64,000 bases of DNA from Actinomycetota bacterium (lineage in GTDB: Bacteria > Actinomycetota > Thermoleophilia > Gaiellales > Gaiellaceae), in NCBI GenBank assembly GCA_005883355.1, contig VAXG01000041.1:1-64000 (forward strand). Direction: 5' to 3'. The position numbers and the translations under genes are program-made. Position 1 is the first letter of the stretch. Each line of letters begins with the position of its first letter. Positions 1 to 64,000 of the stretch are shown here, piece by piece. The notes beneath the pieces were generated by a model. That model searched no databases, had not been told where the DNA came from, and saw only the letters and a list, made by a program, of their open reading frames with translations.

Positions 1-600
1 GACTTGTTCCTCTGAGACATGGCCCCGGGTCATCGGAGACTCGGTCCAGCCCGGCGCCACTGCGTTCACTCGCGCCAGCGGGCTCTTGCGAACGACCTCG
101 TTCTTCAGGCTGAGCAGCAGGCCGCCGAGGATCGCGGACTTCGCGGCCGCATAGTCGGAGTGGCCCGCCTCGCCGACGATTCCGGCCGTCGACCCGACGA
201 GGATCAGCGCGCCGTCGCCCTCAAGTTGGCGCAGGAACCCGCGTGCGGTCAGAAAGGTCGTGGTCAGGTTCGCGTCGAGCGTGGCCCGCCACCGTTCGAG
301 GGAGAGATCCCGCACCGGCACGTCGCCCGCCGGCCACACGCCTGCGACCGCAGCACAGACGTCGAGGCTGCCGGCCGCGGCGAACATGCGCTCGACCTCG
401 TCCTCGCGGGTGAGATCGGCGCCGACGGCTACGGCCCCGTCGCCCAGTTCGGCGGCGAGGGCCTCGGCGCGCTCCTCGCCGCGGTGGAAGTGCACGACCA
501 CCTCGGCTCCCTCGGCCGCGAAGGCGCGCGCGCAGGCGGAGCCGATGCCGCCTGAGGCACCGGTCACGAGGACGCGCTTCCCTGTCAACCCGGTTTCCAT
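1..600 (-). CDS. SDR-family oxidoreductase (3' end cut by window)
   Basis: Classical short-chain dehydrogenase/reductase, probably NAD(P)H-dependent and cytosolic; the substrate cannot be told. Starting from the ATG at 600, the Rossmann cofactor motif TGASGGIG is at residues 13-20 and the catalytic YxxxK (DYAAAK) is near residue 150, followed by the usual APGW stretch. 200 codons are visible and the frame runs open off the left edge, so roughly the last 40-50 residues are missing. It is divergent from the phosphoribosyltransferase that begins 20 bp away. The family assignment is firm. Confidence 0.9.
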   Translation of the reverse strand, partial: METGLTGKRVLVTGASGGIGSACARAFAAEGAEVVVHFHRGEERAEALAAELGDGAVAVGADLTREDEVERMFAAAGSLDVCAAVAGVWPAGDVPVRDLSLERWRATLDANLTTTFLTARGFLRQLEGDGALILVGSTAGIVGEAGHSDYAAAKSAILGGLLLSLKNEVVRKSPLARVNAVAPGWTESPMTRGHVSEEQV

Positions 601-619
601 CTGTGGGATTCTCTCTGTT

Positions 620-1096
620 ATGCGCGAGCAGATGACCTGGGAGGATCTCGGCACCGCCGTCGACGACCTCGCGGCGCAGATCCGTGCCGACGGTTTCAAT
701 CCGGACGCTGTTCTTGCGCTCGCTCGCGGCGGCCTGCCGTGCGCCGGCGCGCTCGCATATGCGCTCGGCGTGAAGAGCATGGCGACGCTCAACGTGGAGT
801 TCTACACCGGAGTCGACGAGCGGTTGGACGAGCCACTCCTGCTTCCGCCCGTGCCGGATCTCACGTTGCTTCGTGCCGAACGTCTGCTCGTCGTCGACGA
901 CGTCGCAGACACCGGCCGGACGCTCGCGTTGGCAAGTGAGTTCTGCGCGCAGCACGGTCCGGAGGTGCGGACTGCGGTTCTCTACGAGAAGCCGCAGAGT
1001 GTCGTCCGCTGCGACTTCGTCTGGCGCCGAACCGACCGCTGGATCAACTTCCCCTGGAGCACACCGGCTCCCGTGGGGGCGACGCAGGCCGGCTGA
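620..1096 (+). CDS. Phosphoribosyltransferase domain protein
   Basis: Small (158 aa) type I phosphoribosyltransferase of the xanthine/guanine PRT-like group. The PRPP-binding motif is visible as LLVVDDVADTGRTLA near residue 90, preceded by the ALARGGLPCAG loop near residue 35. It probably salvages a purine base or acts as a PRT-like regulator; the substrate is not evident. The ATG at 620 was chosen because the longer frame upstream only covers the antisense of the SDR gene. Its TGA overlaps the ATG of the next gene (TGATG), so the two are probably co-translated. Confidence 0.85.
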   Translation: MREQMTWEDLGTAVDDLAAQIRADGFNPDAVLALARGGLPCAGALAYALGVKSMATLNVEFYTGVDERLDEPLLLPPVPDLTLLRAERLLVVDDVADTGRTLALASEFCAQHGPEVRTAVLYEKPQSVVRCDFVWRRTDRWINFPWSTPAPVGATQAG

Positions 1097-1911
1097 TGAA
1101 GGTCTTCATCGTCAGCGACATGGAAGGCGTCGCCGGGATCGTCAAGCGGCAGCAGACGGACGGGACGAAGGAGAAACGCGCCTACCACGAAGGGCGCGAG
1201 TTGTATACGGAGGAGATCAACGCTGCCGTGCGCGGCGCCCGTAGTGCAGGCGCGACCGAGATCGTCGTCATGGACTGCCACGGCGCCGGCGAGGAATGGA
1301 ACTTCAACTCCCTCATTCCGGACAAGCTCGACCGCGGCTGCGAGTACGTGGTGCAGAACGACTGGACCGAGTACACGGAACTGCTCGAGCAGGGGTGCGA
1401 CGCCGCTCTCTTCGTCGGCATGCACGCCAAGGCCGGAACGCCGGACGGGGTCCTGAGCCACACGGTCTCCGGGCAAGCCTGGCGTGAGTTGAAGTTCAAC
1501 GGCGTCTCGGTGGGCGAGACCGGGATCAACGCCGCGCTCTGCGGGCAGTGGGGCTGTCCCGTATTACTTGTCACGGGCGATCAAGCTGTGTGCCGCGAGG
1601 CGGTGGACCTGCTCGGATCGGGGTTGACGACGGTGGCGGTGAAGAAGGGCCTCGGCCGCTTCAGCGCACGCCAAATTCCGCCGATGCGAGCGCGGCAGAT
1701 GATCGAGGACGGTGCCAGGCGGGCGCTGCAGGATCTCTCTGCGGTCGAGCCCTATGACCCGGGCCGTCCCGCCGAGATCACGATCGAGTTCACGACGCCG
1801 GACCGACTCGTCGAGTACCGCAATCGCCGCGGCACGGAGCAGGTCGACGACCACACGCTCGTCGTCCGCGGTGACGACTGGTGGTCGGCCTGGTCGCAGT
1901 TCTACTTCTAG
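1096..1911 (+). CDS. M55-family D-aminopeptidase (DppA-like)
   Basis: 271-residue zinc peptidase of family M55. The N-terminal SDMEGVAGI motif (residues 7-15) carries metal ligands, and the central MDCHGAG and GMHAKAG blocks complete the DppA pattern; length is normal for the family. Members hydrolyse short D-amino-acid peptides, for example in recycling of wall-derived dipeptides. It is translationally coupled to the PRT upstream (TGATG). A convergent gene ends 4 bp downstream. Confidence 0.92.
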   Translation: MKVFIVSDMEGVAGIVKRQQTDGTKEKRAYHEGRELYTEEINAAVRGARSAGATEIVVMDCHGAGEEWNFNSLIPDKLDRGCEYVVQNDWTEYTELLEQGCDAALFVGMHAKAGTPDGVLSHTVSGQAWRELKFNGVSVGETGINAALCGQWGCPVLLVTGDQAVCREAVDLLGSGLTTVAVKKGLGRFSARQIPPMRARQMIEDGARRALQDLSAVEPYDPGRPAEITIEFTTPDRLVEYRNRRGTEQVDDHTLVVRGDDWWSAWSQFYF

Positions 1912-1914
1912 ACC

Positions 1915-2481
1915 TCATGACGCCGGGACGATCTCGAGCTCGTCCAGCAGAATGAAGTAGGCCTTCGCGAACGGCGACTCTCGTGTCCGTTCGCGCACTT
2001 CGTCCCAGTCGACCTGCTCCCGCAGCGCGCGTGCGAGCTCGAGCAAGCTCGAGAAATCGGGCTCCTGTTCCCTGAGCGCGAGCAGCTTCTGAACGAACAC
2101 GTCCTCCAGTGCGGCCACCTTCATCCGCATGGCGTGGACCTCGAGTTCTTCGGCGCGCTCGAAGGTGCCGTCGTCGATCGGGCCGTCCTGTGGTTCGAAG
2201 ATGAGGTCGATCAGGACGCCGTCCTCGTACGCTTTCAGGAGCCAGCCTTCCGGCGGGGTCTCGGGGCGCATGCCCGCTCGAGCGAGCGCTTGCTGTGCTC
2301 GCTCCGCGTCTTGGGGCTTGACGAGGAAGTCGACGTCGTGCTCTGTCCTCGGTGCGCCGCGCGCCCAGCACGCGAGCCCGCCACCCAGGACGAAGGGGAT
2401 GCCCGCGTCGTTGAGGACGCCCCCGGCTTTCTTCATCGCGGCCAGGAGCCGCTCGAACTCCTGTTCCTGGCTGTTGTTCAC
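1915..2481 (-). CDS. Nucleotidyltransferase-fold protein
   Basis: 188 aa. The N-terminal region has the nucleotidyltransferase-like signature FVLGGGLACWARG (about residues 31-43) followed by HDVDFLV, which supplies the DxD-type metal ligands. This resembles stand-alone nucleotidyltransferase (MNT/AbiEii-like) proteins. The start is a GTG at 2481. No obvious antitoxin or HEPN partner is adjacent, so a toxin-antitoxin role is not supported; function unknown. It converges with the D-aminopeptidase gene. Confidence 0.7.
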   Translation of the reverse strand: MNNSQEQEFERLLAAMKKAGGVLNDAGIPFVLGGGLACWARGAPRTEHDVDFLVKPQDAERAQQALARAGMRPETPPEGWLLKAYEDGVLIDLIFEPQDGPIDDGTFERAEELEVHAMRMKVAALEDVFVQKLLALREQEPDFSSLLELARALREQVDWDEVRERTRESPFAKAYFILLDELEIVPAS

Positions 2482-2524
2482 GCGGGGCGGTTTCCCATCC
2501 TGGCGCTACGTGGAACATTTAGGC

Positions 2525-3265
2525 ATGGTCAAGATTGCCGCCGCCGGGGACGTCCACGCATCCGAAGCGACCCGCTCGCGGATCGTGGAGGCGTTCGTAG
2601 CCGTCGAGCGTGAGGCGGACGTCGTCCTGCTAGCGGGCGATCTGACGACGCATGGCGAGCCCGAACAGGCCGAGGTTTTGGCCGAGGCGACGCGCGGCCT
2701 CTCTGTGCCGGTCGTTGCCGTACTCGGGAATCACGATCTGCACTCCGGCCACGGCCGGGAGATCTCTTCGATCTTGAGCGGGGCCGGTGTGCACATGCTC
2801 GATCGCTCCGCAATCGTGCTCGAGCTCGAAGGCCAGGAGGTCGGCGTCGTCGGGACGAAGGGATTCATCGGCGGTTTCAGCGGCTCGCAGCTGCCGGACT
2901 TCGGGGAGCCGTTGCTTCGTCGCGTGTATGTCGAGACGACGGAGGAAGTCGAAGCCATTCGTCACGGGTTGCAGGAGATCGCGCATTGTCGGATCCGCAT
3001 CGTCCTACTGCACTACGCGCCGACGTCCGACACGTTGCACGGCGAGCCGGAGGGGATCTGGACGTACCTCGGCAGTGACCGCCTCGCCACCCCGATCGCC
3101 GAGTACCGTCCCGACGTCGTCCTGCACGGCCACGCCCACAGCGGCAGCTTCGAAGGCGCGATCGGCGGCGTGCCGGTCTACAACGTCGCAGTCCACGTGA
3201 CGGGCCGCGACTTCTACGTCTTCGACCTCGAGGGGCACGAAGTCGAAGTCGAAACGCGTGCGTGA
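2525..3265 (+). CDS. Calcineurin-like metallophosphoesterase
   Basis: 246-residue cytosolic metallophosphoesterase. All five family blocks are visible in order: GDVHASE (residues 8-14), GDLTTHG (about 42), GNHD (about 70), a central HYAP (about 163) and HGHAHSG near residue 200. These are the dimetal ligands and imply phosphomono- or diesterase activity; the substrate is unknown. The ATG at 2525 was chosen over longer upstream frames, which overlap the divergent neighbour. It ends just before the palindrome that begins the transposase unit. Confidence 0.9.
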   Translation: MVKIAAAGDVHASEATRSRIVEAFVAVEREADVVLLAGDLTTHGEPEQAEVLAEATRGLSVPVVAVLGNHDLHSGHGREISSILSGAGVHMLDRSAIVLELEGQEVGVVGTKGFIGGFSGSQLPDFGEPLLRRVYVETTEEVEAIRHGLQEIAHCRIRIVLLHYAPTSDTLHGEPEGIWTYLGSDRLATPIAEYRPDVVLHGHAHSGSFEGAIGGVPVYNVAVHVTGRDFYVFDLEGHEVEVETRA

Positions 3266-3278
3266 CGCGCGACAGAAA

Positions 3279-3303
3279 CGTACCCGTGCCTGGCACCGGT
3301 ACG
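3279..3303. repeat. REP-like palindrome, left flank of transposase
   Basis: A 25-nt near-perfect palindrome with nested arms CGTACC / GTGCC around a central T. The same core GTGCCTGGCACCGGTACG recurs at 3935-3959, on the other side of the transposase gene, giving a symmetric pair as seen for REP elements that accompany RAYT transposases. Confidence 0.8.
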
Positions 3304-3307
3304 TGTC

Positions 3308-3862
3308 TTAAGACGCCAGGCCCTGATCGATGAAGTCGCGATAGAGCGAAACGGCCCGGCTGGGGTCGACGCTGAAGAGCGCCAGCAGTTCTCCCAAAGC
3401 GAGGTAGGGCGGAGCTTCGTCGAAGCCGGCCGAGGCCCGGTAGCCGCTCCAACGCCATTCCGCCGGGTCTTCGCACATGCGGGCGCGGACAGGATTCAGA
3501 ACGACGTAGCGACAGGCCTCCTGGAGCTGCTCGTTCGTGAGAATCTCGGTGCAGCCGAAGCGCTTGCCGAACAGATGATCTTCGCGCTCGTGTCTCAAAT
3601 TCGACCAGCGGGCGAAGCTTCCGTTCAGCTCGCACATCCCCTGCGAAAGCCCACCGTCCGGAGTCGCAGCGACGAGGTGATAGTGCGTGGTCATCAGGCA
3701 CCACGAATAGATGCGCCAGTTGTACTTTCTCTCGCTGCGATCGAGCATCAGCAGGAACACCTTGTAATCCGTCGCGTCGAGGAAGACACGACACCGGCTG
3801 TTGCCACGCGTGCCGACGTGGAAGAAGCCGCCCGGGTACGCGGTCCTGGGAGGCCGGGGCAT
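3308..3862 (-). CDS. REP-associated tyrosine transposase (RAYT, Y1_Tnp)
   Basis: 184-residue IS200-like (Y1) transposase. The N-terminal motif FHVGTRGNSR, the TTHYHLV motif containing the HUH histidine pair (about residue 58) and the later RYVVLNPVRA block are typical of RAYT/TnpA_REP proteins, which cut and rejoin single-stranded REP hairpins. The ATG at 3862 gives the standard family N-terminus MPRPPR; the longer frame upstream only mirrors the MOSC gene. Palindromes lie on both sides (3279-3303, 3935-3959). The ORF looks intact. RAYTs are often single-copy and domesticated. Confidence 0.88.
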   Translation of the reverse strand: MPRPPRTAYPGGFFHVGTRGNSRCRVFLDATDYKVFLLMLDRSERKYNWRIYSWCLMTTHYHLVAATPDGGLSQGMCELNGSFARWSNLRHEREDHLFGKRFGCTEILTNEQLQEACRYVVLNPVRARMCEDPAEWRWSGYRASAGFDEAPPYLALGELLALFSVDPSRAVSLYRDFIDQGLAS

Positions 3863-3934
3863 CTCGTCAGGATGCCGCCAACGGCTCGCCAACTCGCCCC
3901 GATGCGCGGTCTTTTTACGCTTCTGTGACGGTTT

Positions 3935-3959
3935 CGTATCGGTGCCTGGCACCGGTACG
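3935..3959. repeat. REP-like palindrome, right flank of transposase
   Basis: 25 nt, CGTATC-GGTGCC-T-GGCACC-GGTACG, an imperfect palindrome sharing 18 consecutive bases with the left copy at 3279-3303. Its last bases overlap the TACGCT box placed 6 nt before the MOSC start codon. Confidence 0.8.
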
Positions 3960-3967
3960 CTCGCTGG

Positions 3968-4774
3968 ATGCCAGCCGTGACCCGGATCTCGGTTGCCCCC
4001 GTCAAGGGCCTGGGGCTCGTACACCCCGAGTCGGTATCGCTCGACCGTCACGGCGTGAGCGAGAACCGGCGGTTTCACATCGTCGACGCCGGCGGGCGGC
4101 GGTTCAACCAGTTGCGGAACGGCGCGCTCGTTCGGATTCGGCCGGAATACGACGCCGGGCACGAACGGCTCACGCTGCACTTTCCCGACGGGTCGGTTGC
4201 GGACGGTGAGGTCGCGCTCGGGACGGAGGTAACGACCGACTTCTACGACCGGCCCGTGGTCGGCAACTACGTCGAAGGTCCCTGGTCTGCCGCGCTCTCG
4301 GAGTGGGCCGGGCTGTCGCTTCGTCTCGTCCAATCGCCACCGGGCCTCGCGGTCGACCGGGGCCGCGGTCATGTCTCCCTGATCTCGACCGCATCACTTG
4401 CCGAGCTGGCTCGAAGCGGAGACCGAGCCGAGCCCGTCGACGGGCGTCGCTTCCGCATGCTCTTCGAGCTCGACGGCTGCGCGCCGCACGAGGAAGACGG
4501 CTGGGTCAAGCGGCACCTCCGAATCGGCGAGGCCACGATCAGGATTCGAGGGGACGTGGGCCGCTGTGCGATCACGACCCAGAATCCGGAAACCGGCGAG
4601 CCTGACTTCGACACGCTGCGGACGATCTCGGCCTACCGGGGCTTCACGGAGAACGAGGAGGGCAAGAGACACATCCCCTTCGGCGTCTACGGCGAGGTCA
4701 CCGAACCTGGACGCGTGACGATTGGCGACGGCGTCGAGTTGGTCGAACTGAGCCTGCTGGACCAAACGACCTAG
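3968..4774 (+). CDS. MOSC domain-containing protein
   Basis: 268 aa. An N-terminal MOSC_N-like beta-barrel (MPAVTRISVAPVKG, then SLDRHGVSENRRFHIVD) is followed by a C-terminal MOSC domain containing the conserved GDVGRCAITTQNPETG segment. MOSC proteins transfer sulfur or bind a molybdenum cofactor (mARC/YcbX-type); this length matches the two-domain YcbX-like class without the ferredoxin domain. No SD precedes the ATG. TACGCT lies exactly 6 nt upstream, suggesting a leaderless transcript starting at the edge of the transposase unit. Confidence 0.85.
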   Translation: MPAVTRISVAPVKGLGLVHPESVSLDRHGVSENRRFHIVDAGGRRFNQLRNGALVRIRPEYDAGHERLTLHFPDGSVADGEVALGTEVTTDFYDRPVVGNYVEGPWSAALSEWAGLSLRLVQSPPGLAVDRGRGHVSLISTASLAELARSGDRAEPVDGRRFRMLFELDGCAPHEEDGWVKRHLRIGEATIRIRGDVGRCAITTQNPETGEPDFDTLRTISAYRGFTENEEGKRHIPFGVYGEVTEPGRVTIGDGVELVELSLLDQTT

Positions 4775-4783
4775 AATTCGGCG

Positions 4784-5512
4784 ATGGCATCGGCGAACAG
4801 CTTCGTGGTCGACGAGAACGACCTGCAGGCCGTTCGGGATGACGGTGACACGGCGACCGTCCGGATCGCTTTCGACGCCGGCAACGGCTGTGAGCGGCTG
4901 GTGCAGCGGATCATTCGCTTCGGCCCCGGCCGGTCGGCCGAGCGGACGCTGGACGGAAAGCAGGAGGTTCTGTTCGTCGTCCACGGCCGGGGACGGTTGC
5001 ACGTCGACGGACGCACACACGAGCTCGAGCCCGACATGGGCGTCTATCTCGTGCCGGGCGAGACCTATGCCGTCGAGAACACCGGCGACGGTGACTTGCA
5101 CGTGCTTTCCGTTCTCGCCCCGGAAGATCGGGCTGCGGCCGCCGGCGAGCGCAAGGTCACGATCCGCCTCGACGACCAGCCCGAGCTCGAAGCGTCGGTC
5201 GAGCGGAGCTTTCGCTATCTCGTGAACGAGGACGCCGGCTGCTTCGACATGACGCAATTCATGGGGATCGTCCAGCCGAGCAAGGCGCCTTTCCACAGCC
5301 ATACGTATGACGAGGTCGGGTACGTCGTCGCCGGAGAGGGGATTGCCCACGTCGGCGGTCGCTCGTACCCGCTCCAGCAGGGCTCGTGCTTCCACCTGCC
5401 GCCCGACGAGGTGCACTGCATCGAGAACACGGGATTGGGCCCCATGCACATCCTGGGCGTCTTCCATCCCTCGGGTAGCCCAGCCAACCGAACCTACGCG
5501 GACAACAAGTAG
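4784..5512 (+). CDS. Bicupin protein
   Basis: 242 aa with two cupin barrels. The second (about residues 150-235) has a complete metal motif FHSHTYDEVGYVVAGEG followed by PPDEVHCIENTG. The first (about 30-120) keeps the fold (PGETYAVENTG) but lacks the HxH metal ligands. Double cupins of this shape include ureidoglycine aminohydrolases and various dioxygenase-like enzymes; the substrate is unknown. A TAGAAT box sits 6 nt before the ATG, so transcription may be leaderless and independent of the MOSC gene. Confidence 0.82.
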   Translation: MASANSFVVDENDLQAVRDDGDTATVRIAFDAGNGCERLVQRIIRFGPGRSAERTLDGKQEVLFVVHGRGRLHVDGRTHELEPDMGVYLVPGETYAVENTGDGDLHVLSVLAPEDRAAAAGERKVTIRLDDQPELEASVERSFRYLVNEDAGCFDMTQFMGIVQPSKAPFHSHTYDEVGYVVAGEGIAHVGGRSYPLQQGSCFHLPPDEVHCIENTGLGPMHILGVFHPSGSPANRTYADNK

Positions 5513-5568
5513 GCTCGAAAATCGTCACAAGTGGGGGAAGACCGGGTAAACACCAAGGAGGAGATCGA

Positions 5569-6768
5569 ATGAGGAGGAGAAGGGCAACTGCGCTTGCGAC
5601 CTTGCTGGCGCTTGGAGCCGCACTCGCAGTCGTAGCCGCGGCGTACGCGACGCCAGAACGGGCCGCTGCGCCGTCAGCGCAAGCAGGGAGTGACGCAGCA
5701 CTGGTCAAGTGCGGCAAGACGCGCACCATCGGATTCATGGCTCCGGTGACCGGTCCTGCGGCGTCGATCGGCATCCAGCAGGTCCACTGGGCTCAGTACT
5801 ACGTCTCGACGTACAACAAGACGCACAAGACGAAGTTCAAGCTCCAGACAGAAGACACACAGCTGGGCGCTCCGACGGGGACTGCCGAAGCCTTGAAGGG
5901 CGCGCAGGCACTCGCCGGGAGCTCGAACGTTCTGGGAGTCGTCGGACCAGCCGGGAGCAATGAGATCGTGGGCGTCACGAAGTCGCTGATGGACGGTGGC
6001 CTCGCGTGGGTATCCGGCTCGTCGACTCGCACGTCCCTGACGACGGACGGAACGCGCACCGGCTACATGTTCCGAACCGTGCCACCGGACGCAATCCAGG
6101 GGCCGACGGCCGCAAACTTCATCCTGAAAAAGCTGAAGTACACGCGCGTCTACATCATCGACGACCAGGAGACCTACAGCACTGGTCTGGCCGACGCGGT
6201 GCAGCAGGTGCTGAAGGCGGCGGGAGCCACAGTCAACCGAGACGGCGTCAGCCAGCAGCAGTCGGACTTCTCGTCGCTGATCGCGAAGATCCCGCGCGAC
6301 ACGCAAATCGTCTACATCCCGTGGCAGCTGCCTCCCAAGGGTCAGGCGTTCGGCAACCAGATGAAAGCTGCCGGCAAAGGGACCATCAAGCTGATGGGGG
6401 CGGACGGCCTCTACGACTCGTCGTTCGCCAGTGTCGGGGCGCACGTCTACGACACGAACTTCCCGCTGAATCCGAAGTCCAAGATCATCGCGGGCTTCAA
6501 GAAGGGCCACGGCGGGGACGGTGAGTACTTCGGTGCTCCGACGTACGCGGCCACCCAGGTGGTTGGGAACGCGATCGACCGGGCCTGCGCAAAGGGCTCG
6601 ACGACGCGGGCGGCGGTCCGGGCGGCGATCCGGTCCACCAAGATCCCCGCGGCACAGTCGCTGATCGGCGTTGCGATCCGCTTCAACCGCAACGGTGATC
6701 TGTCGACACTGCATAAGTTCGGCCTCTACAAGTCGAACGGGACGGTCTTCGTTCCGATCGCAGGCTAG
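5569..6768 (+). CDS. Liv-type ABC transporter substrate-binding protein
   Basis: 399-residue periplasmic-binding fold type I (Peripla_BP_6) receptor for branched-chain amino acids or similar compounds. An Arg-rich N-terminus and hydrophobic segment ending near AYATPERAAA form the signal peptide; no lipobox is evident. The binding-protein core starts at TIGFMAPVTGPAASIG (about residue 54). A strong SD (AAGGAGG) precedes the ATG at 5569. It is the first gene of the Liv operon and is followed by a stable hairpin, consistent with more binding protein than permease being made. Confidence 0.92.
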   Translation: MRRRRATALATLLALGAALAVVAAAYATPERAAAPSAQAGSDAALVKCGKTRTIGFMAPVTGPAASIGIQQVHWAQYYVSTYNKTHKTKFKLQTEDTQLGAPTGTAEALKGAQALAGSSNVLGVVGPAGSNEIVGVTKSLMDGGLAWVSGSSTRTSLTTDGTRTGYMFRTVPPDAIQGPTAANFILKKLKYTRVYIIDDQETYSTGLADAVQQVLKAAGATVNRDGVSQQQSDFSSLIAKIPRDTQIVYIPWQLPPKGQAFGNQMKAAGKGTIKLMGADGLYDSSFASVGAHVYDTNFPLNPKSKIIAGFKKGHGGDGEYFGAPTYAATQVVGNAIDRACAKGSTTRAAVRAAIRSTKIPAAQSLIGVAIRFNRNGDLSTLHKFGLYKSNGTVFVPIAG

Positions 6769-6790
6769 ATCGAACAGGACGTCGAACTTC

Positions 6791-6822
6791 GAGTGCGGCC
6801 CGTCTCCTGACGGGCCGCACTC
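6791..6822 (+). terminator. Intra-operon hairpin / attenuating terminator
   Basis: Perfect 14-bp GC-rich stem (GAGTGCGGCCCGTC with its complement) around a TCCT loop, 22 nt after the substrate-binding gene and 21 nt before the LivH gene. There is no long T-run, so it is more likely a partial terminator or an mRNA 3' stabiliser than a full stop. Confidence 0.75.
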
Positions 6823-6843
6823 GTCTGTGAGAGGTTCTCGCCT

Positions 6844-7770
6844 GTGAACTGGAGCCTGTTCTTTGACCTGACGGTCAGCGGGCTGACGCTCGGCAGCCTC
6901 TACGCCCTCATCGCCCTCGGCTACTCCCTGGTCTACGGGATCCTCAAGCTCCTGAACTTCGCCCACGGGGACGTCTACATGATCGGTGCGTTCCTCGGCT
7001 GGTACGCACTGCACGCCCTTGGAGGCCCGGTGAACCCGACGTTCACGGGTGCAGTGGTTCTCTTCTTGATGTTCGTCGTCGCGATGCTCGGCTGCGGCGT
7101 GCTCGGCGTTGCGATCGAACGCTTTGCCTACAGGCCGCTCAGGAACGCGCCTCGAATCGCACCTCTGATCAGCGCCCTCGGGGTATCCATCTTCCTCCAG
7201 AACAGCGCTCTACTCATCTTTGGCGCGGCATTCAGGGACTACGACACGTTCGACCTGATCGGCGTTAAGACCTACAACATCGGGCAGCTCTTCTTCTCGG
7301 TTCCCCAGCTCCTGACGGTCGTCGCCGCGATCGGCCTGATGGTTGCACTCACCCTCTTCGTTGCGCGGTCTCGCCTCGGCAAAGCGATGCGCTCGACCTC
7401 CTTCGACCGGGAGGCGGCATCGATGATGGGGATCGACGTCGACCGGGTGATCTCGGTCACGTTCTTCATCGGTTCGGCCCTTGCCGGCGCAGCGGGTGTG
7501 ATGTTCGCGCTCGTCTTCGGCCAGATCTACCACTTCATGGGCTTCATCGCCGGCCTCAAGGGCTTTACGGCAGCCGTGCTCGGCGGGATCGGCAGCATTC
7601 CGGGCGCGATGGTCGGCGGGCTGATCGTCGGCCTCGCGGAGTCGTACGCCACCGGCTATCTGCCGCAGGGCTCGACGTTCCAGAACCTCTACGTGTTCGC
7701 GCTCCTCATCCTCGTGATCCTCATCCGGCCCAGCGGTTTGTTCGGCAAGGCCGCTATCTCCAAGGTGTGA
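6844..7770 (+). CDS. livH: Branched-chain amino acid ABC permease, LivH type
   Basis: 308-residue inner-membrane permease with about eight hydrophobic segments. The LivH pattern is clear: LTLGSLYALIALGYSLVYGIL at the N-terminus, then NFAHGDVYMIGAF and the C-terminal GLKGFTAAVLGGIGSIPGA block that contacts the ATPases. It pairs with the following LivM to form the import channel. The start is a GTG at 6844. Its TGA overlaps the ATG of livM (TGATG). Confidence 0.93.
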   Translation: MNWSLFFDLTVSGLTLGSLYALIALGYSLVYGILKLLNFAHGDVYMIGAFLGWYALHALGGPVNPTFTGAVVLFLMFVVAMLGCGVLGVAIERFAYRPLRNAPRIAPLISALGVSIFLQNSALLIFGAAFRDYDTFDLIGVKTYNIGQLFFSVPQLLTVVAAIGLMVALTLFVARSRLGKAMRSTSFDREAASMMGIDVDRVISVTFFIGSALAGAAGVMFALVFGQIYHFMGFIAGLKGFTAAVLGGIGSIPGAMVGGLIVGLAESYATGYLPQGSTFQNLYVFALLILVILIRPSGLFGKAAISKV

Positions 7771-9221
7771 TGGAACAGCCTCCCGACACCCCGAGGATCG
7801 GAGTCGACGAATGGGTCGCGAGCGTCGAGGGGAAGCGCGAGCGCTACACCGGCCCGCGCGGCGCCGTCCTGAAAAGGTGGGAGCGCCTACCCCCGGCCGC
7901 ACGCGTGCTGGTGTTCGCGACTCCGGCAGCAGTCTTTCCATTCCTGACGAGCGGGGGAAACCTGTTCCGGTACGGGTTGTTCACGCTCGTCTACGCGCTA
8001 CTCGCCCTCGGCCTCAACATCGTGGTCGGCTTCGCTGGGCTCCTGGACCTCGGCTACGTCGCCTTCTTCGGTTGCGGCGCTTACATGTACGCGATCCTTG
8101 CCTCGCCGCAGTTCGGCAACCACTGGCAGGCCGAGGCGGCGATCCCTGTTGTGGTGGTTTTCACCGCGGTGGTGGGCCTCCTCGTCGGACTTCCGTCTCG
8201 CAGGCTCCTCGGCGACTACCTCGCGATCTTGACGCTCTTTTTCGGTCAGGCATTCGTCGTTTTCGTCAACAACGCCAACCGGATCAGTTTTCCGTTCGTG
8301 GGCCACGCCGATCTGACGGGCGGAGCGAACGGGATCGCGAACATCGACCCGTTCAATTTCTTCGGCTACAGGATCGACTCGACGAGGAAGCAGTACTACC
8401 TCCTGCTGATTGCAGTCGCGCTCGTCTTGATCCTGTTGATGTTCGTGAACGAATCGAGGACAGGGCGTGCCTGGCGCGCTCTCCGAGAGGATCCCCTCGC
8501 CGCTGAGGTGATGAGCATCCCGGTGAATCGGCTGAAGCTGCTCGCGTTCGTCTTCGGCGCCGCGGTTGCGGGCTTGACGGGTGCGATCTACGGCACGATC
8601 GCGACGGCGGCGCTGCCTGGGGACTATGACGTCGGACTGCTGATCACGGTCTATGCGATCATGATCCTCGGCGGCTTCGGGAGCATCATGGGAATCGTCG
8701 TCGGCGCCATGATCGTCAACAACATACCCAAACTACTCCACTCCTCGGCCAACGCACGCCCACTGTTCTACGGCACGATTCTGCTCGCCATTCTCGTGAA
8801 GCTGCGGCCCTGGCGGCTCCTAGCAGCCGAGCTCGGGGGACTGGTCGCGTTTGGTTTCGCAATCCATGGAATCGCGTCGGCGGCGTATCCACGTCTCGTC
8901 GACGGCGAGTCGATCGGGTCGGGCGTCAGTGCGCGAGCCCTCGACCACTGGATGCTCTTCCCGAAGAACCCCGTGAAGATCGCGGACGTCGCCTACATCC
9001 TGCTCGTGGCCGCAATCGTCGTGTATCCGCAGCTCAGTCGTGTCTGGCGAGCCGTTCTCTTACCGCCGCTCCTCTATCTGGTCATGTTCGTCTGGGAGAA
9101 CCTGTTGCTCGTGCACATCGGTGGAGCCACGCGGTTGATCCTGCTCGGCGCGATGCTCGTTGCGCTCATGAACATCCGGCCACAGGGTCTCTTCGGCACG
9201 GCGACCGTGGAGATCGCATGA
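7770..9221 (+). CDS. livM: Branched-chain amino acid ABC permease, LivM type, with extra membrane insert
   Basis: 483 aa from the ATG at 7770 (a GTG one codon earlier also works). The core shows the LivM signatures (ALGLNIVVGFAGLLDLGY, then RAWRALREDPLAAEVMS and GLTGAIYG). Usual LivM proteins are about 320-360 residues and end in a RPQG motif soon after the last helix. Here roughly 110 extra residues with two or three hydrophobic segments lie between LLAILVKLRPW and the terminal NIRPQGLFGT. The insert has the same base composition as the rest. Its stop overlaps livG (ATGA). Confidence 0.9.
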   Translation: MEQPPDTPRIGVDEWVASVEGKRERYTGPRGAVLKRWERLPPAARVLVFATPAAVFPFLTSGGNLFRYGLFTLVYALLALGLNIVVGFAGLLDLGYVAFFGCGAYMYAILASPQFGNHWQAEAAIPVVVVFTAVVGLLVGLPSRRLLGDYLAILTLFFGQAFVVFVNNANRISFPFVGHADLTGGANGIANIDPFNFFGYRIDSTRKQYYLLLIAVALVLILLMFVNESRTGRAWRALREDPLAAEVMSIPVNRLKLLAFVFGAAVAGLTGAIYGTIATAALPGDYDVGLLITVYAIMILGGFGSIMGIVVGAMIVNNIPKLLHSSANARPLFYGTILLAILVKLRPWRLLAAELGGLVAFGFAIHGIASAAYPRLVDGESIGSGVSARALDHWMLFPKNPVKIADVAYILLVAAIVVYPQLSRVWRAVLLPPLLYLVMFVWENLLLVHIGGATRLILLGAMLVALMNIRPQGLFGTATVEIA

Positions 9222-10015
9222 CGGGCGACGCGACGCTGCTCGAGTTGAAGGAGCTCGACAAGTCGTTCGGCGGACTGCGCGTGATCGCGGATCTCGACAT
9301 GGTCGTGAAGGAGCACGAGATCGTGAGCGTGATCGGGCCGAACGGCGCCGGCAAGACGACGCTCTTCAACCTGATCACCGGCATCTACCGGCCCGATTCA
9401 GGCGAGATTCAGCTCGACGGCAGAAATCTCGTCGGCATGGCGCCCCACAAGATCACGGAGCTCGGGATCGCCCGCACCTTTCAGACGCTGCGCCTCTTTC
9501 TGAACATGACGGTCAAGGAGAACGTCATGGCAGCGCAATACGGCCACACGAAGGTCGGCGTCCTCCGCTCGATGGTCCGGACCCCCGGAGCGCGGAGGGA
9601 GGAGAAGGAGATCCATCGCCTCGCCGAGGAGAAGCTCGGATTCTTCGGCGACAGGCTGATGGGCTACCGCTGGGACCAGTTCGCCTACAGCCTGTCGTAC
9701 GCGAACCGAAGGCGACTCGAGATCGCGCGCGCGATGGCGACGCAGGCGCGCATCCTGCTCCTCGACGAGCCCGCCGCCGGAATGAACCCACGCGAGACGC
9801 ATGAGATAACGGAGCTGATCGGAAAGCTCCGCGACGACGGCGGCTACACGATCCTCGTGATCGAGCACGACATGCATGTCGTCGAAGGCATCTCCGATCG
9901 TGTCGTCGCCCTCGACCACGGCGTCAAGATCGCCGAAGGATCGTTCGAAGCCGTCGCGACCGACCCCCGGGTCGTGGAGGCATATCTCGGTCTGCGAAAG
10001 ACAGAGACGAAATGA
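9218..10015 (+). CDS. livG: Branched-chain amino acid ABC ATPase, LivG type
   Basis: 265-residue cytoplasmic ATPase. Walker A is GPNGAGKTT (about residues 39-47), Walker B is ILLLDEPAAGMNP and the H-loop follows at IEHDMHVV. The C-terminal VVEAYLG tail is typical of LivG. The signature motif reads LSYANRRRLEIARA instead of the usual LSYGQQRR, so its glycine is replaced by alanine. It overlaps both neighbours by the 4-nt ATGA, showing tight translational coupling. Confidence 0.94.
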   Translation: MTGDATLLELKELDKSFGGLRVIADLDMVVKEHEIVSVIGPNGAGKTTLFNLITGIYRPDSGEIQLDGRNLVGMAPHKITELGIARTFQTLRLFLNMTVKENVMAAQYGHTKVGVLRSMVRTPGARREEKEIHRLAEEKLGFFGDRLMGYRWDQFAYSLSYANRRRLEIARAMATQARILLLDEPAAGMNPRETHEITELIGKLRDDGGYTILVIEHDMHVVEGISDRVVALDHGVKIAEGSFEAVATDPRVVEAYLGLRKTETK

Positions 10016-10740
10016 GCGCCAACGGCGCACCGGATCTGCTGCGGCTGAAGGGCATCGATACGTACTACGGCGAGATCCACATCCTCGAGAACCTGAACCT
10101 GAACGTTCGTGAGGGCGAGCTCGTGTCGCTGCTCGGTGGCAACGCCTCGGGAAAGTCCACGACGCTGAAGACGATTCTCGGCCTCGTGCAGCCACGCAAC
10201 GGCTCCGTCGAGTTTCGCGGCGAGGAGGTGACAGGCCGCAACACCAGTTATCGGATCCGGCAGGGGATGGCGATCGTTCCGGAGAACCGCCGTCTGTTCG
10301 GGCCGATGACGGTGCTGGAGAACCTCGAGATGGGTGCGTACCTCATCCGAGACACGAAAGGGCGCAAGGAGGACTTCGATCGGGTCTACACGCTCTTCCC
10401 GCTGCTGCACGAGCGGCGCAGCCAGCTCGCCGGCACGCTCTCCGGCGGTGAGCAGCAGATGGTCGCGATGGGCCGCGCTTTGATGGCGCGCCCGAAGCTC
10501 CTGCTGATGGACGAGCCTTCGATGGGTCTGGCACCGATCCTCGTCGAGCGAAGCTTCGAGATCATCCAGCAAGTCCATCAGTCCGGAGTTGCGATGCTCG
10601 TCGTCGAGCAGAATGCAAACATGGCTCTCTCGATCGCCGACCGCGGATACGTTCTCTCGACGGGGCGGCTCGTCTTGCAGGGGCCGGCGAACGAGCTCCT
10701 GCAGCACGAGGACTTGCGAAAGGCCTACCTTGGCCGTTGA
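10012..10740 (+). CDS. livF: Branched-chain amino acid ABC ATPase, LivF type
   Basis: 242-residue ATPase and partner of LivG. It starts with the LivF hallmark IDTYYGEIHILENLNL. Walker A reads GGNASGKST, a slight variant of GxNGAGKT. The signature TLSGGEQQMVAMGRAL and Walker B LLLMDEPSMGLAP are intact, as is the C-terminal LRKAYLGR. It overlaps LivG by ATGA and overlaps the start of the aminotransferase gene by about 11 nt. Confidence 0.94.
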   Translation: MSANGAPDLLRLKGIDTYYGEIHILENLNLNVREGELVSLLGGNASGKSTTLKTILGLVQPRNGSVEFRGEEVTGRNTSYRIRQGMAIVPENRRLFGPMTVLENLEMGAYLIRDTKGRKEDFDRVYTLFPLLHERRSQLAGTLSGGEQQMVAMGRALMARPKLLLMDEPSMGLAPILVERSFEIIQQVHQSGVAMLVVEQNANMALSIADRGYVLSTGRLVLQGPANELLQHEDLRKAYLGR

Positions 10741-11884
10741 GGCAGCGACGCTCGCGGAGCGTTGCCGTGACCGCTTCCCCATCTTCGAGCACCAGGTCTA
10801 CATCAACTCCTGCTCGCAGGGAGCGCTCTCGGACTCGGTGCGCGCCGCGTACCAGCAGTACCTCGCCGACTGGGACGAGAAGGGCGCGCCATGGGAGTAC
10901 TGGGTCGAGCGGCAGGAAGCGGCGCGCGCCGCCTTTGCGGGGCTCGTCAACGCGGGCCCGGACGAGATCGCGGTCACGACATCGCTGTCCGCAGGCGTGA
11001 GCGCCCTCGCAAGCGGTCTGCGCTTCACGAGGAGATCGAAGGTCGTGCTCACGGACTGGGAGTTCCCGACGATCGGCCAGATCTGGCACGCGCAGGAGGC
11101 GCGCGGCGCACGGGTCTCGCACGTGCCGGCGGCAGACGACGGAACCATCCCGCTCGAGCACTTCGAGCGCGCGATCGACGACGACACGCTCATCGTTTCG
11201 ATCACTCATGTCTGTTATCGCAACGGCGCGATGCTGGACGTGCCTGCGGTCGTCGAGCTCGCGCACGAGCGCGGCGCGCTCGTCCTGCTCGACGCGTTCC
11301 AGGCGATCGGCTCGCTGCCGGTCGATGTCGCCGGGCTCGGCGTCGACTTTCTCGGTGCGGGGGTCCTCAAATACCTGCTCGGGTCGGCGGGGCTCGGGTT
11401 CTTCTACTGCCGGCGCGATCTCGTCGAGCGTGTCTGGCCTACGCAGACAGGCTGGTTCGCGGACGAGAACATCTTCGCCATGGATCACACCGACTACTCG
11501 CCCGCCCGAACTGCAGCGCGCTTCCAGTCGGGCACCCCGCCGGTGCCGTCCATCTATGCGGGCATCGCCGGGATCGAGCTGATGCAGGAGATCGGGATCG
11601 CTGCGACGCGCGACCACGTGCAGACACTGAACGCGCATCTGCTCGAAGGCCTGGACGAGCTGCAGGCCAAGGTCGTCACGCCGCGAGCGCCGGAACATCG
11701 CGGCGCGCTCATCTGCGTCAAGTCGACCGACGCGAAGGCTTTGGTCGTCGCGCTCGGCGACGAAGGCATCGTCACCTCGGATCGCGACGACAACCTGCGT
11801 ATCTCGGCTCACTGTTACAACACGGTTGAGGACGTCGACACGGTCCTCGCCGCACTGCAGCGCCATCGCAAGCTCCTCGCCTAA
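10730..11884 (+). CDS. Class V PLP-dependent aminotransferase
   Basis: About 384 aa, fold type I, aminotransferase class V (cysteine desulfurase / isopenicillin-N-epimerase-like group). The N-terminal segment FPIFEHQVYINSCSQGALSD opens the fold; the PLP-binding Asp is in LVLLDAFQAIG and the Schiff-base Lys in GAGVLKYLLGSAGLG. The first plausible start is the TTG at 10730, inside the end of livF; the longer frame upstream is a shadow of livF. Its position as last gene of the Liv operon suggests it acts on the imported compound, but the substrate is unknown. Confidence 0.85.
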   Translation: MAVEAATLAERCRDRFPIFEHQVYINSCSQGALSDSVRAAYQQYLADWDEKGAPWEYWVERQEAARAAFAGLVNAGPDEIAVTTSLSAGVSALASGLRFTRRSKVVLTDWEFPTIGQIWHAQEARGARVSHVPAADDGTIPLEHFERAIDDDTLIVSITHVCYRNGAMLDVPAVVELAHERGALVLLDAFQAIGSLPVDVAGLGVDFLGAGVLKYLLGSAGLGFFYCRRDLVERVWPTQTGWFADENIFAMDHTDYSPARTAARFQSGTPPVPSIYAGIAGIELMQEIGIAATRDHVQTLNAHLLEGLDELQAKVVTPRAPEHRGALICVKSTDAKALVVALGDEGIVTSDRDDNLRISAHCYNTVEDVDTVLAALQRHRKLLA

Positions 11885-11903
11885 AGCCTGACCCTGTGAA
11901 GGG

Positions 11904-11932
11904 TTGACCTGGCATAGCAAAAGTGCTATATC
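11904..11932 (+). promoter_or_regulatory. Sigma70-type promoter for the DUF2339 gene
   Basis: TTGACC (11904-11909), 17-nt spacer, TATATC (11927-11932). The region is markedly A/T-richer than its surroundings and lies 38 nt before the ATG at 11970, which has an SD-like AAGGAG. Confidence 0.55.
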
Positions 11933-11969
11933 AGGTGACAACGGATGCCAGAGGCGCAAGGAGCCTTCG

Positions 11970-14900
11970 ATGACTGAGCCCGCCGCCCCGCAACTCGTAC
12001 CGACGTCGAGCCACCGCTGGAGGGCGGCCGTCTTCTTCGGTTTGTCCGCTCTCGTCTGGACTGTCTTGCTCGGCGAGATCGTGGCCTTCTCGAGCAACCA
12101 CGAGTTCTACGTGGTTCTCTGGTGCGGAAGCGCGATTGCGCTCTGGTTCCTGCTGTTCGGAGAGCTGCAGAACACGGCGCGGCCTGCACTTCCGATCGCC
12201 TTCAAATGGTGGGTCCTTACTCTCGGCGGCCCGTTCGGCGTGGCCTACGTGCTCTACGTTCGCAAGAATTCGGATCCGAGCTCGCCGCCGGCTCAGCAGT
12301 TCGCCCAGGCTTCGCCGAGCAAGCCCGCCGACCTCGTCAGTCGTGTCGCGTTCCTCGAACGACGCGTTGCGGAGCTGCAGACGATCGTCGAAGGCCTCCA
12401 GGCGGGCCGGGCGACGGCGCCGAGCCGCGAGGCCGCACCTCCGCCGACGCCACGGTGGGAAGAGCCTGCACCTCCTCCCCCTCCACGACCGCAACCGCCG
12501 CTGGAGGTCCCTCCACGTCCCGCCCCGGCCGCGGCCGCACCGCTGCAGCCGAAAGTGAGCACCGGCTTCGACTGGGGTCGCACGATGTCCGCCACCGATC
12601 TGATGGGAGCGAAGGCACTGGCCTTCGCGGGCGGCGTCGTGACGCTGCTCGGCGTCGTCTTCTTCTTCGTTCTCGCGGTCAACCGCGGCTGGGTGGGGCC
12701 TGGCATGCGCGTCACGTTCGGCGGTGTCGCCTCGGGAATCGTGTTCGGCGCCGGCCTCTGGTTGCAGCGACGCTACGAGACGACGTACTCCGCGCTCGTC
12801 GCAGTGGGAACCGGTATCGCCAGCGCATACGCCACCTTGCTGGCCTCGGTCTCGCTGTACGACATGGTCTCGAAGCCGGTCGCGCTCGCGGTTGCTGCGG
12901 CGATCGCCTCCGTCGCCGTCGCAGTCTCGCTTGCATGGAACTCTGAGGTGGTCGCCGGCTTCGGCCTGATCGGCGCGATGATCGTGCCGGCGACGCTCGT
13001 CTTCCAGGGCGGCCTACGGGAGATCGGCACTGCGTTCGTCGCAGTCGTGTTCGCCGGGGCCGCGACAGTCGCAGTCAGCCGGCGCTGGTGGGTCCTGCTG
13101 CAGGTCGCGGCGCTCGTCAGCGTGCCGCAAGCGCTTGCTCAGGCCGCGGCCGCCGATTCTGCACACGCGAGCATCGTCACGCTTGCCGCCGCCTTCTGGC
13201 TCCTCTATCTCGCCGCAGGTTTGGTGTTCCAGTTCAAGCTCGGCCCTGCCCTCGCAGCAGCGCCCGCATCGTTCTTGACGGGCGGGGCGGTCTTCGCGGG
13301 CGTTTCTGCCGCGCTGCTCTACGGCCGACGCGACGGTGGCGTGCCGCAGGGCATCGCTCAGCTCGTTGTTGCCGCGGTCTACGTCGCAGTCGCCGCGGCG
13401 CGCTATCGACGTGCGCGTGAGTCCGCGACGCTCCTATTGGCACTCGGCCTTGCGCTTGCGGCGATCGGCCTGGCCGAAGCGTTGTCCGGATCGTCATTGA
13501 CCTATGCCTGGGCTGCGGAGGCCGCGCTGCTCGTGTGGCTGTCGAGCCGTGTTCGCGACGCCCGCTTCCAGTTGCCGGCTCTGGCCTATCTTGCGCTGGC
13601 CCTCGTCCATTCGCTCGTCACCGAAGCGAGACCGGATCACCTCTCCGAGCCGATCCGTCATCCCGCGAGCGGCGCGCCTGCTCTCATGGCGATCGCACTG
13701 GCTGCACTCGTGTTCGCGCGTGTCAAGCGTTCGTGGGCCGACGACGATCGGCCGCCGACCGGGTTCCTTCGTGCCCTCGATCCGCTCCTCGCCTGGCTGC
13801 GCACGAACGAGGCCGCCGTGAACGTGGGCATGTATAGCTTGGCCGCGATCGTCGCGGCGTACGCCGCGTCGCTCGGCATTCTCGAGCTGTGCCAGGACGT
13901 CTGGCCCGGAAACAGCATCGAGACACCGTTCGAGTGGGGTCACGTCGCGGTCGACTCCGCGTGGGCGCTCGCCGGTCTTGCCGTTGTGCTCGGCTCCATC
14001 CGCCGGCGCTCCAATGTCGGGCTCGCGCTGGGGTTCGGTTGGCTCGCCCTCACCGTCGCGAAGGCCGTCGCCTTCGACGTGGTCACGCTTGCCCAGACGC
14101 GCTACGGCATCGCGTTTGCCGTCGTGGGTGCCGCGGTGCTTCTGGCCGGCCTCGCCCGCGAGCTTTCGGTGCCCGACTCAGTCACGGGCGAAGGGGCGAG
14201 CTCGCTCTTCGTCAGCGTCGCTTTTCTCCTCGCCGGCACGCTCGTCCTCGTTCCCGATCGCGTCGGCGGAGCCGACGGCAACGGTCTCGTCGTCCTCGGG
14301 GTCGGCGTGCTGTACGCCGCGCTCGCAGCCGGTGCTCTTTCGCGGCCGAACCAGCGCGACCTGACGACGTTTCTGTGGATACTCGGGCTGGCACTCGCGG
14401 CGGCGGGGGAGGAGATGCTGCTGAGCGGCGTCTGGCTCGTCCTCGTCTACACGGCCACGGCTGCGCTGCTCGCCGTCGTCGCCGTCAAGGTAAACGAGCG
14501 GCGCCTCCAGATCGCCTCGCTCGTCTACCTTGCTTTCGGCGCGCTGTTGACGCTCGCGGAAGAGGCTCCGCCCACACACCTTCTCGTCTCGCGCGCCCAT
14601 CCGGGGCACGGCGTGCCCAGCTTGCTCCTTGTGATCGCCGCGACGGCGGTGCTCGCATGGTCTCTCTCGTGGAACGAGCGTTATCGTCTGCAGGCGATCT
14701 GGGTTGCAGGCGGACTGGCGGTCTACGCCGCCTCGCTCTCGATCCTGGAAGCCATGCAGCGCATCTCGAACCAGGGCGTCGACACGGACTTTCAGCGTGG
14801 GCACACGGTCGTGAGCGCCTTCTGGGGCCTGCTCGCGCTCGTCTCTCTCTACGTTGGGCTCAAGCGAAAACGGAGCTTGTTGCGCGTCGGCGGGTTCATC

Positions 14901-15053
14901 CTCTTCGCCATCAGCCTCGGCAAGATCTTCCTCTATGACCTTCCGAGCCTGAGCTCTGTGCAGCGGGCTCTCTCGTTCCTCGCCGTCGGCGCCGTCTTGC
15001 TCCTCGGCGGCTTCTTCTACCAGCGCCTCAGTGCCCAGTTCGACGAGCGATAG
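11970..15053 (+). CDS. DUF2339 multi-pass membrane protein
   Basis: 1027 aa from the ATG at 11970, which has an AAGGAGCC ribosome site 4 nt upstream. Three short hydrophobic stretches are followed by a coiled coil (VSRVAFLERRVAELQTIVEG, near residue 130) and a proline-rich linker (about 160-190). Then come some 25 or more hydrophobic helices, beginning with the DUF2339 core around DLMGAKALAFAGGVV. Family members are large integral membrane proteins of unknown biochemical role. Base composition and codon use match the neighbours, and nothing looks broken. Confidence 0.88.
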   Translation: MTEPAAPQLVPTSSHRWRAAVFFGLSALVWTVLLGEIVAFSSNHEFYVVLWCGSAIALWFLLFGELQNTARPALPIAFKWWVLTLGGPFGVAYVLYVRKNSDPSSPPAQQFAQASPSKPADLVSRVAFLERRVAELQTIVEGLQAGRATAPSREAAPPPTPRWEEPAPPPPPRPQPPLEVPPRPAPAAAAPLQPKVSTGFDWGRTMSATDLMGAKALAFAGGVVTLLGVVFFFVLAVNRGWVGPGMRVTFGGVASGIVFGAGLWLQRRYETTYSALVAVGTGIASAYATLLASVSLYDMVSKPVALAVAAAIASVAVAVSLAWNSEVVAGFGLIGAMIVPATLVFQGGLREIGTAFVAVVFAGAATVAVSRRWWVLLQVAALVSVPQALAQAAAADSAHASIVTLAAAFWLLYLAAGLVFQFKLGPALAAAPASFLTGGAVFAGVSAALLYGRRDGGVPQGIAQLVVAAVYVAVAAARYRRARESATLLLALGLALAAIGLAEALSGSSLTYAWAAEAALLVWLSSRVRDARFQLPALAYLALALVHSLVTEARPDHLSEPIRHPASGAPALMAIALAALVFARVKRSWADDDRPPTGFLRALDPLLAWLRTNEAAVNVGMYSLAAIVAAYAASLGILELCQDVWPGNSIETPFEWGHVAVDSAWALAGLAVVLGSIRRRSNVGLALGFGWLALTVAKAVAFDVVTLAQTRYGIAFAVVGAAVLLAGLARELSVPDSVTGEGASSLFVSVAFLLAGTLVLVPDRVGGADGNGLVVLGVGVLYAALAAGALSRPNQRDLTTFLWILGLALAAAGEEMLLSGVWLVLVYTATAALLAVVAVKVNERRLQIASLVYLAFGALLTLAEEAPPTHLLVSRAHPGHGVPSLLLVIAATAVLAWSLSWNERYRLQAIWVAGGLAVYAASLSILEAMQRISNQGVDTDFQRGHTVVSAFWGLLALVSLYVGLKRKRSLLRVGGFILFAISLGKIFLYDLPSLSSVQRALSFLAVGAVLLLGGFFYQRLSAQFDER

Positions 15054-15063
15054 CATTTCTGCA

Positions 15064-15342
15064 ATGCCGCGAATGAACAAGGGCGCCCTCGAGCGCTTGC
15101 AGGAACGAATCCGCACCGCCGACAGGGGGTGGTTCTTCGCCGCCGTGGCGGACAAGGTGGCCGAGCGGCGTCAGGCGAGTGGACTTTCCCAGCGCGAGCT
15201 CGCCGAGCTGGTCGGCACCACCCAGTCGGCGATCGCGCGGCTGGAGCGGGGAGGCCGGCCGCCGCGGATCGACACGCTGCTTCGGATCGCAGATGCACTC
15301 GAGTGCGATCTCGTCGTCGATCTGAAGCCGCGCCGGCACTAG
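15064..15342 (+). CDS. XRE-family helix-turn-helix regulator
   Basis: 92-residue DNA-binding protein. The HTH spans about residues 38-62 (LSQRELAELVGTTQSAIARLE), followed by RPPRIDTLLRIADALEC, as in XRE/HipB-type antitoxins and small repressors. The start at 15064 (MPRMNKG) was chosen; the ATG at 15073 is also possible. It lies 10 bp after the DUF2339 gene. No toxin-like (RelE/HigB/HipA) partner is adjacent. Confidence 0.85.
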   Translation: MPRMNKGALERLQERIRTADRGWFFAAVADKVAERRQASGLSQRELAELVGTTQSAIARLERGGRPPRIDTLLRIADALECDLVVDLKPRRH

Positions 15343-15355
15343 ACTTCCTGGCCTC

Positions 15356-15676
15356 TTGGCGGACGGTGACATCGAGGTCGGCACGATCGAGGATGCATCT
15401 GCTGCAGTCGCTCGCCTGCTTGCGGTCACGCACGCGTCGTACGAGCGCAGGGCCCAGCTCGAACACGCCCTTGAGTCGCGGATCTCGATCGAGCAGGCGA
15501 AGGGGATCGTCGCGGAACGGTACGGGCTCGAGGTCGACGAGGCATTCGACCTGATCCGCCGAACGGCGCGCACGCACCGGATGAAGATCAACGATCTCGT
15601 GCGAGCGATTCGGCCCGGCCAGGAGACACCGCCCGAACTGGCAGCGATGATCGCCGCCGAGCGACACGTCAAATAG
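15356..15676 (+). CDS. Stand-alone ANTAR domain protein
   Basis: 106 aa, starting at a TTG. The central part (about residues 40-90; ALESRISIEQAKGIVAERYG, then HRMKINDLVRAI) is a clear ANTAR domain, the RNA-binding module that stabilises antiterminator hairpins. No receiver, GAF or PAS sensor domain is fused, so the input must come from elsewhere. TAGACT lies 10 nt before the TTG. It follows the XRE gene closely, so the two may be co-transcribed. Confidence 0.85.
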   Translation: MADGDIEVGTIEDASAAVARLLAVTHASYERRAQLEHALESRISIEQAKGIVAERYGLEVDEAFDLIRRTARTHRMKINDLVRAIRPGQETPPELAAMIAAERHVK

Positions 15677-15691
15677 CAGTACCGTGAAACA

Positions 15692-16027
15692 ATGAGCTCA
15701 CGCGAGGAGCGCATCGGCCTGAACGAAGTCGTCTTCCGGGAGGTCAACGAGCGGATCGAGGATCTCGCGGAAACGTTCGACCTCAACACGCAAGCGCTCG
15801 ACCTCATCTGCGAATGCGGCAATGGCTCCTGCCGGGAGCGTCTGACGATGACGCGCGCCGAGTACGAGGAGCTCCGCGCTGACCCACATCAGTTCGCCGT
15901 CCATCCCGGTCACGAGTATCCGGAGGTCGAGAGCATCGTCGCCAGGTTGAAGGGCTACTACATCGTGCGGAAGAACAGAGGTGCGCCCGAAGAGATCGCA
16001 GAGAAGACCGATCCACGCGGAACCTGA
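15692..16027 (+). CDS. Conserved hypothetical protein with Cys cluster
   Basis: 111 aa, family not named. An N-terminal helix-rich segment (EVNERIEDLAETFDL) precedes a compact cysteine motif CECGNGSCRERL (CxCxxxxC, about residues 41-52), then an AVHPGHE motif that could add a histidine ligand near residue 70. The Cys/His set could bind zinc, but this is inference. The end overlaps the start of the SGNH hydrolase by 47 nt, in a different frame. Confidence 0.7.
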   Translation: MSSREERIGLNEVVFREVNERIEDLAETFDLNTQALDLICECGNGSCRERLTMTRAEYEELRADPHQFAVHPGHEYPEVESIVARLKGYYIVRKNRGAPEEIAEKTDPRGT

Positions 16028-16604
16028 CGAACGGACTCTCGCCGTTGCGCTCGGCGACTCGATCACCGAAGGCTCGCCGGGCTACGACTCACGCCGCGGT
16101 GGTGACGAGATGAGTCAGTTCGAATACTGGGCGGCGCAAATCGAGCCCCGGCTCGCGTTTCGCAACCATGGGATCTACGGCCAGCGAACGGACGAGATCA
16201 TGGCCCGGCTCGAAAAATGTGCGCCGGGCGCCCATCTTCTCCTCGTCCAGGGCGGCATCAACGACATCGCGCAAAGGCAGTCCGTGCAGGACGCAGCAGA
16301 CAACCTGCGTGCGATGGTCCGGCGCGGCAAGGAGTTAGGGCTGCGCGTCGCCATCGTCGACGTACTGCCGTGGAACAACGGCTGGCCGGACGCGGAACCG
16401 CAGATCCGAGAGCTGAACGCGCTGATCGGAGAGCTGGCGCGCGAGGAGGCCATCCCGTTGCTTTCGTTCCACGACACGCTCGAGGACCCCGACCGCCCCG
16501 GGCGCATGCGCGCCGAGTGGACAGCGGACGGAGACCATCCGTCTATCGAGGGCTATCGCAAGCTCGGGGAGGTCGTCGCGCGCTTGGCGGACTACAGCTG
16601 GTAG
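15981..16604 (+). CDS. SGNH/GDSL hydrolase
   Basis: 207-residue esterase/lipase-fold hydrolase. Block I GDSITEG carries the nucleophile Ser27, block III is GGINDI (about 93) and the catalytic Asp/His pair is in DGDHPSIEGY (about 186). There is no signal peptide, so it is probably cytosolic (TesA-like or arylesterase-like). The GTG at 15981 overlaps the previous gene by 47 nt; no closer canonical start precedes block I in a better position. Confidence 0.88.
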   Translation: MRPKRSQRRPIHAEPDERTLAVALGDSITEGSPGYDSRRGGDEMSQFEYWAAQIEPRLAFRNHGIYGQRTDEIMARLEKCAPGAHLLLVQGGINDIAQRQSVQDAADNLRAMVRRGKELGLRVAIVDVLPWNNGWPDAEPQIRELNALIGELAREEAIPLLSFHDTLEDPDRPGRMRAEWTADGDHPSIEGYRKLGEVVARLADYSW

Positions 16605-17314
16605 ACGTCGCCGTCGGCTGCGCGCTCGACGCCGTCGGGCAGAGGGAGCTCCTCGGGGCGATGGATGATCACGAGCCGCCGGGCGCCGGACTCCTTGAAT
16701 GCGGCAATGGCCTCTTCTGCCGACAGATGGCCTCGCAAACCGTCGTCGCCTTCGCGGCCTTCCTTGAGCGTCGCCTCGCAGAGAAAGAGGTCGGCATCGC
16801 GGCCGACTTCGGCCAGCTGCGGGCTCGGCGCCGAGTCTCCCGAGTAGGCCAGAGTCGCCTTTCCGTCGGTCACACGGAGTGCGTAGGTTTGTAGCTGGTA
16901 GTGCGGCACCCGCATCGGGGTGATCGCCAGCCCGTCAGCTTCGAACGATTCGCCCTCGACGTACTCACGCAGCTCGAACGCGTCGAACATCCCGGCGAAG
17001 CCCAGCTTCTCGCCGAAGCGGCCGAGCTCTGCCTTGCCGCCGGGGGGAAGCCACAGCTCGGGAGGGTCCACGTCGCGACCGGGCCCGAACATCGAACCGA
17101 AGGTCCAGGGCACGAGGTCTCCCCAGTGGTCGAGGTGGAAATGCGTGATCACGATCGCCTCGACGTGGGGCCAGCCTTCTTGTTCGCGCAGGCGAGGCAG
17201 CACTCCCGGTCCGCAGTCCAGGAGGACGCGTCCAGAGCCTTCGACGAGGTATCCGGATTGTGCGCCCCCGGGGTTCGGCCAGGCAGGCGAGCACCCGACG
17301 ATCGTGAGCCTCAC
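16592..17314 (-). CDS. MBL-fold metal-dependent hydrolase (RNase Z-like)
   Basis: 240 aa, metallo-beta-lactamase fold. The start is a GTG giving LTIVGCSPAWPNPGG. The metal motif THFHLDHWGD (HxHxDH) is near residue 64, a GDSAPS Asp motif is near 164 and GHLSAEEA near 198. This arrangement resembles RNase Z/phosphodiesterase-like ElaC relatives rather than lactonases. Its substrate is unknown. The 3' end overlaps that of the SGNH gene by 13 nt; the start is 25 bp from the divergent cNMP-binding gene. Confidence 0.85.
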   Translation of the reverse strand: MRLTIVGCSPAWPNPGGAQSGYLVEGSGRVLLDCGPGVLPRLREQEGWPHVEAIVITHFHLDHWGDLVPWTFGSMFGPGRDVDPPELWLPPGGKAELGRFGEKLGFAGMFDAFELREYVEGESFEADGLAITPMRVPHYQLQTYALRVTDGKATLAYSGDSAPSPQLAEVGRDADLFLCEATLKEGREGDDGLRGHLSAEEAIAAFKESGARRLVIIHRPEELPLPDGVERAADGDVYQL

Positions 17315-17339
17315 GGCCTCAGTGTGGCATAGTCCTCGC

Positions 17340-17744
17340 GTGACAGCGGCGCCGGCCGACCTTCTGAAGCGCGTCCCGATCTTCTCCGACCTGGACGGGA
17401 AGGAATTGGGGCGCATCGCCGCGTCCATGAAGCAGCGGACGTTCAAGGCAGGCGACACGGTGACGGCCGAAGGCCAGACCGGCGTCGGCTTCTTCGTGAT
17501 CGAAGACGGCGAGGCGACCGTGACCGTCGGCGGGGACGCGCGCCGCCGACTCGGGCCCGGCGACTACTTCGGCGAGGTTGCGTTGCTGAACGAAACCGCC
17601 AGGACGGCCACGATCACGGCCGATACCGACCTGCGCTGCTACGGGCTGACCTCGTGGGAGTTCCGGCCGCTCGTGGAGACTCACAGCTCCATCGCTTGGA
17701 AGCTGCTTCAGGCGATGTCGAAGACCTACCAGAGCCCTGCGTAG
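17340..17744 (+). CDS. Cyclic nucleotide-binding domain protein
   Basis: 134 residues consisting of a single cNMP-binding domain: LKRVPIFSDLDGKELGRIA at the start, then GDYFGEVALLNETARTATI, the phosphate-binding cassette (FGEVALL..RTAT). No HTH is fused, unlike Crp/Fnr regulators, so it probably acts by protein contact. The start is a GTG preceded by CATAGT at 6 nt with no SD, suggesting a leaderless message. The longer frame upstream is antisense to the MBL gene. Confidence 0.85.
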   Translation: MTAAPADLLKRVPIFSDLDGKELGRIAASMKQRTFKAGDTVTAEGQTGVGFFVIEDGEATVTVGGDARRRLGPGDYFGEVALLNETARTATITADTDLRCYGLTSWEFRPLVETHSSIAWKLLQAMSKTYQSPA

Positions 17745-17788
17745 TCGATTCTTCGCGCGAGCTCGCGTCAAACTATTGGAGATGAGCC

Positions 17789-17868
17789 GGCCGTCCGGGC
17801 AAAAGCCCGCACGGCCTCTAGGAGGCACCGCAAGCGGCGCCTCGGGCCCCGCGTAAGAGCTACGCGGG
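17789..17868. terminator. Triple-hairpin bidirectional terminator
   Basis: Three consecutive hairpins lie between convergent gene ends. The first is 17789-17816 (12-bp stem with one mismatch, AAAA loop). The second is 17822-17843 (10 bp, one mismatch, 2-nt loop). The third is 17848-17868 (8 bp, perfect, overlapping the htrA stop codon). The AAAA loop reads as UUUU on the minus strand. Together they probably end both transcripts. Confidence 0.65.
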
Positions 17869-18906
17869 TCGGGCCGCGAGCGTCACCTTGACGGCGTGGC
17901 TCTGGCCGCCGCGCGTGTACGTGACGGAGATCGCGTCACCGGGGCGGTGGGCGTTGATCACCGCCCGCAGCTCGCTCGCCGACGCGATCGGCTTGCCCGC
18001 AGCTGCCGTGACGACGTCGCCCGCGCGCAGGTTCGCTTGCGCTGCCGGCGTGCCCGCTCGCACCTGACTGATCGCTGCGCCGGTCTGCGAAGAGGAGTCG
18101 CGCAAGACGACGCCGAGAAAGGCGTGCTCGGCCTTCCCGTTCGAAATCAGTTGCGCTGCGATCGAGCTGACGGTGTTCGACGGGATCGCGAAGCCCACAC
18201 CTTCATTCCCGCCGGAGTTGCTCTCGATCTGAGAGGTCACGCCGACGACCTTTCCTTGCGAATCGAGAAGCGGACCGCCGGAGTTGCCGTGGTTGATTGC
18301 TGCATCGGTCTGGATCGAGTTGTCGATCGCGAAGTGGTTCGGCGAAGTCATCTCCCGGTGCAGTGCGCTGACGATTCCGGAAGTGACCGTTCCCTCGAGC
18401 CCGAACGGGCTGCCGATGGCAACGACCGAGTCGCCGACCGCGAGCTTGCTCGAATCGCCCAGCGAAAGCGGAAACACTTCGGATACGGGCGCGTTGACCT
18501 TGAGGACTGCGAGATCGGTCGATGCATCTATGCCGACGACCTGGGCGGTGTAACTCTTGCCGTTCCAGAACTTGACGGAGACCGAGCTCGCCCCCTCGAC
18601 GACGTGTGCGTTGGTGACGATGTGGCCGTTGCCGTCGTAGACGAAGCCGGAGCCTTGTCCCTGCGACGCGGCGATCTCGACCACGCCCTTGTAGGCGAGC
18701 CGGTAGATCGACTGCACGGAGAGGGTGCTGTCGCTCGACGTGGGCTGGGCGCCGTTGACCGTCACCTGTCGGACGACCGTCTTTCCGTTCCCAGAGGACA
18801 GCGCGGCGTATGTGGCCGCACCGCCGCCGGCGCCGATGAGGGCGCCGGCGGCGAGCGCAGCCGCCAGGGTGACGGAGGGAGTCGTTCTGGGTCTCACGGG
18901 CTCCAT
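17860..18906 (-). CDS. HtrA/DegP-like S1C serine protease with PDZ domain
   Basis: 348-residue envelope protease. An N-terminal hydrophobic segment (about residues 12-35) anchors or exports it. The catalytic triad is His101 (TNAHVVEG), Asp131 (STDLAVLKV) and Ser209 (NHGNSGGPL); a PDZ domain occupies about 255-345. HtrA proteins remove or refold damaged exported proteins. The AAGGAG ribosome site precedes the ATG at 18906. Four 11-bp-spaced CTTA-type repeats lie immediately upstream, implying control by the nearby two-component system, as with pepD next to mprAB in mycobacteria. Confidence 0.93.
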   Translation of the reverse strand: MEPVRPRTTPSVTLAAALAAGALIGAGGGAATYAALSSGNGKTVVRQVTVNGAQPTSSDSTLSVQSIYRLAYKGVVEIAASQGQGSGFVYDGNGHIVTNAHVVEGASSVSVKFWNGKSYTAQVVGIDASTDLAVLKVNAPVSEVFPLSLGDSSKLAVGDSVVAIGSPFGLEGTVTSGIVSALHREMTSPNHFAIDNSIQTDAAINHGNSGGPLLDSQGKVVGVTSQIESNSGGNEGVGFAIPSNTVSSIAAQLISNGKAEHAFLGVVLRDSSSQTGAAISQVRAGTPAAQANLRAGDVVTAAAGKPIASASELRAVINAHRPGDAISVTYTRGGQSHAVKVTLAARPA

Positions 18907-18920
18907 CTGACCAGCGCTCC

Positions 18921-18962
18921 TTAAGAGCCCGGTGAGACCGGACTAAGAACTCGATAAGACCG
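18921..18962 (-). promoter_or_regulatory. Four 11-bp direct repeats upstream of htrA
   Basis: Read on the minus strand, CTTA/CTCA tetramers recur with exact 11-bp spacing; on the plus strand TAAG, TGAG, TAAG and TAAG begin at 18922, 18933, 18944 and 18955. Tandem sites one helical turn apart are the usual recognition pattern of OmpR/PhoB-family regulators. The repeats end close to the htrA SD. Confidence 0.75.
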
Positions 18963-18968
18963 AGCCGA

Positions 18969-19006
18969 CTCACAAACTCCTTACGGACGTCTTAACCCGG
19001 TCTTAG
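18969..19006 (+). promoter_or_regulatory. Four 11-bp direct repeats upstream of the metallopeptidase
   Basis: On the plus strand CTCA, CTTA, CTTA and CTTA begin at 18969, 18980, 18991 and 19002, again exactly 11 bp apart. Together with the minus-strand set they fill the 107-bp divergent intergenic region. The last repeat is 29 nt from the chosen start at 19031. Confidence 0.75.
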
Positions 19007-19030
19007 GGGTCAGTGGCACCTTTCGACGTC

Positions 19031-20167
19031 ATGGCTTCGCGGGACTTGGAACCCCAACCAACCCTCCACTCGCGACGCTCAGGCCGGGCGGGACCTTCCC
19101 CCTCTGCCCGTTTGCCAGTGCTGTGCGCCGTCGTTGTCGCTACCGCCCTTGTGACAGCGGCGGCCGCGCAGTCAAGCACCGCGCGGCGTCTGGAGTCCCC
19201 CTCAGGCTCACAGATCTCGCGCGCAGCGAGCCCGATCGTGGATAGGCAAGTGGCGGCCGCAGGGGCAAGCGCCGTCGCTCCCGCCGGTTACTGGGGCGGC
19301 CAGTATCGAACGGCCGCGGGTGAATTGGTCACGATCTATGCATCGAACAGCTATCCGGTCGACCCGGCTCTGGGTCAGCGTTGGGCGGACTTTCTCGGGT
19401 CGCTCGTTCATGGCTCGGAGATCTCGACCGTCACCGTGCTGCTCGCGACACCGACGCAGATCGCCCGCGTCTGCGGTGCGGACGCGGTCGCCTGCTACAG
19501 CCCACAAGGCGCGGTCCTATACACACCGGGCGAGGATCCCGGCACCGACCTTTCAGCGGAAGCGGTGATCACGCACGAGTACGGTCACCACGTGGCTGCG
19601 AATCGCACGAACGCGCCCTGGTCGGCACTCGACTCGGGCCCGAAGCGGTGGGCGTCGGCGATGCAGGTATGCGCGAGGACGCGAAGCGGGGAGCTCTTTC
19701 CGGGCGCGGAAGATCCGGGCCACTACACGTTGAACCCGGGCGAAGGTTGGGCCGAGACCTACCGCGTGCTCAACGAGCGCAAGGCCGGGCTGGCGGAAGC
19801 ACCGTGGCAGATCGTTACCCAGGCCCTGTATCCGACGGCGGCCGCACTCACTGCGGCCGAGCAGGACGTGACGAGCCCCTGGCAGGCCGGGACGACGACG
19901 ACGCAAACCGCGGCCTTGAGCACCAAGAAGACTCGCACCTTCACGGTCGCGACGCAGCTCGACGGCACCGTGAAGATGACCCTGAAGCATTCGGCAGGGA
20001 TGCGCCTTTCCGTCGACGTGTTCGCATCGTCGACCCGCGCCGCCCACGTCGTGTCCGCAGGGGTTGTCTCGCGCACTTTCACGGCCTGCGGGGCCCGGAG
20101 TTTTCGCTTCCGCGTCGCCGACCTGGCGGGGCGCGGCTCCGTTAGCCTGACCGTCGCGAAGCCCTGA
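19031..20167 (+). CDS. Putative secreted zinc metallopeptidase (HExxH)
   Basis: About 378 aa. A hydrophobic stretch (LPVLCAVVVATALVTAAAA, roughly residues 28-46) is a signal peptide or anchor. The motif THEYGHHVA (HExxH, about residue 185) followed about 55 residues later by NPGEGWAETYR gives two His and a Glu, a gluzincin-like zinc site. The C-terminal ~110 residues look like a beta-rich domain. I cannot assign a named family. Start choice is uncertain (GTG 19013, ATG 19031 or TTG 19112). The upstream repeat boxes put it in the same regulon as HtrA. Confidence 0.7.
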   Translation: MASRDLEPQPTLHSRRSGRAGPSPSARLPVLCAVVVATALVTAAAAQSSTARRLESPSGSQISRAASPIVDRQVAAAGASAVAPAGYWGGQYRTAAGELVTIYASNSYPVDPALGQRWADFLGSLVHGSEISTVTVLLATPTQIARVCGADAVACYSPQGAVLYTPGEDPGTDLSAEAVITHEYGHHVAANRTNAPWSALDSGPKRWASAMQVCARTRSGELFPGAEDPGHYTLNPGEGWAETYRVLNERKAGLAEAPWQIVTQALYPTAAALTAAEQDVTSPWQAGTTTTQTAALSTKKTRTFTVATQLDGTVKMTLKHSAGMRLSVDVFASSTRAAHVVSAGVVSRTFTACGARSFRFRVADLAGRGSVSLTVAKP

Positions 20168-20183
20168 GCCCGGCGAAACACCT

Positions 20184-20201
20184 CTCTTAGCCGCCTCTCA
20201 C
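20184..20201 (+). promoter_or_regulatory. Two 11-bp direct repeats upstream of the response regulator
   Basis: CTTA at 20186 and CTCA at 20197, 11 bp apart, in the gap before the regulator's GTG at 20224. Same motif and spacing as upstream of htrA, the metallopeptidase and the 22274 gene; suggests autoregulation. Confidence 0.65.
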
Positions 20202-20223
20202 CTTCCGCGACGAAAATGGTGCC

Positions 20224-20907
20224 GTGAAGATTCTGGTCGTCGACGACGAACGTGCTGTGCGGGAGTCCCTCCGCAGAGCCCTCGAGCTCGAGGGCTACGA
20301 GATCGAGCTCGCAGCCGACGGCCAGGAGGCGCTCCATCGTCTCGAGGCGAACGGCGATGCCGCGCAGCCGGACGCCGTCATCCTCGACGTGCTGATGCCG
20401 GCGATGGATGGGCTCGAGGTGTGCAGGAGGCTGCGCCGGGCCGGCAACCGCGTCCCCGTCCTCATGCTCACCGCGCGCGACGAGATCGAAAATCGTGTGG
20501 CCGGTCTGGACGCCGGGGCCGACGACTACGTCACGAAGCCGTTTGCGCTCGAGGAGCTCGTCGCGCGAGTGCGCGCCCTGCTACGGAGGACCACGGCGGG
20601 TGAGGACGAGTTGCTCCGCTTCGCCGACCTCGAGCTCAATCCGGGGACGCGCGAGGTGCGGCGTTCAAGCGATCCGATCGAGCTCACTCGGACCGAGTTC
20701 GCGCTGCTCGAGTTGTTCCTGACCAACCCGCGGCAGGTGCTGACACGCTCGATCATCTTCGAACGTGTCTGGGGCTATGACTTCGGTTTCGCGTCGAACT
20801 CTCTCGACGTGTACATCGGTTACCTGCGCCGCAAGACCGAGGCGGGTGGCAAACCGCGGCTGATCCAGACTGTGCGCGGGGTCGGCTACGCGCTCCGGGA
20901 GCCATGA
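20224..20907 (+). CDS. OmpR-family response regulator
   Basis: 227 aa. The receiver domain (residues 1-120) has acidic pocket residues in VVDDE, phospho-acceptor Asp55 (ILDVLMP) and Lys105 (TKPF). The winged-helix output domain (about 130-225) ends with [13 protein letters not shown]. It is 4 nt overlapped (ATGA) by its kinase gene, a classic two-component operon. The likely targets are the 11-bp repeat boxes upstream of itself, htrA, the metallopeptidase and the following secreted protein. Closest functional analogues by context are MprA and CpxR-type envelope-stress regulators. Confidence 0.93.
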
Positions 20908-22229
20908 GCTTTCGCGCGCGCCTGGCGCTCGTCGCCGCGGCCGCGGTGGCACTCGCGGTCCTGACGGCTTCCTTCGTGATCTATTTCGTCGTGCGCGACC
21001 AGCTCAGGGCGACTGTCGACGACTCGCTCAAGACCACCGCTGCACAGCTGCGGGAAGCCCCGCCCCACGACTTCGAGCACTTCGCCACGCCGGCCGGCGA
21101 GCTCGGTGGCGCGACGGTCTACCCGCAAGGCGTCGATTCCGCGGGCAGGGTCTTCCTTCCCCCCGGCGCGAAGGTCTCGCTGCCGGTGAACAGTGGCGTG
21201 ATCGCCGTAGCCCGGGGTGAGCGCGGCGCCTTCTTCAGCGAGACGCGTGTCGGCAAAACACACCTACGGGTGCTGACGTTCCCCTACGGCACGGGAGGCG
21301 CGGTTGAAGTGGCCCGCTCGCTGACCGAAGTCGACCATTCGCTGGGCCGCATCGAGAATCTCTTGATCCTGATTGCAGGCAGCGGAATCGCGATCGCGGC
21401 GGGGCTCGGCCTGGCCGTGTCGCGAGCGGCGCTCGCTCCGGTTCGTCGATTGACCACGGCGACGGAGAAGGTGACCGAGACGGGAGACCTGTCCGAGCGT
21501 ATCGAGGTCGGAGGGCGCGACGAGCTCAGCAGGCTCGCCGGCAGCTTCAACACGATGCTCGGTGCACTCCAGGAATCGTCACGCGCTCAGCGTCAGCTCG
21601 TCGCAGATGCTTCGCACGAGCTGCGCACGCCGCTGACGAGCCTGAGGACGAACATCGAGGTTCTCGCGAGTGAGCGCACGCTTCCTGCAGGTGAACGCGA
21701 ACGCCTTCTCAGCGACGTCGTCGAGCAGCTGACCGAGATGACGACGTTGATCTCGGAGCTGATCGACCTTGCGCGCGGCGAGCAGCAGATGGCGAAGCCG
21801 GAGGAGGTCCGGCTCGACCTCGTCGCCTGCGAGGCGGTCGAGCGTGCCAGGCGCAACCGGCCGGCGGTCACGTTCACGACCAACCTGCAGGAGTCGACTG
21901 TGCAAGGAGTGCCGTCGACGATCGAGCGGGCGGTCGCCAACCTGCTCGATAACGCTGCGAAGTGGAGCCCACCGGGTGGCGACGTCGAAGTTGCAGTGCG
22001 AGACGGCGAGGTCAGCGTGCGCGACCACGGCCCTGGAATCGACGAGGAAGACCTTCCCTACGTCTTCGATCGCTTCTACCGGTCCCGCTCCGCTCGCGGC
22101 CGGCCGGGATCGGGGCTCGGGCTCGCGATCGTCCGGCAGGTTGCGGTGGCGCACGGCGGAGAGGTAGTCGCGGAACCGGCCGACGGCGGCGGCACGCGGA
22201 TGACGCTCCGTCTGAACGGCGGTTCTTAG
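20904..22229 (+). CDS. Sensor histidine kinase
   Basis: 441 aa. TM1 is about residues 7-30, then a ~120-residue extracytoplasmic sensor, TM2 about 150-175 and a HAMP linker. The HisKA phospho-acceptor is His238 ([13 protein letters not shown]), followed by the HATPase domain with N-box [12 protein letters not shown]1 DHGPGI and G2 GSGLGLAIV. It is the cognate kinase of the regulator by ATGA overlap. The sensor region matches no family I recognise; misfolded envelope protein is a guess from the HtrA context. Its stop codon lies inside the first repeat box of the next gene. Confidence 0.93.
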
Positions 22230-22251
22230 GAACTTCTTAGCGCGCTCTTAG
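22223..22251 (+). promoter_or_regulatory. Three TTCTTAG-type direct repeats
   Basis: TTCTTAG, TTCTTAG and CTCTTAG begin at 22223, 22234 and 22245, exactly 11 bp apart. The last CTTA is 27 nt before the ATG at 22274, the same distance as between the last box and the start codon of the response regulator gene. Confidence 0.75.
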
Positions 22252-22273
22252 AACCGGCTGGTTCTCTTCGTCT

Positions 22274-22924
22274 ATGAAACTCAATCGAAAGACCAAGATC
22301 GTCGTGGGTGCCGCAGCCCTGCTCTCTGCCGCAGGGGCCGGCGCGGCAGTCGCAGCCTCAAAGGACAGTTCGCCGAGCTCGGAGAGCAAGGCAGTCATCG
22401 ACGATGCCGCAAAGCAGCTGGGTATCTCGTCGAGCAAACTGAGCGACGCCTTGAAGAAGGCGCTCAACGACCGTCTCGACGCCGCGGTCGCCGCGGGCCG
22501 CATCACGAAGGCAGAAGGTGACGCGCTCAAGCAGCGCATCGCGTCGAGCGACTTTCCGCTTGTCGGCGGTCTTCGTCGCGGCTTCGGCCATTTCGGGTTC
22601 GGGGGCCTCGAGGCCGCGGCCGGCTACATCGGGGTAACCGAAGCGCAGCTTCGCACCGAGCTCGAGGGAGGTAAGAGCCTTGCGCAGGTTGCGACAGCGC
22701 ACGGCAAGTCTGTCGAAGGCCTGGTCAACACGCTGTTTGCGGATGCGAAGAGCAAGCTCGACGACGCAGTGTCTGCAGGCCGGCTCACGACGTCTCAGGA
22801 GACCGAGATGCTCAACGGCCTGAAGGATCGCATCACCAACAAGGTCAACAGCACCGGGATGGATGGACCACGCTTCTTCGGTCCCGCGTCTGGATTTCGC
22901 CACTCCGAGGGCCCGCCCGCATAG
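22274..22924 (+). CDS. Secreted helical repeat protein of unknown function
   Basis: 216 aa with an N-terminal signal or anchor segment (about residues 8-28, AAALLSAAGAGAAVA). The mature part has two related helical modules: AAKQLGISSSKLSDALKKAL, then DRLDAAVAAGRITKAEGDAL; and a later copy with AAGYIGVTEAQL, then KLDDAVSAGRLTTSQE. No cysteines or enzyme motifs are seen. It is the last gene of the envelope module and has its own set of three regulator boxes, so it is probably strongly controlled by the two-component system. Confidence 0.75.
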   Translation: MKLNRKTKIVVGAAALLSAAGAGAAVAASKDSSPSSESKAVIDDAAKQLGISSSKLSDALKKALNDRLDAAVAAGRITKAEGDALKQRIASSDFPLVGGLRRGFGHFGFGGLEAAAGYIGVTEAQLRTELEGGKSLAQVATAHGKSVEGLVNTLFADAKSKLDDAVSAGRLTTSQETEMLNGLKDRITNKVNSTGMDGPRFFGPASGFRHSEGPPA

Positions 22925-22944
22925 CTGGCTCGTGCTCGTAAGCT

Positions 22945-22969
22945 CCCGGGTATCGTGCCGGGGGTTTTT
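22945..22969 (+). terminator. Rho-independent terminator
   Basis: Short CCCGG/CCGGG stem with an 8-nt loop followed by GGTTTTT, directly after the secreted repeat protein gene. The stem is short, so efficiency is uncertain. Confidence 0.5.
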
Positions 22970-22972
22970 GCC

Positions 22973-23638
22973 ATGGACATGACCGATCAGATCGGAGCAA
23001 GGCTTCCGAAGCCGAAGCTCCGAGGCGTGCTCCACCAGGCCGCGTTCGTCATCGCGGTTGTCATCGCCCCCCTCTTGATTGTCGGCGCTGACAGAGGACG
23101 GCCGCGCCTGGCCGCCGCCGTCTTCGCCGGCTCGGTTGCCGTGTGCTTCGGAGCGAGCGCGCTCTACCACCGGGTGACGTGGACGCCACGCGTGCGACTC
23201 TGGATGCGTCGAATCGACCACGCCGGGATATACCTCCTGATTGCGGGGACGTACACGCCTGTGTCCCTGCTCGTACTTCGCGGCGCATGGCGTCCGGTCG
23301 TCTTGACGGTCGTCTGGGCGGGAGCGACCGCCGCGATCGTGCTCAAGTTCGTGTGGGTCCGTGCGCCGAAGTGGCTCGCGGCGGCGATCGGGCTCGCGCT
23401 CGGCTGGGTGGCCGTCATCGCGCTCCCACAGTTGATCGTTCACCTACACCCGGCTGCTGTTGCGCTACTGATCGTCGGAGGGCTTGCCTATACCGCGGGC
23501 GCGGTGGTCTACGCCCGGCGCCGACCGGATCCTGCTCCGGCCGTGTTCGGCTACCACGAGCTCTTCCACGCCCTGACGATCGTGGGAGTTGCCTGCCAGT
23601 ACGTGGCGATCGCGTTCTTCGTCGTTCGTGCCGGCTGA
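22973..23638 (+). CDS. Hemolysin III family (PAQR-like) membrane protein
   Basis: 221 aa with seven hydrophobic helices. Family motifs are visible: FGASALYHR near residue 62 (conserved Ser/His), RIDHAGIYLLIAGTYTPVS (about 78-96) and the C-terminal GYHELFHALTIVG with the HxxxH metal residues. These match the YqfA/hemolysin III branch of the PAQR superfamily, integral-membrane metal-dependent hydrolases of unknown bacterial role. The ATG at 22973 is preferred; the GTG 18 nt upstream is inside the preceding terminator hairpin. Confidence 0.9.
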   Translation: MDMTDQIGARLPKPKLRGVLHQAAFVIAVVIAPLLIVGADRGRPRLAAAVFAGSVAVCFGASALYHRVTWTPRVRLWMRRIDHAGIYLLIAGTYTPVSLLVLRGAWRPVVLTVVWAGATAAIVLKFVWVRAPKWLAAAIGLALGWVAVIALPQLIVHLHPAAVALLIVGGLAYTAGAVVYARRRPDPAPAVFGYHELFHALTIVGVACQYVAIAFFVVRAG

Positions 23639-23680
23639 CTGCCGCAACCCAGACGCCGAGGGGCCTGAGCACAACCGTGC

Positions 23681-23762
23681 TACGGTGTGCGCGTCTACAG
23701 AGCGTGTACCTGGTTGGCAATGACGCCTCCACCTACCGTTCGTGAATTGGTAGAAGGAGGTG
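23681..23762 (+). promoter_or_regulatory. Cold-shock gene leader with SD-pairing hairpin
   Basis: A possible -10 TACGGT is at 23681-23686. In the leader, CGCCTCC (23724-23730) can pair with GGAGGTG (23756-23762), which contains the SD of the cold-shock gene, and CTACC (23733-23737) pairs with GGTAG (23749-23753) across a 2x2 internal loop. The fold would bury the ribosome site at some temperatures. Confidence 0.5.
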
Positions 23763-23769
23763 TTTTTCA

Positions 23770-23976
23770 ATGGCAACTGGAACCGTGAAGTGGTTCAACG
23801 ACTCCAAGGGGTATGGCTTCATCGCCCCCGCGGACGAGGGTAAGGACCTTTTTGTTCACCACAGCTCGATCGTTGGTGACGGCTTCAAGTCGCTCCCCGA
23901 GGGAGCGAAGGTCGAGTTCGAGGCAGCCGAGGGCGCAAAAGGCCCCGAGGCGAAGAACGTCGTTCTTCAGTCCTAA
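23770..23976 (+). CDS. Cold-shock protein (CspA family)
   Basis: 68-residue single OB-fold RNA chaperone. Both RNP motifs are intact: KGYGFIAP (residues 16-23, RNP1) and LFVHHSSI (RNP2). Binds single-stranded RNA/DNA and melts mRNA structure. A strong AAGGAGG ribosome site precedes the ATG, and the leader can fold to occlude it. A perfect 12-bp terminator follows. It is a monocistronic unit. Confidence 0.96.
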
Positions 23977-23985
23977 TCGGCCCAA

Positions 23986-24026
23986 GCGGGCGCGCGCTTC
24001 TTCGGGGCGCGCGCCCGCCTTTCTCT
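23986..24026 (+). terminator. Rho-independent terminator of the cold-shock gene
   Basis: Perfect 12-bp stem GCGGGCGCGCGC / GCGCGCGCCCGC (23986-23997 with 24007-24018), 9-nt loop, followed by CTTTCTCT, 10 nt after the stop codon. Confidence 0.9.
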
Positions 24027-24192
24027 AGGCGACGGTGCGGTGGAGTAACGGCCTTCAAGGGCGCGCCACCAATAGTGGGCCTGACTGCTCTGTGCAGTAG
24101 AGCTCGCCGTCGTGCTCGGCACGTGGGATCCACGCCTTGGGTGGATAAGCGCCGGTTAGCGGGCGGTTAGCGCGTCCGCCGAGAATGCGCAC

Positions 24193-24384
24193 ATGTCGGA
24201 TCGGCGCGAAACGGTGACGCTGCGACGTAGCGTCGGGGACTGGACGAAGCTTGCGGCCCTCGCGATCATCGCTCTTGATTGCACCTGGTGGCTTGTCGGC
24301 GCTGCCGGTGCCGTCATCGATCACGACCGTGGCCTGTATTTCTTCGCACTCGCTGTCGTGGCGATTCTTTGCGTACTCGCCTAA
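24193..24384 (+). CDS. Small putative membrane protein
   Basis: 63 aa. Two hydrophobic segments (LAALAIIALDCTWWLVGAAG and FFALAVVAILCVLA) suggest a hairpin membrane protein. No family is recognised. Codon use is compatible with a real gene, and an A/T-poor region without other candidates surrounds it. Support is only moderate because the ORF is short. Confidence 0.4.
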   Translation: MSDRRETVTLRRSVGDWTKLAALAIIALDCTWWLVGAAGAVIDHDRGLYFFALAVVAILCVLA

Positions 24385-24387
24385 GAG

Positions 24388-24556
24388 CCTGGAGAACGGC
24401 CAGTTCAACGTCACAATGTTTGGCGAGATCAACGTTGTTGCGCCCGGCCGCGGAAACAATCTGTGGAGTCCTATCCTTAGTCACATCACGTTTGACGCCA
24501 ACGGGAATTCGACGTCATCCACCTTCAATCCCTTCCCTGAACCAACCTGCCACTAG
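24388..24556 (+). pseudogene. Possible C-terminal fragment of a secreted protein
   Basis: The frame ending with the TAG at 24554-24556 reads like real protein (NGQFNVTMFGEINVVAPGRG, ITFDANGNSTSSTF, ending in a Cys-His), but upstream it runs into the unrelated membrane ORF with no suitable start. It may be the tail of a truncated secreted gene; the rest of 24385-24700 shows only short hairpins (for example 24607-24629). Confidence 0.3.
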
Positions 24557-24704
24557 GCAGTCCAGCCGCTGCAGGGCGGCGGAATGAAGTGAAAGGCGAG
24601 TGCCTGCGGAAGTGACGTTGCCACTTCCGGCATCCGGCAAACCCATCGCCGCCGATGCCGGCTTCGCCGGCGTCGGCCACCCGGGACCTGGATTCAAGCT
24701 CGAA

Positions 24705-24749
24705 CGCGCGGAAGTCATCATGGCCGCGGAGCGGCCGGACTTCCGCGCG
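24705..24749 (-). terminator. Displaced tRNA-Lys terminator
   Basis: Perfect 12-bp stem CGCGCGGAAGTC/GACTTCCGCGCG enclosing a second hairpin GGCCG..CGGCC. Its inner core (TCATCATGGCCGCG, then AGCGGCCGGA) is shared with the hairpin after the tRNA-Glu gene. On the minus strand it directly follows the partial tRNA-Lys copy, so it is probably the original tRNA terminator pushed away by the cassette insertion. Confidence 0.6.
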
Positions 24750-24797
24750 GAGTGGGCCGGGCAGGGATCGAACCTGCGACCTTGGGATTAAAAGTCC
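24750..24797 (-). repeat. Partial tRNA-Lys copy: distal attachment site
   Basis: 48 bp identical to 30200-30247, covering the tRNA-Lys from just inside the anticodon arm through the T-arm to the discriminator base plus three flanking bases. The 5' half of the tRNA is absent here. This is the expected footprint of site-specific integration into a tRNA 3' end. Confidence 0.85.
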
Positions 24798-25054
24798 GGG
24801 CGGAATGGTTGCGGTCTGCGGCCATTGGCCGAAAGTGGCTGCAACTGTCACAGATCTCCTCCGCAACAAGCTGCAGCTGAAAGTAGGTAGCGGAGACAAG
24901 TCCGTACTCTCATTGGTGCTCGCAGGTGTTGACTTGACAGGCAACTACAGCATCTAACTAAGGGCCTGGGTATCTGTGTGGCTGCTCCCACATGAATCCA
25001 GGTCGCGGGGTCGAAGCAGCAGGAGATAATCGCGTGCATGCTCGAGGAGACACG

Positions 25055-26026
25055 ATGAAGGCAATCGTCCAAGACAGGTACGGCTCGCCGGACGTCCTAG
25101 AACTTAGGGAGATCGAGCGGCCGGTGAATGGGGATGACGATGTGCTTGTTCGGGTACACGCGGCCGGGGTCGATCAGGGCGTCTGGCACGAGGTGGCGGG
25201 ATTGCCGTATCTGTTCCGGATCGCGGGCATCGGTGTGCGCGCGCCCAAGAACCCCATTCCTGGTCACGACGTGGCGGGGACTGTCGAGGCGGTTGGCGAG
25301 AAGGTGACCGGCTTACGGCCGGGCGACGAAGTGTTTGGTACGTGCCGCGGCCCGTTCGCCGAGCACGCGTGCGCCCGAGCGGACCGGCTCGTGCCCAAGC
25401 CGGCGAACCTCAGCTTCGCGCAGGCCGCGGCCGTCCCCACCTCGGCCGCGACCGCCCTCCAGGCTCTGCGCGACAAGGGCAATGTCCGAGCTGGGCAGCG
25501 CGTCTTGATCATCGGCGCCGGCGGTGGGGTGGGGACGTTCGCGGTGCAACTCGCAAAGGCCTACGGCGCGGAGGTGACCGGTGTCTGCAGCACCGCGAAA
25601 ACCGAGCTGGTGCGGTCGCTCGGCGCCGACCACGTCATTGACTACACCCAGGAGGACTTCGCCGACGGCCGCAACCGCCACGACATCATCCTCGACATCG
25701 CCGGGAACCGCTCCCTGTCGCACTTGCGGCGCGCCCTCGCCCGGGAGGGGACGCTCGTGATCGTGGGAGGAGAGGGGGGCGGAAAGTGGTTCGGAGGAAT
25801 CGATCGCCAGCTCAGGGCACAGATGCTCTCGCTGTTTGTGCGTCAGAAGCTGGGTACGCTGATCGCAACCGCGCGCAAAGATGACCTGCGGGTACTGCGC
25901 GAGTTCTTGGAGGCAGGCACGGTCAAGCCGGTTGTCGACAGAACATTCGCGCTGAGCGAGGTTGCAGAGGCCATCCGGTACCTGAGAGAGGGTCATGCGC
26001 GCGGCAAGGTCGTCGTCACCGTCTGA
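25055..26026 (+). CDS. Quinone oxidoreductase-like NAD(P)-dependent MDR protein
   Basis: 323 aa of the medium-chain dehydrogenase/reductase superfamily without catalytic zinc ligands. The N-terminal GroES-like domain contains GHDVAGTVEAVGEKVTGL (about residue 70), and the Rossmann motif GAGGGVGTFAVQLAKAYGA is near 152. The C-terminal ARGKVVVTV is typical of QOR/zeta-crystallin-like enzymes, which reduce quinones or enones. The ATG at 25055 has GAGGAG upstream. It is the only plus-strand gene in the Lys cassette. Confidence 0.9.
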   Translation: MKAIVQDRYGSPDVLELREIERPVNGDDDVLVRVHAAGVDQGVWHEVAGLPYLFRIAGIGVRAPKNPIPGHDVAGTVEAVGEKVTGLRPGDEVFGTCRGPFAEHACARADRLVPKPANLSFAQAAAVPTSAATALQALRDKGNVRAGQRVLIIGAGGGVGTFAVQLAKAYGAEVTGVCSTAKTELVRSLGADHVIDYTQEDFADGRNRHDIILDIAGNRSLSHLRRALAREGTLVIVGGEGGGKWFGGIDRQLRAQMLSLFVRQKLGTLIATARKDDLRVLREFLEAGTVKPVVDRTFALSEVAEAIRYLREGHARGKVVVTV

Positions 26027-26183
26027 GCTGCGCTCGCGTCACCGCTACTTTCGACACGGCGGCCGAGACCTTGGTCGACGAAGGTAATGAGCTCCCAACG
26101 CGCGGTGTAATCGCGGTCCGGGGCCACTCGGATCGCACGGGACGGTCCCTGCGGATGTCGGACACGTAGTTTGATCGCGAAAA

Positions 26184-27563
26184 TCAGCGAGCGATCGCCG
26201 CACCGGATCGAACTGCTTGTACGACGTCCTCGATCGCCCGGCTGGTGGCGGTGGAGGTGCTCTGGTCCTCGAGGAGCGCGGCGTGTGTAGCACCGTTGGT
26301 CCTCTGATGGAGGCTGTTAGAGGAGAGGGTCGCGAGCTTGTTCTGCAAAGCGAACCAGCCCGTTTGCTGCCCCAGATCTGCCGTCAAGACGAAGAGCGGT
26401 TTTCTACCGAGCGTTGTCAGGGCCTTGGCTTGATCGAAGACCGTCGGTAGCTCGGCAAACTCATCGCGATCGGCCCGCAGTTCTCGCGGTGAGGAACTGA
26501 ACGCGCGAGCAGCCCGACGGGCATCGGCAGGCAAACCACCAAAGCTCAGGCCGCTGGTTAGCCGGGCGCCGCCTGCGCGTGCAACCGATGGCAAGAGAGC
26601 AGAAACACCGCGCCACATCGAATAGAAGCCCGGATACGCCGGCAGGTCGAATTGGTCCGGGGACGCGGAGTCGATCAGGGCGACCCCGGCAGTCTCCTTC
26701 GGAAAGTCCATCGCGTAGACGAGTGCGTAGGTGCCACCGACGGAGTGACCGGCAAGGACATAAGGGCCGGGAACGTGCGCAGCCGAGAGAAGCCGGTGGA
26801 GGTCGGCGGCGAGTTGATGTCCATCCTGCCGCTCCGGCGCCTTGCCGCTCCAACCCTGAGCCGCGCGGTCAAAGGTGCAGACGCGAGTCTCTCGAGCGAC
26901 TGCCGGTTGAACCCAAGCCCAGCTTGGGGTTCGTTCGCCGAGGCCGTTGAACAGCACCGCCGTTGGAGATCCTGAGCCGACGCAGTCCAGGAAGAGGCGG
27001 TGGCCATCGACCAGATAGGTGCGACCGGCCGAGGGCGAGTTGGTCGTCGTCGCCTCGGCGACAGTCTCGAAGGCTCCGCCAATTGCGACTAGTCCCAGTG
27101 CGACGAAGGCTGGATAGAGAAGCGCGCGACGCGACCAGTTGTGGAGGGAGCGGCGCGCTCCCCGCAGCGACCAGCCAATCATGATGGCGAGCAGCGGGGG
27201 CCACACCCACCCGAGCAAGCCGAGAACGTGATCGCTCGGCATCAGTGCGATGAGCGGAATACCGACGACCGCGAGGCCCACGGCAGGAGTGAGAGCCCAC
27301 TGCTGCGGCTGGTCTGTTCGCCGACCCGAGAGCGCGAAGAGCGTCAGCATGCCGCAGGCCAGCGAGATCAACGCCGAGCCCGTGATCACTGGTTCGCGTG
27401 CGCCGGCGAACACGACGAGGACGAGGAGGAGGCCAAGAACCAGGCCGCCGAGAATCGACCCAAGCACGATTAGTCCGATGTGGCGCGCTTCGTCCGGGTT
27501 CGCAAGGACGCTCGACTTGCTCGCTGGGTTCCTTGGCTCAGACACGGGGCGTCGCAATCGCAT
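26184..27563 (-). CDS. Alpha/beta hydrolase with N-terminal membrane domain
   Basis: 459 aa. Four or five hydrophobic helices (about residues 28-165) are followed by an alpha/beta-hydrolase domain. Its oxyanion segment is VLFNGLGERTPSW, the nucleophile elbow is AGHSVGGTYAL and a late His is in NGATHAALLED. It is probably a membrane-tethered esterase or epoxide-hydrolase-like enzyme. The start may be the ATG at 27563 or the GTG at 27545, whose GTGTCTGA overlaps the TetR stop. It is the last gene of the MFS-TetR-hydrolase operon. Confidence 0.82.
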   Translation of the reverse strand: MRLRRPVSEPRNPASKSSVLANPDEARHIGLIVLGSILGGLVLGLLLVLVVFAGAREPVITGSALISLACGMLTLFALSGRRTDQPQQWALTPAVGLAVVGIPLIALMPSDHVLGLLGWVWPPLLAIMIGWSLRGARRSLHNWSRRALLYPAFVALGLVAIGGAFETVAEATTTNSPSAGRTYLVDGHRLFLDCVGSGSPTAVLFNGLGERTPSWAWVQPAVARETRVCTFDRAAQGWSGKAPERQDGHQLAADLHRLLSAAHVPGPYVLAGHSVGGTYALVYAMDFPKETAGVALIDSASPDQFDLPAYPGFYSMWRGVSALLPSVARAGGARLTSGLSFGGLPADARRAARAFSSSPRELRADRDEFAELPTVFDQAKALTTLGRKPLFVLTADLGQQTGWFALQNKLATLSSNSLHQRTNGATHAALLEDQSTSTATSRAIEDVVQAVRSGAAIAR

Positions 27564-28149
27564 TGATCGCCGTCGTGAGCATGGCGGCCTCGGCTTCGGA
27601 CTCTGCGATGCGGCCGCCTTGGATTGCTGCGCTGGCGGCGTGCACGATCGCTCGGACTACTGCGAGGTGCCAGGCGACGGGGAGATCGCTCCGGAAGACG
27701 CCTTGTTTCTGGCCGCGTTCGATCAGCGGCTCTATCTGGTCGAGCATGGGGACGTGACGCCGATGGAGCTCCTCGGCCGAGAGCCGGGCGGTGTTCATTG
27801 CGAGCAGGCCGTGGAACTGCGCGAGTTGTCGCCAGGTTGCGCGGAGCACTCGCTCGAGCGCCTCCACCGGCTCGCCGCGCTGGGGCTCGGCGACCCTCAT
27901 CGCCTCGACGACCTGTGCGACCGCGTGTTCCATCACGGCGTCGAGGAGATCCGTCCGAGTCGGGAAGTGGACGTAGATGGTTGCTCTGACCACCCCGGCG
28001 CGGGCAGCGATCTCCGACATGCTGCTGTCGGGATCGCTCGCCAGCGCTTCGAGGGCGGCGTCGAGGATGGCGGCCACGCTGCGTTCGGCGTCGGCCCGGC
28101 GCCGCTTGGGGGCGGGTGCTTCGGCGGGCGTCGTCGTCGGTTTCGTCAT
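27538..28149 (-). CDS. TetR/AcrR-family regulator
   Basis: 203 aa. The N-terminal HTH (about residues 24-70) reads ILDAALEALASDPDSSMSEI, then AGVVRATIYVHFPTRTDLL, the TetR recognition helix pattern. The C-terminal ligand domain is of the common multidrug type. Only 1 nt separates it from the MFS stop, so it is co-transcribed with the exporter it probably represses, with an operator at 29680-29720. The C-terminus overlaps the hydrolase gene. Confidence 0.92.
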   Translation of the reverse strand: MTKPTTTPAEAPAPKRRRADAERSVAAILDAALEALASDPDSSMSEIAARAGVVRATIYVHFPTRTDLLDAVMEHAVAQVVEAMRVAEPQRGEPVEALERVLRATWRQLAQFHGLLAMNTARLSAEELHRRHVPMLDQIEPLIERGQKQGVFRSDLPVAWHLAVVRAIVHAASAAIQGGRIAESEAEAAMLTTAINAIATPRV

Positions 28150-28150
28150 C

Positions 28151-29659
28151 TCAGTGGCTCGGCATCGCGCCGGGGTTCAGCCGCATCTTCGGCACGAAGT
28201 GGCGTGCCCGCGGCAGGACGGCGACAGCGACCAGGCTGGCGACAGCCGCGAGGAGCCCGGCTGCGATGAACGCGTGGGCGATTCCGGATGCGGCCTGTGG
28301 GCCGGCGATGGCGCCGCTTCCGGCGGCGATGGTCGAGAAGATCGCGATCCCTACGGTCCCGCCGATTTCGTGCCCGGTCGAGTTGAGGCCCGAGATCATC
28401 CCGGTCTCCCCTTCGCGGGCGCCGGTGAGGATGGCGATCGAGACCGAGACGACGGCGACGCCGAGCCCGAGTCCGCCGACGAGCATTCCTGGCAGGACGT
28501 CACGGACGTAGCTGCCGTTCTCGCCGACGTGGGCGAGCAGGGTCATGCCGGCGGCGGCGACGAGGAAGGCGCCGGCGAGTGGGCCGCGGACGCCGTGCTT
28601 GCTGACGATGTGTCCGGACGCGTGCGCGCCGACTCCTGCCGCGAGCGCGAGCGGGATAAAGGCGAGGCCGGTCGAGAGCGGCCCCCACCCGAGCACGTTC
28701 TGCAGGTAGAGCGAGCTGAGCAGGAAGAGGCCGAAAATGGAACCGGCTGCGGCGAGCATCAGGAAGAGGCCGCCGCCGACTGCGCGATCGGCCAGGCGCT
28801 CGATCCGCAGGAGCGGTGTGTCGGTGCGCCGCTCGAGAGCCGCGAAGGCCGCGAGCCCGGCGAGACCGCCGAGGCCGAACAGGTGCGTCTGGACCGAGGT
28901 CCAACCGGCACCCTCGGCCTGAGTGATCGCGAAGACGATCGCGCCGAGACTCGTGGTGGCAAGAATGGCGCCACGAAGGTCAAGACCCTTCCAGCGCGGC
29001 TTCTTGGTGTCGGCCGGGATGATCTTCATTGCGGCGATCGCGAGTGCGGCGGCGAGGGGGATGTTGACGTAGAAGATCATCCGCCAGTCGGTGAACTCGG
29101 TCAGGAGGCCACCGACAAGCACGCCGATCGCAGCACCGGCGCCGCCCACCGCGCCCCACGCGGCGAGCGCCTTGGCCCGCTGGCTGCCCTGGAAGGCGGA
29201 CATGATGATCGCGAGCGCAGCCGGGGAGAGCATCGCCGCGCCGAGTCCCTGGCCCGCGCGAGCGGCGAAGAGGGCGCCGGCAGTGCCGGCCATCGCGGAG
29301 GCGAATGAGGAGGTGGTGAAAATGCCGAGGCCGGTCAGGAACATCCTGCGCTTCCCGAGCAGGTCGGCCGCGCGGCCGCCGAAGAGGAGCAGGCTGCCGA
29401 AGATGAGCGAGTAGCTCGTGATCGTCCAGCTGATGTCGGAGCCGGTCAGCTGAAGGTCACTCGCGAGACTCGGCAGGGCGATGTTCACCGCCGTGATGTC
29501 GAGGATGACCATCAGCTGGGCGATCAGCAGGACGAACAGCAGTAGGCCGCTCTTCTCGCTGGTGGCCGCGTCGGGGCGGTGGCCGCCGTGGCGGTGGCGG
29601 GGGCGGGGGCCGTGGGTTCTGTTCGGTGTTTCGGTGGCGGACTTGCTTCGGTGCAGCAT
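28151..29659 (-). CDS. MFS drug exporter, DHA2 (EmrB/QacA) type
   Basis: 502 aa and 14 hydrophobic helices, typical of the 14-TM DHA2 family. After a His/Pro-rich cytoplasmic tail, TM1 has LMVILDITAVNIALPSLASD (motif D1-like) and the loop 2-3 motif A is GGRAADLLGKRRMF. Proton-driven export of toxic organics is the expected role. The ATG at 29659 has AGAGAGGA upstream; the longer frame runs through the promoter and is rejected. It is the first gene of the operon under the TetR-type operator. Confidence 0.92.
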   Translation of the reverse strand: MLHRSKSATETPNRTHGPRPRHRHGGHRPDAATSEKSGLLLFVLLIAQLMVILDITAVNIALPSLASDLQLTGSDISWTITSYSLIFGSLLLFGGRAADLLGKRRMFLTGLGIFTTSSFASAMAGTAGALFAARAGQGLGAAMLSPAALAIIMSAFQGSQRAKALAAWGAVGGAGAAIGVLVGGLLTEFTDWRMIFYVNIPLAAALAIAAMKIIPADTKKPRWKGLDLRGAILATTSLGAIVFAITQAEGAGWTSVQTHLFGLGGLAGLAAFAALERRTDTPLLRIERLADRAVGGGLFLMLAAAGSIFGLFLLSSLYLQNVLGWGPLSTGLAFIPLALAAGVGAHASGHIVSKHGVRGPLAGAFLVAAAGMTLLAHVGENGSYVRDVLPGMLVGGLGLGVAVVSVSIAILTGAREGETGMISGLNSTGHEIGGTVGIAIFSTIAAGSGAIAGPQAASGIAHAFIAAGLLAAVASLVAVAVLPRARHFVPKMRLNPGAMPSH

Positions 29660-29679
29660 CTCGTGTTCCTCTCTAAGTT

Positions 29680-29728
29680 GGACAGTGGTGTCTGGATTAC
29701 TAAAGCAGACACTAGTGTCCGATGTCAA
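29680..29728 (-). promoter_or_regulatory. MFS-TetR operon promoter with embedded operator
   Basis: On the minus strand, TTGACA (29728-29723) is followed after 17-18 nt by CTTTAG/TTTAGT. Inverted arms GGACAGTGGTGTCTG (29680-29694) and CAGACACTAGTGTCC (29706-29720) match at 13 of 15 positions. The right arm contains the perfect 12-bp palindrome GACACTAGTGTC and fills the -35/-10 spacer, an ideal position for repression by TetR. Confidence 0.65.
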
Positions 29729-29729
29729 G

Positions 29730-30077
29730 CGCACGTTCCGTCGAAGCACATCCAGGTCGCTCGAGGAATGGGTGCCACGCCTCCACGACCACGTGCTGTC
29801 CTGGCCGGCGTCGTCGATGGAAAACCCGGATCCCTGCAGCGCCGTCGGGCTGACGAACTTCTCCTGCATTGGCACGGTGAGAAACTCTCGGAAGGCGGCG
29901 AGCGCTTCCTCGTCTTGCAGTTCTTTCCCGTCGTCGCGCGGTCCGGCAGCGAGACGGACCGCATCGGGCCGGTCGTCGAGCAGTGATTCTTCGGGTCGCC
30001 TGCGCGCGACTCGAGCCGCTTCTCTAAACGAGCGGCCGGTCGACCAGGTAACGCCAGAATCGGCGGAAGGACTTCAT
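29730..30077 (-). pseudogene. Possible decayed reading frame upstream of the MFS gene
   Basis: On the minus strand an ATG at about 30077 opens MKSFRRFWRYLVDRPLV and then stops. Shifting by one base continues an open, protein-like frame (LLDDRPDAVRLAAG, then ALAAFREFLTVPMQEKFV, then GFSIDDAGQ) up to the promoter. This could be one frameshifted gene, but the match is to no family I know. Nothing else is evident in 29730-30199. Confidence 0.25.
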
Positions 30078-30199
30078 GGCAAGAGTCTGTCCCGCCGCTC
30101 CACGCGCGTCACTACGGTTGCCCCTACTCTTTGGCGGTGCTACCCGGCGGCTACAGACCGCAGGCGCTGTGGTTAATTACGCCCAATTGCAGGAGATCC

Positions 30200-30247
30200 G
30201 AGTGGGCCGGGCAGGGATCGAACCTGCGACCTTGGGATTAAAAGTCC
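30200..30247 (-). repeat. tRNA-Lys attachment repeat, proximal copy
   Basis: 48-bp segment inside and just beyond the intact tRNA-Lys, identical to 24750-24797. Together they bracket the Lys cassette. Confidence 0.85.
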
Positions 30248-30275
30248 CCTGCTCTACCAACTGAGCTACCGGCCC
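30203..30275 (-). tRNA. tRNA-Lys(TTT)
   Basis: 73 nt. Acceptor stem GGGCCGG/CCGGCCC with discriminator A, D-arm TAGCTCAGTTGGTAGAGC, anticodon loop CTTTTAA (anticodon TTT) and T-arm GCAGGTTCGATCCCTGC. No encoded CCA. It is intact and is the integration target of the 5.4-kb cassette on its 3' side. Immediately downstream on the minus strand no terminator hairpin is seen; the probable original one now lies at 24705-24749. Confidence 0.97.
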
Positions 30276-30321
30276 CGCCCGGCCAGTCTAGACACCGTCT
30301 CGCGGCTATTCTGGCCCGGCC

Positions 30322-30394
30322 GCCCCCATCGACTAGCGGCCTAGGTCGCCACCCTTTCAAGGTGGTAGCGCGGGTTCGAATCCCGCTGGGGGCA
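30322..30394 (+). tRNA. tRNA-Glu(TTC)
   Basis: 73 nt. Acceptor GCCCCCA/TGGGGGC with discriminator A, anticodon stem CCACC/GGTGG around loop CTTTCAA (anticodon TTC), T-arm GCGGGTTCGAATCCCGC. It lies between the Lys and Val tRNAs, followed by a strong terminator, and is not duplicated in the window. Confidence 0.97.
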
Positions 30395-30403
30395 TCATCA
30401 TCA

Positions 30404-30456
30404 CCGAAAGAGATCCGGCCGCTTCGCGGCCATGATGATCTCTTTCGGCTTTCTCG
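30404..30456 (+). terminator. tRNA-Glu terminator
   Basis: Perfect 11-bp outer stem CCGAAAGAGAT/ATCTCTTTCGG (30404-30414 with 30438-30448), an inner hairpin CCGGCCGCTTCGCGGCC, then CTTTCTCG. Its inner core matches the hairpin at 24705-24749. Confidence 0.85.
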
Positions 30457-30542
30457 TCTCGATTCGCTCCCGATAACGGACGGGCGGGGAACCCAACCAA
30501 TTGCTCGGCGGAGCCCGCGGCCTCCCGTATCGTTAGGCGGCC

Positions 30543-30615
30543 GGGCGGTTAGCTCAGCTGGGAGAGCGCCTGCCTTACAAGCAGGAGGTCGGCGGTTCGA
30601 TCCCGTCACCGCCCA
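30543..30615 (+). tRNA. tRNA-Val(TAC)
   Basis: 73 nt. Acceptor GGGCGGT/ACCGCCC with discriminator A, D-arm TAGCTCAGCTGGGAGAGC, anticodon stem CCTGC/GCAGG with loop CTTACAA (anticodon TAC), T-arm GGCGGTTCGATCCCGTC. Intact. Its 3' 43 nt are repeated at 33476-33518, marking it as the target of the Val cassette. Confidence 0.97.
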
Positions 30616-30742
30616 TCGCAAAACCCTCTGTTTACCAGGGAAACCTGAACGCGAAGGTCTGATGTCATTCCTTCGCGACGCGACTATCTAGCGGACTATC
30701 GAGCTTCTGATCGCTGATGACCGGAATTCCCGGGGCAACCTC

Positions 30743-30928
30743 TCAATTGCCGTGCCTTTCTCGCCACAGCCTGCGGCCGATCCACAGGTACAGGACGACG
30801 CCGACAAGTCCGCCGATGTTGGACGCCCACACCGAGCCGGTGACCCAACGGATGAGTACGCCGACGCCAACCCAGACGAGGAACAGGGTGAAGACAAGTG
30901 CCCTGTACGTCTTCGCTATCTGGATCAT
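30743..30928 (-). CDS. Small two-helix membrane protein
   Basis: 61 aa with two hydrophobic segments (about residues 9-30, ALVFTLFLVWVGVGVLI, and 36-52, NIGGLVGVVLYLWIG) and a basic C-terminus. Family unknown. It starts 3 nt after the HEPN-like gene ends, in the same direction, so the two form a probable operon. The pairing raises the possibility of a membrane partner or immunity role, which is inference only. Confidence 0.5.
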   Translation of the reverse strand: MIQIAKTYRALVFTLFLVWVGVGVLIRWVTGSVWASNIGGLVGVVLYLWIGRRLWRERHGN

Positions 30929-30931
30929 CAG

Positions 30932-31390
30932 TCAGGAGGCGTTGGCGGCGGCGACAGTGAGAGCCTCGACGTGTGTTATCAGAGTGCTGGCGGCACTTAG
31001 GGATGCTTTGGCCTGCTGCGCCGTTGCTTGCTCTCCCTTGTGGACGATCGCGTGGCGGAGATTCGCGTGCGTGGTGTAGCCCTCCCAGAATGACCGTGCC
31101 TTGATCTTGTCTTTCGAGAGCACCACGTAGAGGGCATTCACTCTCTTGTTGTTGAGGTCGTAGTTCCTCGGCAGCAGCTGCTCTCTTTCCTTCCGGGTGA
31201 GGCCGTGCGGTCGAATCAACGTCTCGAACGCAAACTCGGTTACAAGCTCGCAGGCTGTCTGCGCGACGATCACCGCGACGCTGTGTTCGCCCTGCTCCAT
31301 GTAGCGCTTAGCTGTGTCGAGTAATTGCCTGTAATAGGGCGGCACGGGCGCACGCAAGATCGTTGTCGTTCTCCTGCGACGAGCGGCCAT
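30932..31390 (-). CDS. HEPN-like protein
   Basis: 152 aa, all-helical by composition. An early helix pair (YRQLLDTAKRYMEQGEHSVA, then VAQTACELVTEFAFETLI) and a late HANLRHAIVHKG segment give the HEPN arrangement. RHAIVH is an Rx4H motif near residue 114, the catalytic signature of HEPN RNases. Stand-alone HEPN proteins are often RNase toxins or abortive-infection effectors. No MNT antitoxin is adjacent; only the small membrane protein follows. Family call is moderate, toxin role is inference. Confidence 0.55.
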   Translation of the reverse strand: MAARRRRTTTILRAPVPPYYRQLLDTAKRYMEQGEHSVAVIVAQTACELVTEFAFETLIRPHGLTRKEREQLLPRNYDLNNKRVNALYVVLSKDKIKARSFWEGYTTHANLRHAIVHKGEQATAQQAKASLSAASTLITHVEALTVAAANAS

Positions 31391-31416
31391 CTGCGAGGCG
31401 CGATGTACCGCAGCCT

Positions 31417-31563
31417 GTGAGGAGTGGATCCGTCGCGATCGCCATCCTCGCGCCGATCGTGTTCGTGATCGTCGCGACCTACGCGGTGCTCAAGGTCGCG
31501 GTGCTGCTGATCCGGTTGTGTTTCCTTCCCGTCACCGTGCTGCTGGTTCTGAGGCGACGGTGA
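31417..31563 (+). CDS. Very small putative membrane protein
   Basis: 48 aa from the GTG at 31417. Almost entirely hydrophobic (AIAILAPIVFVIVATYAVL, then VAVLLIRLCFLPVTVLLVL) with an RRR tail. The stop overlaps the GTG of the lipoprotein gene (GTGA), which supports it being translated. No family is recognised. Confidence 0.4.
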   Translation: MRSGSVAIAILAPIVFVIVATYAVLKVAVLLIRLCFLPVTVLLVLRRR

Positions 31564-31877
31564 ACCGACAGGTCGTTTTCCTCTGTCTTGCGCTGATTGC
31601 CGCAGGATGTGGCGGGAGCATGCAGAGCGAGGCCGCCGTTCGCATCTACTTCTGCACCACCGGCACCTGCGCGCACGCCGTGACACAAACCCAGATCGTC
31701 GCCGCGACACGTCGGGCATCTAAGAGCCCCCTGGTTGGGAAGGTGATATTGGTCTCCAAGGAAGACACGCTGACGCTGACTCCCAAGCGCCCGGAGAACG
31801 TCGAAAGGGTCGCGGCTCTGTTCATCGCCGCCCCGACATACGGCATCGACAAAATCGTCTACCCCAGTGGCCCGTGA
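31560..31877 (+). CDS. Small lipoprotein, FtsX-extracellular-domain-like
   Basis: 105 aa. The signal peptide ends in a lipobox, LIAAGCGG, with the modified Cys near residue 17. The mature part (VRIYFCTTGTCAHAVTQTQI, then SPLVGKVILVSKEDTL) has the rhythm of the FtsX extracellular domain: a strand, a helix, then V..V.fVSKEdaL. FtsX itself is a four-TM protein, so this would be a free-standing ECD-like lipoprotein; the resemblance is from memory of the motif only. The GTG at 31560 overlaps the upstream small ORF. Confidence 0.5.
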   Translation: MNRQVVFLCLALIAAGCGGSMQSEAAVRIYFCTTGTCAHAVTQTQIVAATRRASKSPLVGKVILVSKEDTLTLTPKRPENVERVAALFIAAPTYGIDKIVYPSGP

Positions 31878-32137
31878 CCTACCGACGCTCGCGACCAGTT
31901 GTTACGCTGCTGCCGACCTGATTCAGAGGTCGGGGCTGGTGCCGGTCGGTATCTCGATAGGCGAACCGAAGTTCCCGCTGAGGTACCCGCCGGTCTACAT
32001 GCGACGGCTCGCTCCGTGGGTTTGCGGGAGCTTGCCGACAACGACGAGTTCGCGAGGCGCTACCGCGAGCGGCTCGACTCGATCGGGGTTGCGGCGGTGC
32101 GGAGGGGCTTCCATTCGATTTCAGGAGCTCGTCGCTC
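31867..32137 (+). pseudogene. DUF488 protein, N-terminal fragment with frameshift
   Basis: From the GTG at 31867, frame 1 reads SGLVPVGISIGEPKFPLRYP and MRRLAP to about 32018. The neighbouring frame continues as VGLRELADNDEFARRYRERL and SIGVAAVRRGFHSIS to about 32130. Joined, these follow the DUF488 pattern through its middle, then sequence similarity stops. The matching C-terminal part lies about 1.06 kb downstream at 33190-33336. So the gene seems frameshifted and interrupted. The rest of 31878-32210 shows no other gene. Confidence 0.5.
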
Positions 32138-32210
32138 ATTTTGCCTCAACCTTGTTGGTGTTTGTTCATCTTATGCTATCTGGACATGTCCCGCCGGGAC
32201 GCTCGGCTCT

Positions 32211-32888
32211 ATGCTCGTGGCAATGGGTGGTGCTGTCTCGCCTCATCTCGCCAGCGGGCTCAAGCAAGAACTAGGGCTCGTCCGCGCAGTCGAGACGGGC
32301 ACGTATCGCGGGTGGAGCGCACGCCGGCTTGCGCGCGTCTTCCCGCGTGTGGTCACGATCGAGCTTTCGCCGCAGCTCCATCAGACCGCGATGAAGACCC
32401 TCCGTGACCTACCTAACGTGGAGTGCAGACTCGGCCGGTCCGTCGATCACCTGAGTGAGCTTGCGCATGAGCGCGTGCCGACGTTGTATTGGCTCGACGC
32501 CCACTGGAGCCCGCTCTTTGAAGCCAGTGCTGGTGAGGCAGATCAATGTCCAGTCCTCGACGAACTCAAGGCGATCGGCCCTGGCGATGCCGCCGATTGC
32601 TTCCTCATTGACGACGCACGGGTGTTCTGCGCTTCGCCCAGGCCGCCCTACGATCCCGAACATTGGCCGACGCTTGCCGAGATATTCGACACGATCCGGG
32701 AACTCCACCCCGGTCATTACCTCACAGTCGTGTCAGACATCGTGATCGGTGTTCCTGCGGGGGCAAAACACGTTGTCGACGAGTTCTCTCGACATCCCGT
32801 TCGTCATTGGCCCCTGGCGGCACGCCTCGCCCGCTATCTCCTGCTTGGAGTCCTCCGCCGCGTGCAAAGGTGGGCTGGAGAAAGATGA
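32211..32888 (+). CDS. SAM-dependent methyltransferase-like protein
   Basis: 225 aa from the ATG at 32211 (ATG 32223 also possible). The N-terminal VRAVETGTYRGWSARRLA resembles motif I of class I methyltransferases (ETGTYRG in place of ExGxGxG), followed by VVTIELSPQ (acidic residue after strand 2). An LYWLDAHWSP segment and DCFLIDDAR lie in the middle. Substrate unknown. It overlaps the PHP phosphatase fragment by ATGA, suggesting both came together from a surface-polysaccharide locus. Confidence 0.6.
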   Translation: MLVAMGGAVSPHLASGLKQELGLVRAVETGTYRGWSARRLARVFPRVVTIELSPQLHQTAMKTLRDLPNVECRLGRSVDHLSELAHERVPTLYWLDAHWSPLFEASAGEADQCPVLDELKAIGPGDAADCFLIDDARVFCASPRPPYDPEHWPTLAEIFDTIRELHPGHYLTVVSDIVIGVPAGAKHVVDEFSRHPVRHWPLAARLARYLLLGVLRRVQRWAGER

Positions 32889-33310
32889 AGTTTCCGACGT
32901 CACGTCGCCGAGGAGGCTTCGTCGACCTCCACACGCACATGGTTCCGTCGGGAGACGACGGGGTCGCAACGATCGAGGAGGCGTTCGCCCTGTTGAGCGA
33001 GGCCGCAGGCCGCGAGACATCACTCCTCTTTGGCACGCCGCATGTCAACGACGATCTGCCGCTCACCCCCGAGCGCGAGCGGGTCGTGCGAGACAAGCCT
33101 CGACGAGCTGCGCAACGCACGCGCGTACGCCCACGAGAACTACAAGCCGCCGAAGGGCGGCTGGCCGACCGCGGACACGCTCAAGCTCAGCCGCGCACGA
33201 TGGACGCGGCTTGGTCTTGCTCTGCTTCGAGAAGCCGGGCGAGTTCTGCCATCGGCGTGTGTTCGCTTCCTGGTACGAGGAGCAGACAGGGCAGCAGGTG
33301 CCGGAGCTAG
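32885..33310 (+). pseudogene. Truncated PHP-type tyrosine phosphatase (CpsB-like)
   Basis: The first ~70 residues match the start of CpsB/YwqE-type protein tyrosine phosphatases: FVDLHTHMVPSGDDGVATIE supplies the first metal ligands, and LLFGTPHVNDD is the next conserved block. After about 33095 the frame continues open but is unrelated and low in sense, while normal members are about 250 aa. It is a truncated gene fused to foreign sequence. Another frame at 33090-33213 (SLDELRNARAYAHENYKPPK) looks like a further gene piece. Confidence 0.6.
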
Positions 33311-33336
33311 CTGACAATCAGTTGGGACTGTTCTGA
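33190..33336 (+). pseudogene. DUF488 protein, C-terminal fragment
   Basis: The frame ending at the TGA 33334-33336 reads SAAHDGRGLVLLCFEKPGEF, then CHRRVFASWYEEQTGQQVPE and ends in NQLGLF. CFE..GE.CHRR.FA.W is the C-terminal signature of DUF488 proteins. No start lies upstream in this frame. It directly continues the interrupted N-terminal fragment at 31867-32137. Confidence 0.55.
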
Positions 33337-33343
33337 CGCGGTT

Positions 33344-33366
33344 CTCGAGCATTTCTCGAGCTTTTG
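33344..33366 (+). terminator. Terminator after the DUF488 remnant
   Basis: Two CTCGAG hexamers (33344-33349 and 33355-33360) pair around a 5-nt loop, followed by CTTTTG. It lies 8 nt after the stop codon of the DUF488 C-terminal fragment. Confidence 0.5.
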
Positions 33367-33475
33367 ACCGCCCCGGGACGCGCTACACCGCGCATTTTGG
33401 AGCCTCGCAAACGCAGAAATCCCATGGACAACACATTTCCCCGCGAGGGAGCGCACCCGTCTGCGAACAGATCGA

Positions 33476-33518
33476 CCTTACAAGCAGGAGGTCGGCGGTT
33501 CGATCCCGTCACCGCCCA
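33476..33518 (+). repeat. Partial tRNA-Val copy: distal attachment site
   Basis: 43 bp identical to the 3' part of tRNA-Val (30573-30615), from the base before the anticodon loop to the discriminator base. The 5' half of the tRNA is missing. Between the DUF488 fragment and the next gene (33337-33683) nothing else is seen apart from this repeat and a hairpin. Confidence 0.85.
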
Positions 33519-33683
33519 CTCGGAATCGCCTAGGGGTTGGGCAAGACCTGCCGAATGAAGCTCGAGGGGCGGGTCCCTGCCGAGCGCCTGGCCGCAGTGC
33601 GTTCGGTTGCCGTCAGAGGACTCGCCCCTCTTTCAACACGACTCGCCTGAGGTTGCAGACCTGCGGTCGATCTGACGACGCGC

Positions 33684-33899
33684 TCAATCGGAGCGCGCTC
33701 GCCGCACGATTGAGCCAAGGCGGTTGAAGAGGGTTGCGGCACAGAAGAAGGGCACTGCCGACAACACATGAACCCAGCGCGGCGCCTCATGGCTGGAGGG
33801 CGAAGCCACCACCGCCATCAGCAAGACCAGGATTCCGAAAACGACGAGCGCCACGGCGATGAGTCTCAGGCCTACGTCGACGACGGACGAAAGTGACAT
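33684..33899 (-). CDS. Small two-helix membrane protein
   Basis: 71 aa with two clear hydrophobic segments (about residues 11-32, LRLIAVALVVFGILVLLMAV, and 43-58, VHVLSAVPFFCAATLF) and a basic tail. No family recognised. It lies just outside the Val cassette, divergent from the SGNH hydrolase gene. Confidence 0.5.
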   Translation of the reverse strand: MSLSSVVDVGLRLIAVALVVFGILVLLMAVVASPSSHEAPRWVHVLSAVPFFCAATLFNRLGSIVRRARSD

Positions 33900-33983
33900 T
33901 GGCCGAGCATCGGACGTCGAACGAGCCTGCTTGAGGTCTTGCCCCGGGTCAAGCGCCGTCTGGTCACTGCCGATGCCTGCGGC

Positions 33984-34829
33984 ATGCGCCCCGTGCTGGG
34001 ACTACTCGCTTGCGCTGTCTGTGGAATCGTCCTTGGGCTCACGCTCTACGCGGGGCTCGTCCACGTCGGGCTCGCGCGCTCCCTATTTGCACCGACTCTA
34101 CGGGGGGACATCGCGCTTGCACGCGGCAACCGTCCAGGCCTTCGTGTCCTGTTCGTCGGCAACAGCTTCACCTTCAAGAACTCATTGCCGGCGCTCGTCC
34201 ACGATCTTGCGGCCGGCGACCCAGGAGCGAGACCGATCTTTTCCGTCGAGTACGCCGCGCCTGGGTGGAGCCTGCACCAGGCTGCCAAGGACGACGGGCT
34301 GACAAAGCTTCTGCGCGAGGTCCACTGGGACGTCGTCGTGCTTCAGGAGAAGAGCTGGCTGCTCTCGTTGCCCGAGGGACAGTGGCGGCGCAGCACCTAT
34401 CCATTCGTGCGCGACTTGCACGAGAAGATCTCCGCCACCGGTGCTCGCACCATCCTCTTCATGACCTGGGGCTACGCGCTCGGCGACCGGTGGAACGAAC
34501 CGCATGACACGTACGCGTCAATGCAGACGCGCCTTGCCGCCGGCTACTCGAGGCTCGGCCTGGAGCTCGGTGCCCAGGTCGCACCTGTCGGGCTTGCGTG
34601 GGCGGAGGCACTTCGCCGCGAGCCGGGCCTCGAGCTTTGGGCGGACGACGGCAAGCATCCGGGGCGCAACGGCTCGTACCTCGCAGCCTGTGTGTTCTAC
34701 GCAACGCTCACCGGGCGCGATCCGGCTCGAAGCGGCTTCGCAGCCGGCCTCGACCCTGAGCAAGCACGCTTCCTCCAGCAGGTCGCCGAGAACGAGCACG
34801 AGGCGGCCGCCCTGAGCGGGTCGAACTAG
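33984..34829 (+). CDS. Membrane-anchored SGNH/GDSL-like hydrolase
   Basis: 281 aa from the ATG at 33984 (a TTG at 33939 is also open). An N-terminal helix (about residues 4-25, LGLLACAVCGIVLGLTLYAG) anchors it outside the membrane. VLFVGNSFTF (about 55-64) is block I with Ser as nucleophile, VVVLQEKSW is in the block III position, and DDGKHPGRNGSYLAA (near 235) carries the Asp/His pair. An acyl- or acetyl-esterase acting on envelope glycans or lipids is plausible. It precedes the oxoamine synthase operon. Confidence 0.75.
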   Translation: MRPVLGLLACAVCGIVLGLTLYAGLVHVGLARSLFAPTLRGDIALARGNRPGLRVLFVGNSFTFKNSLPALVHDLAAGDPGARPIFSVEYAAPGWSLHQAAKDDGLTKLLREVHWDVVVLQEKSWLLSLPEGQWRRSTYPFVRDLHEKISATGARTILFMTWGYALGDRWNEPHDTYASMQTRLAAGYSRLGLELGAQVAPVGLAWAEALRREPGLELWADDGKHPGRNGSYLAACVFYATLTGRDPARSGFAAGLDPEQARFLQQVAENEHEAAALSGSN

Positions 34830-34852
34830 GTGTCCGGCGGCCCCTCGACCTG

Positions 34853-34902
34853 GGGTCCAGACTGGGTGTTGACTCCTGTTGTCAACGCCGTAGGCTGGAC
34901 CC
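34853..34902 (+). promoter_or_regulatory. Promoter with palindromic operator for the 34938 operon
   Basis: TTGACT (34869-34874), 16-nt spacer, TAGGCT (34891-34896). The -35 overlaps the palindrome GTTGAC-7nt-GTCAAC (34868-34886). Outer arms GGGTCCAG (34853-34860) and CTGGACCC (34895-34902) are also perfectly complementary. It may be a repressor site or a nested hairpin. Confidence 0.6.
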
Positions 34903-34937
34903 TCAAGATCGAGTCGGATCCGGCCGATGGTGGCTGA

Positions 34938-36230
34938 GTGACTGCGCGCGCATCCGCCGGCCCCAGGGCTGGGTTGGCCGCTCCCGCTTGGATCGACAAG
35001 TGGCTCGCGGCCTGCCATGACCTCGACGAGCTCGGACGCTCTCATCCGATGAGCGACGCGGTGATCGACGAGATCGACGGTCGCATGATTCGCGTCGGCG
35101 ACAAATGGCTTGCGGACTTCGCGTCCTGCAACTACCTGGGGCTCGACCTCGACCGCGAGATCATCGACGCCGTCCCCGCGTTTCTCCAGAAGTGGGGGAC
35201 GCATCCGAGCTGGTCACGCCTGCTTGGCAGTCCTGTTCTGTACTCGCAGATCGAGGAACGCCTCGCCGCACTGGTCGGCGCCGAGGACACGCTCGTCCTG
35301 CCGACGATCACGCTGATCCACATGTCCGTGATTCCCGTGCTGGCGGGCAGCGGCACGATCTACGTCGAATCCCGGGCGCACAAGACGATTTACGAGGGCT
35401 GCCAGCTCGCCGGTGCCCGTGGCGCGACGCTGAAGAGGTTCCAATTCGAGGACGCCGACGATCTGGAACGGCTCCTCAAAGAGAACGGTCCTTCGCCACG
35501 CTTGATCTGTATCGACGGCGTCAACAGCATGACCGGTAACGCGGTCGATTTGCCGGCCTTCGCACGGCTCGCTCGCGCCTATGACGCTCTCTTGTACGTC
35601 GACGACGCCCACGGGTTCGGTGTCATCGGCGAGCGAAGCGACGACGAGCTCAGCCCGTACGGTAACCGTGGGAACAGCATCGTTCGTTACACCGGCGACA
35701 CGTACGCCAATGTCGTGCTCGTCTCGGGACTGTCGAAGGCCTACTCGTCGCTCGCCGCGTTCCTGACGTGTTCGCCGGAGCTGAAGCGCCTGCTGAAGAC
35801 GGCCGCTCCGCCGTATCTCTATTCCGGCCCGTCTCCCATCGCCTCTCTCGCCACCGTCCTCGTCGGGCTGGACGTGAACGAGAAGCGCGGTGACGCCATT
35901 CGCGCCGATCTCTGGCGCAAGACGGCGGCCGTGCTCAAGGAACTCGACCGCCTCGGCGTCCACACGCCGAATCGATCGGGATTCCCCATCATCGAGGTGC
36001 CACTCGCGCGCCACGAGGACATCGACGCCGTCGGGCGGTACCTCTTCGATAACGGCATCTACGTGACGCTTGCCGCCTATCCGCTCGTTCCGAGAAGCGA
36101 GGTCGGATTCCGCGTCCAGGTCACGGCCGCGAACACCGACGCCGAGATCGAGCAGTTGATCGACGTGCTCGGCCGGCTCATAAACGTCTTCGACCTTCAG
36201 CCGGCACGCACGAGCGAGCGCGCCGCATGA
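34938..36230 (+). CDS. Alpha-oxoamine synthase family PLP enzyme
   Basis: 430 aa, fold type I, of the family including serine palmitoyltransferase, KBL and BioF, which condense an amino acid with an acyl-CoA/ACP. Visible motifs: ASCNYLGLD (about 62-70), the cofactor-binding VDDAHGFGVIG (221-231) and the Schiff-base Lys267 in SGLSKAYSS. The starting acyl group is unknown; sphingolipid-like or signal-molecule synthesis are options. The start is a GTG at 34938. Its stop overlaps the next gene by ATGA, coupling it to a c-di-GMP enzyme. Confidence 0.85.
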   Translation: MTARASAGPRAGLAAPAWIDKWLAACHDLDELGRSHPMSDAVIDEIDGRMIRVGDKWLADFASCNYLGLDLDREIIDAVPAFLQKWGTHPSWSRLLGSPVLYSQIEERLAALVGAEDTLVLPTITLIHMSVIPVLAGSGTIYVESRAHKTIYEGCQLAGARGATLKRFQFEDADDLERLLKENGPSPRLICIDGVNSMTGNAVDLPAFARLARAYDALLYVDDAHGFGVIGERSDDELSPYGNRGNSIVRYTGDTYANVVLVSGLSKAYSSLAAFLTCSPELKRLLKTAAPPYLYSGPSPIASLATVLVGLDVNEKRGDAIRADLWRKTAAVLKELDRLGVHTPNRSGFPIIEVPLARHEDIDAVGRYLFDNGIYVTLAAYPLVPRSEVGFRVQVTAANTDAEIEQLIDVLGRLINVFDLQPARTSERAA

Positions 36231-39200
36231 GACGCCTTGCCCTGACCGGGACAGCACGCGAGCAGGTCTGGATCTGGTACCTGGCCGGCACCGGCGTTCT
36301 CACGAGCCTGTACCTCTTCGCGCCGCCACTCGCAGGCAATGGTCCGCTGATCAACCTACTGGGCCTTTCCGGCGTCGTCGCGATCGTCGTTGGAATCCGG
36401 ATGCACAAGCCACGCGCTCGTGCGGCGTGGTGGCTCTTCGCAGCAGGACAGTTCCTCTTCTTCAGCGGCGACCTCTACACGTACAGCTATCCCAAGCTGC
36501 TCGGCGCGGATGTCGGCTTCCCGTCGATCGGCGACGCGCTCTATCTCCTGGTCTATCCCGTCCTCATGGCGGGACTGTTCATCCTGATCAAGCGACGCAA
36601 CCCGCGGCCCGACCGGACCGCGCTCATCGACGCGCTGATCCTCACGATTGGTATCGGCCTGCTGTCGTGGGTGTTCCTGATCGCTCCGAACATCCATCTC
36701 ACCGGCCTGTCCCTGCTGGCCAACGCGGTGTCGGTCGCGTACCCGCTGGGCGACGTGCTCCTCCTCGCGGCTGCGATCAGGCTCGCGGTCGATGCCGGGA
36801 AGCGAACGCCGGCGTTCTGGTTCCTCGTCAGCAGCATCGTCTGTCTGATGGCCACGGACTCGGCCTACAACTATGCGCTGCTGAAGAACACGTACAACCA
36901 CCAGCTGATCTACGACGCCGGTTGGATCCTCTATTACCTGCTGTGGGGTGCGGCGGCGCTGCACCCGTCGATGCGCTCGCTCGAGGAAGGGGCGCCGGAG
37001 CTCGGCACGCGTCTGACTCCTCTCCGGCTCACGCTGCTCGGCAGCGCCTGTCTGATCGCGCCGGGTATTCGTTTCGTCCAGGCGCTTAGCAACCCCGACT
37101 TGCTCGTCCTGATCATTGCTTCTGCGGTTCTGTTTCTGCTGGTCGTCGCGAGGATGGCCGGCCTTGTGCGCCAGGAGGCGCGCGTCGTGTCGCGCGAACG
37201 CGCTCTTCGCGGGGCCGGCGTCGAGCTCGTGGCGGCAGCCGGTCATGAGCAAGTCGCAGAAGCTGCCATCTCCGCCGTCCATCGCCTGCTCGCCGCCGAG
37301 CCGCCCGTGCGACTCGTCCTCGTATCGGAAGGCGCAGCGGTCGTCGAGGCCTCGTCCGACGGTGCCACCGGCGGTCGCGTCGGTCAGGGAACGTGCGACT
37401 GGCTCCTACAGGAGCGTTCGGGTTCGCTTCGCGTGCTGCATTCCGACCCACCCCCTTATGTCAGAGGGGACCTGAGGCTTCCTGAAGGGAACGCGACGAT
37501 CGTCGCCCCGCTGACCGTTCGCGGCGAAGTCCGCGGCGCGATCGTCATCTCATCGCCGGTGAGCCTGACGCGCGATCTCATCGACGCGCTCGGCGCCCTC
37601 GCGACGCAGGTCTCGCTCGCGGTCGAAGGGGCATCGCTGGCAGAGGATCTCCATCGACGCCAGAGCGAGGCCCGTTTCCGCTCCCTCGTCGCGCACTCCA
37701 GCGACTTGATCACGGTTTTGGACGCCGACGGTCTCATCACGTACCAGAGCCCGTCCGTGGAGCGACTGCTCGGCTACCGTGTGGACGAGGTCGAGGGGAC
37801 GCGGTTCGACCGACTACTGAGCGAGACCGACCGGCCGCTGCTCGCTCAACTGATCGCAGTCGACGGCTCGGGCGACGGCGAGGCCCATACGATCGAGTGC
37901 TCGGTCAGTCACAAGGACGGCGCGACCCTGAGGTTCGAGGTCCAGCACACCGACCTCCTCCACGACGAGCACGTTCGCGGCATCGTGCTCAATTGCCGCG
38001 ACGTCAGCGAGCGCAAGGCTTTCGAGGAGCAGCTCGCTCACCAGGCGTTCCACGACCCGGTAACGAAGCTCGCCAACCGTGCGTTGTTCTCCGACCGAGT
38101 CGAGCACGCCCTGATGCGCACGCAGCGCGGCGTGCACGAGATCGCCGTCATGTTCATCGACCTCGACGACTTCAAGACCGTGAACGACAGCCTGGGTCAC
38201 GCGGCCGGGGACGAGGTCTTGCAAGAGGTCGGCCGCCGGCTGAAGATCGCCGTCCGCCCGGGTGACACCGTCGCACGCTTCGGAGGAGACGAGTTCGCTG
38301 TCCTGCTCGACGGAGTGGCTGGCTCGTCGGACGCTGCCGATGCCGCGGCGCGAATCCTGCGAGCGCTCGACCTCCCGATCGAGATCGAGGGCAAGAATGT
38401 GTTTCCACGGGCGAGCGTTGGGATCTGCCTGGTTGGAGAGGACATCGAGACGCCGGAGGCGTCTGAGCTCCTGCGCAATGCCGACGTCGCGATGTACATG
38501 GCCAAGCGCGACAGCAAGGGCAGCTACCGCGTCTTCGAGCCGACGATGCACGAGCGCGTTGTCGAACGACTAGAGCTCCGATCGGATCTGCAGCACGCGC
38601 TGACCATGGATCAGCTCGAGTTGCACTACCAGCCGGTCGTGAGGCTCTCCGACCGCGAGATTCTCGGAGTCGAGGCGCTCGTGCGCTGGAACCATCCCAC
38701 GCGCGGCACGATTCCGCCGATTCAGTTCATACCGGTAGCCGAGGAGACAGGCCTGATCATCCCGATGGGGCGCTGGATCCTCGAAACGGCCTGCCGCGAA
38801 GGCGCTCGTCTCCAGGAGTCCTTCCCGCGGACCGCGCCGTTGACGATGAGCGTGAACCTCTCGGTCAGGCAGCTGCAGTCCGAAACGCTCGTGGCGGACG
38901 TGCGCCAGGCGCTCGAAGTCACGGGGCTGCCGGCGGCGGCACTGGTTCTGGAGATCACCGAGTCGCTGATGCTCACCGACACCGACTTCGCCATGATGCA
39001 GCTCCACGAGCTCAAGGGGCTCGGCATCCGGCTTGCGATGGACGACTTCGGAACCGGCTACTCGTCACTCAGCTATCTGAGTCGATTCCCCGTCGACATT
39101 CTCAAAATGGACAGATCGTTCGTCGGGGCCGAGGAGAACAGCACCCTGACGTCGGCGATCATCGCGCTCGGCACGAGCCTCTCGCTCGAGGTCGTCGCGG

Positions 39201-39376
39201 AGGGAATCGAGCTTCCCGAGCAGGCCAGCTCGCTCGAAGAGCTCGGGTGCGAGCTCGGGCAGGGATTCCTCTTCGCACGACCGATGGATTCGGGTGCGTT
39301 GACGAAGTTCCTCACGGTTGCCGGCGCGTCGACTCAGGAAGACGTCGAGTCGTCAGCAGCCTCCAATGCAGCATAG
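36227..39376 (+). CDS. GAF-PAS-GGDEF-EAL c-di-GMP enzyme with membrane sensor
   Basis: 1049 aa. About nine hydrophobic helices occupy residues 10-320 (a MASE-like sensor), then a GAF-like region (about 330-470), a PAS domain (about 485-605; SLVAHSSDLITVLDADGLIT), GGDEF (about 610-770) and EAL (about 790-1035). The active motifs look intact: RFGGDEFAV, then GVEALVRWNHP, DDFGTGYSSLSYL and VVAEGIEL. It could both make and degrade c-di-GMP. It is coupled (ATGA) to the oxoamine synthase and overlaps the MFS gene by 11 nt. Confidence 0.93.
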   Translation: MRRLALTGTAREQVWIWYLAGTGVLTSLYLFAPPLAGNGPLINLLGLSGVVAIVVGIRMHKPRARAAWWLFAAGQFLFFSGDLYTYSYPKLLGADVGFPSIGDALYLLVYPVLMAGLFILIKRRNPRPDRTALIDALILTIGIGLLSWVFLIAPNIHLTGLSLLANAVSVAYPLGDVLLLAAAIRLAVDAGKRTPAFWFLVSSIVCLMATDSAYNYALLKNTYNHQLIYDAGWILYYLLWGAAALHPSMRSLEEGAPELGTRLTPLRLTLLGSACLIAPGIRFVQALSNPDLLVLIIASAVLFLLVVARMAGLVRQEARVVSRERALRGAGVELVAAAGHEQVAEAAISAVHRLLAAEPPVRLVLVSEGAAVVEASSDGATGGRVGQGTCDWLLQERSGSLRVLHSDPPPYVRGDLRLPEGNATIVAPLTVRGEVRGAIVISSPVSLTRDLIDALGALATQVSLAVEGASLAEDLHRRQSEARFRSLVAHSSDLITVLDADGLITYQSPSVERLLGYRVDEVEGTRFDRLLSETDRPLLAQLIAVDGSGDGEAHTIECSVSHKDGATLRFEVQHTDLLHDEHVRGIVLNCRDVSERKAFEEQLAHQAFHDPVTKLANRALFSDRVEHALMRTQRGVHEIAVMFIDLDDFKTVNDSLGHAAGDEVLQEVGRRLKIAVRPGDTVARFGGDEFAVLLDGVAGSSDAADAAARILRALDLPIEIEGKNVFPRASVGICLVGEDIETPEASELLRNADVAMYMAKRDSKGSYRVFEPTMHERVVERLELRSDLQHALTMDQLELHYQPVVRLSDREILGVEALVRWNHPTRGTIPPIQFIPVAEETGLIIPMGRWILETACREGARLQESFPRTAPLTMSVNLSVRQLQSETLVADVRQALEVTGLPAAALVLEITESLMLTDTDFAMMQLHELKGLGIRLAMDDFGTGYSSLSYLSRFPVDILKMDRSFVGAEENSTLTSAIIALGTSLSLEVVAEGIELPEQASSLEELGCELGQGFLFARPMDSGALTKFLTVAGASTQEDVESSAASNAA

Positions 39377-40673
39377 TCACGAAGCGCTCGACCGTACGGG
39401 AGGGATTGGTCGCGGCAATCTGTTGTCGCCGCTGAGACACCGCGACTTCCGGATCCTCTGGACGGGGATGACGATTTCGCTTGTCGGCGACGGCATCTTC
39501 CTCATCGCGATCGCGTGGGAGAGCTACTCGCTCTGGAACGCGCCTGCGGCACTGTCGATCGTTGGCATCGGCATGACGATTCCGACGATTGCCTTCCTGC
39601 TTGTCGGCGGCGTCGTCAGCGACCGGCGCGACCGGCGGGTCGTCATGGCCTGGGCAGACGGTCTTCGCGCCGTCGCCGTCGCCGTCCTCGCGGCTCTCGT
39701 CCTGATGAGCGCCCTGCGCTTCTGGGAGCTCGTCGTCCTCGTCGCTTTCTACGGAATCGGCACCGCCTTCTTCACGCCGTCATTCGACGCGATCTTGCCG
39801 GAACTGCTGCCGAAGTCGGATCTGCCGGCGGCCAACGCGCTCGACCAATTCGTGCGCCCAATCGCCATGAGGCTCGTGGGTCCCGTTGCAGGTGGCGCCC
39901 TGGTGGCTGCGTCGGCGGGCATCGCCTTCGCGATCGACGCCGCCTCGTTCACAGCCTGCCTCGTGGCCGTGCTGGCGATGCCGCGGCGCGCGGGTCGTCG
40001 CGTCGAGATCGAGTCGTCCAACGTTGCTGCACTCAAGGAAGGCCTCCGCTTCGTTCGTCAGCGTGTGTGGCTGTGGGGCACGCTTCTCTCCGCGGCGATC
40101 GCCTACCTGGTCTTCCTCGGTCCAGTCGAGGTGCTTCTCCCTTACCTCGTGAAGAACGAGCTGCACGCGTCCGCCGGCACGCTCGGCCTCGTGTTGGCGG
40201 CCGGCGGTCTCGGGGCCGTCGGCGGCGCGGCGTTCATGGGACACCGCGGTCATCCGCGCAGAGACGTCACGGTCATGTACATGACCTGGACGATCGCGAC
40301 GCTCGTGATCGCGGGATACGGGATCGCCAACGCGACGTGGGAGTTGATGCTCGTCTGCCTCGTCTTCAACGGACTCGAGGCCGCGGGCACGATCGTCTGG
40401 GCAACGATCAAGCAGCACCACGTTCCCGGCTCGATGCTGGGCCGGGTCTCGAGCCTCGACTGGCTGATCTCGATCGGCCTGCTGCCACTCTCGTTCGCTC
40501 TGACGGCGCCCGTCGCGGCGGTCTTCGGCGCGCGTGCGACCCTCGTCGGAGCGGCGGCACTCGGTGGCGCCGTGACCCTCGGTGCGTTCTTCCTGCCGGG
40601 AATGCGGGCGATCGAGCGGACAGGCGGCCGCCGACAGGGCCCGTGGCACGTTCCGGTGGATGTCACCGACTAA
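39366..40673 (+). CDS. MFS transporter (MFS_3/enterobactin-exporter-like)
   Basis: 435 aa with 10-12 hydrophobic helices. The N-terminal LSPLRHRDFRILWTGMTISL and motif A GGVVSDRRDRRVVM are typical of MFS_3/tetracycline-like exporters. The ATG at 39366 lies inside the end of the GGDEF/EAL gene, implying an operon. Substrate unknown; export of the product of the oxoamine synthase is one possibility. Confidence 0.88.
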   Translation: MQHSHEALDRTGGIGRGNLLSPLRHRDFRILWTGMTISLVGDGIFLIAIAWESYSLWNAPAALSIVGIGMTIPTIAFLLVGGVVSDRRDRRVVMAWADGLRAVAVAVLAALVLMSALRFWELVVLVAFYGIGTAFFTPSFDAILPELLPKSDLPAANALDQFVRPIAMRLVGPVAGGALVAASAGIAFAIDAASFTACLVAVLAMPRRAGRRVEIESSNVAALKEGLRFVRQRVWLWGTLLSAAIAYLVFLGPVEVLLPYLVKNELHASAGTLGLVLAAGGLGAVGGAAFMGHRGHPRRDVTVMYMTWTIATLVIAGYGIANATWELMLVCLVFNGLEAAGTIVWATIKQHHVPGSMLGRVSSLDWLISIGLLPLSFALTAPVAAVFGARATLVGAAALGGAVTLGAFFLPGMRAIERTGGRRQGPWHVPVDVTD

Positions 40674-40682
40674 CCTCTTCGC

Positions 40683-41606
40683 ACGGCCCACGAACACGAA
40701 CACCGGCTGGCGACCGACCGCCGAGCGCTGACGATCGCGCTCCTGCTCGTTGTGCTCCTGATCGGGGCGGAGATCGTCGCCGGGACGATCGGCCACTCGC
40801 TCGCGCTCCTCGCCGACGCGGGTCACCTGCTCACCGACGCAGCCGCGCTCGCGTTCGCGCTGGTCGCGTCGGCGGTGGCCGCGCGCCCAGCAGCCGGACG
40901 CTGGACGTTTGGCTACTCGCGCCTAGAGATCCTGGCCGCCCAGGCCAACGGGATCACGCTCGGCCTGATCGCACTCTGGGTCGTCTGGTCGGCGGTGCAC
41001 CGTCTAGTCGATCCGAGTGACGTCCGCGGCGGTCTCGTGCTCGCGGTTGCCCTCGGCGGTGTCGCGGCGAGTGTCGCCGCGAGCCTCGTCCTGGCGCGGG
41101 CCAGCCGCGAGAGCCTCAACGTTCGGGGTGCGTTTCTGCACGTCTTGACGGATGTCGCGGCCTTCGGAGCTGCCGCGCTCGCCGGTGGGCTCATCCTGGC
41201 GACAGGGTGGGACCGTTTTGACCCGATCGCGAGCCTCGCAGTGGCTGCCCTCATGCTCTGGTCGAGCGTGCAGCTCCTCCGTGAGTCGACGCTCATCTTT
41301 CTCGAGCAGGCGCCGCGGGACACCGATCCCGACGCGATCGGGCACGCGCTCGTGGCGGAGCAGGACGTGGTCGAGGTGCACGACCTGCACGTGTGGACGG
41401 TGACGAGCGGCTTTCCGGCGCTCTCCGCCCATGTCCTGGTCACGCCCGATGCGGACTGCCATGCCGCACGCCGACGGCTCGAGCTGATGCTGTCGGACCG
41501 TTTCGGCCTGACGCACACGACGCTGCAGGTCGAGCATGCCGAGCCCGCAACCGCAACGGTCGAGCTGGGCGAAGCGGTTGCGCGCCGCGGTCCGCTCGGC
41601 CGTTAG
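40683..41606 (+). CDS. Cation diffusion facilitator (CDF/ZitB-like), non-canonical start
   Basis: About 307 aa: six helices (first LLLVVLLIGAEIVAGTIG) and a C-terminal cytoplasmic metal domain (VVEVHDLHVWTVTSGFPAL). HSLALLADAGHLLTDAAALA holds the TM2 metal site (HxxxD) and LHVLTDVAAFGAA the TM5 site. Exports Zn2+ or related ions. The first ATG/GTG/TTG in frame is the GTG at 40752, but typical N-terminal sequence (AHEHEHRLATDRRAL) is encoded upstream. The ACG at 40683 sits exactly 6 nt after TAACCT, so a leaderless ACG start is proposed. Confidence 0.85.
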   Translation, partial: TAHEHEHRLATDRRALTIALLLVVLLIGAEIVAGTIGHSLALLADAGHLLTDAAALAFALVASAVAARPAAGRWTFGYSRLEILAAQANGITLGLIALWVVWSAVHRLVDPSDVRGGLVLAVALGGVAASVAASLVLARASRESLNVRGAFLHVLTDVAAFGAAALAGGLILATGWDRFDPIASLAVAALMLWSSVQLLRESTLIFLEQAPRDTDPDAIGHALVAEQDVVEVHDLHVWTVTSGFPALSAHVLVTPDADCHAARRRLELMLSDRFGLTHTTLQVEHAEPATATVELGEAVARRGPLGR

Positions 41607-41615
41607 GCTCTCGCG

Positions 41616-42353
41616 GTGCCCAGCCTGGAAGGAAAGTCGGCGGTCGTCACCGGCGCGTCCAGCGGCATCGGCGCGGCGACGGCGCTCGTCCTCGCTCGCG
41701 AGGGAGCAGGCGTTGTCGGCGGAGCGCGCCGCGTCGAGCGGATTCAGCCGCCGGCAGTAGCTCTGGAACTGGACGTGACCAATCCGGGCAGCTGCGAACG
41801 CTTTCTGCAAGCGGCGATCGACGAGCTGGCCGCGGTCGACATCCTCGTCAACGCCGCCGGCCTCGCGCTCGGGCGGGATCTCTTCGACGAGAGCACGGAA
41901 GACGACGAGCGCACGGTTCTGGAGACCAACGTGAACGGCCTGATCCGCATGACCCGCCTCTTTCTCCCACACATCCGCGACGGGGGTTACATCGTCAACA
42001 TCGGCTCGATCGCCGGCAGGCAGGCGTACGAGAAAGCGGCGGTCTACGTGGCCTCGAAGTTCGCGGTGCGTGGCTTCACGTACGCGTTGCGCGAAGACCT
42101 ACTCGGCCGCCCGATCCACATCACGACCGTCGATGCAGGCCTCGTCGAGTCGGAGTTCTCCCGCGTCCGCTTCCGAGGCGACGCGGAGACGGCCGGCAAG
42201 GTCTACGAGGGCGTCGACGCGATGACGCCTGAGGACATCGCGGACTGCATCCGGTTCGCGGTGACTCGGCCGCCGCACATGAATGTGGACGAGATCGTCG
42301 TCAAGGCGCTTGCGCAGTCCTCCGGGGGGCGCATAGTTCGTACTGAGACCTGA
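41616..42353 (+). CDS. SDR-family oxidoreductase (YdfG-like)
   Basis: 245 aa classical SDR. TGASSGIG (about residues 12-19), NAAG near 83, catalytic Ser in GSIAGRQAY and YVASK (Tyr/Lys near 148-152). It resembles NADP-dependent serine/3-hydroxy-acid dehydrogenases of the YdfG type. The start is a GTG with TAGGCT 6 nt upstream and no SD, so it is probably the leaderless first gene of the SDR-debranching-GT4 operon. TGATG overlap with the next gene. Confidence 0.9.
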   Translation: MPSLEGKSAVVTGASSGIGAATALVLAREGAGVVGGARRVERIQPPAVALELDVTNPGSCERFLQAAIDELAAVDILVNAAGLALGRDLFDESTEDDERTVLETNVNGLIRMTRLFLPHIRDGGYIVNIGSIAGRQAYEKAAVYVASKFAVRGFTYALREDLLGRPIHITTVDAGLVESEFSRVRFRGDAETAGKVYEGVDAMTPEDIADCIRFAVTRPPHMNVDEIVVKALAQSSGGRIVRTET

Positions 42354-44425
42354 TGCCCGGACAGCTGCGAATCCTCGAAGGCGCGACCTTCTGTATCTGC
42401 GATGAGGTCGGCGACCTCCACCACCAGGGCGAAGGGCTCTTCTCCGAGGACACACGTTTTCTCTCGCGCTTCAAGCTGACGATCAACGGCCATCGTCCAC
42501 TCCTGCTCTCCTCGGACAAGATCGAGTACTTCTCCGCCGCGTTCTTCATGCGCAACCCGCTCTCGGGCGGCCTCGACCAGGACGTTCTGTCGATCCGTCG
42601 CGAACGCTTCGTCGGCGAAGGGATGCAGGATTCCTTCGCCGTCCAGAACGAGGGCATGAAGCCGGTCGAGTTCGATCTCGAGCTCGAGGTGGGCACGGAT
42701 TTCGCAGACATCTTTGCCGTGAAGGACTACGACTTTGCGCTCGGGGACCCGTTGCGCGCGAAGCCGTTGCCCGAGCCGAGGCCCAATGAGTACGACGAGG
42801 AGCGCAACCAGTTCCTGATCTCGGACAACGGCGATGCGCCGGTGAAGACACAGGTGATCTTCTCGCAGCGCGGAGAGGTCGACGGCTCCACGGTGAAGTT
42901 CCGTCTCACTCTCGAGCCGAGAGAGAGGTGGAACCTGGACGTCGAGGTGATTCCGCTGCCTGACGGCGAGCTCGTCACTCCTCGCTTCGCGCAGCGTCGG
43001 TTCGGTGAAGAGGTTGGCCGGGTCCGCGACTCCCTCGCCGCCTGGCAGTTGCGCGTGCCTCAGCTCCGCACGAGCTGGGATGCGCTGGGTCACTCGTTCG
43101 GACAGTCGGTGTCGGACCTCGCGTCGCTGAGGATGCAGTCCGACGGTTCCGGGATCGGAAAGCTTCCCGGTGCCGGCGTCCCGTGGTTCATGACGGTCTT
43201 CGGCCGGGACACGATCATCACCTGCCTGCAGACACTCGTCTTCGGTCCGGAGCTTGCGCGCACGGCGCTCGGGGTGCTGGCCGAGCTCCAGGCGAAGGAG
43301 GACGATCCCACGATCGATGCGGAGCCGGGCAAGATCGTGCACGAAGTGCGGCACGGAAAAGCAGCCCGCACGTGGTTCGAGCGGTACTACGGCACGGTCG
43401 ACGCGACGCCCCTCTACCTCATCCTGCTCTCCGAGGTGTGGCGCTGGACGGACGACGCGGCGCTCGTGCGGGATCTCAAGGGGCCGGCGATGCTGGCGCT
43501 CGACTGGATCGACAAGTACGGCGACCGGGACGGCGACGGTTTCGTCGAGTACGAACGTCGCACCGAGCGCGGCCTCGACAACCAGTCGTGGAAGGACTCG
43601 TGGGATTCGCAGCGCTTCCACGACGGCAGCCTCGCGAAAGTGCCGATTGCGCCCTGTGAGGTGCAGGGCTACGTCTACGACGCGAAGCGGCGCGTCGCCG
43701 AGCTTGCGCGCGACGTGTGGCGCGACCGCGAGCTCGCGATCCGGTTGGAACGAGAGGCGGAGGAGCTGCGGCAGCGTTTCGACGAGGCGTTCTGGGTCGA
43801 GGAGCGCGGCGGGTACTACGCGCTCGCGCTCGACGCCGAGAAGCGAAAGGTCGATTCCCTCTGCTCGAACATCGGCCACCTCCTGTGGAGCGGCATCGTC
43901 GCGCCGAACCGTGTCGATGCCGTCGTCGACCAGCTGATGGGAGACGAGCTCTGGTCGGGCTGGGGCGTGCGGACGATGTCGACCGGCGACGCGGGCTACA
44001 ACCCGCTCTCGTACCACAACGGCACGGTCTGGCCGCACGACAATTCTCTGATCGCCGCCGGTCTGGCTCGCTACGCGCGCTGGCCGGAAGCTCAGCGCAT
44101 CACGCAGCGGATGCTCACGGCGGCGCAGCACTTCAGCTACCAGCTGCCGGAGGTCTTCGCCGGCATGCGCCGCTCCGAGACGCCCTTCCCGATCGCCTAT
44201 CCGACGGCTGCTCGCCCGCAGGCGTGGGCAGCGGGAACGCCGGTGCTTCTGCTGCAGCTGCTGCTCGGCCTGCAGCCGGATCGGCGGCGCCATGCCCTCC
44301 AGACGGTTGCGCCCTTGGAGCTCCCATCCTGGGCCGGGACGATCAGGCTCTCGGGCATCCGGGCGTTCGACCGGCTCTGGGACGCGCGCCTCGAAGACGG
44401 CAGAGTGCGGGTCGAAGAGGCATGA
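42353..44425 (+). CDS. Amylo-alpha-1,6-glucosidase / glycogen-debranching-like enzyme
   Basis: 690 aa. The N-terminal beta-rich glycogen-debranching domain (FSEDTRFLSRFKLTINGHRP, residues about 30-190) is followed by a GH63/GH15-like six-hairpin catalytic domain (about 220-670): PWFMTVFGRDTIITC, then LDNQSWKDSWDSQ and SYHNGTVWPHDNSLIA. This two-domain form is common in actinobacteria and acts on alpha-glucans or related oligosaccharides. It sits between an SDR and a GT4, with 1-nt and 4-nt overlaps, so the three probably function together. Confidence 0.9.
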   Translation: MPGQLRILEGATFCICDEVGDLHHQGEGLFSEDTRFLSRFKLTINGHRPLLLSSDKIEYFSAAFFMRNPLSGGLDQDVLSIRRERFVGEGMQDSFAVQNEGMKPVEFDLELEVGTDFADIFAVKDYDFALGDPLRAKPLPEPRPNEYDEERNQFLISDNGDAPVKTQVIFSQRGEVDGSTVKFRLTLEPRERWNLDVEVIPLPDGELVTPRFAQRRFGEEVGRVRDSLAAWQLRVPQLRTSWDALGHSFGQSVSDLASLRMQSDGSGIGKLPGAGVPWFMTVFGRDTIITCLQTLVFGPELARTALGVLAELQAKEDDPTIDAEPGKIVHEVRHGKAARTWFERYYGTVDATPLYLILLSEVWRWTDDAALVRDLKGPAMLALDWIDKYGDRDGDGFVEYERRTERGLDNQSWKDSWDSQRFHDGSLAKVPIAPCEVQGYVYDAKRRVAELARDVWRDRELAIRLEREAEELRQRFDEAFWVEERGGYYALALDAEKRKVDSLCSNIGHLLWSGIVAPNRVDAVVDQLMGDELWSGWGVRTMSTGDAGYNPLSYHNGTVWPHDNSLIAAGLARYARWPEAQRITQRMLTAAQHFSYQLPEVFAGMRRSETPFPIAYPTAARPQAWAAGTPVLLLQLLLGLQPDRRRHALQTVAPLELPSWAGTIRLSGIRAFDRLWDARLEDGRVRVEEA

Positions 44426-45456
44426 TCGACTCGCTGAAGGTCGCGATCCTCGCGCCGGTGTGGTTCGCGGTTCCGCCGATCGGCTACGGAGGCATCGAAT
44501 GGATCGTGTGGCTCCTCGCCGACGGGCTCGTCGATGCGGGCCACGACGTCACGCTGTTCGCCTCGGGCGACTCGCGCACGAAGGCGAAGCTTGCTGCCGT
44601 GTTCCCGGAGGCGCCGAGCCGGCAGATCGGCCGCACGTACTGGGAGCTGAACCACGCGCTGTCGTGCTTCGGCCGGGCCGACGACTTCGACATCATCAAC
44701 GATCACACCGGGATGCTCGGCGCGACCCTTGGCGCGACGACGTCAACCCCGGTCGTCCACACCGTGCACGGGCCTCTCGACGGCGCGCCCGGCGAGATCT
44801 ACGAGAAGGTTGCTCGCGTCGCGCCTAAGGTCGGACTGATCTCGATCTCGATGAACCAGCGCAAGCCGAAGCCCGACCTGAACTGGATCGCCAACTGTCC
44901 GAACGCGCTCGACTTCTCGGTGTATCCGGTCAAGCCGCATCGGGGTGAGTACCTGCTCTTCCTCGGCCGGATGAGCCCGGACAAGGGAGCGCACCGAGCG
45001 GTTGCGGTTGCGATGGAGACGGGCCTGCCGCTCAAGCTCGCGGGCAAGATGCAGGAGCCGAAAGAGCGCGAGTACTTCAAGGAGCTCGTCGAGCCTCACC
45101 TCGTGGACGGCATCGAGTACCTCGGCGAGGTGACCCACGGCGAGAAGGTGGAACTGCTGCAGAACGCGCGCGCGACGCTCTTCCCGATCGAATGGGAGGA
45201 ACCGTTCGGCCTCGTCATGATCGAGTCGATGGCGTGCGGAACGCCGGTGATCGCGACGCGCTGGGGTGCGGTACCCGAGGTGATCGAGCAAGGTCGCAGC
45301 GGCATCATCGTCGACCACTACAAGCAGATGGCCGACGCGCTCTCGGCAGCGGACGACCTCGACCCATTCGAGCTGCGCCGTTATGTCGAAGAGGAGTTCT
45401 CGCCTGAGCGAATGGTGCGTGACTACGTGGGGGCGTACGAAAAGGCGATCGGCTAG
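44422..45456 (+). CDS. GT4-family glycosyltransferase
   Basis: 344 aa, GT-B fold. The acceptor domain opens with VAILAPVWFAVPPIGYGG. The nucleotide-sugar domain shows LLFLGRMSPDKGAHRAV (about 175-192) and the E-x7-E motif WEEPFGLVMIESMACGTPVI (about 258-277). A retaining transferase, probably using a UDP-, GDP- or ADP-sugar; the acceptor is unknown. The ATG overlaps the debranching stop (ATGA), suggesting joint alpha-glucan or compatible-solute metabolism. It converges with the PPOX gene by 4 nt. Confidence 0.9.
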   Translation: MIDSLKVAILAPVWFAVPPIGYGGIEWIVWLLADGLVDAGHDVTLFASGDSRTKAKLAAVFPEAPSRQIGRTYWELNHALSCFGRADDFDIINDHTGMLGATLGATTSTPVVHTVHGPLDGAPGEIYEKVARVAPKVGLISISMNQRKPKPDLNWIANCPNALDFSVYPVKPHRGEYLLFLGRMSPDKGAHRAVAVAMETGLPLKLAGKMQEPKEREYFKELVEPHLVDGIEYLGEVTHGEKVELLQNARATLFPIEWEEPFGLVMIESMACGTPVIATRWGAVPEVIEQGRSGIIVDHYKQMADALSAADDLDPFELRRYVEEEFSPERMVRDYVGAYEKAIG

Positions 45457-45863
45457 CGAAGCGGCCCTGCTCCGGACCAGCCGTGCCAGCGCTCGGGCTC
45501 GAGCCACGCGCTGACGCGCCTTGAGTCCCGGCGCCGAAATGGGCTACCGGTGTAGCGAACGGCGAGCCGGTCGATGTCGGCGAGATCGGGATCGTCCTCG
45601 ATCGAGACGACGCGGCCGAGCAGGCTCACGTGGCTGTACCAGCTGCCCTCGTCGAGGACGGTCAACGCAGCGCGCGGGTCGCGGCGCATGAACCGTAGGC
45701 GGAGACGGCTCTCGTCCATGTTCAGCAGCACGCGCCCGTCCTCCCAGTCGTACCACGTGGGGACGGTGTGAGGAGACCCGTCCGGGCGGAGTGTCGCAAC
45801 CACCGCGGGGTTCGGGCGCGACAGGAAGTCGCCGAGTTCGGGAGGAACGGGGACGGCCGGCAC
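45453..45863 (-). CDS. PPOX-class F420-dependent oxidoreductase-like protein
   Basis: 136-residue split beta-barrel of the pyridoxamine-5'-phosphate-oxidase superfamily. AVVATLRPDGSPHTVPTWYD (about 20-39) and VLLNMDESRLRLRFMRRDP (about 45-63) are the cofactor-binding segments seen in F420/FMN-using actinobacterial members. Substrate unknown. The GTG has TAGGCT 6 nt upstream and no SD, again a leaderless arrangement. Confidence 0.88.
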   Translation of the reverse strand: MPAVPVPPELGDFLSRPNPAVVATLRPDGSPHTVPTWYDWEDGRVLLNMDESRLRLRFMRRDPRAALTVLDEGSWYSHVSLLGRVVSIEDDPDLADIDRLAVRYTGSPFRRRDSRRVSAWLEPERWHGWSGAGPLR

Positions 45864-45872
45864 GCGCGAAGC

Positions 45873-47126
45873 CTACGAAGCGGCGATTGCCGGCGCCAGT
45901 TCGGGCTCGAGTCGGACCGGCTCGAGCCGGAAGGCCCGCACGTCGCGGACCGAGATCACGATCAGGGTCGTCACGACGACCCAGACGACACCGATCCAGA
46001 GCGATGTCGACATGCCGATCACGCTCGCGACGGGCCCGGCGATCGCGTACCCCGCGGGCAGGAAGGCCATTGCGCCCATCCAGTTGTAGGCACTGACGCG
46101 GGCCAGCTTCTCGGGAGCGATCGCTTGCTGGAGAGCCGTATCCCAGATCACCGTCCCGAAGGAGAACGCAAAGCCGGCGAGCACCGCCGCGGCGCCGATT
46201 GCGAGCGCCGGAGCGTGAAGCGCCAAGAGGGCGCACTGCAGTCCGGTCGTGATGAAGAGCGCCCCGATCGAGGTCATAGCACGGCGCGGCCGCAGGCGGA
46301 GCCCGGCAAGACCGCCGGCCAGAGCTCCGAGCGCCTCTCCGGTCACCACGATCGCCCACGCCGTGGCGCCGCCCAATGAGTTTTTCGCGATGTACGGCCC
46401 GAGCACGAAGAAGGGCGCGTACGTAACGAGAAAGTACAGGGAGATCCAGCCGGTGAGCAGCCAGATCCAGGTGTGCTCCGTGAAGGCCTGCCAGCCCTCG
46501 CGGAGCTCGACCAGGAAGTTCGGGGCAGCTGCACTCCGAGCTCGACTGGGCAGACGGATTCGGCTGAGCAGGAGCGCACTCGTCGCATACGTCGCACCGT
46601 CGACCAGCAGCGCGTAACCGCTCCCGATCGTCGCCACGATCGCGCCGCCCGCTGCAGCACCGACCGGAAAGGCGAGATAGCGCGAGATGCTCATGAACGC
46701 ATTGGCCTGCTGGAGCAGGGCCGGCCGGACCGTCTCGGGCACGAGTCCCGTCGAGGCGGGCGAATAGAACGCGGTCGCCGCGCCACCGAATGCCTGCAAG
46801 GCGAAGATCTCCCAGATCCGGGCGTGCCCGCTGACGAGCAGAGCGCCTATTCCTGCGCGAATGACGAAGTTCGCCGAGTCCGAAGACAGCATCACGAGGC
46901 GTCGAGGGAGACGATCGGCGACCACGCCACCGATCAGCAGCGTGGAGATCTGGGCCAGCGTCCAGCAGGCGAATGCGATTCCGACGTCTGTTGCCGAGTC
47001 CGTCAGATCGAGGACGGCGAAGGCAACTGCGATCGGCGCGAGATTCGTGCCGAAGAACGAGATCGTTCGCGCACCGGCGAGCAGGCGGAAGTTGCGCTCG
47101 CGCAGCGGGCCGAAGTCACGAGGCAC
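45873..47126 (-). CDS. MFS transporter (MFS_3-like)
   Basis: 417 aa with about 11-12 hydrophobic helices. FGPLRERNFRLLAGARTISF opens the protein and GGVVADRLPRRLVML is motif A. The GTG at 47126 was chosen because GGGAG lies 7 nt upstream and it gives the family-typical N-terminus; an ATG at 47159 would overlap the MBL gene by 44 nt. Substrate unknown. It forms a minus-strand run with the MBL hydrolase upstream. Confidence 0.88.
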   Translation of the reverse strand: MPRDFGPLRERNFRLLAGARTISFFGTNLAPIAVAFAVLDLTDSATDVGIAFACWTLAQISTLLIGGVVADRLPRRLVMLSSDSANFVIRAGIGALLVSGHARIWEIFALQAFGGAATAFYSPASTGLVPETVRPALLQQANAFMSISRYLAFPVGAAAGGAIVATIGSGYALLVDGATYATSALLLSRIRLPSRARSAAAPNFLVELREGWQAFTEHTWIWLLTGWISLYFLVTYAPFFVLGPYIAKNSLGGATAWAIVVTGEALGALAGGLAGLRLRPRRAMTSIGALFITTGLQCALLALHAPALAIGAAAVLAGFAFSFGTVIWDTALQQAIAPEKLARVSAYNWMGAMAFLPAGYAIAGPVASVIGMSTSLWIGVVWVVVTTLIVISVRDVRAFRLEPVRLEPELAPAIAAS

Positions 47127-47964
47127 GGCGCTGCTCCCAGTAGCGTTCGAGCCCGGCATAGGACTGCCAGAACGGCATTGCCCGCTCGTAGATCTCGGCG
47201 TCGCCACCACTTGCGGTCACGTCCTTCCGAACCGACGCGCTGAACTGCTCCTCCGTTACACCCTCTCCGGCCCGACGCGTCCAGTCTGCTAGCCGCTGCC
47301 TGAGCTCGGCGAGGTGAGGCCCGGGATCATCTGCGACGCCGAAGTGCACGAGCGCCAGCCTGCTCGGCCGTCGCTTCTCGATCTCGTCGATCGTCCCGAA
47401 CCACTCGTCGAGGTCGAAGTCCGGCGGAGGCGTCGGCGGCAGGACGGTTCGATCGGGCTGAAGGCGCACACCCGCCGCGTCGCCTGCGTACAGGGTGCCG
47501 TCGCCGGCGAGATAACAGACGTGGTGGCTCGCGTGCCCCGGCGAGGGGAAGCACTCCAGTCCGAGCACCTTCGTTCCGACGACTCGGATGTTCTCCTGCG
47601 GGACCGGCGCGAGCTCTCCCCAGAGCGTGTCGAACGTGTCGCCGTAGAGTCGTCGCGCGCTCGCCTCGAGCCGCGTCGGATCTGACAGGTGCGGCGCCCC
47701 TATTTCGGAGACATGGACCTGCAGCGCAGGATGCTCGCGCACGAGGACACCGGCAGCGCCGGCGTGATCGAGATGGATGTGCGAGAGGAGGAGGTGTCGC
47801 AGGTCGCGGAGCTCGAGGCCGTGCTGGTGCAACACCGAATGCAGGCGGGGGACGCACGACGACGGCCCGCAGTCGTAGAGCGCCGGACCGTCGTCGGTCT
47901 CTAGGACGTACGACGCGATGACGCGCTCTGCGCCCTGGAAGTGGAGGTCGAGAGGATGCGTCAG
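47116..47964 (-). CDS. MBL-fold hydrolase, probable CTG start
   Basis: About 282 aa, metallo-beta-lactamase fold. SHIHLDHAGA (HxHxDH) is near residue 61, GHASHHV supplies the next His near 142 and GDAAGV the bridging Asp near 160. The C-terminal ~90 residues are a helical extension. Canonical calling would start at the GTG 47835, but well-conserved MBL sequence (ERVIASYVLETDDGPALYDC) is encoded upstream. The first possible codon is a CTG overlapping the stop of the preceding gene (CTGA). Confidence 0.85.
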   Translation of the reverse strand: MTHPLDLHFQGAERVIASYVLETDDGPALYDCGPSSCVPRLHSVLHQHGLELRDLRHLLLSHIHLDHAGAAGVLVREHPALQVHVSEIGAPHLSDPTRLEASARRLYGDTFDTLWGELAPVPQENIRVVGTKVLGLECFPSPGHASHHVCYLAGDGTLYAGDAAGVRLQPDRTVLPPTPPPDFDLDEWFGTIDEIEKRRPSRLALVHFGVADDPGPHLAELRQRLADWTRRAGEGVTEEQFSASVRKDVTASGGDAEIYERAMPFWQSYAGLERYWEQRRAS

Positions 47965-48551
47965 ACCGAGGTGGAGCCCCGGCGCCTTCGTCGCAGCAGG
48001 ATCAGCGCGCCTGCTGCGAGAGCGACGCCGGCGCCGGCGCCCGCCGCCACGCCGATCTTGCGCTCGGCACGGGTTCGATTCGCGGGCGCGCGCGGGGGCA
48101 GGCCGGCCTTTACGAGCATCCGTCTTAGCTCGGTGGTGCCTCGATACCAGCCGCCCGGCGTCGATTGCGTGCCCCAGAACCTCTGAGCCGGCGCCATGTA
48201 GGTGACCGGGACCTTGAGCGCGTAGGGGTAGAGATCCTGGCGAAGCGTGGAATCCCCGTTCGGTCCGCCCGGGACGGTGTAGGTCACCTGGTAGCGCGGG
48301 CCGAGCCCGCCGACCGGACGCGATGTCGTCGCAGCCGGTGTAGCACCGAAGGCTTGCGCGAAGTAGCCGCCCTCGCTGACGAGGATGCCGAGGGCGGTGT
48401 CGTTCCCGCCTTCCCCGTAGCCCTCGATGCTGAGCAAATGTCTCAACCCGGGACCGAAGATCGTTGCCGCGGACGGCCCCTTCGCAGTCGCCGCAGCAGG
48501 GAACGACAGCAGGGCGGTAAGCGCCGCCGCAAGCAGAAGTAGACGTCTCAT
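47961..48551 (-). CDS. Secreted protein with C-terminal membrane anchor
   Basis: 196 aa. A signal peptide (LLLLAAALTALLSFPAAATA) is followed by a ~140-residue domain without recognisable family (for example GYFAQAFGATPA, then GPRYQVTYTVPGGPNG). The protein ends in a hydrophobic helix, IGVAAGAGAGVALAAGALIL, and an RRRRRG tail, a typical stop-transfer anchor. It is probably exposed on the outer face of the membrane. Confidence 0.7.
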   Translation of the reverse strand: MRRLLLLAAALTALLSFPAAATAKGPSAATIFGPGLRHLLSIEGYGEGGNDTALGILVSEGGYFAQAFGATPAATTSRPVGGLGPRYQVTYTVPGGPNGDSTLRQDLYPYALKVPVTYMAPAQRFWGTQSTPGGWYRGTTELRRMLVKAGLPPRAPANRTRAERKIGVAAGAGAGVALAAGALILLRRRRRGSTSV

Positions 48552-48576
48552 GGTCGCTCCTTGGTCGTTTGACCTG

Positions 48577-49737
48577 CTACACCGTCCGGACGGAATGGGT
48601 TCCGGCGGCGACCTTGGCGAACGCCGCCTCGAGATCCACCAGGAGATCCTCGGCGGACTCCAAGCCGACGGAGAGCCGGATGAGGTTCCGCGGCGCGGCG
48701 AACGGCCCCTCCGCAGTGGAGGCGTGCGTCATGCGCGCCGGCAACTCGATGAGACTCTCGACGCCGCCGAGCGATTCCGCGAGTTTGAAGATCTTCGTGC
48801 TTGCGACGAAAGCGGCGGCCTCCTCCTCCGACTCTGCCAGGAACGAGATCATCCCGCCAAAGTCGCGCATCTGCTTTGCAGCGATCGCGTGGCCTGGGTG
48901 TCGGGGCAGTCCGGGATACAGAACCTGCTCGACACGCGGATGGCGCTCGAGAAAGCCGGAGATCGCATGAGCGTTGTGGCAGTGCTGACGCATGCGTACG
49001 GCCAGCGTCTTGATCCCGCGCAGCACGAGCCAGCAGTCCAGCGGCCCGGGGACGGCCCCGAGCGACTTCTGCAGGAAGAGCAGCCGCTCCGCGATCGTGG
49101 GATCGTTCGTCGCAGCGAAGCCACCGACGACGTCCGAGTGTCCACCGAGGTACTTGGTCGTCGAATGTACGACGATATCCGCGCCTAGCTCGAGCGGCCG
49201 CTGTAGATAGGGCGTTGCAAAGGTGTTGTCGACCACGAGGATCGCGCCTGCGGCATGCGCAGCTTCTGCCGCCTTCTCGATGTCGACGATGTTCAACATC
49301 GGATTCGAGGGCGTCTCGATCCAAACGATCCGCGTGCGCTCGTCGAGATGGGAGCCGAGTTCGTCGAACTCGGCCGCGGGCAGATAGTCGAAGACGTATC
49401 CCTTCGGCTCGTAGACCTGCGTGGTCATCCTGTAGACGCCGCCGTAGACGTCCGCAATCAGCACCATGCGGTCGCCCGGATTGAGCAGGTGCATGATCGT
49501 CGTGACGGCGCCGAGTCCCGACGCGAAGGCGACTCCATGCTCGGCCGACTCGAGCGAGGCGAGGCACTGCTGCAGCGCAGTGCGAGTTGGATTCGCGACT
49601 CGGGAGTAGTCGTAGCCCTTGTGCTCGCCGACCGCGTCCTGCACGTACGTCGACGTCAGGTAGATCGGCGTGGTGAGCGCGCCCGTCGTCGGATCCGGCT
49701 CCTGGCCTTCGTGGATGGCTCGAGTCTCGAAGTCCAT
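48577..49737 (-). CDS. Cystathionine gamma-synthase/lyase-family PLP enzyme
   Basis: 386 aa of the Cys/Met metabolism family. The N-terminal TRAIHEGQEPDPTTGA and YDYSRVANPTRTALQ are diagnostic, and the PLP Lys195 is in HSTTKYLGGHSD; length is normal. It could make cystathionine from O-acyl-homoserine or split it to cysteine. With the cystathionine beta-synthase gene 3 kb away, the lyase role (reverse transsulfuration) is attractive. TAGAAT is 9 nt before the ATG. Confidence 0.92.
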   Translation of the reverse strand: MDFETRAIHEGQEPDPTTGALTTPIYLTSTYVQDAVGEHKGYDYSRVANPTRTALQQCLASLESAEHGVAFASGLGAVTTIMHLLNPGDRMVLIADVYGGVYRMTTQVYEPKGYVFDYLPAAEFDELGSHLDERTRIVWIETPSNPMLNIVDIEKAAEAAHAAGAILVVDNTFATPYLQRPLELGADIVVHSTTKYLGGHSDVVGGFAATNDPTIAERLLFLQKSLGAVPGPLDCWLVLRGIKTLAVRMRQHCHNAHAISGFLERHPRVEQVLYPGLPRHPGHAIAAKQMRDFGGMISFLAESEEEAAAFVASTKIFKLAESLGGVESLIELPARMTHASTAEGPFAAPRNLIRLSVGLESAEDLLVDLEAAFAKVAAGTHSVRTV

Positions 49738-49767
49738 CGGCCCCCGATTCTACGGATGGGGCCCGGG

Positions 49768-50433
49768 CTAGGCAGCCACGGATAGTGCGCGTTTCGCGGC
49801 TCGCTCTTCCTGCCGTGCCGTGATGCGGAGAATCACGACGATGGCGAGGACCGCGGCGGCGATGTCGATCGCATCGCCGATGAGGTAGGCGGCCGTCGAG
49901 TGCCGCAAGCCGTCGGCGGTGTCGTTGTGGAACGCCATGCGGGCCCCGATCTGGCTGATGAAGTTGGAGACGATCCAGCAGGCCCACCACAAGGCCAGCA
50001 CGCCCCACAAGGGAGTGCTCTTCGACGGAGCCTGGTCCGGGCGATCGGGATCGCTCGCCCGCCAGATCTCGTTCGCGATCTGCTTCGGCCGCCAGAGGCT
50101 CAGGATCGGCACGAACCAGGCCCAGCCTGCCCACTTTTCGGTGAAGTCGCGCGTGCCACCGAGTGCGTCGACGTTGCGGTATGCCTGCAGGAACCAGCGG
50201 ATGAAGAAGAACGCTCCGAAGATGAGGGCGAGGATCTGCAGCAAGGCGATCGCCGACTGCCGGTTGTCGGACGTGGTGGCTTCCGCGAGCGTGTAGCTCC
50301 CTCCGTTGACGATCCGGCCGAGAAGGTCGTAGCGGGCCCAGTCGGCCCAGACGGCGACGACGTCGAGGACTGCGACCGCAACGAGCGCGATGATCGCCCC
50401 CGTTGCCCGCTGGCTCAGCGGCCGGAACTCCAC
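49768..50433 (-). CDS. DUF4328 membrane protein
   Basis: 221 aa from the GTG at 50433, with four or five hydrophobic helices. The mid-protein WAGWAWFVPILSLWRPKQIA and NEIWRASDP are the DUF4328 hallmark. Function unknown. The start lies 7 nt after the stop of the glycosylase-like gene upstream, so they are probably co-transcribed. Confidence 0.85.
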   Translation of the reverse strand: MEFRPLSQRATGAIIALVAVAVLDVVAVWADWARYDLLGRIVNGGSYTLAEATTSDNRQSAIALLQILALIFGAFFFIRWFLQAYRNVDALGGTRDFTEKWAGWAWFVPILSLWRPKQIANEIWRASDPDRPDQAPSKSTPLWGVLALWWACWIVSNFISQIGARMAFHNDTADGLRHSTAAYLIGDAIDIAAAVLAIVVILRITARQEERAAKRALSVAA

Positions 50434-50440
50434 GCTCGTC

Positions 50441-51463
50441 TTATAGCGCCGCCTTCGGCTGTCCGATCCGCTTCGCTCCGACGAACGCCGCAAGGTCGTT
50501 CAGAGGCTTCTGCACGGAAACCGGCCTGGCGTCGTCCTGCCACCAGATGCCGTTGACCTGCAGCACGCCCGTCTTGCGGTCGAGCGCCGGTTCGATTCGT
50601 CCGATCAGGCGGTCGCCGCGAAGGATGGGGAGGACGTAGTAGCCGTACTCGCGCTTGGCTTTGGGAACGTACATCTCCAGTCGGTAGCGAAAGTTCCACA
50701 ACGCCTCCGCACGGTCGCGGTCATGGATGAGTCGGTCGAAGGGCGAGAGAAACGTCACCCGCCTCGGCACCGGCCCATCCTCGGCGTCGGGATGCGCACG
50801 CCAGCCCCCGTTCTCGAGCCTCACGCCGAGTGCACGAAAGCGCTTCTCTTCGAGAAGCCGTTCGGCTTCGAGCCAAGGCACGCTCTCGACCTCCGGATAC
50901 CACCGCTCAGCCAGGTCCCACAGCCGCTGGCTGCCTCGGCGTCCGACGATCGCGACGACGCCGCGGCGCTCGAGCAGCTCGAGCATGAGGGTCACCTTGC
51001 GGCTTCCCCACCAGGCGTGCGCGTCTCGGGACACCATTAGATCGGCCTCGATCTCGCGCGAGAGCAACGGTCCGCGCTCCTCGAGCTCGCGCAACAGGTG
51101 ACGTTTGAAGCGCGCGTTCGTGCGCAGGAACTCAGCTCCTCGCTGCTCGAACTTGTACTTGCCCCGCCGGCGGCGCATGCGCGCGCGGATGAGCGGGAAG
51201 TCCTCGATCGGCCAGATGAATGCGCCCCACTCAAAGAGCTTGCGCTCTTCCCAGAGCAATCGGTCGAGCTCGGCCGAGTCGTAGGCTCCGAGGCGGCTCC
51301 ACAGGACGAGCCGTTGCGGGGGTGCCACCGCCGAGATCGGGTCGATCTGGAGGAAGCCGAGCCGGCGGACTGTCTCGAGCAGGCCGTCGGCGCTGCCGTC
51401 GAGTACCTGAGCTCGGACGGCGATCCGGCGCGCCTGTGCGAGGCTGACTGCGGTGGATTTCAA
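50441..51463 (-). CDS. YcaQ/AlkX-like winged-helix DNA glycosylase
   Basis: 340 aa of the HTH_42 (winged-helix crosslink-repair glycosylase) family. Typical blocks are RRLGFLQIDPISAVAPPQRL near residue 34, then LWEERKLFEWGAFIWP, LLSREIEADL and the C-terminal FLSPFDRLIHDRDRAEALW. Relatives excise bulky or crosslinked bases. The start is a TTG at 51463, overlapping the divergent methyltransferase start by 11 nt. Confidence 0.85.
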   Translation of the reverse strand: MKSTAVSLAQARRIAVRAQVLDGSADGLLETVRRLGFLQIDPISAVAPPQRLVLWSRLGAYDSAELDRLLWEERKLFEWGAFIWPIEDFPLIRARMRRRRGKYKFEQRGAEFLRTNARFKRHLLRELEERGPLLSREIEADLMVSRDAHAWWGSRKVTLMLELLERRGVVAIVGRRGSQRLWDLAERWYPEVESVPWLEAERLLEEKRFRALGVRLENGGWRAHPDAEDGPVPRRVTFLSPFDRLIHDRDRAEALWNFRYRLEMYVPKAKREYGYYVLPILRGDRLIGRIEPALDRKTGVLQVNGIWWQDDARPVSVQKPLNDLAAFVGAKRIGQPKAAL

Positions 51464-52094
51464 GGACTTCGCACTTTCACAGTTGCCCGAGCCGCCACGT
51501 CGCGTGCTCGAGGTTGGCTGCGGCCACGAAGGAGGTGTAGCTCCCGCCCTGGCGGCTGCGGGCCACCAAGTCCTGGCGATCGACCCGAACGCTCCCGCAG
51601 GTCCCCTCTACAGAAGGGTGACGATCGAGAAGTTCGAGGATCCGGGGTCCTTCGACGCGGTCGTGGCCGGCCTCGCCCTGCATCACATCAGCCCGTTGGC
51701 GTCTGTGCTCGACAAGCTGGTGGCGCTTGCGCCGCAGCTCATCCTCGACGAGTTCGCCTGGAACCACATGGACGAGCCCACGATCGACTGGTACGAGTCT
51801 CAGCACAAGGTGCTCGTGGCGGCCGGACACGAGCCTAAGGGCCCCTCCGCTCTGTCGGAGTGGCGCGCACGCCATTCCGGCCTCCACTCCTACGAGACGC
51901 TCCGCACAGAGATCGATGCGCGCTACGACGTGCGGCACTTCGAGTGGCGTCCGTACTTCTATCGCTGGCTCGAGGGGCCGGCGACCGAGTCGCTCGAGGC
52001 CGGTCTCATCGCCGCCGGTGCGATCCGTCCGATTGGGTTCCGCTACGCGGGCGTGAGGAGAGAAACAGAACGCTCACCGGCAGAGTCCCTGTAA
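51453..52094 (+). CDS. Class I SAM-dependent methyltransferase
   Basis: 213 aa. Motif I is RVLEVGCGHEGGVAPALAAAG (split: VLEVGCG at about 18-24), then VLAIDPNAPAG and FDAVVAGLALHHI (motif IV region, about 67-79). This is the small-molecule methyltransferase fold; the substrate is unknown. The start is a GTG. It is the only plus-strand gene between the glycosylase-like and glutaredoxin genes, and its 3' end overlaps the glutaredoxin gene by 52 nt. Confidence 0.85.
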   Translation: MDFKDFALSQLPEPPRRVLEVGCGHEGGVAPALAAAGHQVLAIDPNAPAGPLYRRVTIEKFEDPGSFDAVVAGLALHHISPLASVLDKLVALAPQLILDEFAWNHMDEPTIDWYESQHKVLVAAGHEPKGPSALSEWRARHSGLHSYETLRTEIDARYDVRHFEWRPYFYRWLEGPATESLEAGLIAAGAIRPIGFRYAGVRRETERSPAESL

Positions 52095-52414
52095 TCGGGG
52101 CCGAGCCTCTCTTCGAGAACGCGCGTCAGTTCGCCACTGGCAGCGAGCTCCTCGGTGATGTCGGCACCGCCGATCAACTCGCCCTTGACGAAGATCTGTG
52201 GGATCGTCGGCCAGCCCGAGATCTCGGACAGCTCCTGTCGAATCGCCGGATCCGCGAGGACATCGATGCCTGTGACCGGAGCGCCCGCTTCGCGGAGGGC
52301 TCGCAACGCCCGGTCGGAGTTGCCACACATGATGAGCTGCGGCGTCCCCTTCATGAAGACGGCGACGGGCTCGTTCTGGATCACGTCCTGGATTCGCTGG
52401 CGTAGCTCGCTCAT
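52043..52414 (-). CDS. Grx4-type monothiol glutaredoxin
   Basis: 123 aa. VAVFMKGTPQLIMCGNSDRA (about residues 18-37), then WPTIPQIFVKGELIGGADI are the Grx4 landmarks that bind glutathione or an equivalent thiol and a [2Fe-2S] cluster. The active site is CGNS rather than the usual CGFS. It probably carries or inserts Fe-S clusters together with BolA. The start overlaps the bolA stop by ATGA. The C-terminal ~15 residues are antisense to the methyltransferase end. Confidence 0.92.
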   Translation of the reverse strand: MSELRQRIQDVIQNEPVAVFMKGTPQLIMCGNSDRALRALREAGAPVTGIDVLADPAIRQELSEISGWPTIPQIFVKGELIGGADITEELAASGELTRVLEERLGPDYRDSAGERSVSLLTPA

Positions 52415-52653
52415 TCGCTCCCTTTCGTCTTGATTCGCAGTTCGTGAATGGTGCCGTCTCGCAGCGGCTCGGCGAGCGCCTCGTTCACGAGGCGGTGCTG
52501 GTCGAGCAGAGACAGGCCCGCGAAGCGCGGGCTCGAGACCGTCACCTGAAAATGGTCGCCGCCACCGGTGCGGTCCTCGACGCGCAGCTCCGTCGCGTCC
52601 GGGAACGCGTGCTCGAGCAGAGACTGGAGCGGCTGAGTGGACACGCCTTCCAT
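52411..52653 (-). CDS. BolA-family protein
   Basis: 80 aa from the ATG at 52653. Class II KH-like BolA fold: LLEHAFPDATELRVEDRTGG, then HFQVTVSSPRFAGLSLLDQH (invariant HF.v.v.S..F.g) and the C-terminal IHELRIKTKG. Partner of the monothiol glutaredoxin immediately downstream (4-nt overlap); such pairs bind a shared [2Fe-2S] cluster. Its ribosome site (GGGAGG) lies in one arm of a long inverted repeat. Confidence 0.92.
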   Translation of the reverse strand: MEGVSTQPLQSLLEHAFPDATELRVEDRTGGGDHFQVTVSSPRFAGLSLLDQHRLVNEALAEPLRDGTIHELRIKTKGSE

Positions 52654-52823
52654 GCTAGTGCCCTCCCAGCAATACATGTCGGCTTCTGGCCCGCGATCAC
52701 GCGGCGCCAGAGTCCACCCTCGTCCTTACCAAGGCTTGTCCAGCCTTGGCTGCGGCCGAGTGCGGCCCCTGGCTTGGTGCTCGCGACCCAGAAGCTCGAC
52801 GGCATTACTGGAAGGGCACTAGC
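52654..52823. repeat. Long imperfect inverted repeat between CBS and bolA
   Basis: 170 nt. Terminal arms of 20 nt (52654-52673 and 52804-52823) match at 18 positions, and pairing continues inward (GTCG-GCTTCTGG...CGCGA on both sides) for about 50 nt per arm. The centre has a perfect 8-bp hairpin CCAAGGCT/AGCCTTGG (52729-52749). One end contains the CBS stop codon and the other abuts the bolA ATG and includes its SD. MITE-like or a regulatory RNA fold. Confidence 0.7.
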
Positions 52824-54216
52824 CACGCTGGTGTGCCAGGTAGTCGAGGAGGTCGGAGCGCGTCAGGACCCCGATCGGCTTCCCTTTGCTGGCGATGACG
52901 AGGGCGTTCGTGCGGCCGGTCAGGGTTGCGAACACCTCGTCGAGCGTGACGTCGCTCTCGACTGCGGCAAGTGGCGGCTGCATCGCGGTCGCCACGTCTT
53001 CGTGGAGCGCGTCGGGATTCTTGAAGACGCGGTCGAGGAGATCGCGATCCTGGAGCGATCCGATCACGTCGGCAAGCGATTGAACATCTCCGTCTCGCAC
53101 GACTGGAAGCTGCGAGATGGAGTACTGCTGCATGATGTCGATGGCCTCTCCGACCTTCTGGTGCGCGGCAATCGTGATCAGCGCCGGCACCGCGATCTCC
53201 TCGAGGCGCTTCGAACGCAGCAGCTCCGAGACCGTGGGAGCCGGCGCGCGGCGCTCGACGAAGCCGTGCTCCAGCATCCAGTTGTCGTCGTAGAACTTCG
53301 ACATGTACGACCGCCCCGAGTCGGGGATCATCGTCAGGATCTTTGCGCCGGGCCCGAAGCGCTTCGCGATCTCGAGTGCTGCCCAGACCGTCGTTCCGCC
53401 GGAGCCGCCGACGAGGAGCCCTTCCTCGCGCGCGAGCCGGCGCGACGTCAGGAACGAGTCGCGGTCGGACACGCGCACCCATTCGTCGACGACCGACGGA
53501 TCCATGGTCTTCGGCCAGGTGTCCTTGCCGATCCCCTCGACGAGGTACGGATGGACGTCGCGCTCTTCTTGTGCCGTGTACACGGAACCTTCCGGGTCGG
53601 CGCCGACGATCAGAACGTCCGGCTGGTGCTCCTTGAAGTAGCGGCCGACGCCGGAGATCGTCCCGCCGGTGCCGACGGAGATGACGATGGCGTCGATCTC
53701 GCCGCCGGTCTGTTCGAAGATCTCCGGGCCCGTATGGAGGTAGTGGGCCTCCGGGTTCGACATGTTCGAGTACTGGTCCGGCTTGAAGCCGCCGGGAATC
53801 TCCTCGGCGAGGCGGTCGGAGACCGAGTAGTACGACTCCGGTGAGTCAGGGGGGACCGCGGTCGGGCAGATCACGACCTCGGCGCCGTAGGCCCGCAGCA
53901 TCGAGATCTTCTCCTGGCTCATCTTGTCCGGCATGACGAAGATGCAGCGGTACCCCTTCTTCGCCGCCGCGATCGCGAGACCGACGCCGGTGTTGCCGGA
54001 GGTCGGCTCGACGATCGTGCCGCCGGGTTTGAGCTTTCCTTCGGCCTCGGCCTTCTCGATCATGGCCAGGCCGATCCGGTCCTTCACCGATCCACCGGGG
54101 TTGAGGTACTCGAGCTTGGCGAGGATCTCCGGCTCGACGCCGCGGCCGACCAAGTCGAGGCGGACGATCGGCGTGTTGCCGACGAGCTCGAGGACGGTGG
54201 GGTAGTCGCGGGCCAT
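52819..54216 (-). CDS. cbs: Cystathionine beta-synthase with CBS domains
   Basis: 465 aa. The PLP domain (about residues 1-320) has Lys45 in NPGGSVKDRIG, the PTSGNTGVGL substrate loop and the SVGTGGTISGVG phosphate loop. Two CBS domains (about 340-465) follow. Makes cystathionine from serine and homocysteine, feeding the gamma-family enzyme at 48577-49737 in reverse transsulfuration. The haem domain of animal CBS is absent, as in bacteria. TACGCT lies 8 nt before the ATG. Confidence 0.93.
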   Translation of the reverse strand: MARDYPTVLELVGNTPIVRLDLVGRGVEPEILAKLEYLNPGGSVKDRIGLAMIEKAEAEGKLKPGGTIVEPTSGNTGVGLAIAAAKKGYRCIFVMPDKMSQEKISMLRAYGAEVVICPTAVPPDSPESYYSVSDRLAEEIPGGFKPDQYSNMSNPEAHYLHTGPEIFEQTGGEIDAIVISVGTGGTISGVGRYFKEHQPDVLIVGADPEGSVYTAQEERDVHPYLVEGIGKDTWPKTMDPSVVDEWVRVSDRDSFLTSRRLAREEGLLVGGSGGTTVWAALEIAKRFGPGAKILTMIPDSGRSYMSKFYDDNWMLEHGFVERRAPAPTVSELLRSKRLEEIAVPALITIAAHQKVGEAIDIMQQYSISQLPVVRDGDVQSLADVIGSLQDRDLLDRVFKNPDALHEDVATAMQPPLAAVESDVTLDEVFATLTGRTNALVIASKGKPIGVLTRSDLLDYLAHQRG

Positions 54217-54262
54217 CGGCGAGAAGCGTATTCCGCCGGCGGAGCCGCCGCGTCGGGCCCCG

Positions 54263-54328
54263 GAACGGCAAGGGTCTGACCCCAGCCCTTAGCGTCACGT
54301 CTCGAACGGCAAGGGTCTGACCCCAGCC
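54263..54328. repeat. Two REP-like units with GGGTCTGACCC palindrome
   Basis: Identical 25-nt units at 54263-54287 and 54304-54328, each containing the 11-nt palindrome GGGTC-T-GACCC, 41 bp apart in direct orientation between the CBS and purH genes. The core differs from the GTGCCTGGCAC palindromes at the transposase, so it belongs to another REP type; no transposase is near. Confidence 0.75.
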
Positions 54329-54340
54329 TCTTAGGCGTCG

Positions 54341-55876
54341 CTAGTGCCTGAAATGGCGGCGACCGGTCAGCACCATCGTGGCGCCGGCGGCACGCACCGC
54401 GTCGGTCACCTCCGCGTCTCGCTTCGACCCGCCCGGCTGGATGATCCCCGTGACGCCGGCTCCCAGCGCAGCCTGCGGGCCGTCGGCAAAGGGGAAGAAC
54501 GCATCGGAGGCGAGCACCGCACCGCGTACGTCATGACCGTGCTCCCGCGCCTTGTCGAGTGCGATCCTCACCGAATCGACGCGGCTCGTCTGGCCGCCGC
54601 CGATGCCGATCGTCGCGAGATCCTTCGCGAGGACAATCGCGTTCGAACCCACGTGCTTGCACACACGCCAGGCGAAGACGAGGTCCCCCCAGCAGGATTC
54701 GTCGGGCTCCCCGCAGGCGACCTCCATCGTCTCGCGGTCGTCGATGTCCCAGTCGCGATCCTGTACGAGCAGGCCGCCCAGGACTCGCTTGAAATCGCGC
54801 TCCCCTCGCGGGAACCCACGGCGCTCGCGATCGCGCAAGATCCGGATCGCCTCCTTCCGCTGCAGCGCCTCGAGAGCGCGCTCGTCGTAGTCAGGCGCGA
54901 ACAGCACGTCGATGAACCGCTCCGCGAGCGCTTCGCCGAGCTCGGCCGAGATCGGGCGGTTGACCGCACAGACCATCCCGAAGGCGGAGACCGGATCGGA
55001 CGCCAACGCGCGCTCGTACGCCTCCTCGATCCTGCCCGCGACGGCGACGCCGCACGGATTCGCATGCTTGATGATCGCGCACGCCGGCAGCGCGAACTCC
55101 CGGAGCAGCAGGCGCGCCGCGGAGAGGTCGAGCAGGTTGATCAGCGACAGCTCCTTCCCGTGCAGATGCTCGACACGGGACAGGAGATGGACGCGCGCAC
55201 CCTGCTCGGCGTAGTAGGCGCCGCGCTGATGCGGGTTCTCGCCGTAGCGGAGGGCGGTCACCTTCGTGAACGCGGTCACGAGGGTTTCCGGAAACGCCTC
55301 GACGTCGCCGAACCAGTGTGCGATCGCCGCCTCGTACGCCGCGGTCGTCGCAAAGGCCTCGGCCGCCAGAGCTCGTCGTGTCGCGAGCGTGAGGTCGCCT
55401 TTCTCCCTCAGTTCGGCGAGGACTGGCCCGTACCGCTCCGGCCGGCAGACCGGGGCGACGTGCGCAAAGTTCTTCGCGGCGCCACGCAGCATCGACGGTC
55501 CGCCGACGTCGATCATCTCGACCGCTTCCTCCTCGCGCACGCCATAGCGGCCGGCCACTTCGCTGAAGGGATAGAGGTTGACGCAGACGAGATCGAAGGG
55601 CCGGATGTCGTGGTCGTCGAGCGTGGTGACGTCGTCGGCGTGGTCGCGGCGGGCGAGGATCGCCGCGTGGATGTTGGGATGGAGCGTCTTGACCCGGCCG
55701 CCGAGCATCTCTGCGACACCCGTCAGCTCCTCGACCCGTTCGACGTCGAGCCCGACCTCGTTCTCCAGGAAGTCTGCGGTGCCGCCGCTGGCGACGAGCT
55801 CGAAGCCGACGTCGACCAGCCCGCGCGCGAACTCCTGCAGGCCGGTCTTGTCGTAGACGGAGATCAGCGCGCGCAA
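54341..55876 (-). CDS. purH: Bifunctional AICAR transformylase / IMP cyclohydrolase
   Basis: 511 aa. The N-terminal MGS-like cyclohydrolase domain (about 1-190) begins ALISVYDKTGLQEFARGL and includes GGRVKTLHPNIHAAILARR. The C-terminal transformylase domain contains RYGENPHQRGAYY and IIKHANPCGVAVA (Lys-His catalytic pair), ending TGRRHFRH. Performs the last two steps of IMP synthesis. The start codon is taken at 55876; it overlaps purN by 13 nt, the last gene of purM-purN-purH. Confidence 0.96.
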   Translation of the reverse strand: MRALISVYDKTGLQEFARGLVDVGFELVASGGTADFLENEVGLDVERVEELTGVAEMLGGRVKTLHPNIHAAILARRDHADDVTTLDDHDIRPFDLVCVNLYPFSEVAGRYGVREEEAVEMIDVGGPSMLRGAAKNFAHVAPVCRPERYGPVLAELREKGDLTLATRRALAAEAFATTAAYEAAIAHWFGDVEAFPETLVTAFTKVTALRYGENPHQRGAYYAEQGARVHLLSRVEHLHGKELSLINLLDLSAARLLLREFALPACAIIKHANPCGVAVAGRIEEAYERALASDPVSAFGMVCAVNRPISAELGEALAERFIDVLFAPDYDERALEALQRKEAIRILRDRERRGFPRGERDFKRVLGGLLVQDRDWDIDDRETMEVACGEPDESCWGDLVFAWRVCKHVGSNAIVLAKDLATIGIGGGQTSRVDSVRIALDKAREHGHDVRGAVLASDAFFPFADGPQAALGAGVTGIIQPGGSKRDAEVTDAVRAAGATMVLTGRRHFRH

Positions 55877-56397
55877 AGCTCGCTCACGACCTCGGGCAGG
55901 ATCCGGTGTTCGACGGCGTGGATGCGTTCTACCAGGGTCGCACGTGGTTCGACGGCGACCGCCTCTTGACGGATGACCGCGCCGGTGTCGAGGCCTTCGT
56001 CCACGTAGTGGACGGTTACACCGGTTACGTCGACGCCGGCCGCCAATGCGTCGGCGATTGCCTGCGCACCCGGGAACTGCGGCAGCAGCGACGGATGGAC
56101 GTTGACGATCCGATTCCGGAACGGGCCGAGAAGCGCCTGCGTGAGCAGGTGCATGTAACCGGCCAGCACGACGAAGTCGACGCCGCGGAGCTGGAGCCAG
56201 TCGGCCAGCTCGCGATCTCGCGCGGCGCGATCGGGGTAGCTGTCCAGATCGAAGACACGGTTCGGAATTCCCGCCTCCTCGGCGCGCGCGAGCGCGCCGG
56301 CCTCAGCCCGGTTCGACGCGACCGCCACGATCGGCAATCCCGCGTCGATCAAGGCCTGCAGATTCGTCCCCTCACCGGAGACGAGTACGCCGATCAC
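55864..56397 (-). CDS. purN: GAR transformylase (formyltetrahydrofolate-dependent)
   Basis: 177 aa from the GTG at 56397. IGVLVSGEGTNLQALIDAG at the N-terminus, VLAGYMHLL near 83, catalytic Asn/His in IVNVHPSLLPQFPGAQA (about 99-115) and Asp in YVDEGLDTGAVI. Slightly short of the usual ~200 aa but complete in motifs. GTGA overlap with purM places it in the operon. The upstream extension in the longer frame is antisense shadow. Confidence 0.95.
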   Translation of the reverse strand: MIGVLVSGEGTNLQALIDAGLPIVAVASNRAEAGALARAEEAGIPNRVFDLDSYPDRAARDRELADWLQLRGVDFVVLAGYMHLLTQALLGPFRNRIVNVHPSLLPQFPGAQAIADALAAGVDVTGVTVHYVDEGLDTGAVIRQEAVAVEPRATLVERIHAVEHRILPEVVSELCAR

Positions 56398-57308
56398 GCG
56401 AGCTCGCCGATCACGATCGCGTCGGCCGGAGCTTCCGGCACGACGGCGCACATGCCGATGCCGAGGTTGAAGACGCGACGAAGCTCGACTTCCTCGACGC
56501 CCTGGTCGGCGAGCCACCCGAAGACGCGGGGGCGCTCCCATCCGTCCCAGTCGATTCGAGCCTCGAGCCCGTCGGGCACTACGCGGGACAGGTTCCCGAT
56601 AAGACCGCCGCCGGTCACGTGGGCCAGACCACGAACGTCTGCGCGCTCTTGCAGTTGGCGGATCTCTTCAAGGTACAGCGTGTGCGGCGCGAGCAGCAGA
56701 TCCGCATCGAAGTCGCCGTCGCCGTCGCCGACGAGCGACCGGACGAGCGAGAAGCCGTTCGTGTGCAACCCACTCGAGCGAAAGCCGATGACCACGTCGC
56801 CCGCCTCGCACCGGGACCCGTCGATGACGCGATTGCGCTCCACGAGCCCGACGCACGTTCCGGCGAAGTCGAGCTCCGACTCCTGGTAGATGCCCGGCAA
56901 CTCAGCGGTCTCGCCGCCGATGAGCATGCAACCGGCCGCGCGGCAGACTGCCGCGGCTCCCTCGACGAGCTCGACGACCTGTGCCTCGTCGATGTGGTTC
57001 GCGGCAACGTAGTCGAGCAGGAACAGCGGGTCTGCTCCGGTGCAGAGGACGTCGTTGATGCAATGGGCCGCGAGATCCATGCCGGCCCAACGCAGACGGC
57101 CGGCGCGCCGTGCAAGCATCAGCTTCGAGCCGACGCTGTCCATCGATGCTGCGAGAAGCCGCCTCTCGTCGAGCGGATAGAGCCCGGCGAAGCCGCCGAA
57201 CGCCCGAGCGCCCGTGGACTCGGCTGCAGTCCTCAGGCGCTCGACGATCGACTCGGCCGTGGCGAGCGAGACGCCGGCCCCCTGATACGTCTTCGGCTTG
57301 CTCGTCAG
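56394..57308 (-). CDS. purM: Phosphoribosylformylglycinamidine cyclo-ligase (AIR synthetase)
   Basis: 304 aa from a CTG at 57308. KTYQGAGVSLATAESIVERL starts the fold; DSVGSKLMLA, HCINDVLCTGADPLFLLDY, IGGETAELPG and SSGLHTNGFSL are the conserved AIRS blocks. No ATG, GTG or TTG gives a sensible N-terminus: the next one upstream (57395) adds about 29 low-complexity residues and overlaps the neighbour gene. TAGACT lies 7 nt before the CTG, as at purL, suggesting a leaderless start. First gene of purM-purN-purH. Confidence 0.92.
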   Translation of the reverse strand: MTSKPKTYQGAGVSLATAESIVERLRTAAESTGARAFGGFAGLYPLDERRLLAASMDSVGSKLMLARRAGRLRWAGMDLAAHCINDVLCTGADPLFLLDYVAANHIDEAQVVELVEGAAAVCRAAGCMLIGGETAELPGIYQESELDFAGTCVGLVERNRVIDGSRCEAGDVVIGFRSSGLHTNGFSLVRSLVGDGDGDFDADLLLAPHTLYLEEIRQLQERADVRGLAHVTGGGLIGNLSRVVPDGLEARIDWDGWERPRVFGWLADQGVEEVELRRVFNLGIGMCAVVPEAPADAIVIGELA

Positions 57309-57336
57309 GGGGCCAAGTCTAGAGCCGTGGCCGGCG

Positions 57337-57897
57337 TCAGCCTCCGATGTCGACGTGCTGGCTCGCGGTGGGAGATCCCACCGTGAGGTCTCCACCCTCC
57401 ACGTGGCTCAACACGAAGGCGTTGTTCTGGACAGGTGCGCGCCTGCCGTTGGCCTCTGCATACGTATGGCCGTCCCCGACGAGACCAACCACCTGACGGG
57501 AGCCGTCCTCCTGCAGGTCGGCCATGTAGATGCTGCCCGTGCGGAGGACGCTGTGATCCGCGCAGGCCCCGCCCGCCGTCTCGGCCGCCGCGTCGACCTC
57601 GACGAGGCACATGAGCCCGCCTTTGCCGGGCACGCCATAGAGCCTCAGGCTGCCTTGCACCTGAAGCAGCCTCGACCCGCCACCGTTCGGAGACGCGAAG
57701 TTCCGCTCGGCGAAGGGATAGTCGAGGACACTCTGCGGCAACGAGTCGGCGGTGCGAGACGCGTGTGCGAGTGCCGATACCGAGCCGTTGCCGATCTGCA
57801 CCTTGTCGCTGCCGCCCAAACCGAGTTGTGTGAGCAGGCCCGCTGTGGCCGCCGCAGCGAGGACGACCGCTCCGAATTGAAGACGTCGGTTTCTCAC
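57337..57897 (-). CDS. Secreted protein of unknown function
   Basis: 186 aa from the GTG at 57897. A signal/anchor segment (LQFGAVVLAAAATAGLLTQL) precedes a soluble domain with ADSLPQSVLDYPFAERNFAS and a paired-Cys segment GGLMCLVEVDAAAETAGGAC. A beta-rich fold is likely; no family recognised. It follows the 57900 gene with 2 nt spacing, so both are probably exported together. The longer frame upstream is an antisense-style shadow of that gene. Confidence 0.65.
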   Translation of the reverse strand: MRNRRLQFGAVVLAAAATAGLLTQLGLGGSDKVQIGNGSVSALAHASRTADSLPQSVLDYPFAERNFASPNGGGSRLLQVQGSLRLYGVPGKGGLMCLVEVDAAAETAGGACADHSVLRTGSIYMADLQEDGSRQVVGLVGDGHTYAEANGRRAPVQNNAFVLSHVEGGDLTVGSPTASQHVDIGG

Positions 57898-57899
57898 GG

Positions 57900-58271
57900 T
57901 TACCACTGGTCCCGGCACTCGTAGACGAAGTGCGTGCTGCCGTCGCGGTTCGCGCAGTACGAGTACGTGTAGTAGTAGCCCGGGTGCGCGTTGAAGCAGT
58001 TGCCGGCGCACCACTTGTCGAAGTGGCGGTAGCCGGCCGGTGTGACCTCCCACACCTCGCTCCTCCAACCGGCGTTCGGGCCGAAGTAGAGCTCGTTGTA
58101 GATGTGGTTGCGAGCGGTCAGGCTGTCCGTGCCCCGGTCGCTCGGCGTCATGTTGCGCTGCCACCAGTAGTTATACGACTCGGCGCCTGCCGCCGATGCG
58201 AGGGTGAGTGCGAACGCAGCGATTACCGCCACGACCGCCCACCGTCTTTGGAATCTCAGTCGCACTTGCAC
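57900..58271 (-). CDS. Small secreted Cys-rich protein
   Basis: 123 aa. Signal peptide about residues 10-30 (WAVVAVIAAFALTLASAAGA). The mature domain is rich in aromatic residues (ESYNYWWQRNMTPSDRGTDS, then GYYYTYSYCANRDG) with four cysteines placed for two disulfides (WCAGNCF, YCANR, ECRDQW). Unknown family. It is the first gene of a two-gene secreted-protein unit lying between the two purine operons. Confidence 0.6.
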   Translation of the reverse strand: MQVRLRFQRRWAVVAVIAAFALTLASAAGAESYNYWWQRNMTPSDRGTDSLTARNHIYNELYFGPNAGWRSEVWEVTPAGYRHFDKWCAGNCFNAHPGYYYTYSYCANRDGSTHFVYECRDQW

Positions 58272-58365
58272 CGTCCTTGTCGAGGGTTACGAACTCGGCA
58301 AGCATCCGGCCGGCGAAGCACCGCGTCAATTCGCAGTTTTGGACAGTGTCAGCGGAGGTGAAGGC

Positions 58366-58977
58366 TCAAACGAACAGCTCTGCGTGTAGCTGCGGACGGC
58401 CTTGCGGCCCGTCGGGAAGGAAGCGCACGACTGTCTCTCCGATCGCCACCGTGTCCTTCGTATAGGGCGCTTCGAGGAGCTCCCCGAGCGCTGCGGCCTT
58501 CAACTCGGGATCGTCCGCGCGTAGCTGCAGCTCCGCGAGCTTGAGATCAGTCCCACCGGCGAGGAAATCGTCGAGCCACTCGCGCGGCGGGTGCAGCTCT
58601 AGGCGGTAGCCCGCGTTCGTCGTCACGAACGTACGCCTGCCGCCGTGCTCCTGCACGCGCAGCTCGCGCAGTTGGGCGCGCGCGAGCGTTGCGACGAAAT
58701 CGTCTTCGTCGAGTGCGAATCCGAGGTGATCGAGTCGCGGCAGCTCCCACTGCCCCGGCTGGACGACGACGTTCACGGCTCCCCGCTCCAGCTCCGACAG
58801 CCGCAGCTTGAAGCCGATCCGGTCGAGCTCCTCCCAGCCATGCCCTGACTCGAAGGCGGTCGCCTCGTCCTCGATCCGGCCGTGCCGGGCGACGAGGCTG
58901 AAGCCGAGCTTGCCGAGATAGCGCGCCTCGACCTCCCGCACCTTGCTCGTCACCAGGTGGTAATGGAAGAGCTGCAC
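58366..58977 (-). CDS. VOC (glyoxalase-like) superfamily protein
   Basis: 203 aa. FHYHLVTSKVREVEARYLGK and LGFSLVARHG open a betaalphabetabetabeta module, with LDHLGFALDEDDFVATLARA and TTNAGYRLELHPP completing it; a second half follows. Metal ligands are plausible (H/E positions) but not certain. Enzyme function unknown. The GTG start has TAGTCT 6 nt upstream in a promoter shared back-to-back with the ctaG-like gene. Confidence 0.6.
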   Translation of the reverse strand: MQLFHYHLVTSKVREVEARYLGKLGFSLVARHGRIEDEATAFESGHGWEELDRIGFKLRLSELERGAVNVVVQPGQWELPRLDHLGFALDEDDFVATLARAQLRELRVQEHGGRRTFVTTNAGYRLELHPPREWLDDFLAGGTDLKLAELQLRADDPELKAAALGELLEAPYTKDTVAIGETVVRFLPDGPQGRPQLHAELFV

Positions 58978-58982
58978 GAAGG

Positions 58983-58989
58983 CAGACTA
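58983..58989. promoter_or_regulatory. Overlapping divergent -10 boxes
   Basis: CAGACTA: on the plus strand CAGACT ends 6 nt before the GTG at 58995; on the minus strand TAGTCT ends 6 nt before the GTG at 58977. Only 17 bp separate the two start codons, so both genes would be leaderless from face-to-face -10 elements sharing the same bases. Confidence 0.45.
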
Positions 58990-58994
58990 GAGCC

Positions 58995-59852
58995 GTGCTC
59001 GCCCATCTGCCCGTCGACACCAGCTGGACTTTCGACCCGCTTCAGGTGGTGCCGACCCTGCTGCTGGCGGTCCTCTACGTGCGCCGGGTGCGGACGCTGC
59101 GAGGCCGAGGCACTGCGGTTCCCGGCTGGCGGGTCGGTCTGTTCGCGACCGGGATCGTGCTCCTCCTTGCCGCGCTCGTGAGCCCGCTGCACGCGCTCGG
59201 CGAGCAACTCTTCAGCTTTCACATGCTCCAGCACGTTCTGCTCGGCGATCTCGCCCCGCTGGCGCTGCTCGCCGGGCTCACCGGGCCGATCCTGCGGCCG
59301 GCGCTTGCCTTCCTGCATCGGCTGCGCTTCCTCGCCCATCCTCTCGTCGCGTTGCCGCTCTGGGCGTTGGACCTGTATGCGTGGCACCTGCCGTACCTCT
59401 ACGACGCGGCCGTACGTCACAGCTCGGTGCACGCGCTCGAGCACCTGTGCTTCTTCACGGGCGGCGTGATCATGTGGCTCCCCGTCCTCGAGACCTTGCC
59501 GGCGCCAGAATGGTTCGGGACCGGTGCGAAGCTTGGTTACATCGCCGTCGTGCGCGCGGTCGAGACGGTGCTCGGGAACATCTTCTTCTGGGCCGGGGCG
59601 ACGTTCTATCCCGTCTACGAGCACCGTCAGAGGCTGTGGGGGCTCTCGCCCCTCGCAGATCAGGGTCTTGCCGGCGCGGTGATGATGATCGAAGGCTCGA
59701 TCGTCACCCTCGTCGCGCTTGCGTGGCTCTTCCTGCGGATGGCTGGTGAAGGCGAGCTCCGGCAGCGGCTCCTCGAGCGCGGGCTCGACCCGAGGACCGT
59801 GCGCCGCGCGGTCCGCTACGGACGCGCTGAGGAACTGGGCCCTCCGCGCTGA
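58995..59852 (+). CDS. Cytochrome c oxidase assembly factor, CtaG-like (caa3_CtaG)
   Basis: 285 aa with about seven hydrophobic helices. Family marks: LVSPLHALGEQLFSFHMLQH (conserved HMxQH, about 62-81), LEHLCFFTGGVIMWLPVLE and the late WAGATFYPVYEH. caa3_CtaG proteins deliver copper or assist maturation of terminal oxidase subunits in the membrane; no oxidase genes are in the window. The start is a GTG at 58995 with a CAGACT box 6 nt upstream. Confidence 0.88.
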   Translation: MLAHLPVDTSWTFDPLQVVPTLLLAVLYVRRVRTLRGRGTAVPGWRVGLFATGIVLLLAALVSPLHALGEQLFSFHMLQHVLLGDLAPLALLAGLTGPILRPALAFLHRLRFLAHPLVALPLWALDLYAWHLPYLYDAAVRHSSVHALEHLCFFTGGVIMWLPVLETLPAPEWFGTGAKLGYIAVVRAVETVLGNIFFWAGATFYPVYEHRQRLWGLSPLADQGLAGAVMMIEGSIVTLVALAWLFLRMAGEGELRQRLLERGLDPRTVRRAVRYGRAEELGPPR

Positions 59853-59938
59853 CGACATTCTTTTACGATCCCGAAGGTCTGAAGCTCGAGACCGTCAGCG
59901 TCCCCAGGCCTCGTTGCGGCCTGAGCGAAAGGAGCTAG

Positions 59939-60220
59939 ATGCCGACAACTCCTCCAGAGCAGCCCACGACTCCTCGGCAGCCGGGAGGCGGCTATGGGGG
60001 CGCGGGCCCCAACGTGAACTTCAACCTGGCGGCGCTCATGCCCACGCCGGGGAACGCAGAGCTTGCCGTCTATGTCCTCGCGACGCTTCTCGTCACCATC
60101 GTCGCGCTCGTGGACGACATGGTGAACGCACCCGGCTGGGTGGACTTCTTCAAGTGGGCGACCGCGGCTTACTTGATCTCGCGCGGAATCGCGAAGGCGA
60201 GCCGCGTGCTCGAGCGCTAG
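59939..60220 (+). CDS. Small Pro/Gly-rich membrane protein
   Basis: 93 aa. A Pro/Gly-rich cytoplasmic tail (residues 1-30, PTTPPEQPTTPRQPGGGYGG) is followed by two hydrophobic segments (AELAVYVLATLLVTIVALVD and WVDFFKWATAAYLISRGIA). A strong SD (AAAGGAG) precedes the ATG, and a 6-bp hairpin (59905-59923) lies in the leader. Unknown family. Its 3' end overlaps purF's by 4 nt. Confidence 0.75.
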   Translation: MPTTPPEQPTTPRQPGGGYGGAGPNVNFNLAALMPTPGNAELAVYVLATLLVTIVALVDDMVNAPGWVDFFKWATAAYLISRGIAKASRVLER

Positions 60221-61587
60221 ACAGGTTCGAACTGCAGCTTCGCCGCCTCGCGCGGGATCGCCGTAGGGTAGTCCCGCGTGAGGCAGGCGCGGCAGAACTG
60301 CGTCTCGGGGCGCCGCGTCGACGCCTGTAGCCCTTCGAGCGAGATGTATGCCAAGGACGTTGCGCCGATGTGCTCCCGAACTTCCTCGACCGTCTTCTCT
60401 GCGGCGATGAGCTCGTCCGGGTCGGCGAGGTCGATCCCGTAGTAGCACTGCGAGATCACCGGCGGCGACGAGATCCGGACGTGCACTTCGGCTGCGCCCG
60501 CGTCAAACAGCATCCGGACTATCTGCCCGGTCGTGTTCCCGCGGACGATCGAGTCGTCCACGATGACGACGCGCTTGCCCGCGACCTCGGCCAGAGGGTT
60601 GAACTTCAGTCTGATGCCCTGCTCGCGCAGGCCTTGATCGGGCTGGATGAACGTGCGGCCGACATAGCGGTTCTTGATCAGCCCTTCGCTGAACGGGATG
60701 TTCAGTGCGCGGGAGAAGCCGATCGCCGCAGGAGTGCCCGAGTCGGGAATGGGAAGGACGAGGTCGGCATCCGCCGGCGACTCCTCGGCCAGGCGCTCAC
60801 CCATGCGCACGCGAGCAGCGTGCACCTCGACCCCCTGAAGGCGCGAGTCGGGCCGCGCGAGATAGAAGAACTCGAAGATGCAGAGCGCGCCACCTTTGTC
60901 CTGCGGTACGACTTGCCGCGCCTCGACTCGCTCGTCGATAACCATCAGCTCGCCCGGTCGCAGCTCTCGCTCGAACTCGGCGCCGACCAGGTCGAGCGCG
61001 CACGTCTCGGAAGCGACGACCCAGTCGTGGTCGAGACGTCCGAGGCAGAGCGGCCGCATTCCCCTTGGGTCGCGGAAGGCGATCAGCTTTCCCTCGGAAA
61101 GCCCAACGACGGAAAACGCGCCGTCCAGCTTCCGCATCGCATTCGCGACGGCGTCGGCCAAGGGGGCCGGATCGTTCGCGATCAGCGCCGCGATCACCTC
61201 GGTGTCCGCCGTCGTAGCGGAACGGTGTCCCAGGTCGCCTAGCTCCGCCCGGAGCTCGGCCGCATTCGTCAGGTTGCCGTTGTGGCCGAGGGCGATCGTG
61301 CGCGCGCTGCCGTGCTGCACCAGTGGTTGCGCGTTCCACCATTGCGACGATCCCGTCGTCGAATAGCGCGTGTGCCCGATCGCAAGGTCACCGCGCAGTC
61401 CGCGCAGCTTCTGCTCGTCGAAGACCTGCGTCACCAGGCCCATGTCGCGCAACGCCGTCAGCCGCCCTTCGTCGGAGACGGCGATCCCGGCCGACTCCTG
61501 GCCGCGGTGCTGGAGTGCGAACAGACCGAAGTACGTCAACCGTGCGACGTCGCGTTCGGGGGACCGGACCCCGAACAATCCGCACAT
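60217..61587 (-). CDS. purF: Amidophosphoribosyltransferase
   Basis: 456 aa from the ATG at 61587. MCGLFGVRSPE places the catalytic Cys2 at the N-terminus directly, without a long propeptide. The glutaminase domain has HRGQESAGIAV, GHTRYSTTG and GHNGNLTN. The PRTase domain has KRVVIVDDSIVRGNTTG (PRPP loop, about 340-356), and Cys residues near the C-terminus (SQCYYGIDLAD, QFCRACLTRDYP) may ligate an Fe-S cluster. First step of purine synthesis. TGATG overlap with purL; the longer frame is a purL shadow. Confidence 0.96.
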   Translation of the reverse strand: MCGLFGVRSPERDVARLTYFGLFALQHRGQESAGIAVSDEGRLTALRDMGLVTQVFDEQKLRGLRGDLAIGHTRYSTTGSSQWWNAQPLVQHGSARTIALGHNGNLTNAAELRAELGDLGHRSATTADTEVIAALIANDPAPLADAVANAMRKLDGAFSVVGLSEGKLIAFRDPRGMRPLCLGRLDHDWVVASETCALDLVGAEFERELRPGELMVIDERVEARQVVPQDKGGALCIFEFFYLARPDSRLQGVEVHAARVRMGERLAEESPADADLVLPIPDSGTPAAIGFSRALNIPFSEGLIKNRYVGRTFIQPDQGLREQGIRLKFNPLAEVAGKRVVIVDDSIVRGNTTGQIVRMLFDAGAAEVHVRISSPPVISQCYYGIDLADPDELIAAEKTVEEVREHIGATSLAYISLEGLQASTRRPETQFCRACLTRDYPTAIPREAAKLQFEPV

Positions 61588-63497
61588 CAGCGCACCACGC
61601 CGATCCGCCGCAGGCCCTTGGCGCCGAGCCGCTCGACGTCGTCGGGGGCGCAGGCGAGGAGAACCTGGCCGCCCGGTGCCGCCTTCGGCAGCTCGACGTC
61701 GGCGCGCAGCCCCGAGTACGCCTCGGCTTCGTGCAGCGCCTCCGTCAGGCCGCCGTCCGACACGTCGTGTGCGAGCGTCAGCACCGGTGCAGCCTTCCAT
61801 ACGAAACGGACGAGGGCGGCCTCGGCAGCGAGATCGAGCTCTCCGGGTGCGGTCGCAACGAGGACGATGTCGCCGCTTCCCCAGGCGCCGGGAAGGAAGC
61901 GCACGTCGGGTACGAGACCGACGCAGCCGACGACGGGAGTGGGCGGGATCGAGCGTCCGTCGGTGTCGTTGTAGAGCGACACGTTGCCGGAGACGACGGG
62001 GACCCCGAGAGCGTCGGCCGCCCGTGAGATGCCTTCGATCGCCTGCTCGAGCTCCCACGCGATCGCGGGCTTCTCAGGGTTGCCGAAGTTGAGACAGTCG
62101 GTGAGCGCGAGCGGCTCGCCTCCGGCGCAAGCGACATTGCGCGCGGCGCCGAGCACGGCGAGCACGCCGGCACGGAACGGATCGCGCTCACCCGGCGGCG
62201 GTCCCTGGAGCGACACCGCAAGTCCGCGCAACGAGGGACGCAACCGCAGCACCGCGGCATCGAGCCCGGGTCTCCGGACGGTGCGGGAGCCGACGAGCTG
62301 GTCGTACCGCTCGTAGATCCATGCCTTCGGCGAACTGTTGTGCGCCGAAGGCTCCACGTCGTCGAGCGTATGCGGCTCTCGATTGACCTCGTAGCGGGGA
62401 CACTCATCGGTTAGCAACGAGGCAGGAATCGTGCCGACGAGATCGTCGTCGTAGAAGGCGCGCAGCTCCCCCGTGTCGCTGACGTCCCCGATCGGCGTGC
62501 AGTCGAGCTCCCATCTTGCGCAGACACCTCGAACGGCCTCGAGCATCTGAGGCCGGACCACGGCGACCATGCGCTCTTGCGACTCCGAGATCATGATCTC
62601 CCACGGGTCCATCCCGGTCTCGCGCAGCGGCACGCGGTCGAGGTGGACGTCGATCCCGGCGCCGTCGCGTGCCATCTCCGCGAGCGACGATGCAAGTCCG
62701 GCGGCACCGCAATCCTGCAGCGACTCGACGAGCCCACCCTCGACGAGCTCGAGCGACGCCTCGATCAGCTTCTTGCCGGTAAACGGATCGCCGACCTGGA
62801 CCGACGGACGCTTGTCCGTGTCCTCCTCGCCGAGCTCTGCGCTCGCCAGCACGGAGGCGCCGCCGATCCCGTCGCGGCCGGTCGTGGCGCCGTAGAGGAC
62901 GACGTGCGCACCTTTCACGCGCGCGCGAGAATCCAGGAGCCGTAGGCTGGGCAGCAGGCCGATGCACATAGCGTTGACGAGGCAGTTGTCGCGGTACGCC
63001 TCGTCGAAGACGGCTTCGCCGCCGACCGTCGCGACTCCGACGCTGTTCCCGTAATGCCCGATACCGGCGACGGCGCGGTCGAAGTGATGGTCCGGCTCCG
63101 CGAATCGAAGGCCGTCCAGAAGGGCGATCGGGCGTGCGCCCATGGCGACGATGTCGCGCAGGATCCCGCCGACGCCGGTCGCCGCCCCCTGGAAGGGCTC
63201 GACTGCCGAAGGATGGTTGTGCGACTCGACCTTGAAGGCGACCGCCTCGCCGTCGCCGAGATCGATCACGCCTGCGTTCTCTCCGGGTCCCTGCAACACG
63301 CGTTCCCCCTTCGAGGGAAGCCGCTTCAGCAGGAGGGCCGAATGCTTGTAGCCGCAGTGCTCCGACCAGAGCAGAGAGAAGACCGCGAGCTCGAAGTCGT
63401 TCGGGTCGCGGCCGAGCAGCTCGTGGATGCGGCCGTGCTCCTCGTCGGTCAACCCCAGCGCACGGTGGAGCGGCTGTTCCGGAGCGACCTGCGTCAA
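61587..63497 (-). CDS. purL: Phosphoribosylformylglycinamidine synthase, PurL subunit (short form)
   Basis: 636 aa from the TTG at 63497. ELAVFSLLWSEHCGYKHSA, VESHNHPSAVEPFQGAATGV, LQDCGAAGLASSLAEM and the second half LTDCLNFGNPEKPAIAWELE identify PurL of the PurS/Q/L type. It is about 100 residues shorter than typical small PurL, with a compact final domain ending just after ERLGAKGLRRIGVV. It needs PurQ and PurS, which are not in this window. TAGACT is 7 nt before the TTG (leaderless arrangement). Divergent from the GNAT gene. Confidence 0.94.
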   Translation of the reverse strand: MTQVAPEQPLHRALGLTDEEHGRIHELLGRDPNDFELAVFSLLWSEHCGYKHSALLLKRLPSKGERVLQGPGENAGVIDLGDGEAVAFKVESHNHPSAVEPFQGAATGVGGILRDIVAMGARPIALLDGLRFAEPDHHFDRAVAGIGHYGNSVGVATVGGEAVFDEAYRDNCLVNAMCIGLLPSLRLLDSRARVKGAHVVLYGATTGRDGIGGASVLASAELGEEDTDKRPSVQVGDPFTGKKLIEASLELVEGGLVESLQDCGAAGLASSLAEMARDGAGIDVHLDRVPLRETGMDPWEIMISESQERMVAVVRPQMLEAVRGVCARWELDCTPIGDVSDTGELRAFYDDDLVGTIPASLLTDECPRYEVNREPHTLDDVEPSAHNSSPKAWIYERYDQLVGSRTVRRPGLDAAVLRLRPSLRGLAVSLQGPPPGERDPFRAGVLAVLGAARNVACAGGEPLALTDCLNFGNPEKPAIAWELEQAIEGISRAADALGVPVVSGNVSLYNDTDGRSIPPTPVVGCVGLVPDVRFLPGAWGSGDIVLVATAPGELDLAAEAALVRFVWKAAPVLTLAHDVSDGGLTEALHEAEAYSGLRADVELPKAAPGGQVLLACAPDDVERLGAKGLRRIGVVR

Positions 63498-63504
63498 GGG
63501 CAGG

Positions 63505-63510
63505 AGTCTA
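63505..63510 (-). promoter_or_regulatory. purL -10 box, leaderless spacing
   Basis: TAGACT on the minus strand, 7 nt before the purL TTG with no SD between. The same hexamer and spacing precede purM (57316-57321), suggesting that the two purine operons share promoter design. Confidence 0.5.
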
Positions 63511-63600
63511 CCCGTGGCAGAAGACAGGTCCCGGCTACGTTTCTCCTCCTGTGAGCGCACCTGTGGGCCAGCTGCCGTGATCTCCGTGAGGAGGGCGCGT

Positions 63601-64000
63601 GTGGACGATCTCGACTTCCTGGTCGAGCTCGTGAATCACGAGGACGTGGAGCCCTTCCTCGGCGGGCGGGCGGGCCGCGACCGCGATGCGATCGCCGCCG
63701 AGATCGAACGATCTCAGGGGAATCCAACGTCGTACGGGCGCTTCGTGATCGAGGTGGACGGTGAGCGTGCAGGTGCGATGGGCTTCGAGGAGGAGAACCG
63801 CCGTTCGCGGATCGCTCATCTCGAACGTCTCGCCGTCCATCCGGACTATCGCGGGCACCGCGTCTCCGACGAGGCGGCGCGCCAGTTGCAGCGCCATCTC
63901 GTTCGCGATCTCGGCTACCACCGGCTCCAGCTCGAGATCTACGGTTTCAACGAACGGGCACAGCGGCACGCCGAGCGCGTCGGCTTTCGGCGAGAGGGCC
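63601..64000 (+). CDS. GNAT-family N-acetyltransferase (3' end cut by window)
   Basis: 133 codons visible. The GTG at 63601 has AGGAGGG 5 nt upstream. GNAT motif A is IAHLERLAVHPDYRGHRVSD (R/Q-x-x-G-x-G/A variant RGHRVS) near residue 76-95, and motif B follows with LQLEIYGFNERAQRHAERVG and FRREG. Substrate unknown. The frame is open to the right edge, with only a few residues of the usual ~150 missing. Confidence 0.85.
   Translation, partial: MDDLDFLVELVNHEDVEPFLGGRAGRDRDAIAAEIERSQGNPTSYGRFVIEVDGERAGAMGFEEENRRSRIAHLERLAVHPDYRGHRVSDEAARQLQRHLVRDLGYHRLQLEIYGFNERAQRHAERVGFRREG

Follow-up and report, generated by a model that had tools for sequence, protein, structure and literature searches.

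Integrase-less elements that retain their att sites are known as CIMEs, cis-mobilizable elements, which move in cis once accreted with an active element (PMC5704250), and tyrosine recombinases were the only kind of recombinase known to target tRNA genes, with the anticodon loop as one of the standard crossover sites (PMC4383910). Islands without an integration module also stand behind another RNA gene, as 15 of the Dehalococcoides ssrA islands do (PMC3146451), and the tycheposons of Prochlorococcus and Methylophilaceae, cargo elements bordered by tRNA genes, are described with a tyrosine recombinase and with lengths of 4–200 kb (PMC10872708). Here a comparable arrangement at a tRNA-Val gene was analysed within a window of 64,000 nt, the whole stretch of DNA studied, from a member of the Gaiellaceae (Thermoleophilia).

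The original prediction placed an intact tRNA-Val at 30543–30615 with its last 43 nt recurring at 33476–33518, and ARAGORN, Rfam and the exact repeat all agree with it (Table 1). Nucleotides 31–73 of tRNA-Val(TAC) are duplicated on the same strand with 43/43 identity, the copy is the longest direct repeat in 30500–41000, and the repeat starts at the anticodon loop of the tRNA (CTTACAA, 30574–30580). The order is a rebuilt tRNA, then the insert, then the displaced 3′ fragment at the far end. An exact 43-nt copy of a precise tRNA 3′ end, placed downstream in the same orientation, lies far beyond chance, and the layout is that left by tyrosine-recombinase integration at a tRNA 3′ end. No further tRNA fragment or nested att copy was found within the cassette or between 33518 and 41000.

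A mirror arrangement was observed at the neighbouring tRNA-Lys, which has a 46-nt exact copy of its 3′ end 5.4 kb leftward, so that from a single tRNA-Lys/Glu/Val cluster the two inserts extend in opposite directions. Repeated insertion, as had been proposed from composition and gene wreckage, applies to the whole tRNA-Lys/Glu/Val locus (two insertions in this genome, others in the relatives G008, G022, G249 and G002 and on contig L153). No sign of it was seen inside the window cassette, where no further tRNA fragment occurs; its broken genes are equally well compatible with deletion and decay.

Table 1. Features of the tRNA-Lys/Glu/Val locus, in window coordinates.
Feature	Position	Strand	Basis
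Displaced 3′ fragment of tRNA-Lys (46 nt of tRNA + 2 nt)	24750..24797	-	Exact repeat
tRNA-Lys(TTT), target of the neighbouring insertion, opposite direction	30202..30275	-	tRNA search
tRNA-Val(TAC), intact, regenerated target gene, putative att site beside insert	30543..30615	+	ARAGORN; Rfam 69.5 bits
43-nt core repeat, tRNA-Val nt 31-73, from anticodon loop	30573..30615	+	Exact repeat; junctions
Integrase-free insert, 2860 bp, low G+C, 57% coding	30616..33475	.	Without match in 60 relatives except ~190-bp CpsB piece; composition
61-aa membrane protein ORF	30743..30928	-	Family matches all sub-threshold
HEPN-like protein, 152 aa, R-x4-H motif (R112, H117)	30932..31390	-	Homologue alignment, Pfam, Foldseek
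48-aa membrane ORF (weak)	31417..31563	+	Gene caller
Lipoprotein, signal MNRQVVFLCLALIAAGCGG, weakly like FtsX extracellular domain	31560..31877	+	FtsX_ECD E 0.21, longer ORF
Class I methyltransferase-like ORF, atypical codon use	32211..32888	+	Methyltransf_24 E 0.047
Truncated CpsB/CapC-type PHP phosphatase, N-terminal part only	32885..33091	+	PF19567 E 3.4e-6
C-terminal remnant of DUF488-like gene	33193..33336	+	PHROG 2450 E 3.6e-10; DUF488 weak
Displaced 3′ fragment of tRNA-Val (putative far att site)	33476..33518	+	43/43 identity

The G+C content of the insert was 0.620 vs. a window mean of 0.662, at the 0.1 percentile of 2.86-kb windows, and its coding fraction was 0.57 vs. about 0.95 in the flanks. 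Its DNA was absent from 60 relatives, with the exception of the ~190-bp CpsB stretch. ORF and family matches upheld the cargo that had been listed from the letters alone, namely a HEPN-like protein, small membrane proteins, a lipoprotein and broken genes. In detail, the CpsB/CapC remnant corresponds to residues 1–70 of 236 of an intact paralogue on contig C21 of the same genome (tblastn, 61%) and runs into the tail of the DUF488-like gene, and the methyltransferase-like ORF ranks last in the window by coding score per residue. A search against PHROGs found no phage structural, replication or packaging genes in the insert. These results support well that the insert is foreign, integrase-free DNA at tRNA-Val. 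For an old remnant with broken cargo, a repeat of 43/43 identity is slightly unexpected.

The protein encoded at 30932–31390 likely belongs to the HEPN superfamily, which is marked by a four-helix fold and an R-x4-6-H motif, as suggested by its conserved motif, the Pfam matches among its homologues and its predicted fold. R112 and H117 were invariant across 7 weak homologues, of which three matched HEPN PF05168 below threshold (best E 0.008). When a structure model predicted from the single sequence (pTM 0.65) was searched with Foldseek, the best matches were mostly HEPN proteins and Csm6 at E 0.1–0.6, the range being E 0.1–1.7 with AbiV included. No relatives of the protein were found in viral contigs, plasmids or phages.

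That the cassette lacks an integrase, another point of the original prediction, was borne out by several searches. A profile search for Phage_integrase PF00589 gave no match on the contig itself (C157), integrase fragments from relatives gave nothing significant against the window in tblastn, and neither a recombinase nor a transfer gene was recognised in the insert by gene content, profile and PHROG searches; no integrase remnant marks the tRNA-Val(TAC) insert. Elsewhere in the genome, besides Xer-like genes, one integrase-sized ORF (contig C67), without a link to tRNA-Val, and one truncated integrase (contig C49) were detected.

The tRNA cluster lies near a conserved cation-efflux/SDR/glycoside-hydrolase block, and the same locus was compared in relatives, whose genomes are mostly fragmented assemblies, including metagenome assemblies, with genes predicted by a simple caller that took its codon usage from the window. 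The interval from tRNA-Val to the block varies from genome to genome, and the region downstream of the tRNA differs in nearly every relative, which contradicts a conserved partial tRNA with conserved flanking genes, the observation that had been named as speaking against an insertion. The tRNA-Val fragments in G008, G022, G033, G016, G177, G249 and contig L153 all break at the same tRNA base, within 1–2 nt, except for a second, shorter fragment (36 nt) on L153. The integrases at these sites are intact, broken or absent. A broken tyrosine integrase directly follows tRNA-Val both in G008, where 27 kb end in an exact 45-nt fragment, and in the 6-kb interval of G022; an integrase end adjoins the fragment in G177, while G033 and G016 carry the fragment on contigs that do not include an intact tRNA-Val. 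L153 (JAICNR010000139.1), found by a 43-mer scan of GTDB genomes, is labelled Gemmatimonadetes, yet has the tRNA-Glu/Val pair as in the window, and two recombinase-free cassettes, one of 3.34 kb and one of about 0.5 kb, are stacked behind its tRNA-Val. No att arm was common to the window cassette and the other tRNA-Val fragments.

Both a filled and an empty state of this site were found in a sister genus of the same family (g10). In G249, tRNA-Val is followed by a 6.5-kb block of unbroken genes without a recognised integrase, then by the fragment (one mismatch within a 41-nt motif), and then by a gene starting MRQLVRG; in G238, G164 and G231 the MRQLVRG gene directly follows tRNA-Val. Starting in the G249 fragment, 203 bp can be aligned at 79% with G238, where the tRNA end runs into the downstream DNA without interruption. 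This pair supports integration at the tRNA-Val site, but not for the window cassette itself: no empty site for that cassette was found in relatives, 33519–34002 having no significant match longer than 33 bp, and G003, of all relatives the closest to the window over this region, yielded no tRNA-Val(TAC). The search for an empty site that the original prediction had suggested succeeded at the level of the site and returned none for the window cassette.

Based on the repeat geometry, the common breakpoint, the absence from relatives, the lack of a recombinase and the filled and empty site in the sister genus, we consider, with a probability of roughly 0.8, that 30616–33518 is a CIME-type remnant island that entered via tyrosine-recombinase recombination at the tRNA-Val anticodon loop. 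An attP carrying the 3′ half of tRNA-Val(TAC) would have recombined site-specifically with the chromosomal tRNA-Val, the crossover falling at the anticodon loop and the catalyst presumably being a tyrosine recombinase. Integration would have rebuilt tRNA-Val from the element's own DNA, displacing the former 3′ half to 33476–33518. The integration module would have been lost or never present, loss of the integrase being preferred here to its supply in trans, while the att sites were kept, perhaps both still usable, and the cargo became partly broken. The 3′ half of the tRNA could also have been copied by other means than site-specific recombination, through tandem or segmental duplication or a chance join in the assembly, and the same genome does have 5′ tRNA fragments, ~220 bp upstream of its tRNA-Tyr and tRNA-Ser genes; however, the anticodon-loop breakpoint common to the relatives, the constant occurrence of 3′ halves downstream in the same orientation, the integrases at homologous sites and the empty/filled pair make such an origin very improbable.

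The surroundings of tRNA genes, up to 20 kb about each, were then screened in the window's own genome (its complete set, 53 tRNAs) and in two class members, G133 (45) and part of G252 (39), covering most of the tRNAs of these two, and 3′ fragments of at least 26 nt reaching the tRNA 3′ end were counted. Each of the 16 fragments lay on the downstream side of the tRNA that it copies and had the orientation of that tRNA; none was reversed. A recombinase was present in seven intervals, six of them with a tyrosine recombinase (one truncated) and one with a serine recombinase, serine recombinases being judged from gene lists; the tRNA-Asp interval of G252, which has no tyrosine integrase and a serine recombinase beside the tRNA, was counted as recombinase-bearing. 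The nine recombinase-free intervals were those of Val(TAC), Lys, Val(GAC), Leu and a weak Thr in the own genome, Arg in G133 (65 bp), and Met and two stacked at Trp in G252; the absence at Val(GAC) is less certain because that interval is partly masked. Besides Val(TAC), the own genome has four more well-supported intervals (Lys, Val(GAC), Pro and Leu), that of Pro carrying a DUF1778/GNAT-like toxin–antitoxin pair and a truncated integrase remnant. The tRNA-Thr(CGT) fragment, 27 nt with one mismatch, is weak and was not relied on.

The two cassettes stacked behind tRNA-Trp in G252 are each ended by an exact 42-nt tRNA fragment, one of 1.35 kb encoding a HicB-like protein and a homologue of the window HEPN protein, and the other of 0.70 kb encoding a MazEF-like pair. 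In both, the fragment is preceded by a common arm of ~70 bp bearing tandem CTGTCCCyGC motifs (shuffle z 15.5), which would be expected of cassettes served by one integrase; among the cassettes compared only these two share an arm. Two identical 856-bp cassettes were found at tRNA-Lys in G002. These stacks, together with the pair on L153, the unbroken integrase-free block of G249 and the lack of a recombinase in 9/16 intervals, argue for a satellite- or cassette-like element that never had an integrase and was integrated, stacked and excised in trans by the tRNA-Val-specific integrases of other elements, and the perfect att identity of the window cassette keeps this model alive. However, the window cassette has no arm in common with other tRNA-Val fragments and contains broken genes, and the genome offers, besides Xer-like genes, only the C67 ORF and the truncated C49 integrase. 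The broken cargo and the missing common arm favour a decayed island over a cassette moved in trans, an origin that we regard as unlikely for this insert.

More generally, intervals without a recombinase are the majority of those mapped between tRNAs and their fragments in the three genomes, and some are very small and stacked, with defence-like genes as cargo. It is conceivable, although doubtful, that Thermoleophilia stack recombinase-free cassettes of 0.5–7 kb (with toxin–antitoxin, HEPN and membrane or lipoprotein genes) into arrays at tRNA 3′-ends, with shared integrases specific for tRNA genes acting in trans to insert and remove them, as an integron-like system using tRNA halves as attachment sites, with the window cassette as one decaying member. 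If cassettes do move in trans, tRNA genes would serve this little-studied lineage as docking sites for gene cassettes of very small size; if the intervals are only remnants, they still map the exact places of variable genes.

With Islander tDNA islands the locus shares an intact tRNA, a displaced 3′ fragment in the correct orientation and an anticodon-loop crossover (PMC4383910), but the interval holds no integrase and the Islander filter would therefore reject it; standard island finders demand an integrase in the interval, so islands like this one are missed, and members below 2 kb, such as the G252 Trp cassettes, fail the Islander length filter too. Tycheposons resemble it in their tRNA borders and differ in the recombinase, which the insert lacks. 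The Dehalococcoides ssrA islands likewise stand stacked behind an RNA gene, with a copy of its 3′ end closing every island, and differ in their ssrA target, T-loop crossover, other cargo and Ccr-like integrase (PMC3146451). The insert has neither the own integrase with relaxase or conjugation genes of an IME or ICE nor the phage structural, replication and packaging genes of a prophage or phage satellite. Judged from its sequence, the island is best filed as a CIME-type (integrase-less) tRNA island, which is a known kind. Typical CIMEs are much larger than this insert, and no related ICE or IME was found here as a source. The 43-nt repeat at both ends would provide the retained attL and attR as putative att sites, the insert carries no integration or transfer genes, and with CIMEs such as those beside ICESt1 relatives (PMC5704250) it shares these features as well as tandem accretion at one target gene.

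The tRNA-Lys cassette to the left of the tRNA-Lys/Glu/Val cluster carries genes for an MFS transporter, a TetR regulator, an alpha/beta hydrolase and a zinc-type dehydrogenase, and the same-genus genome G008, which lacks this cassette, represents the empty state of the insert. Two copies of a 25-nt palindromic element, inverted to each other, were located, one beyond the displaced tRNA-Lys fragment and the other after tRNA-Glu. The element looks like a shared terminator, which would point to the DNA left of 24750 as the original tRNA-Lys trailer. To the right of the tRNA-Val insert, the aminotransferase cluster occupies this position in the window's own genome and G003, but is found elsewhere in G007, G009 and G022.

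Features at the tRNA cluster and in related sequences
Feature	Location	Size
tRNA-Lys cassette	window 24750-30275	5.4 kb
Palindrome copies	window 24715-24739 and 30414-30438	25 nt
Aminotransferase, GGDEF/EAL protein and MFS cluster	window 34974-40673	
Two stacked recombinase-free cassettes behind tRNA-Trp	L143+L142 (G252 contig C9, about 77000-79200)	
Tandem cassettes behind tRNA-Lys	L035:12197-13908 (G002)	856 bp each
tRNA-Tyr and tRNA-Ser 5′ fragments	L111:7797-7826 and L121:9777-9810 (own genome)	
Element with ParB-like protein and 354-aa tyrosine integrase	L095:10600-14700 (own genome contig C67)	
tRNA-Asp interval, bounded by 27-nt fragment	L210 (G252 contig C24, 251-6770)	

In the class member G252, one tRNA-Trp cassette carries HicB-like and HEPN genes and the other a MazEF-like pair, and the two share an arm with tandem CTGTCCCyGC motifs that precedes the tRNA fragment in each. 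The two tandem tRNA-Lys cassettes of the related genome G002 are perfectly identical, each ending in a tRNA 3′ copy. The tRNA-Tyr and tRNA-Ser fragments, lying about 120-150 bp ahead of the intact genes, are a tRNA duplication of a different kind. L153 (JAICNR010000139.1), labelled Gemmatimonadetes, has its tRNA-Glu and tRNA-Val genes arranged as in the window, with a tRNA-Val identical in sequence to the window's, and is possibly a mis-binned contig of the window's class.

The small C67 element lies upstream of groES/groEL; apart from Xer-like genes, no ORF of integrase size other than its integrase was found in the own genome. The G252 tRNA-Asp interval encodes an AAA ATPase, a subtilase-like protein and, adjoining the tRNA, a large serine recombinase, an unusual recombinase type at a tRNA target.
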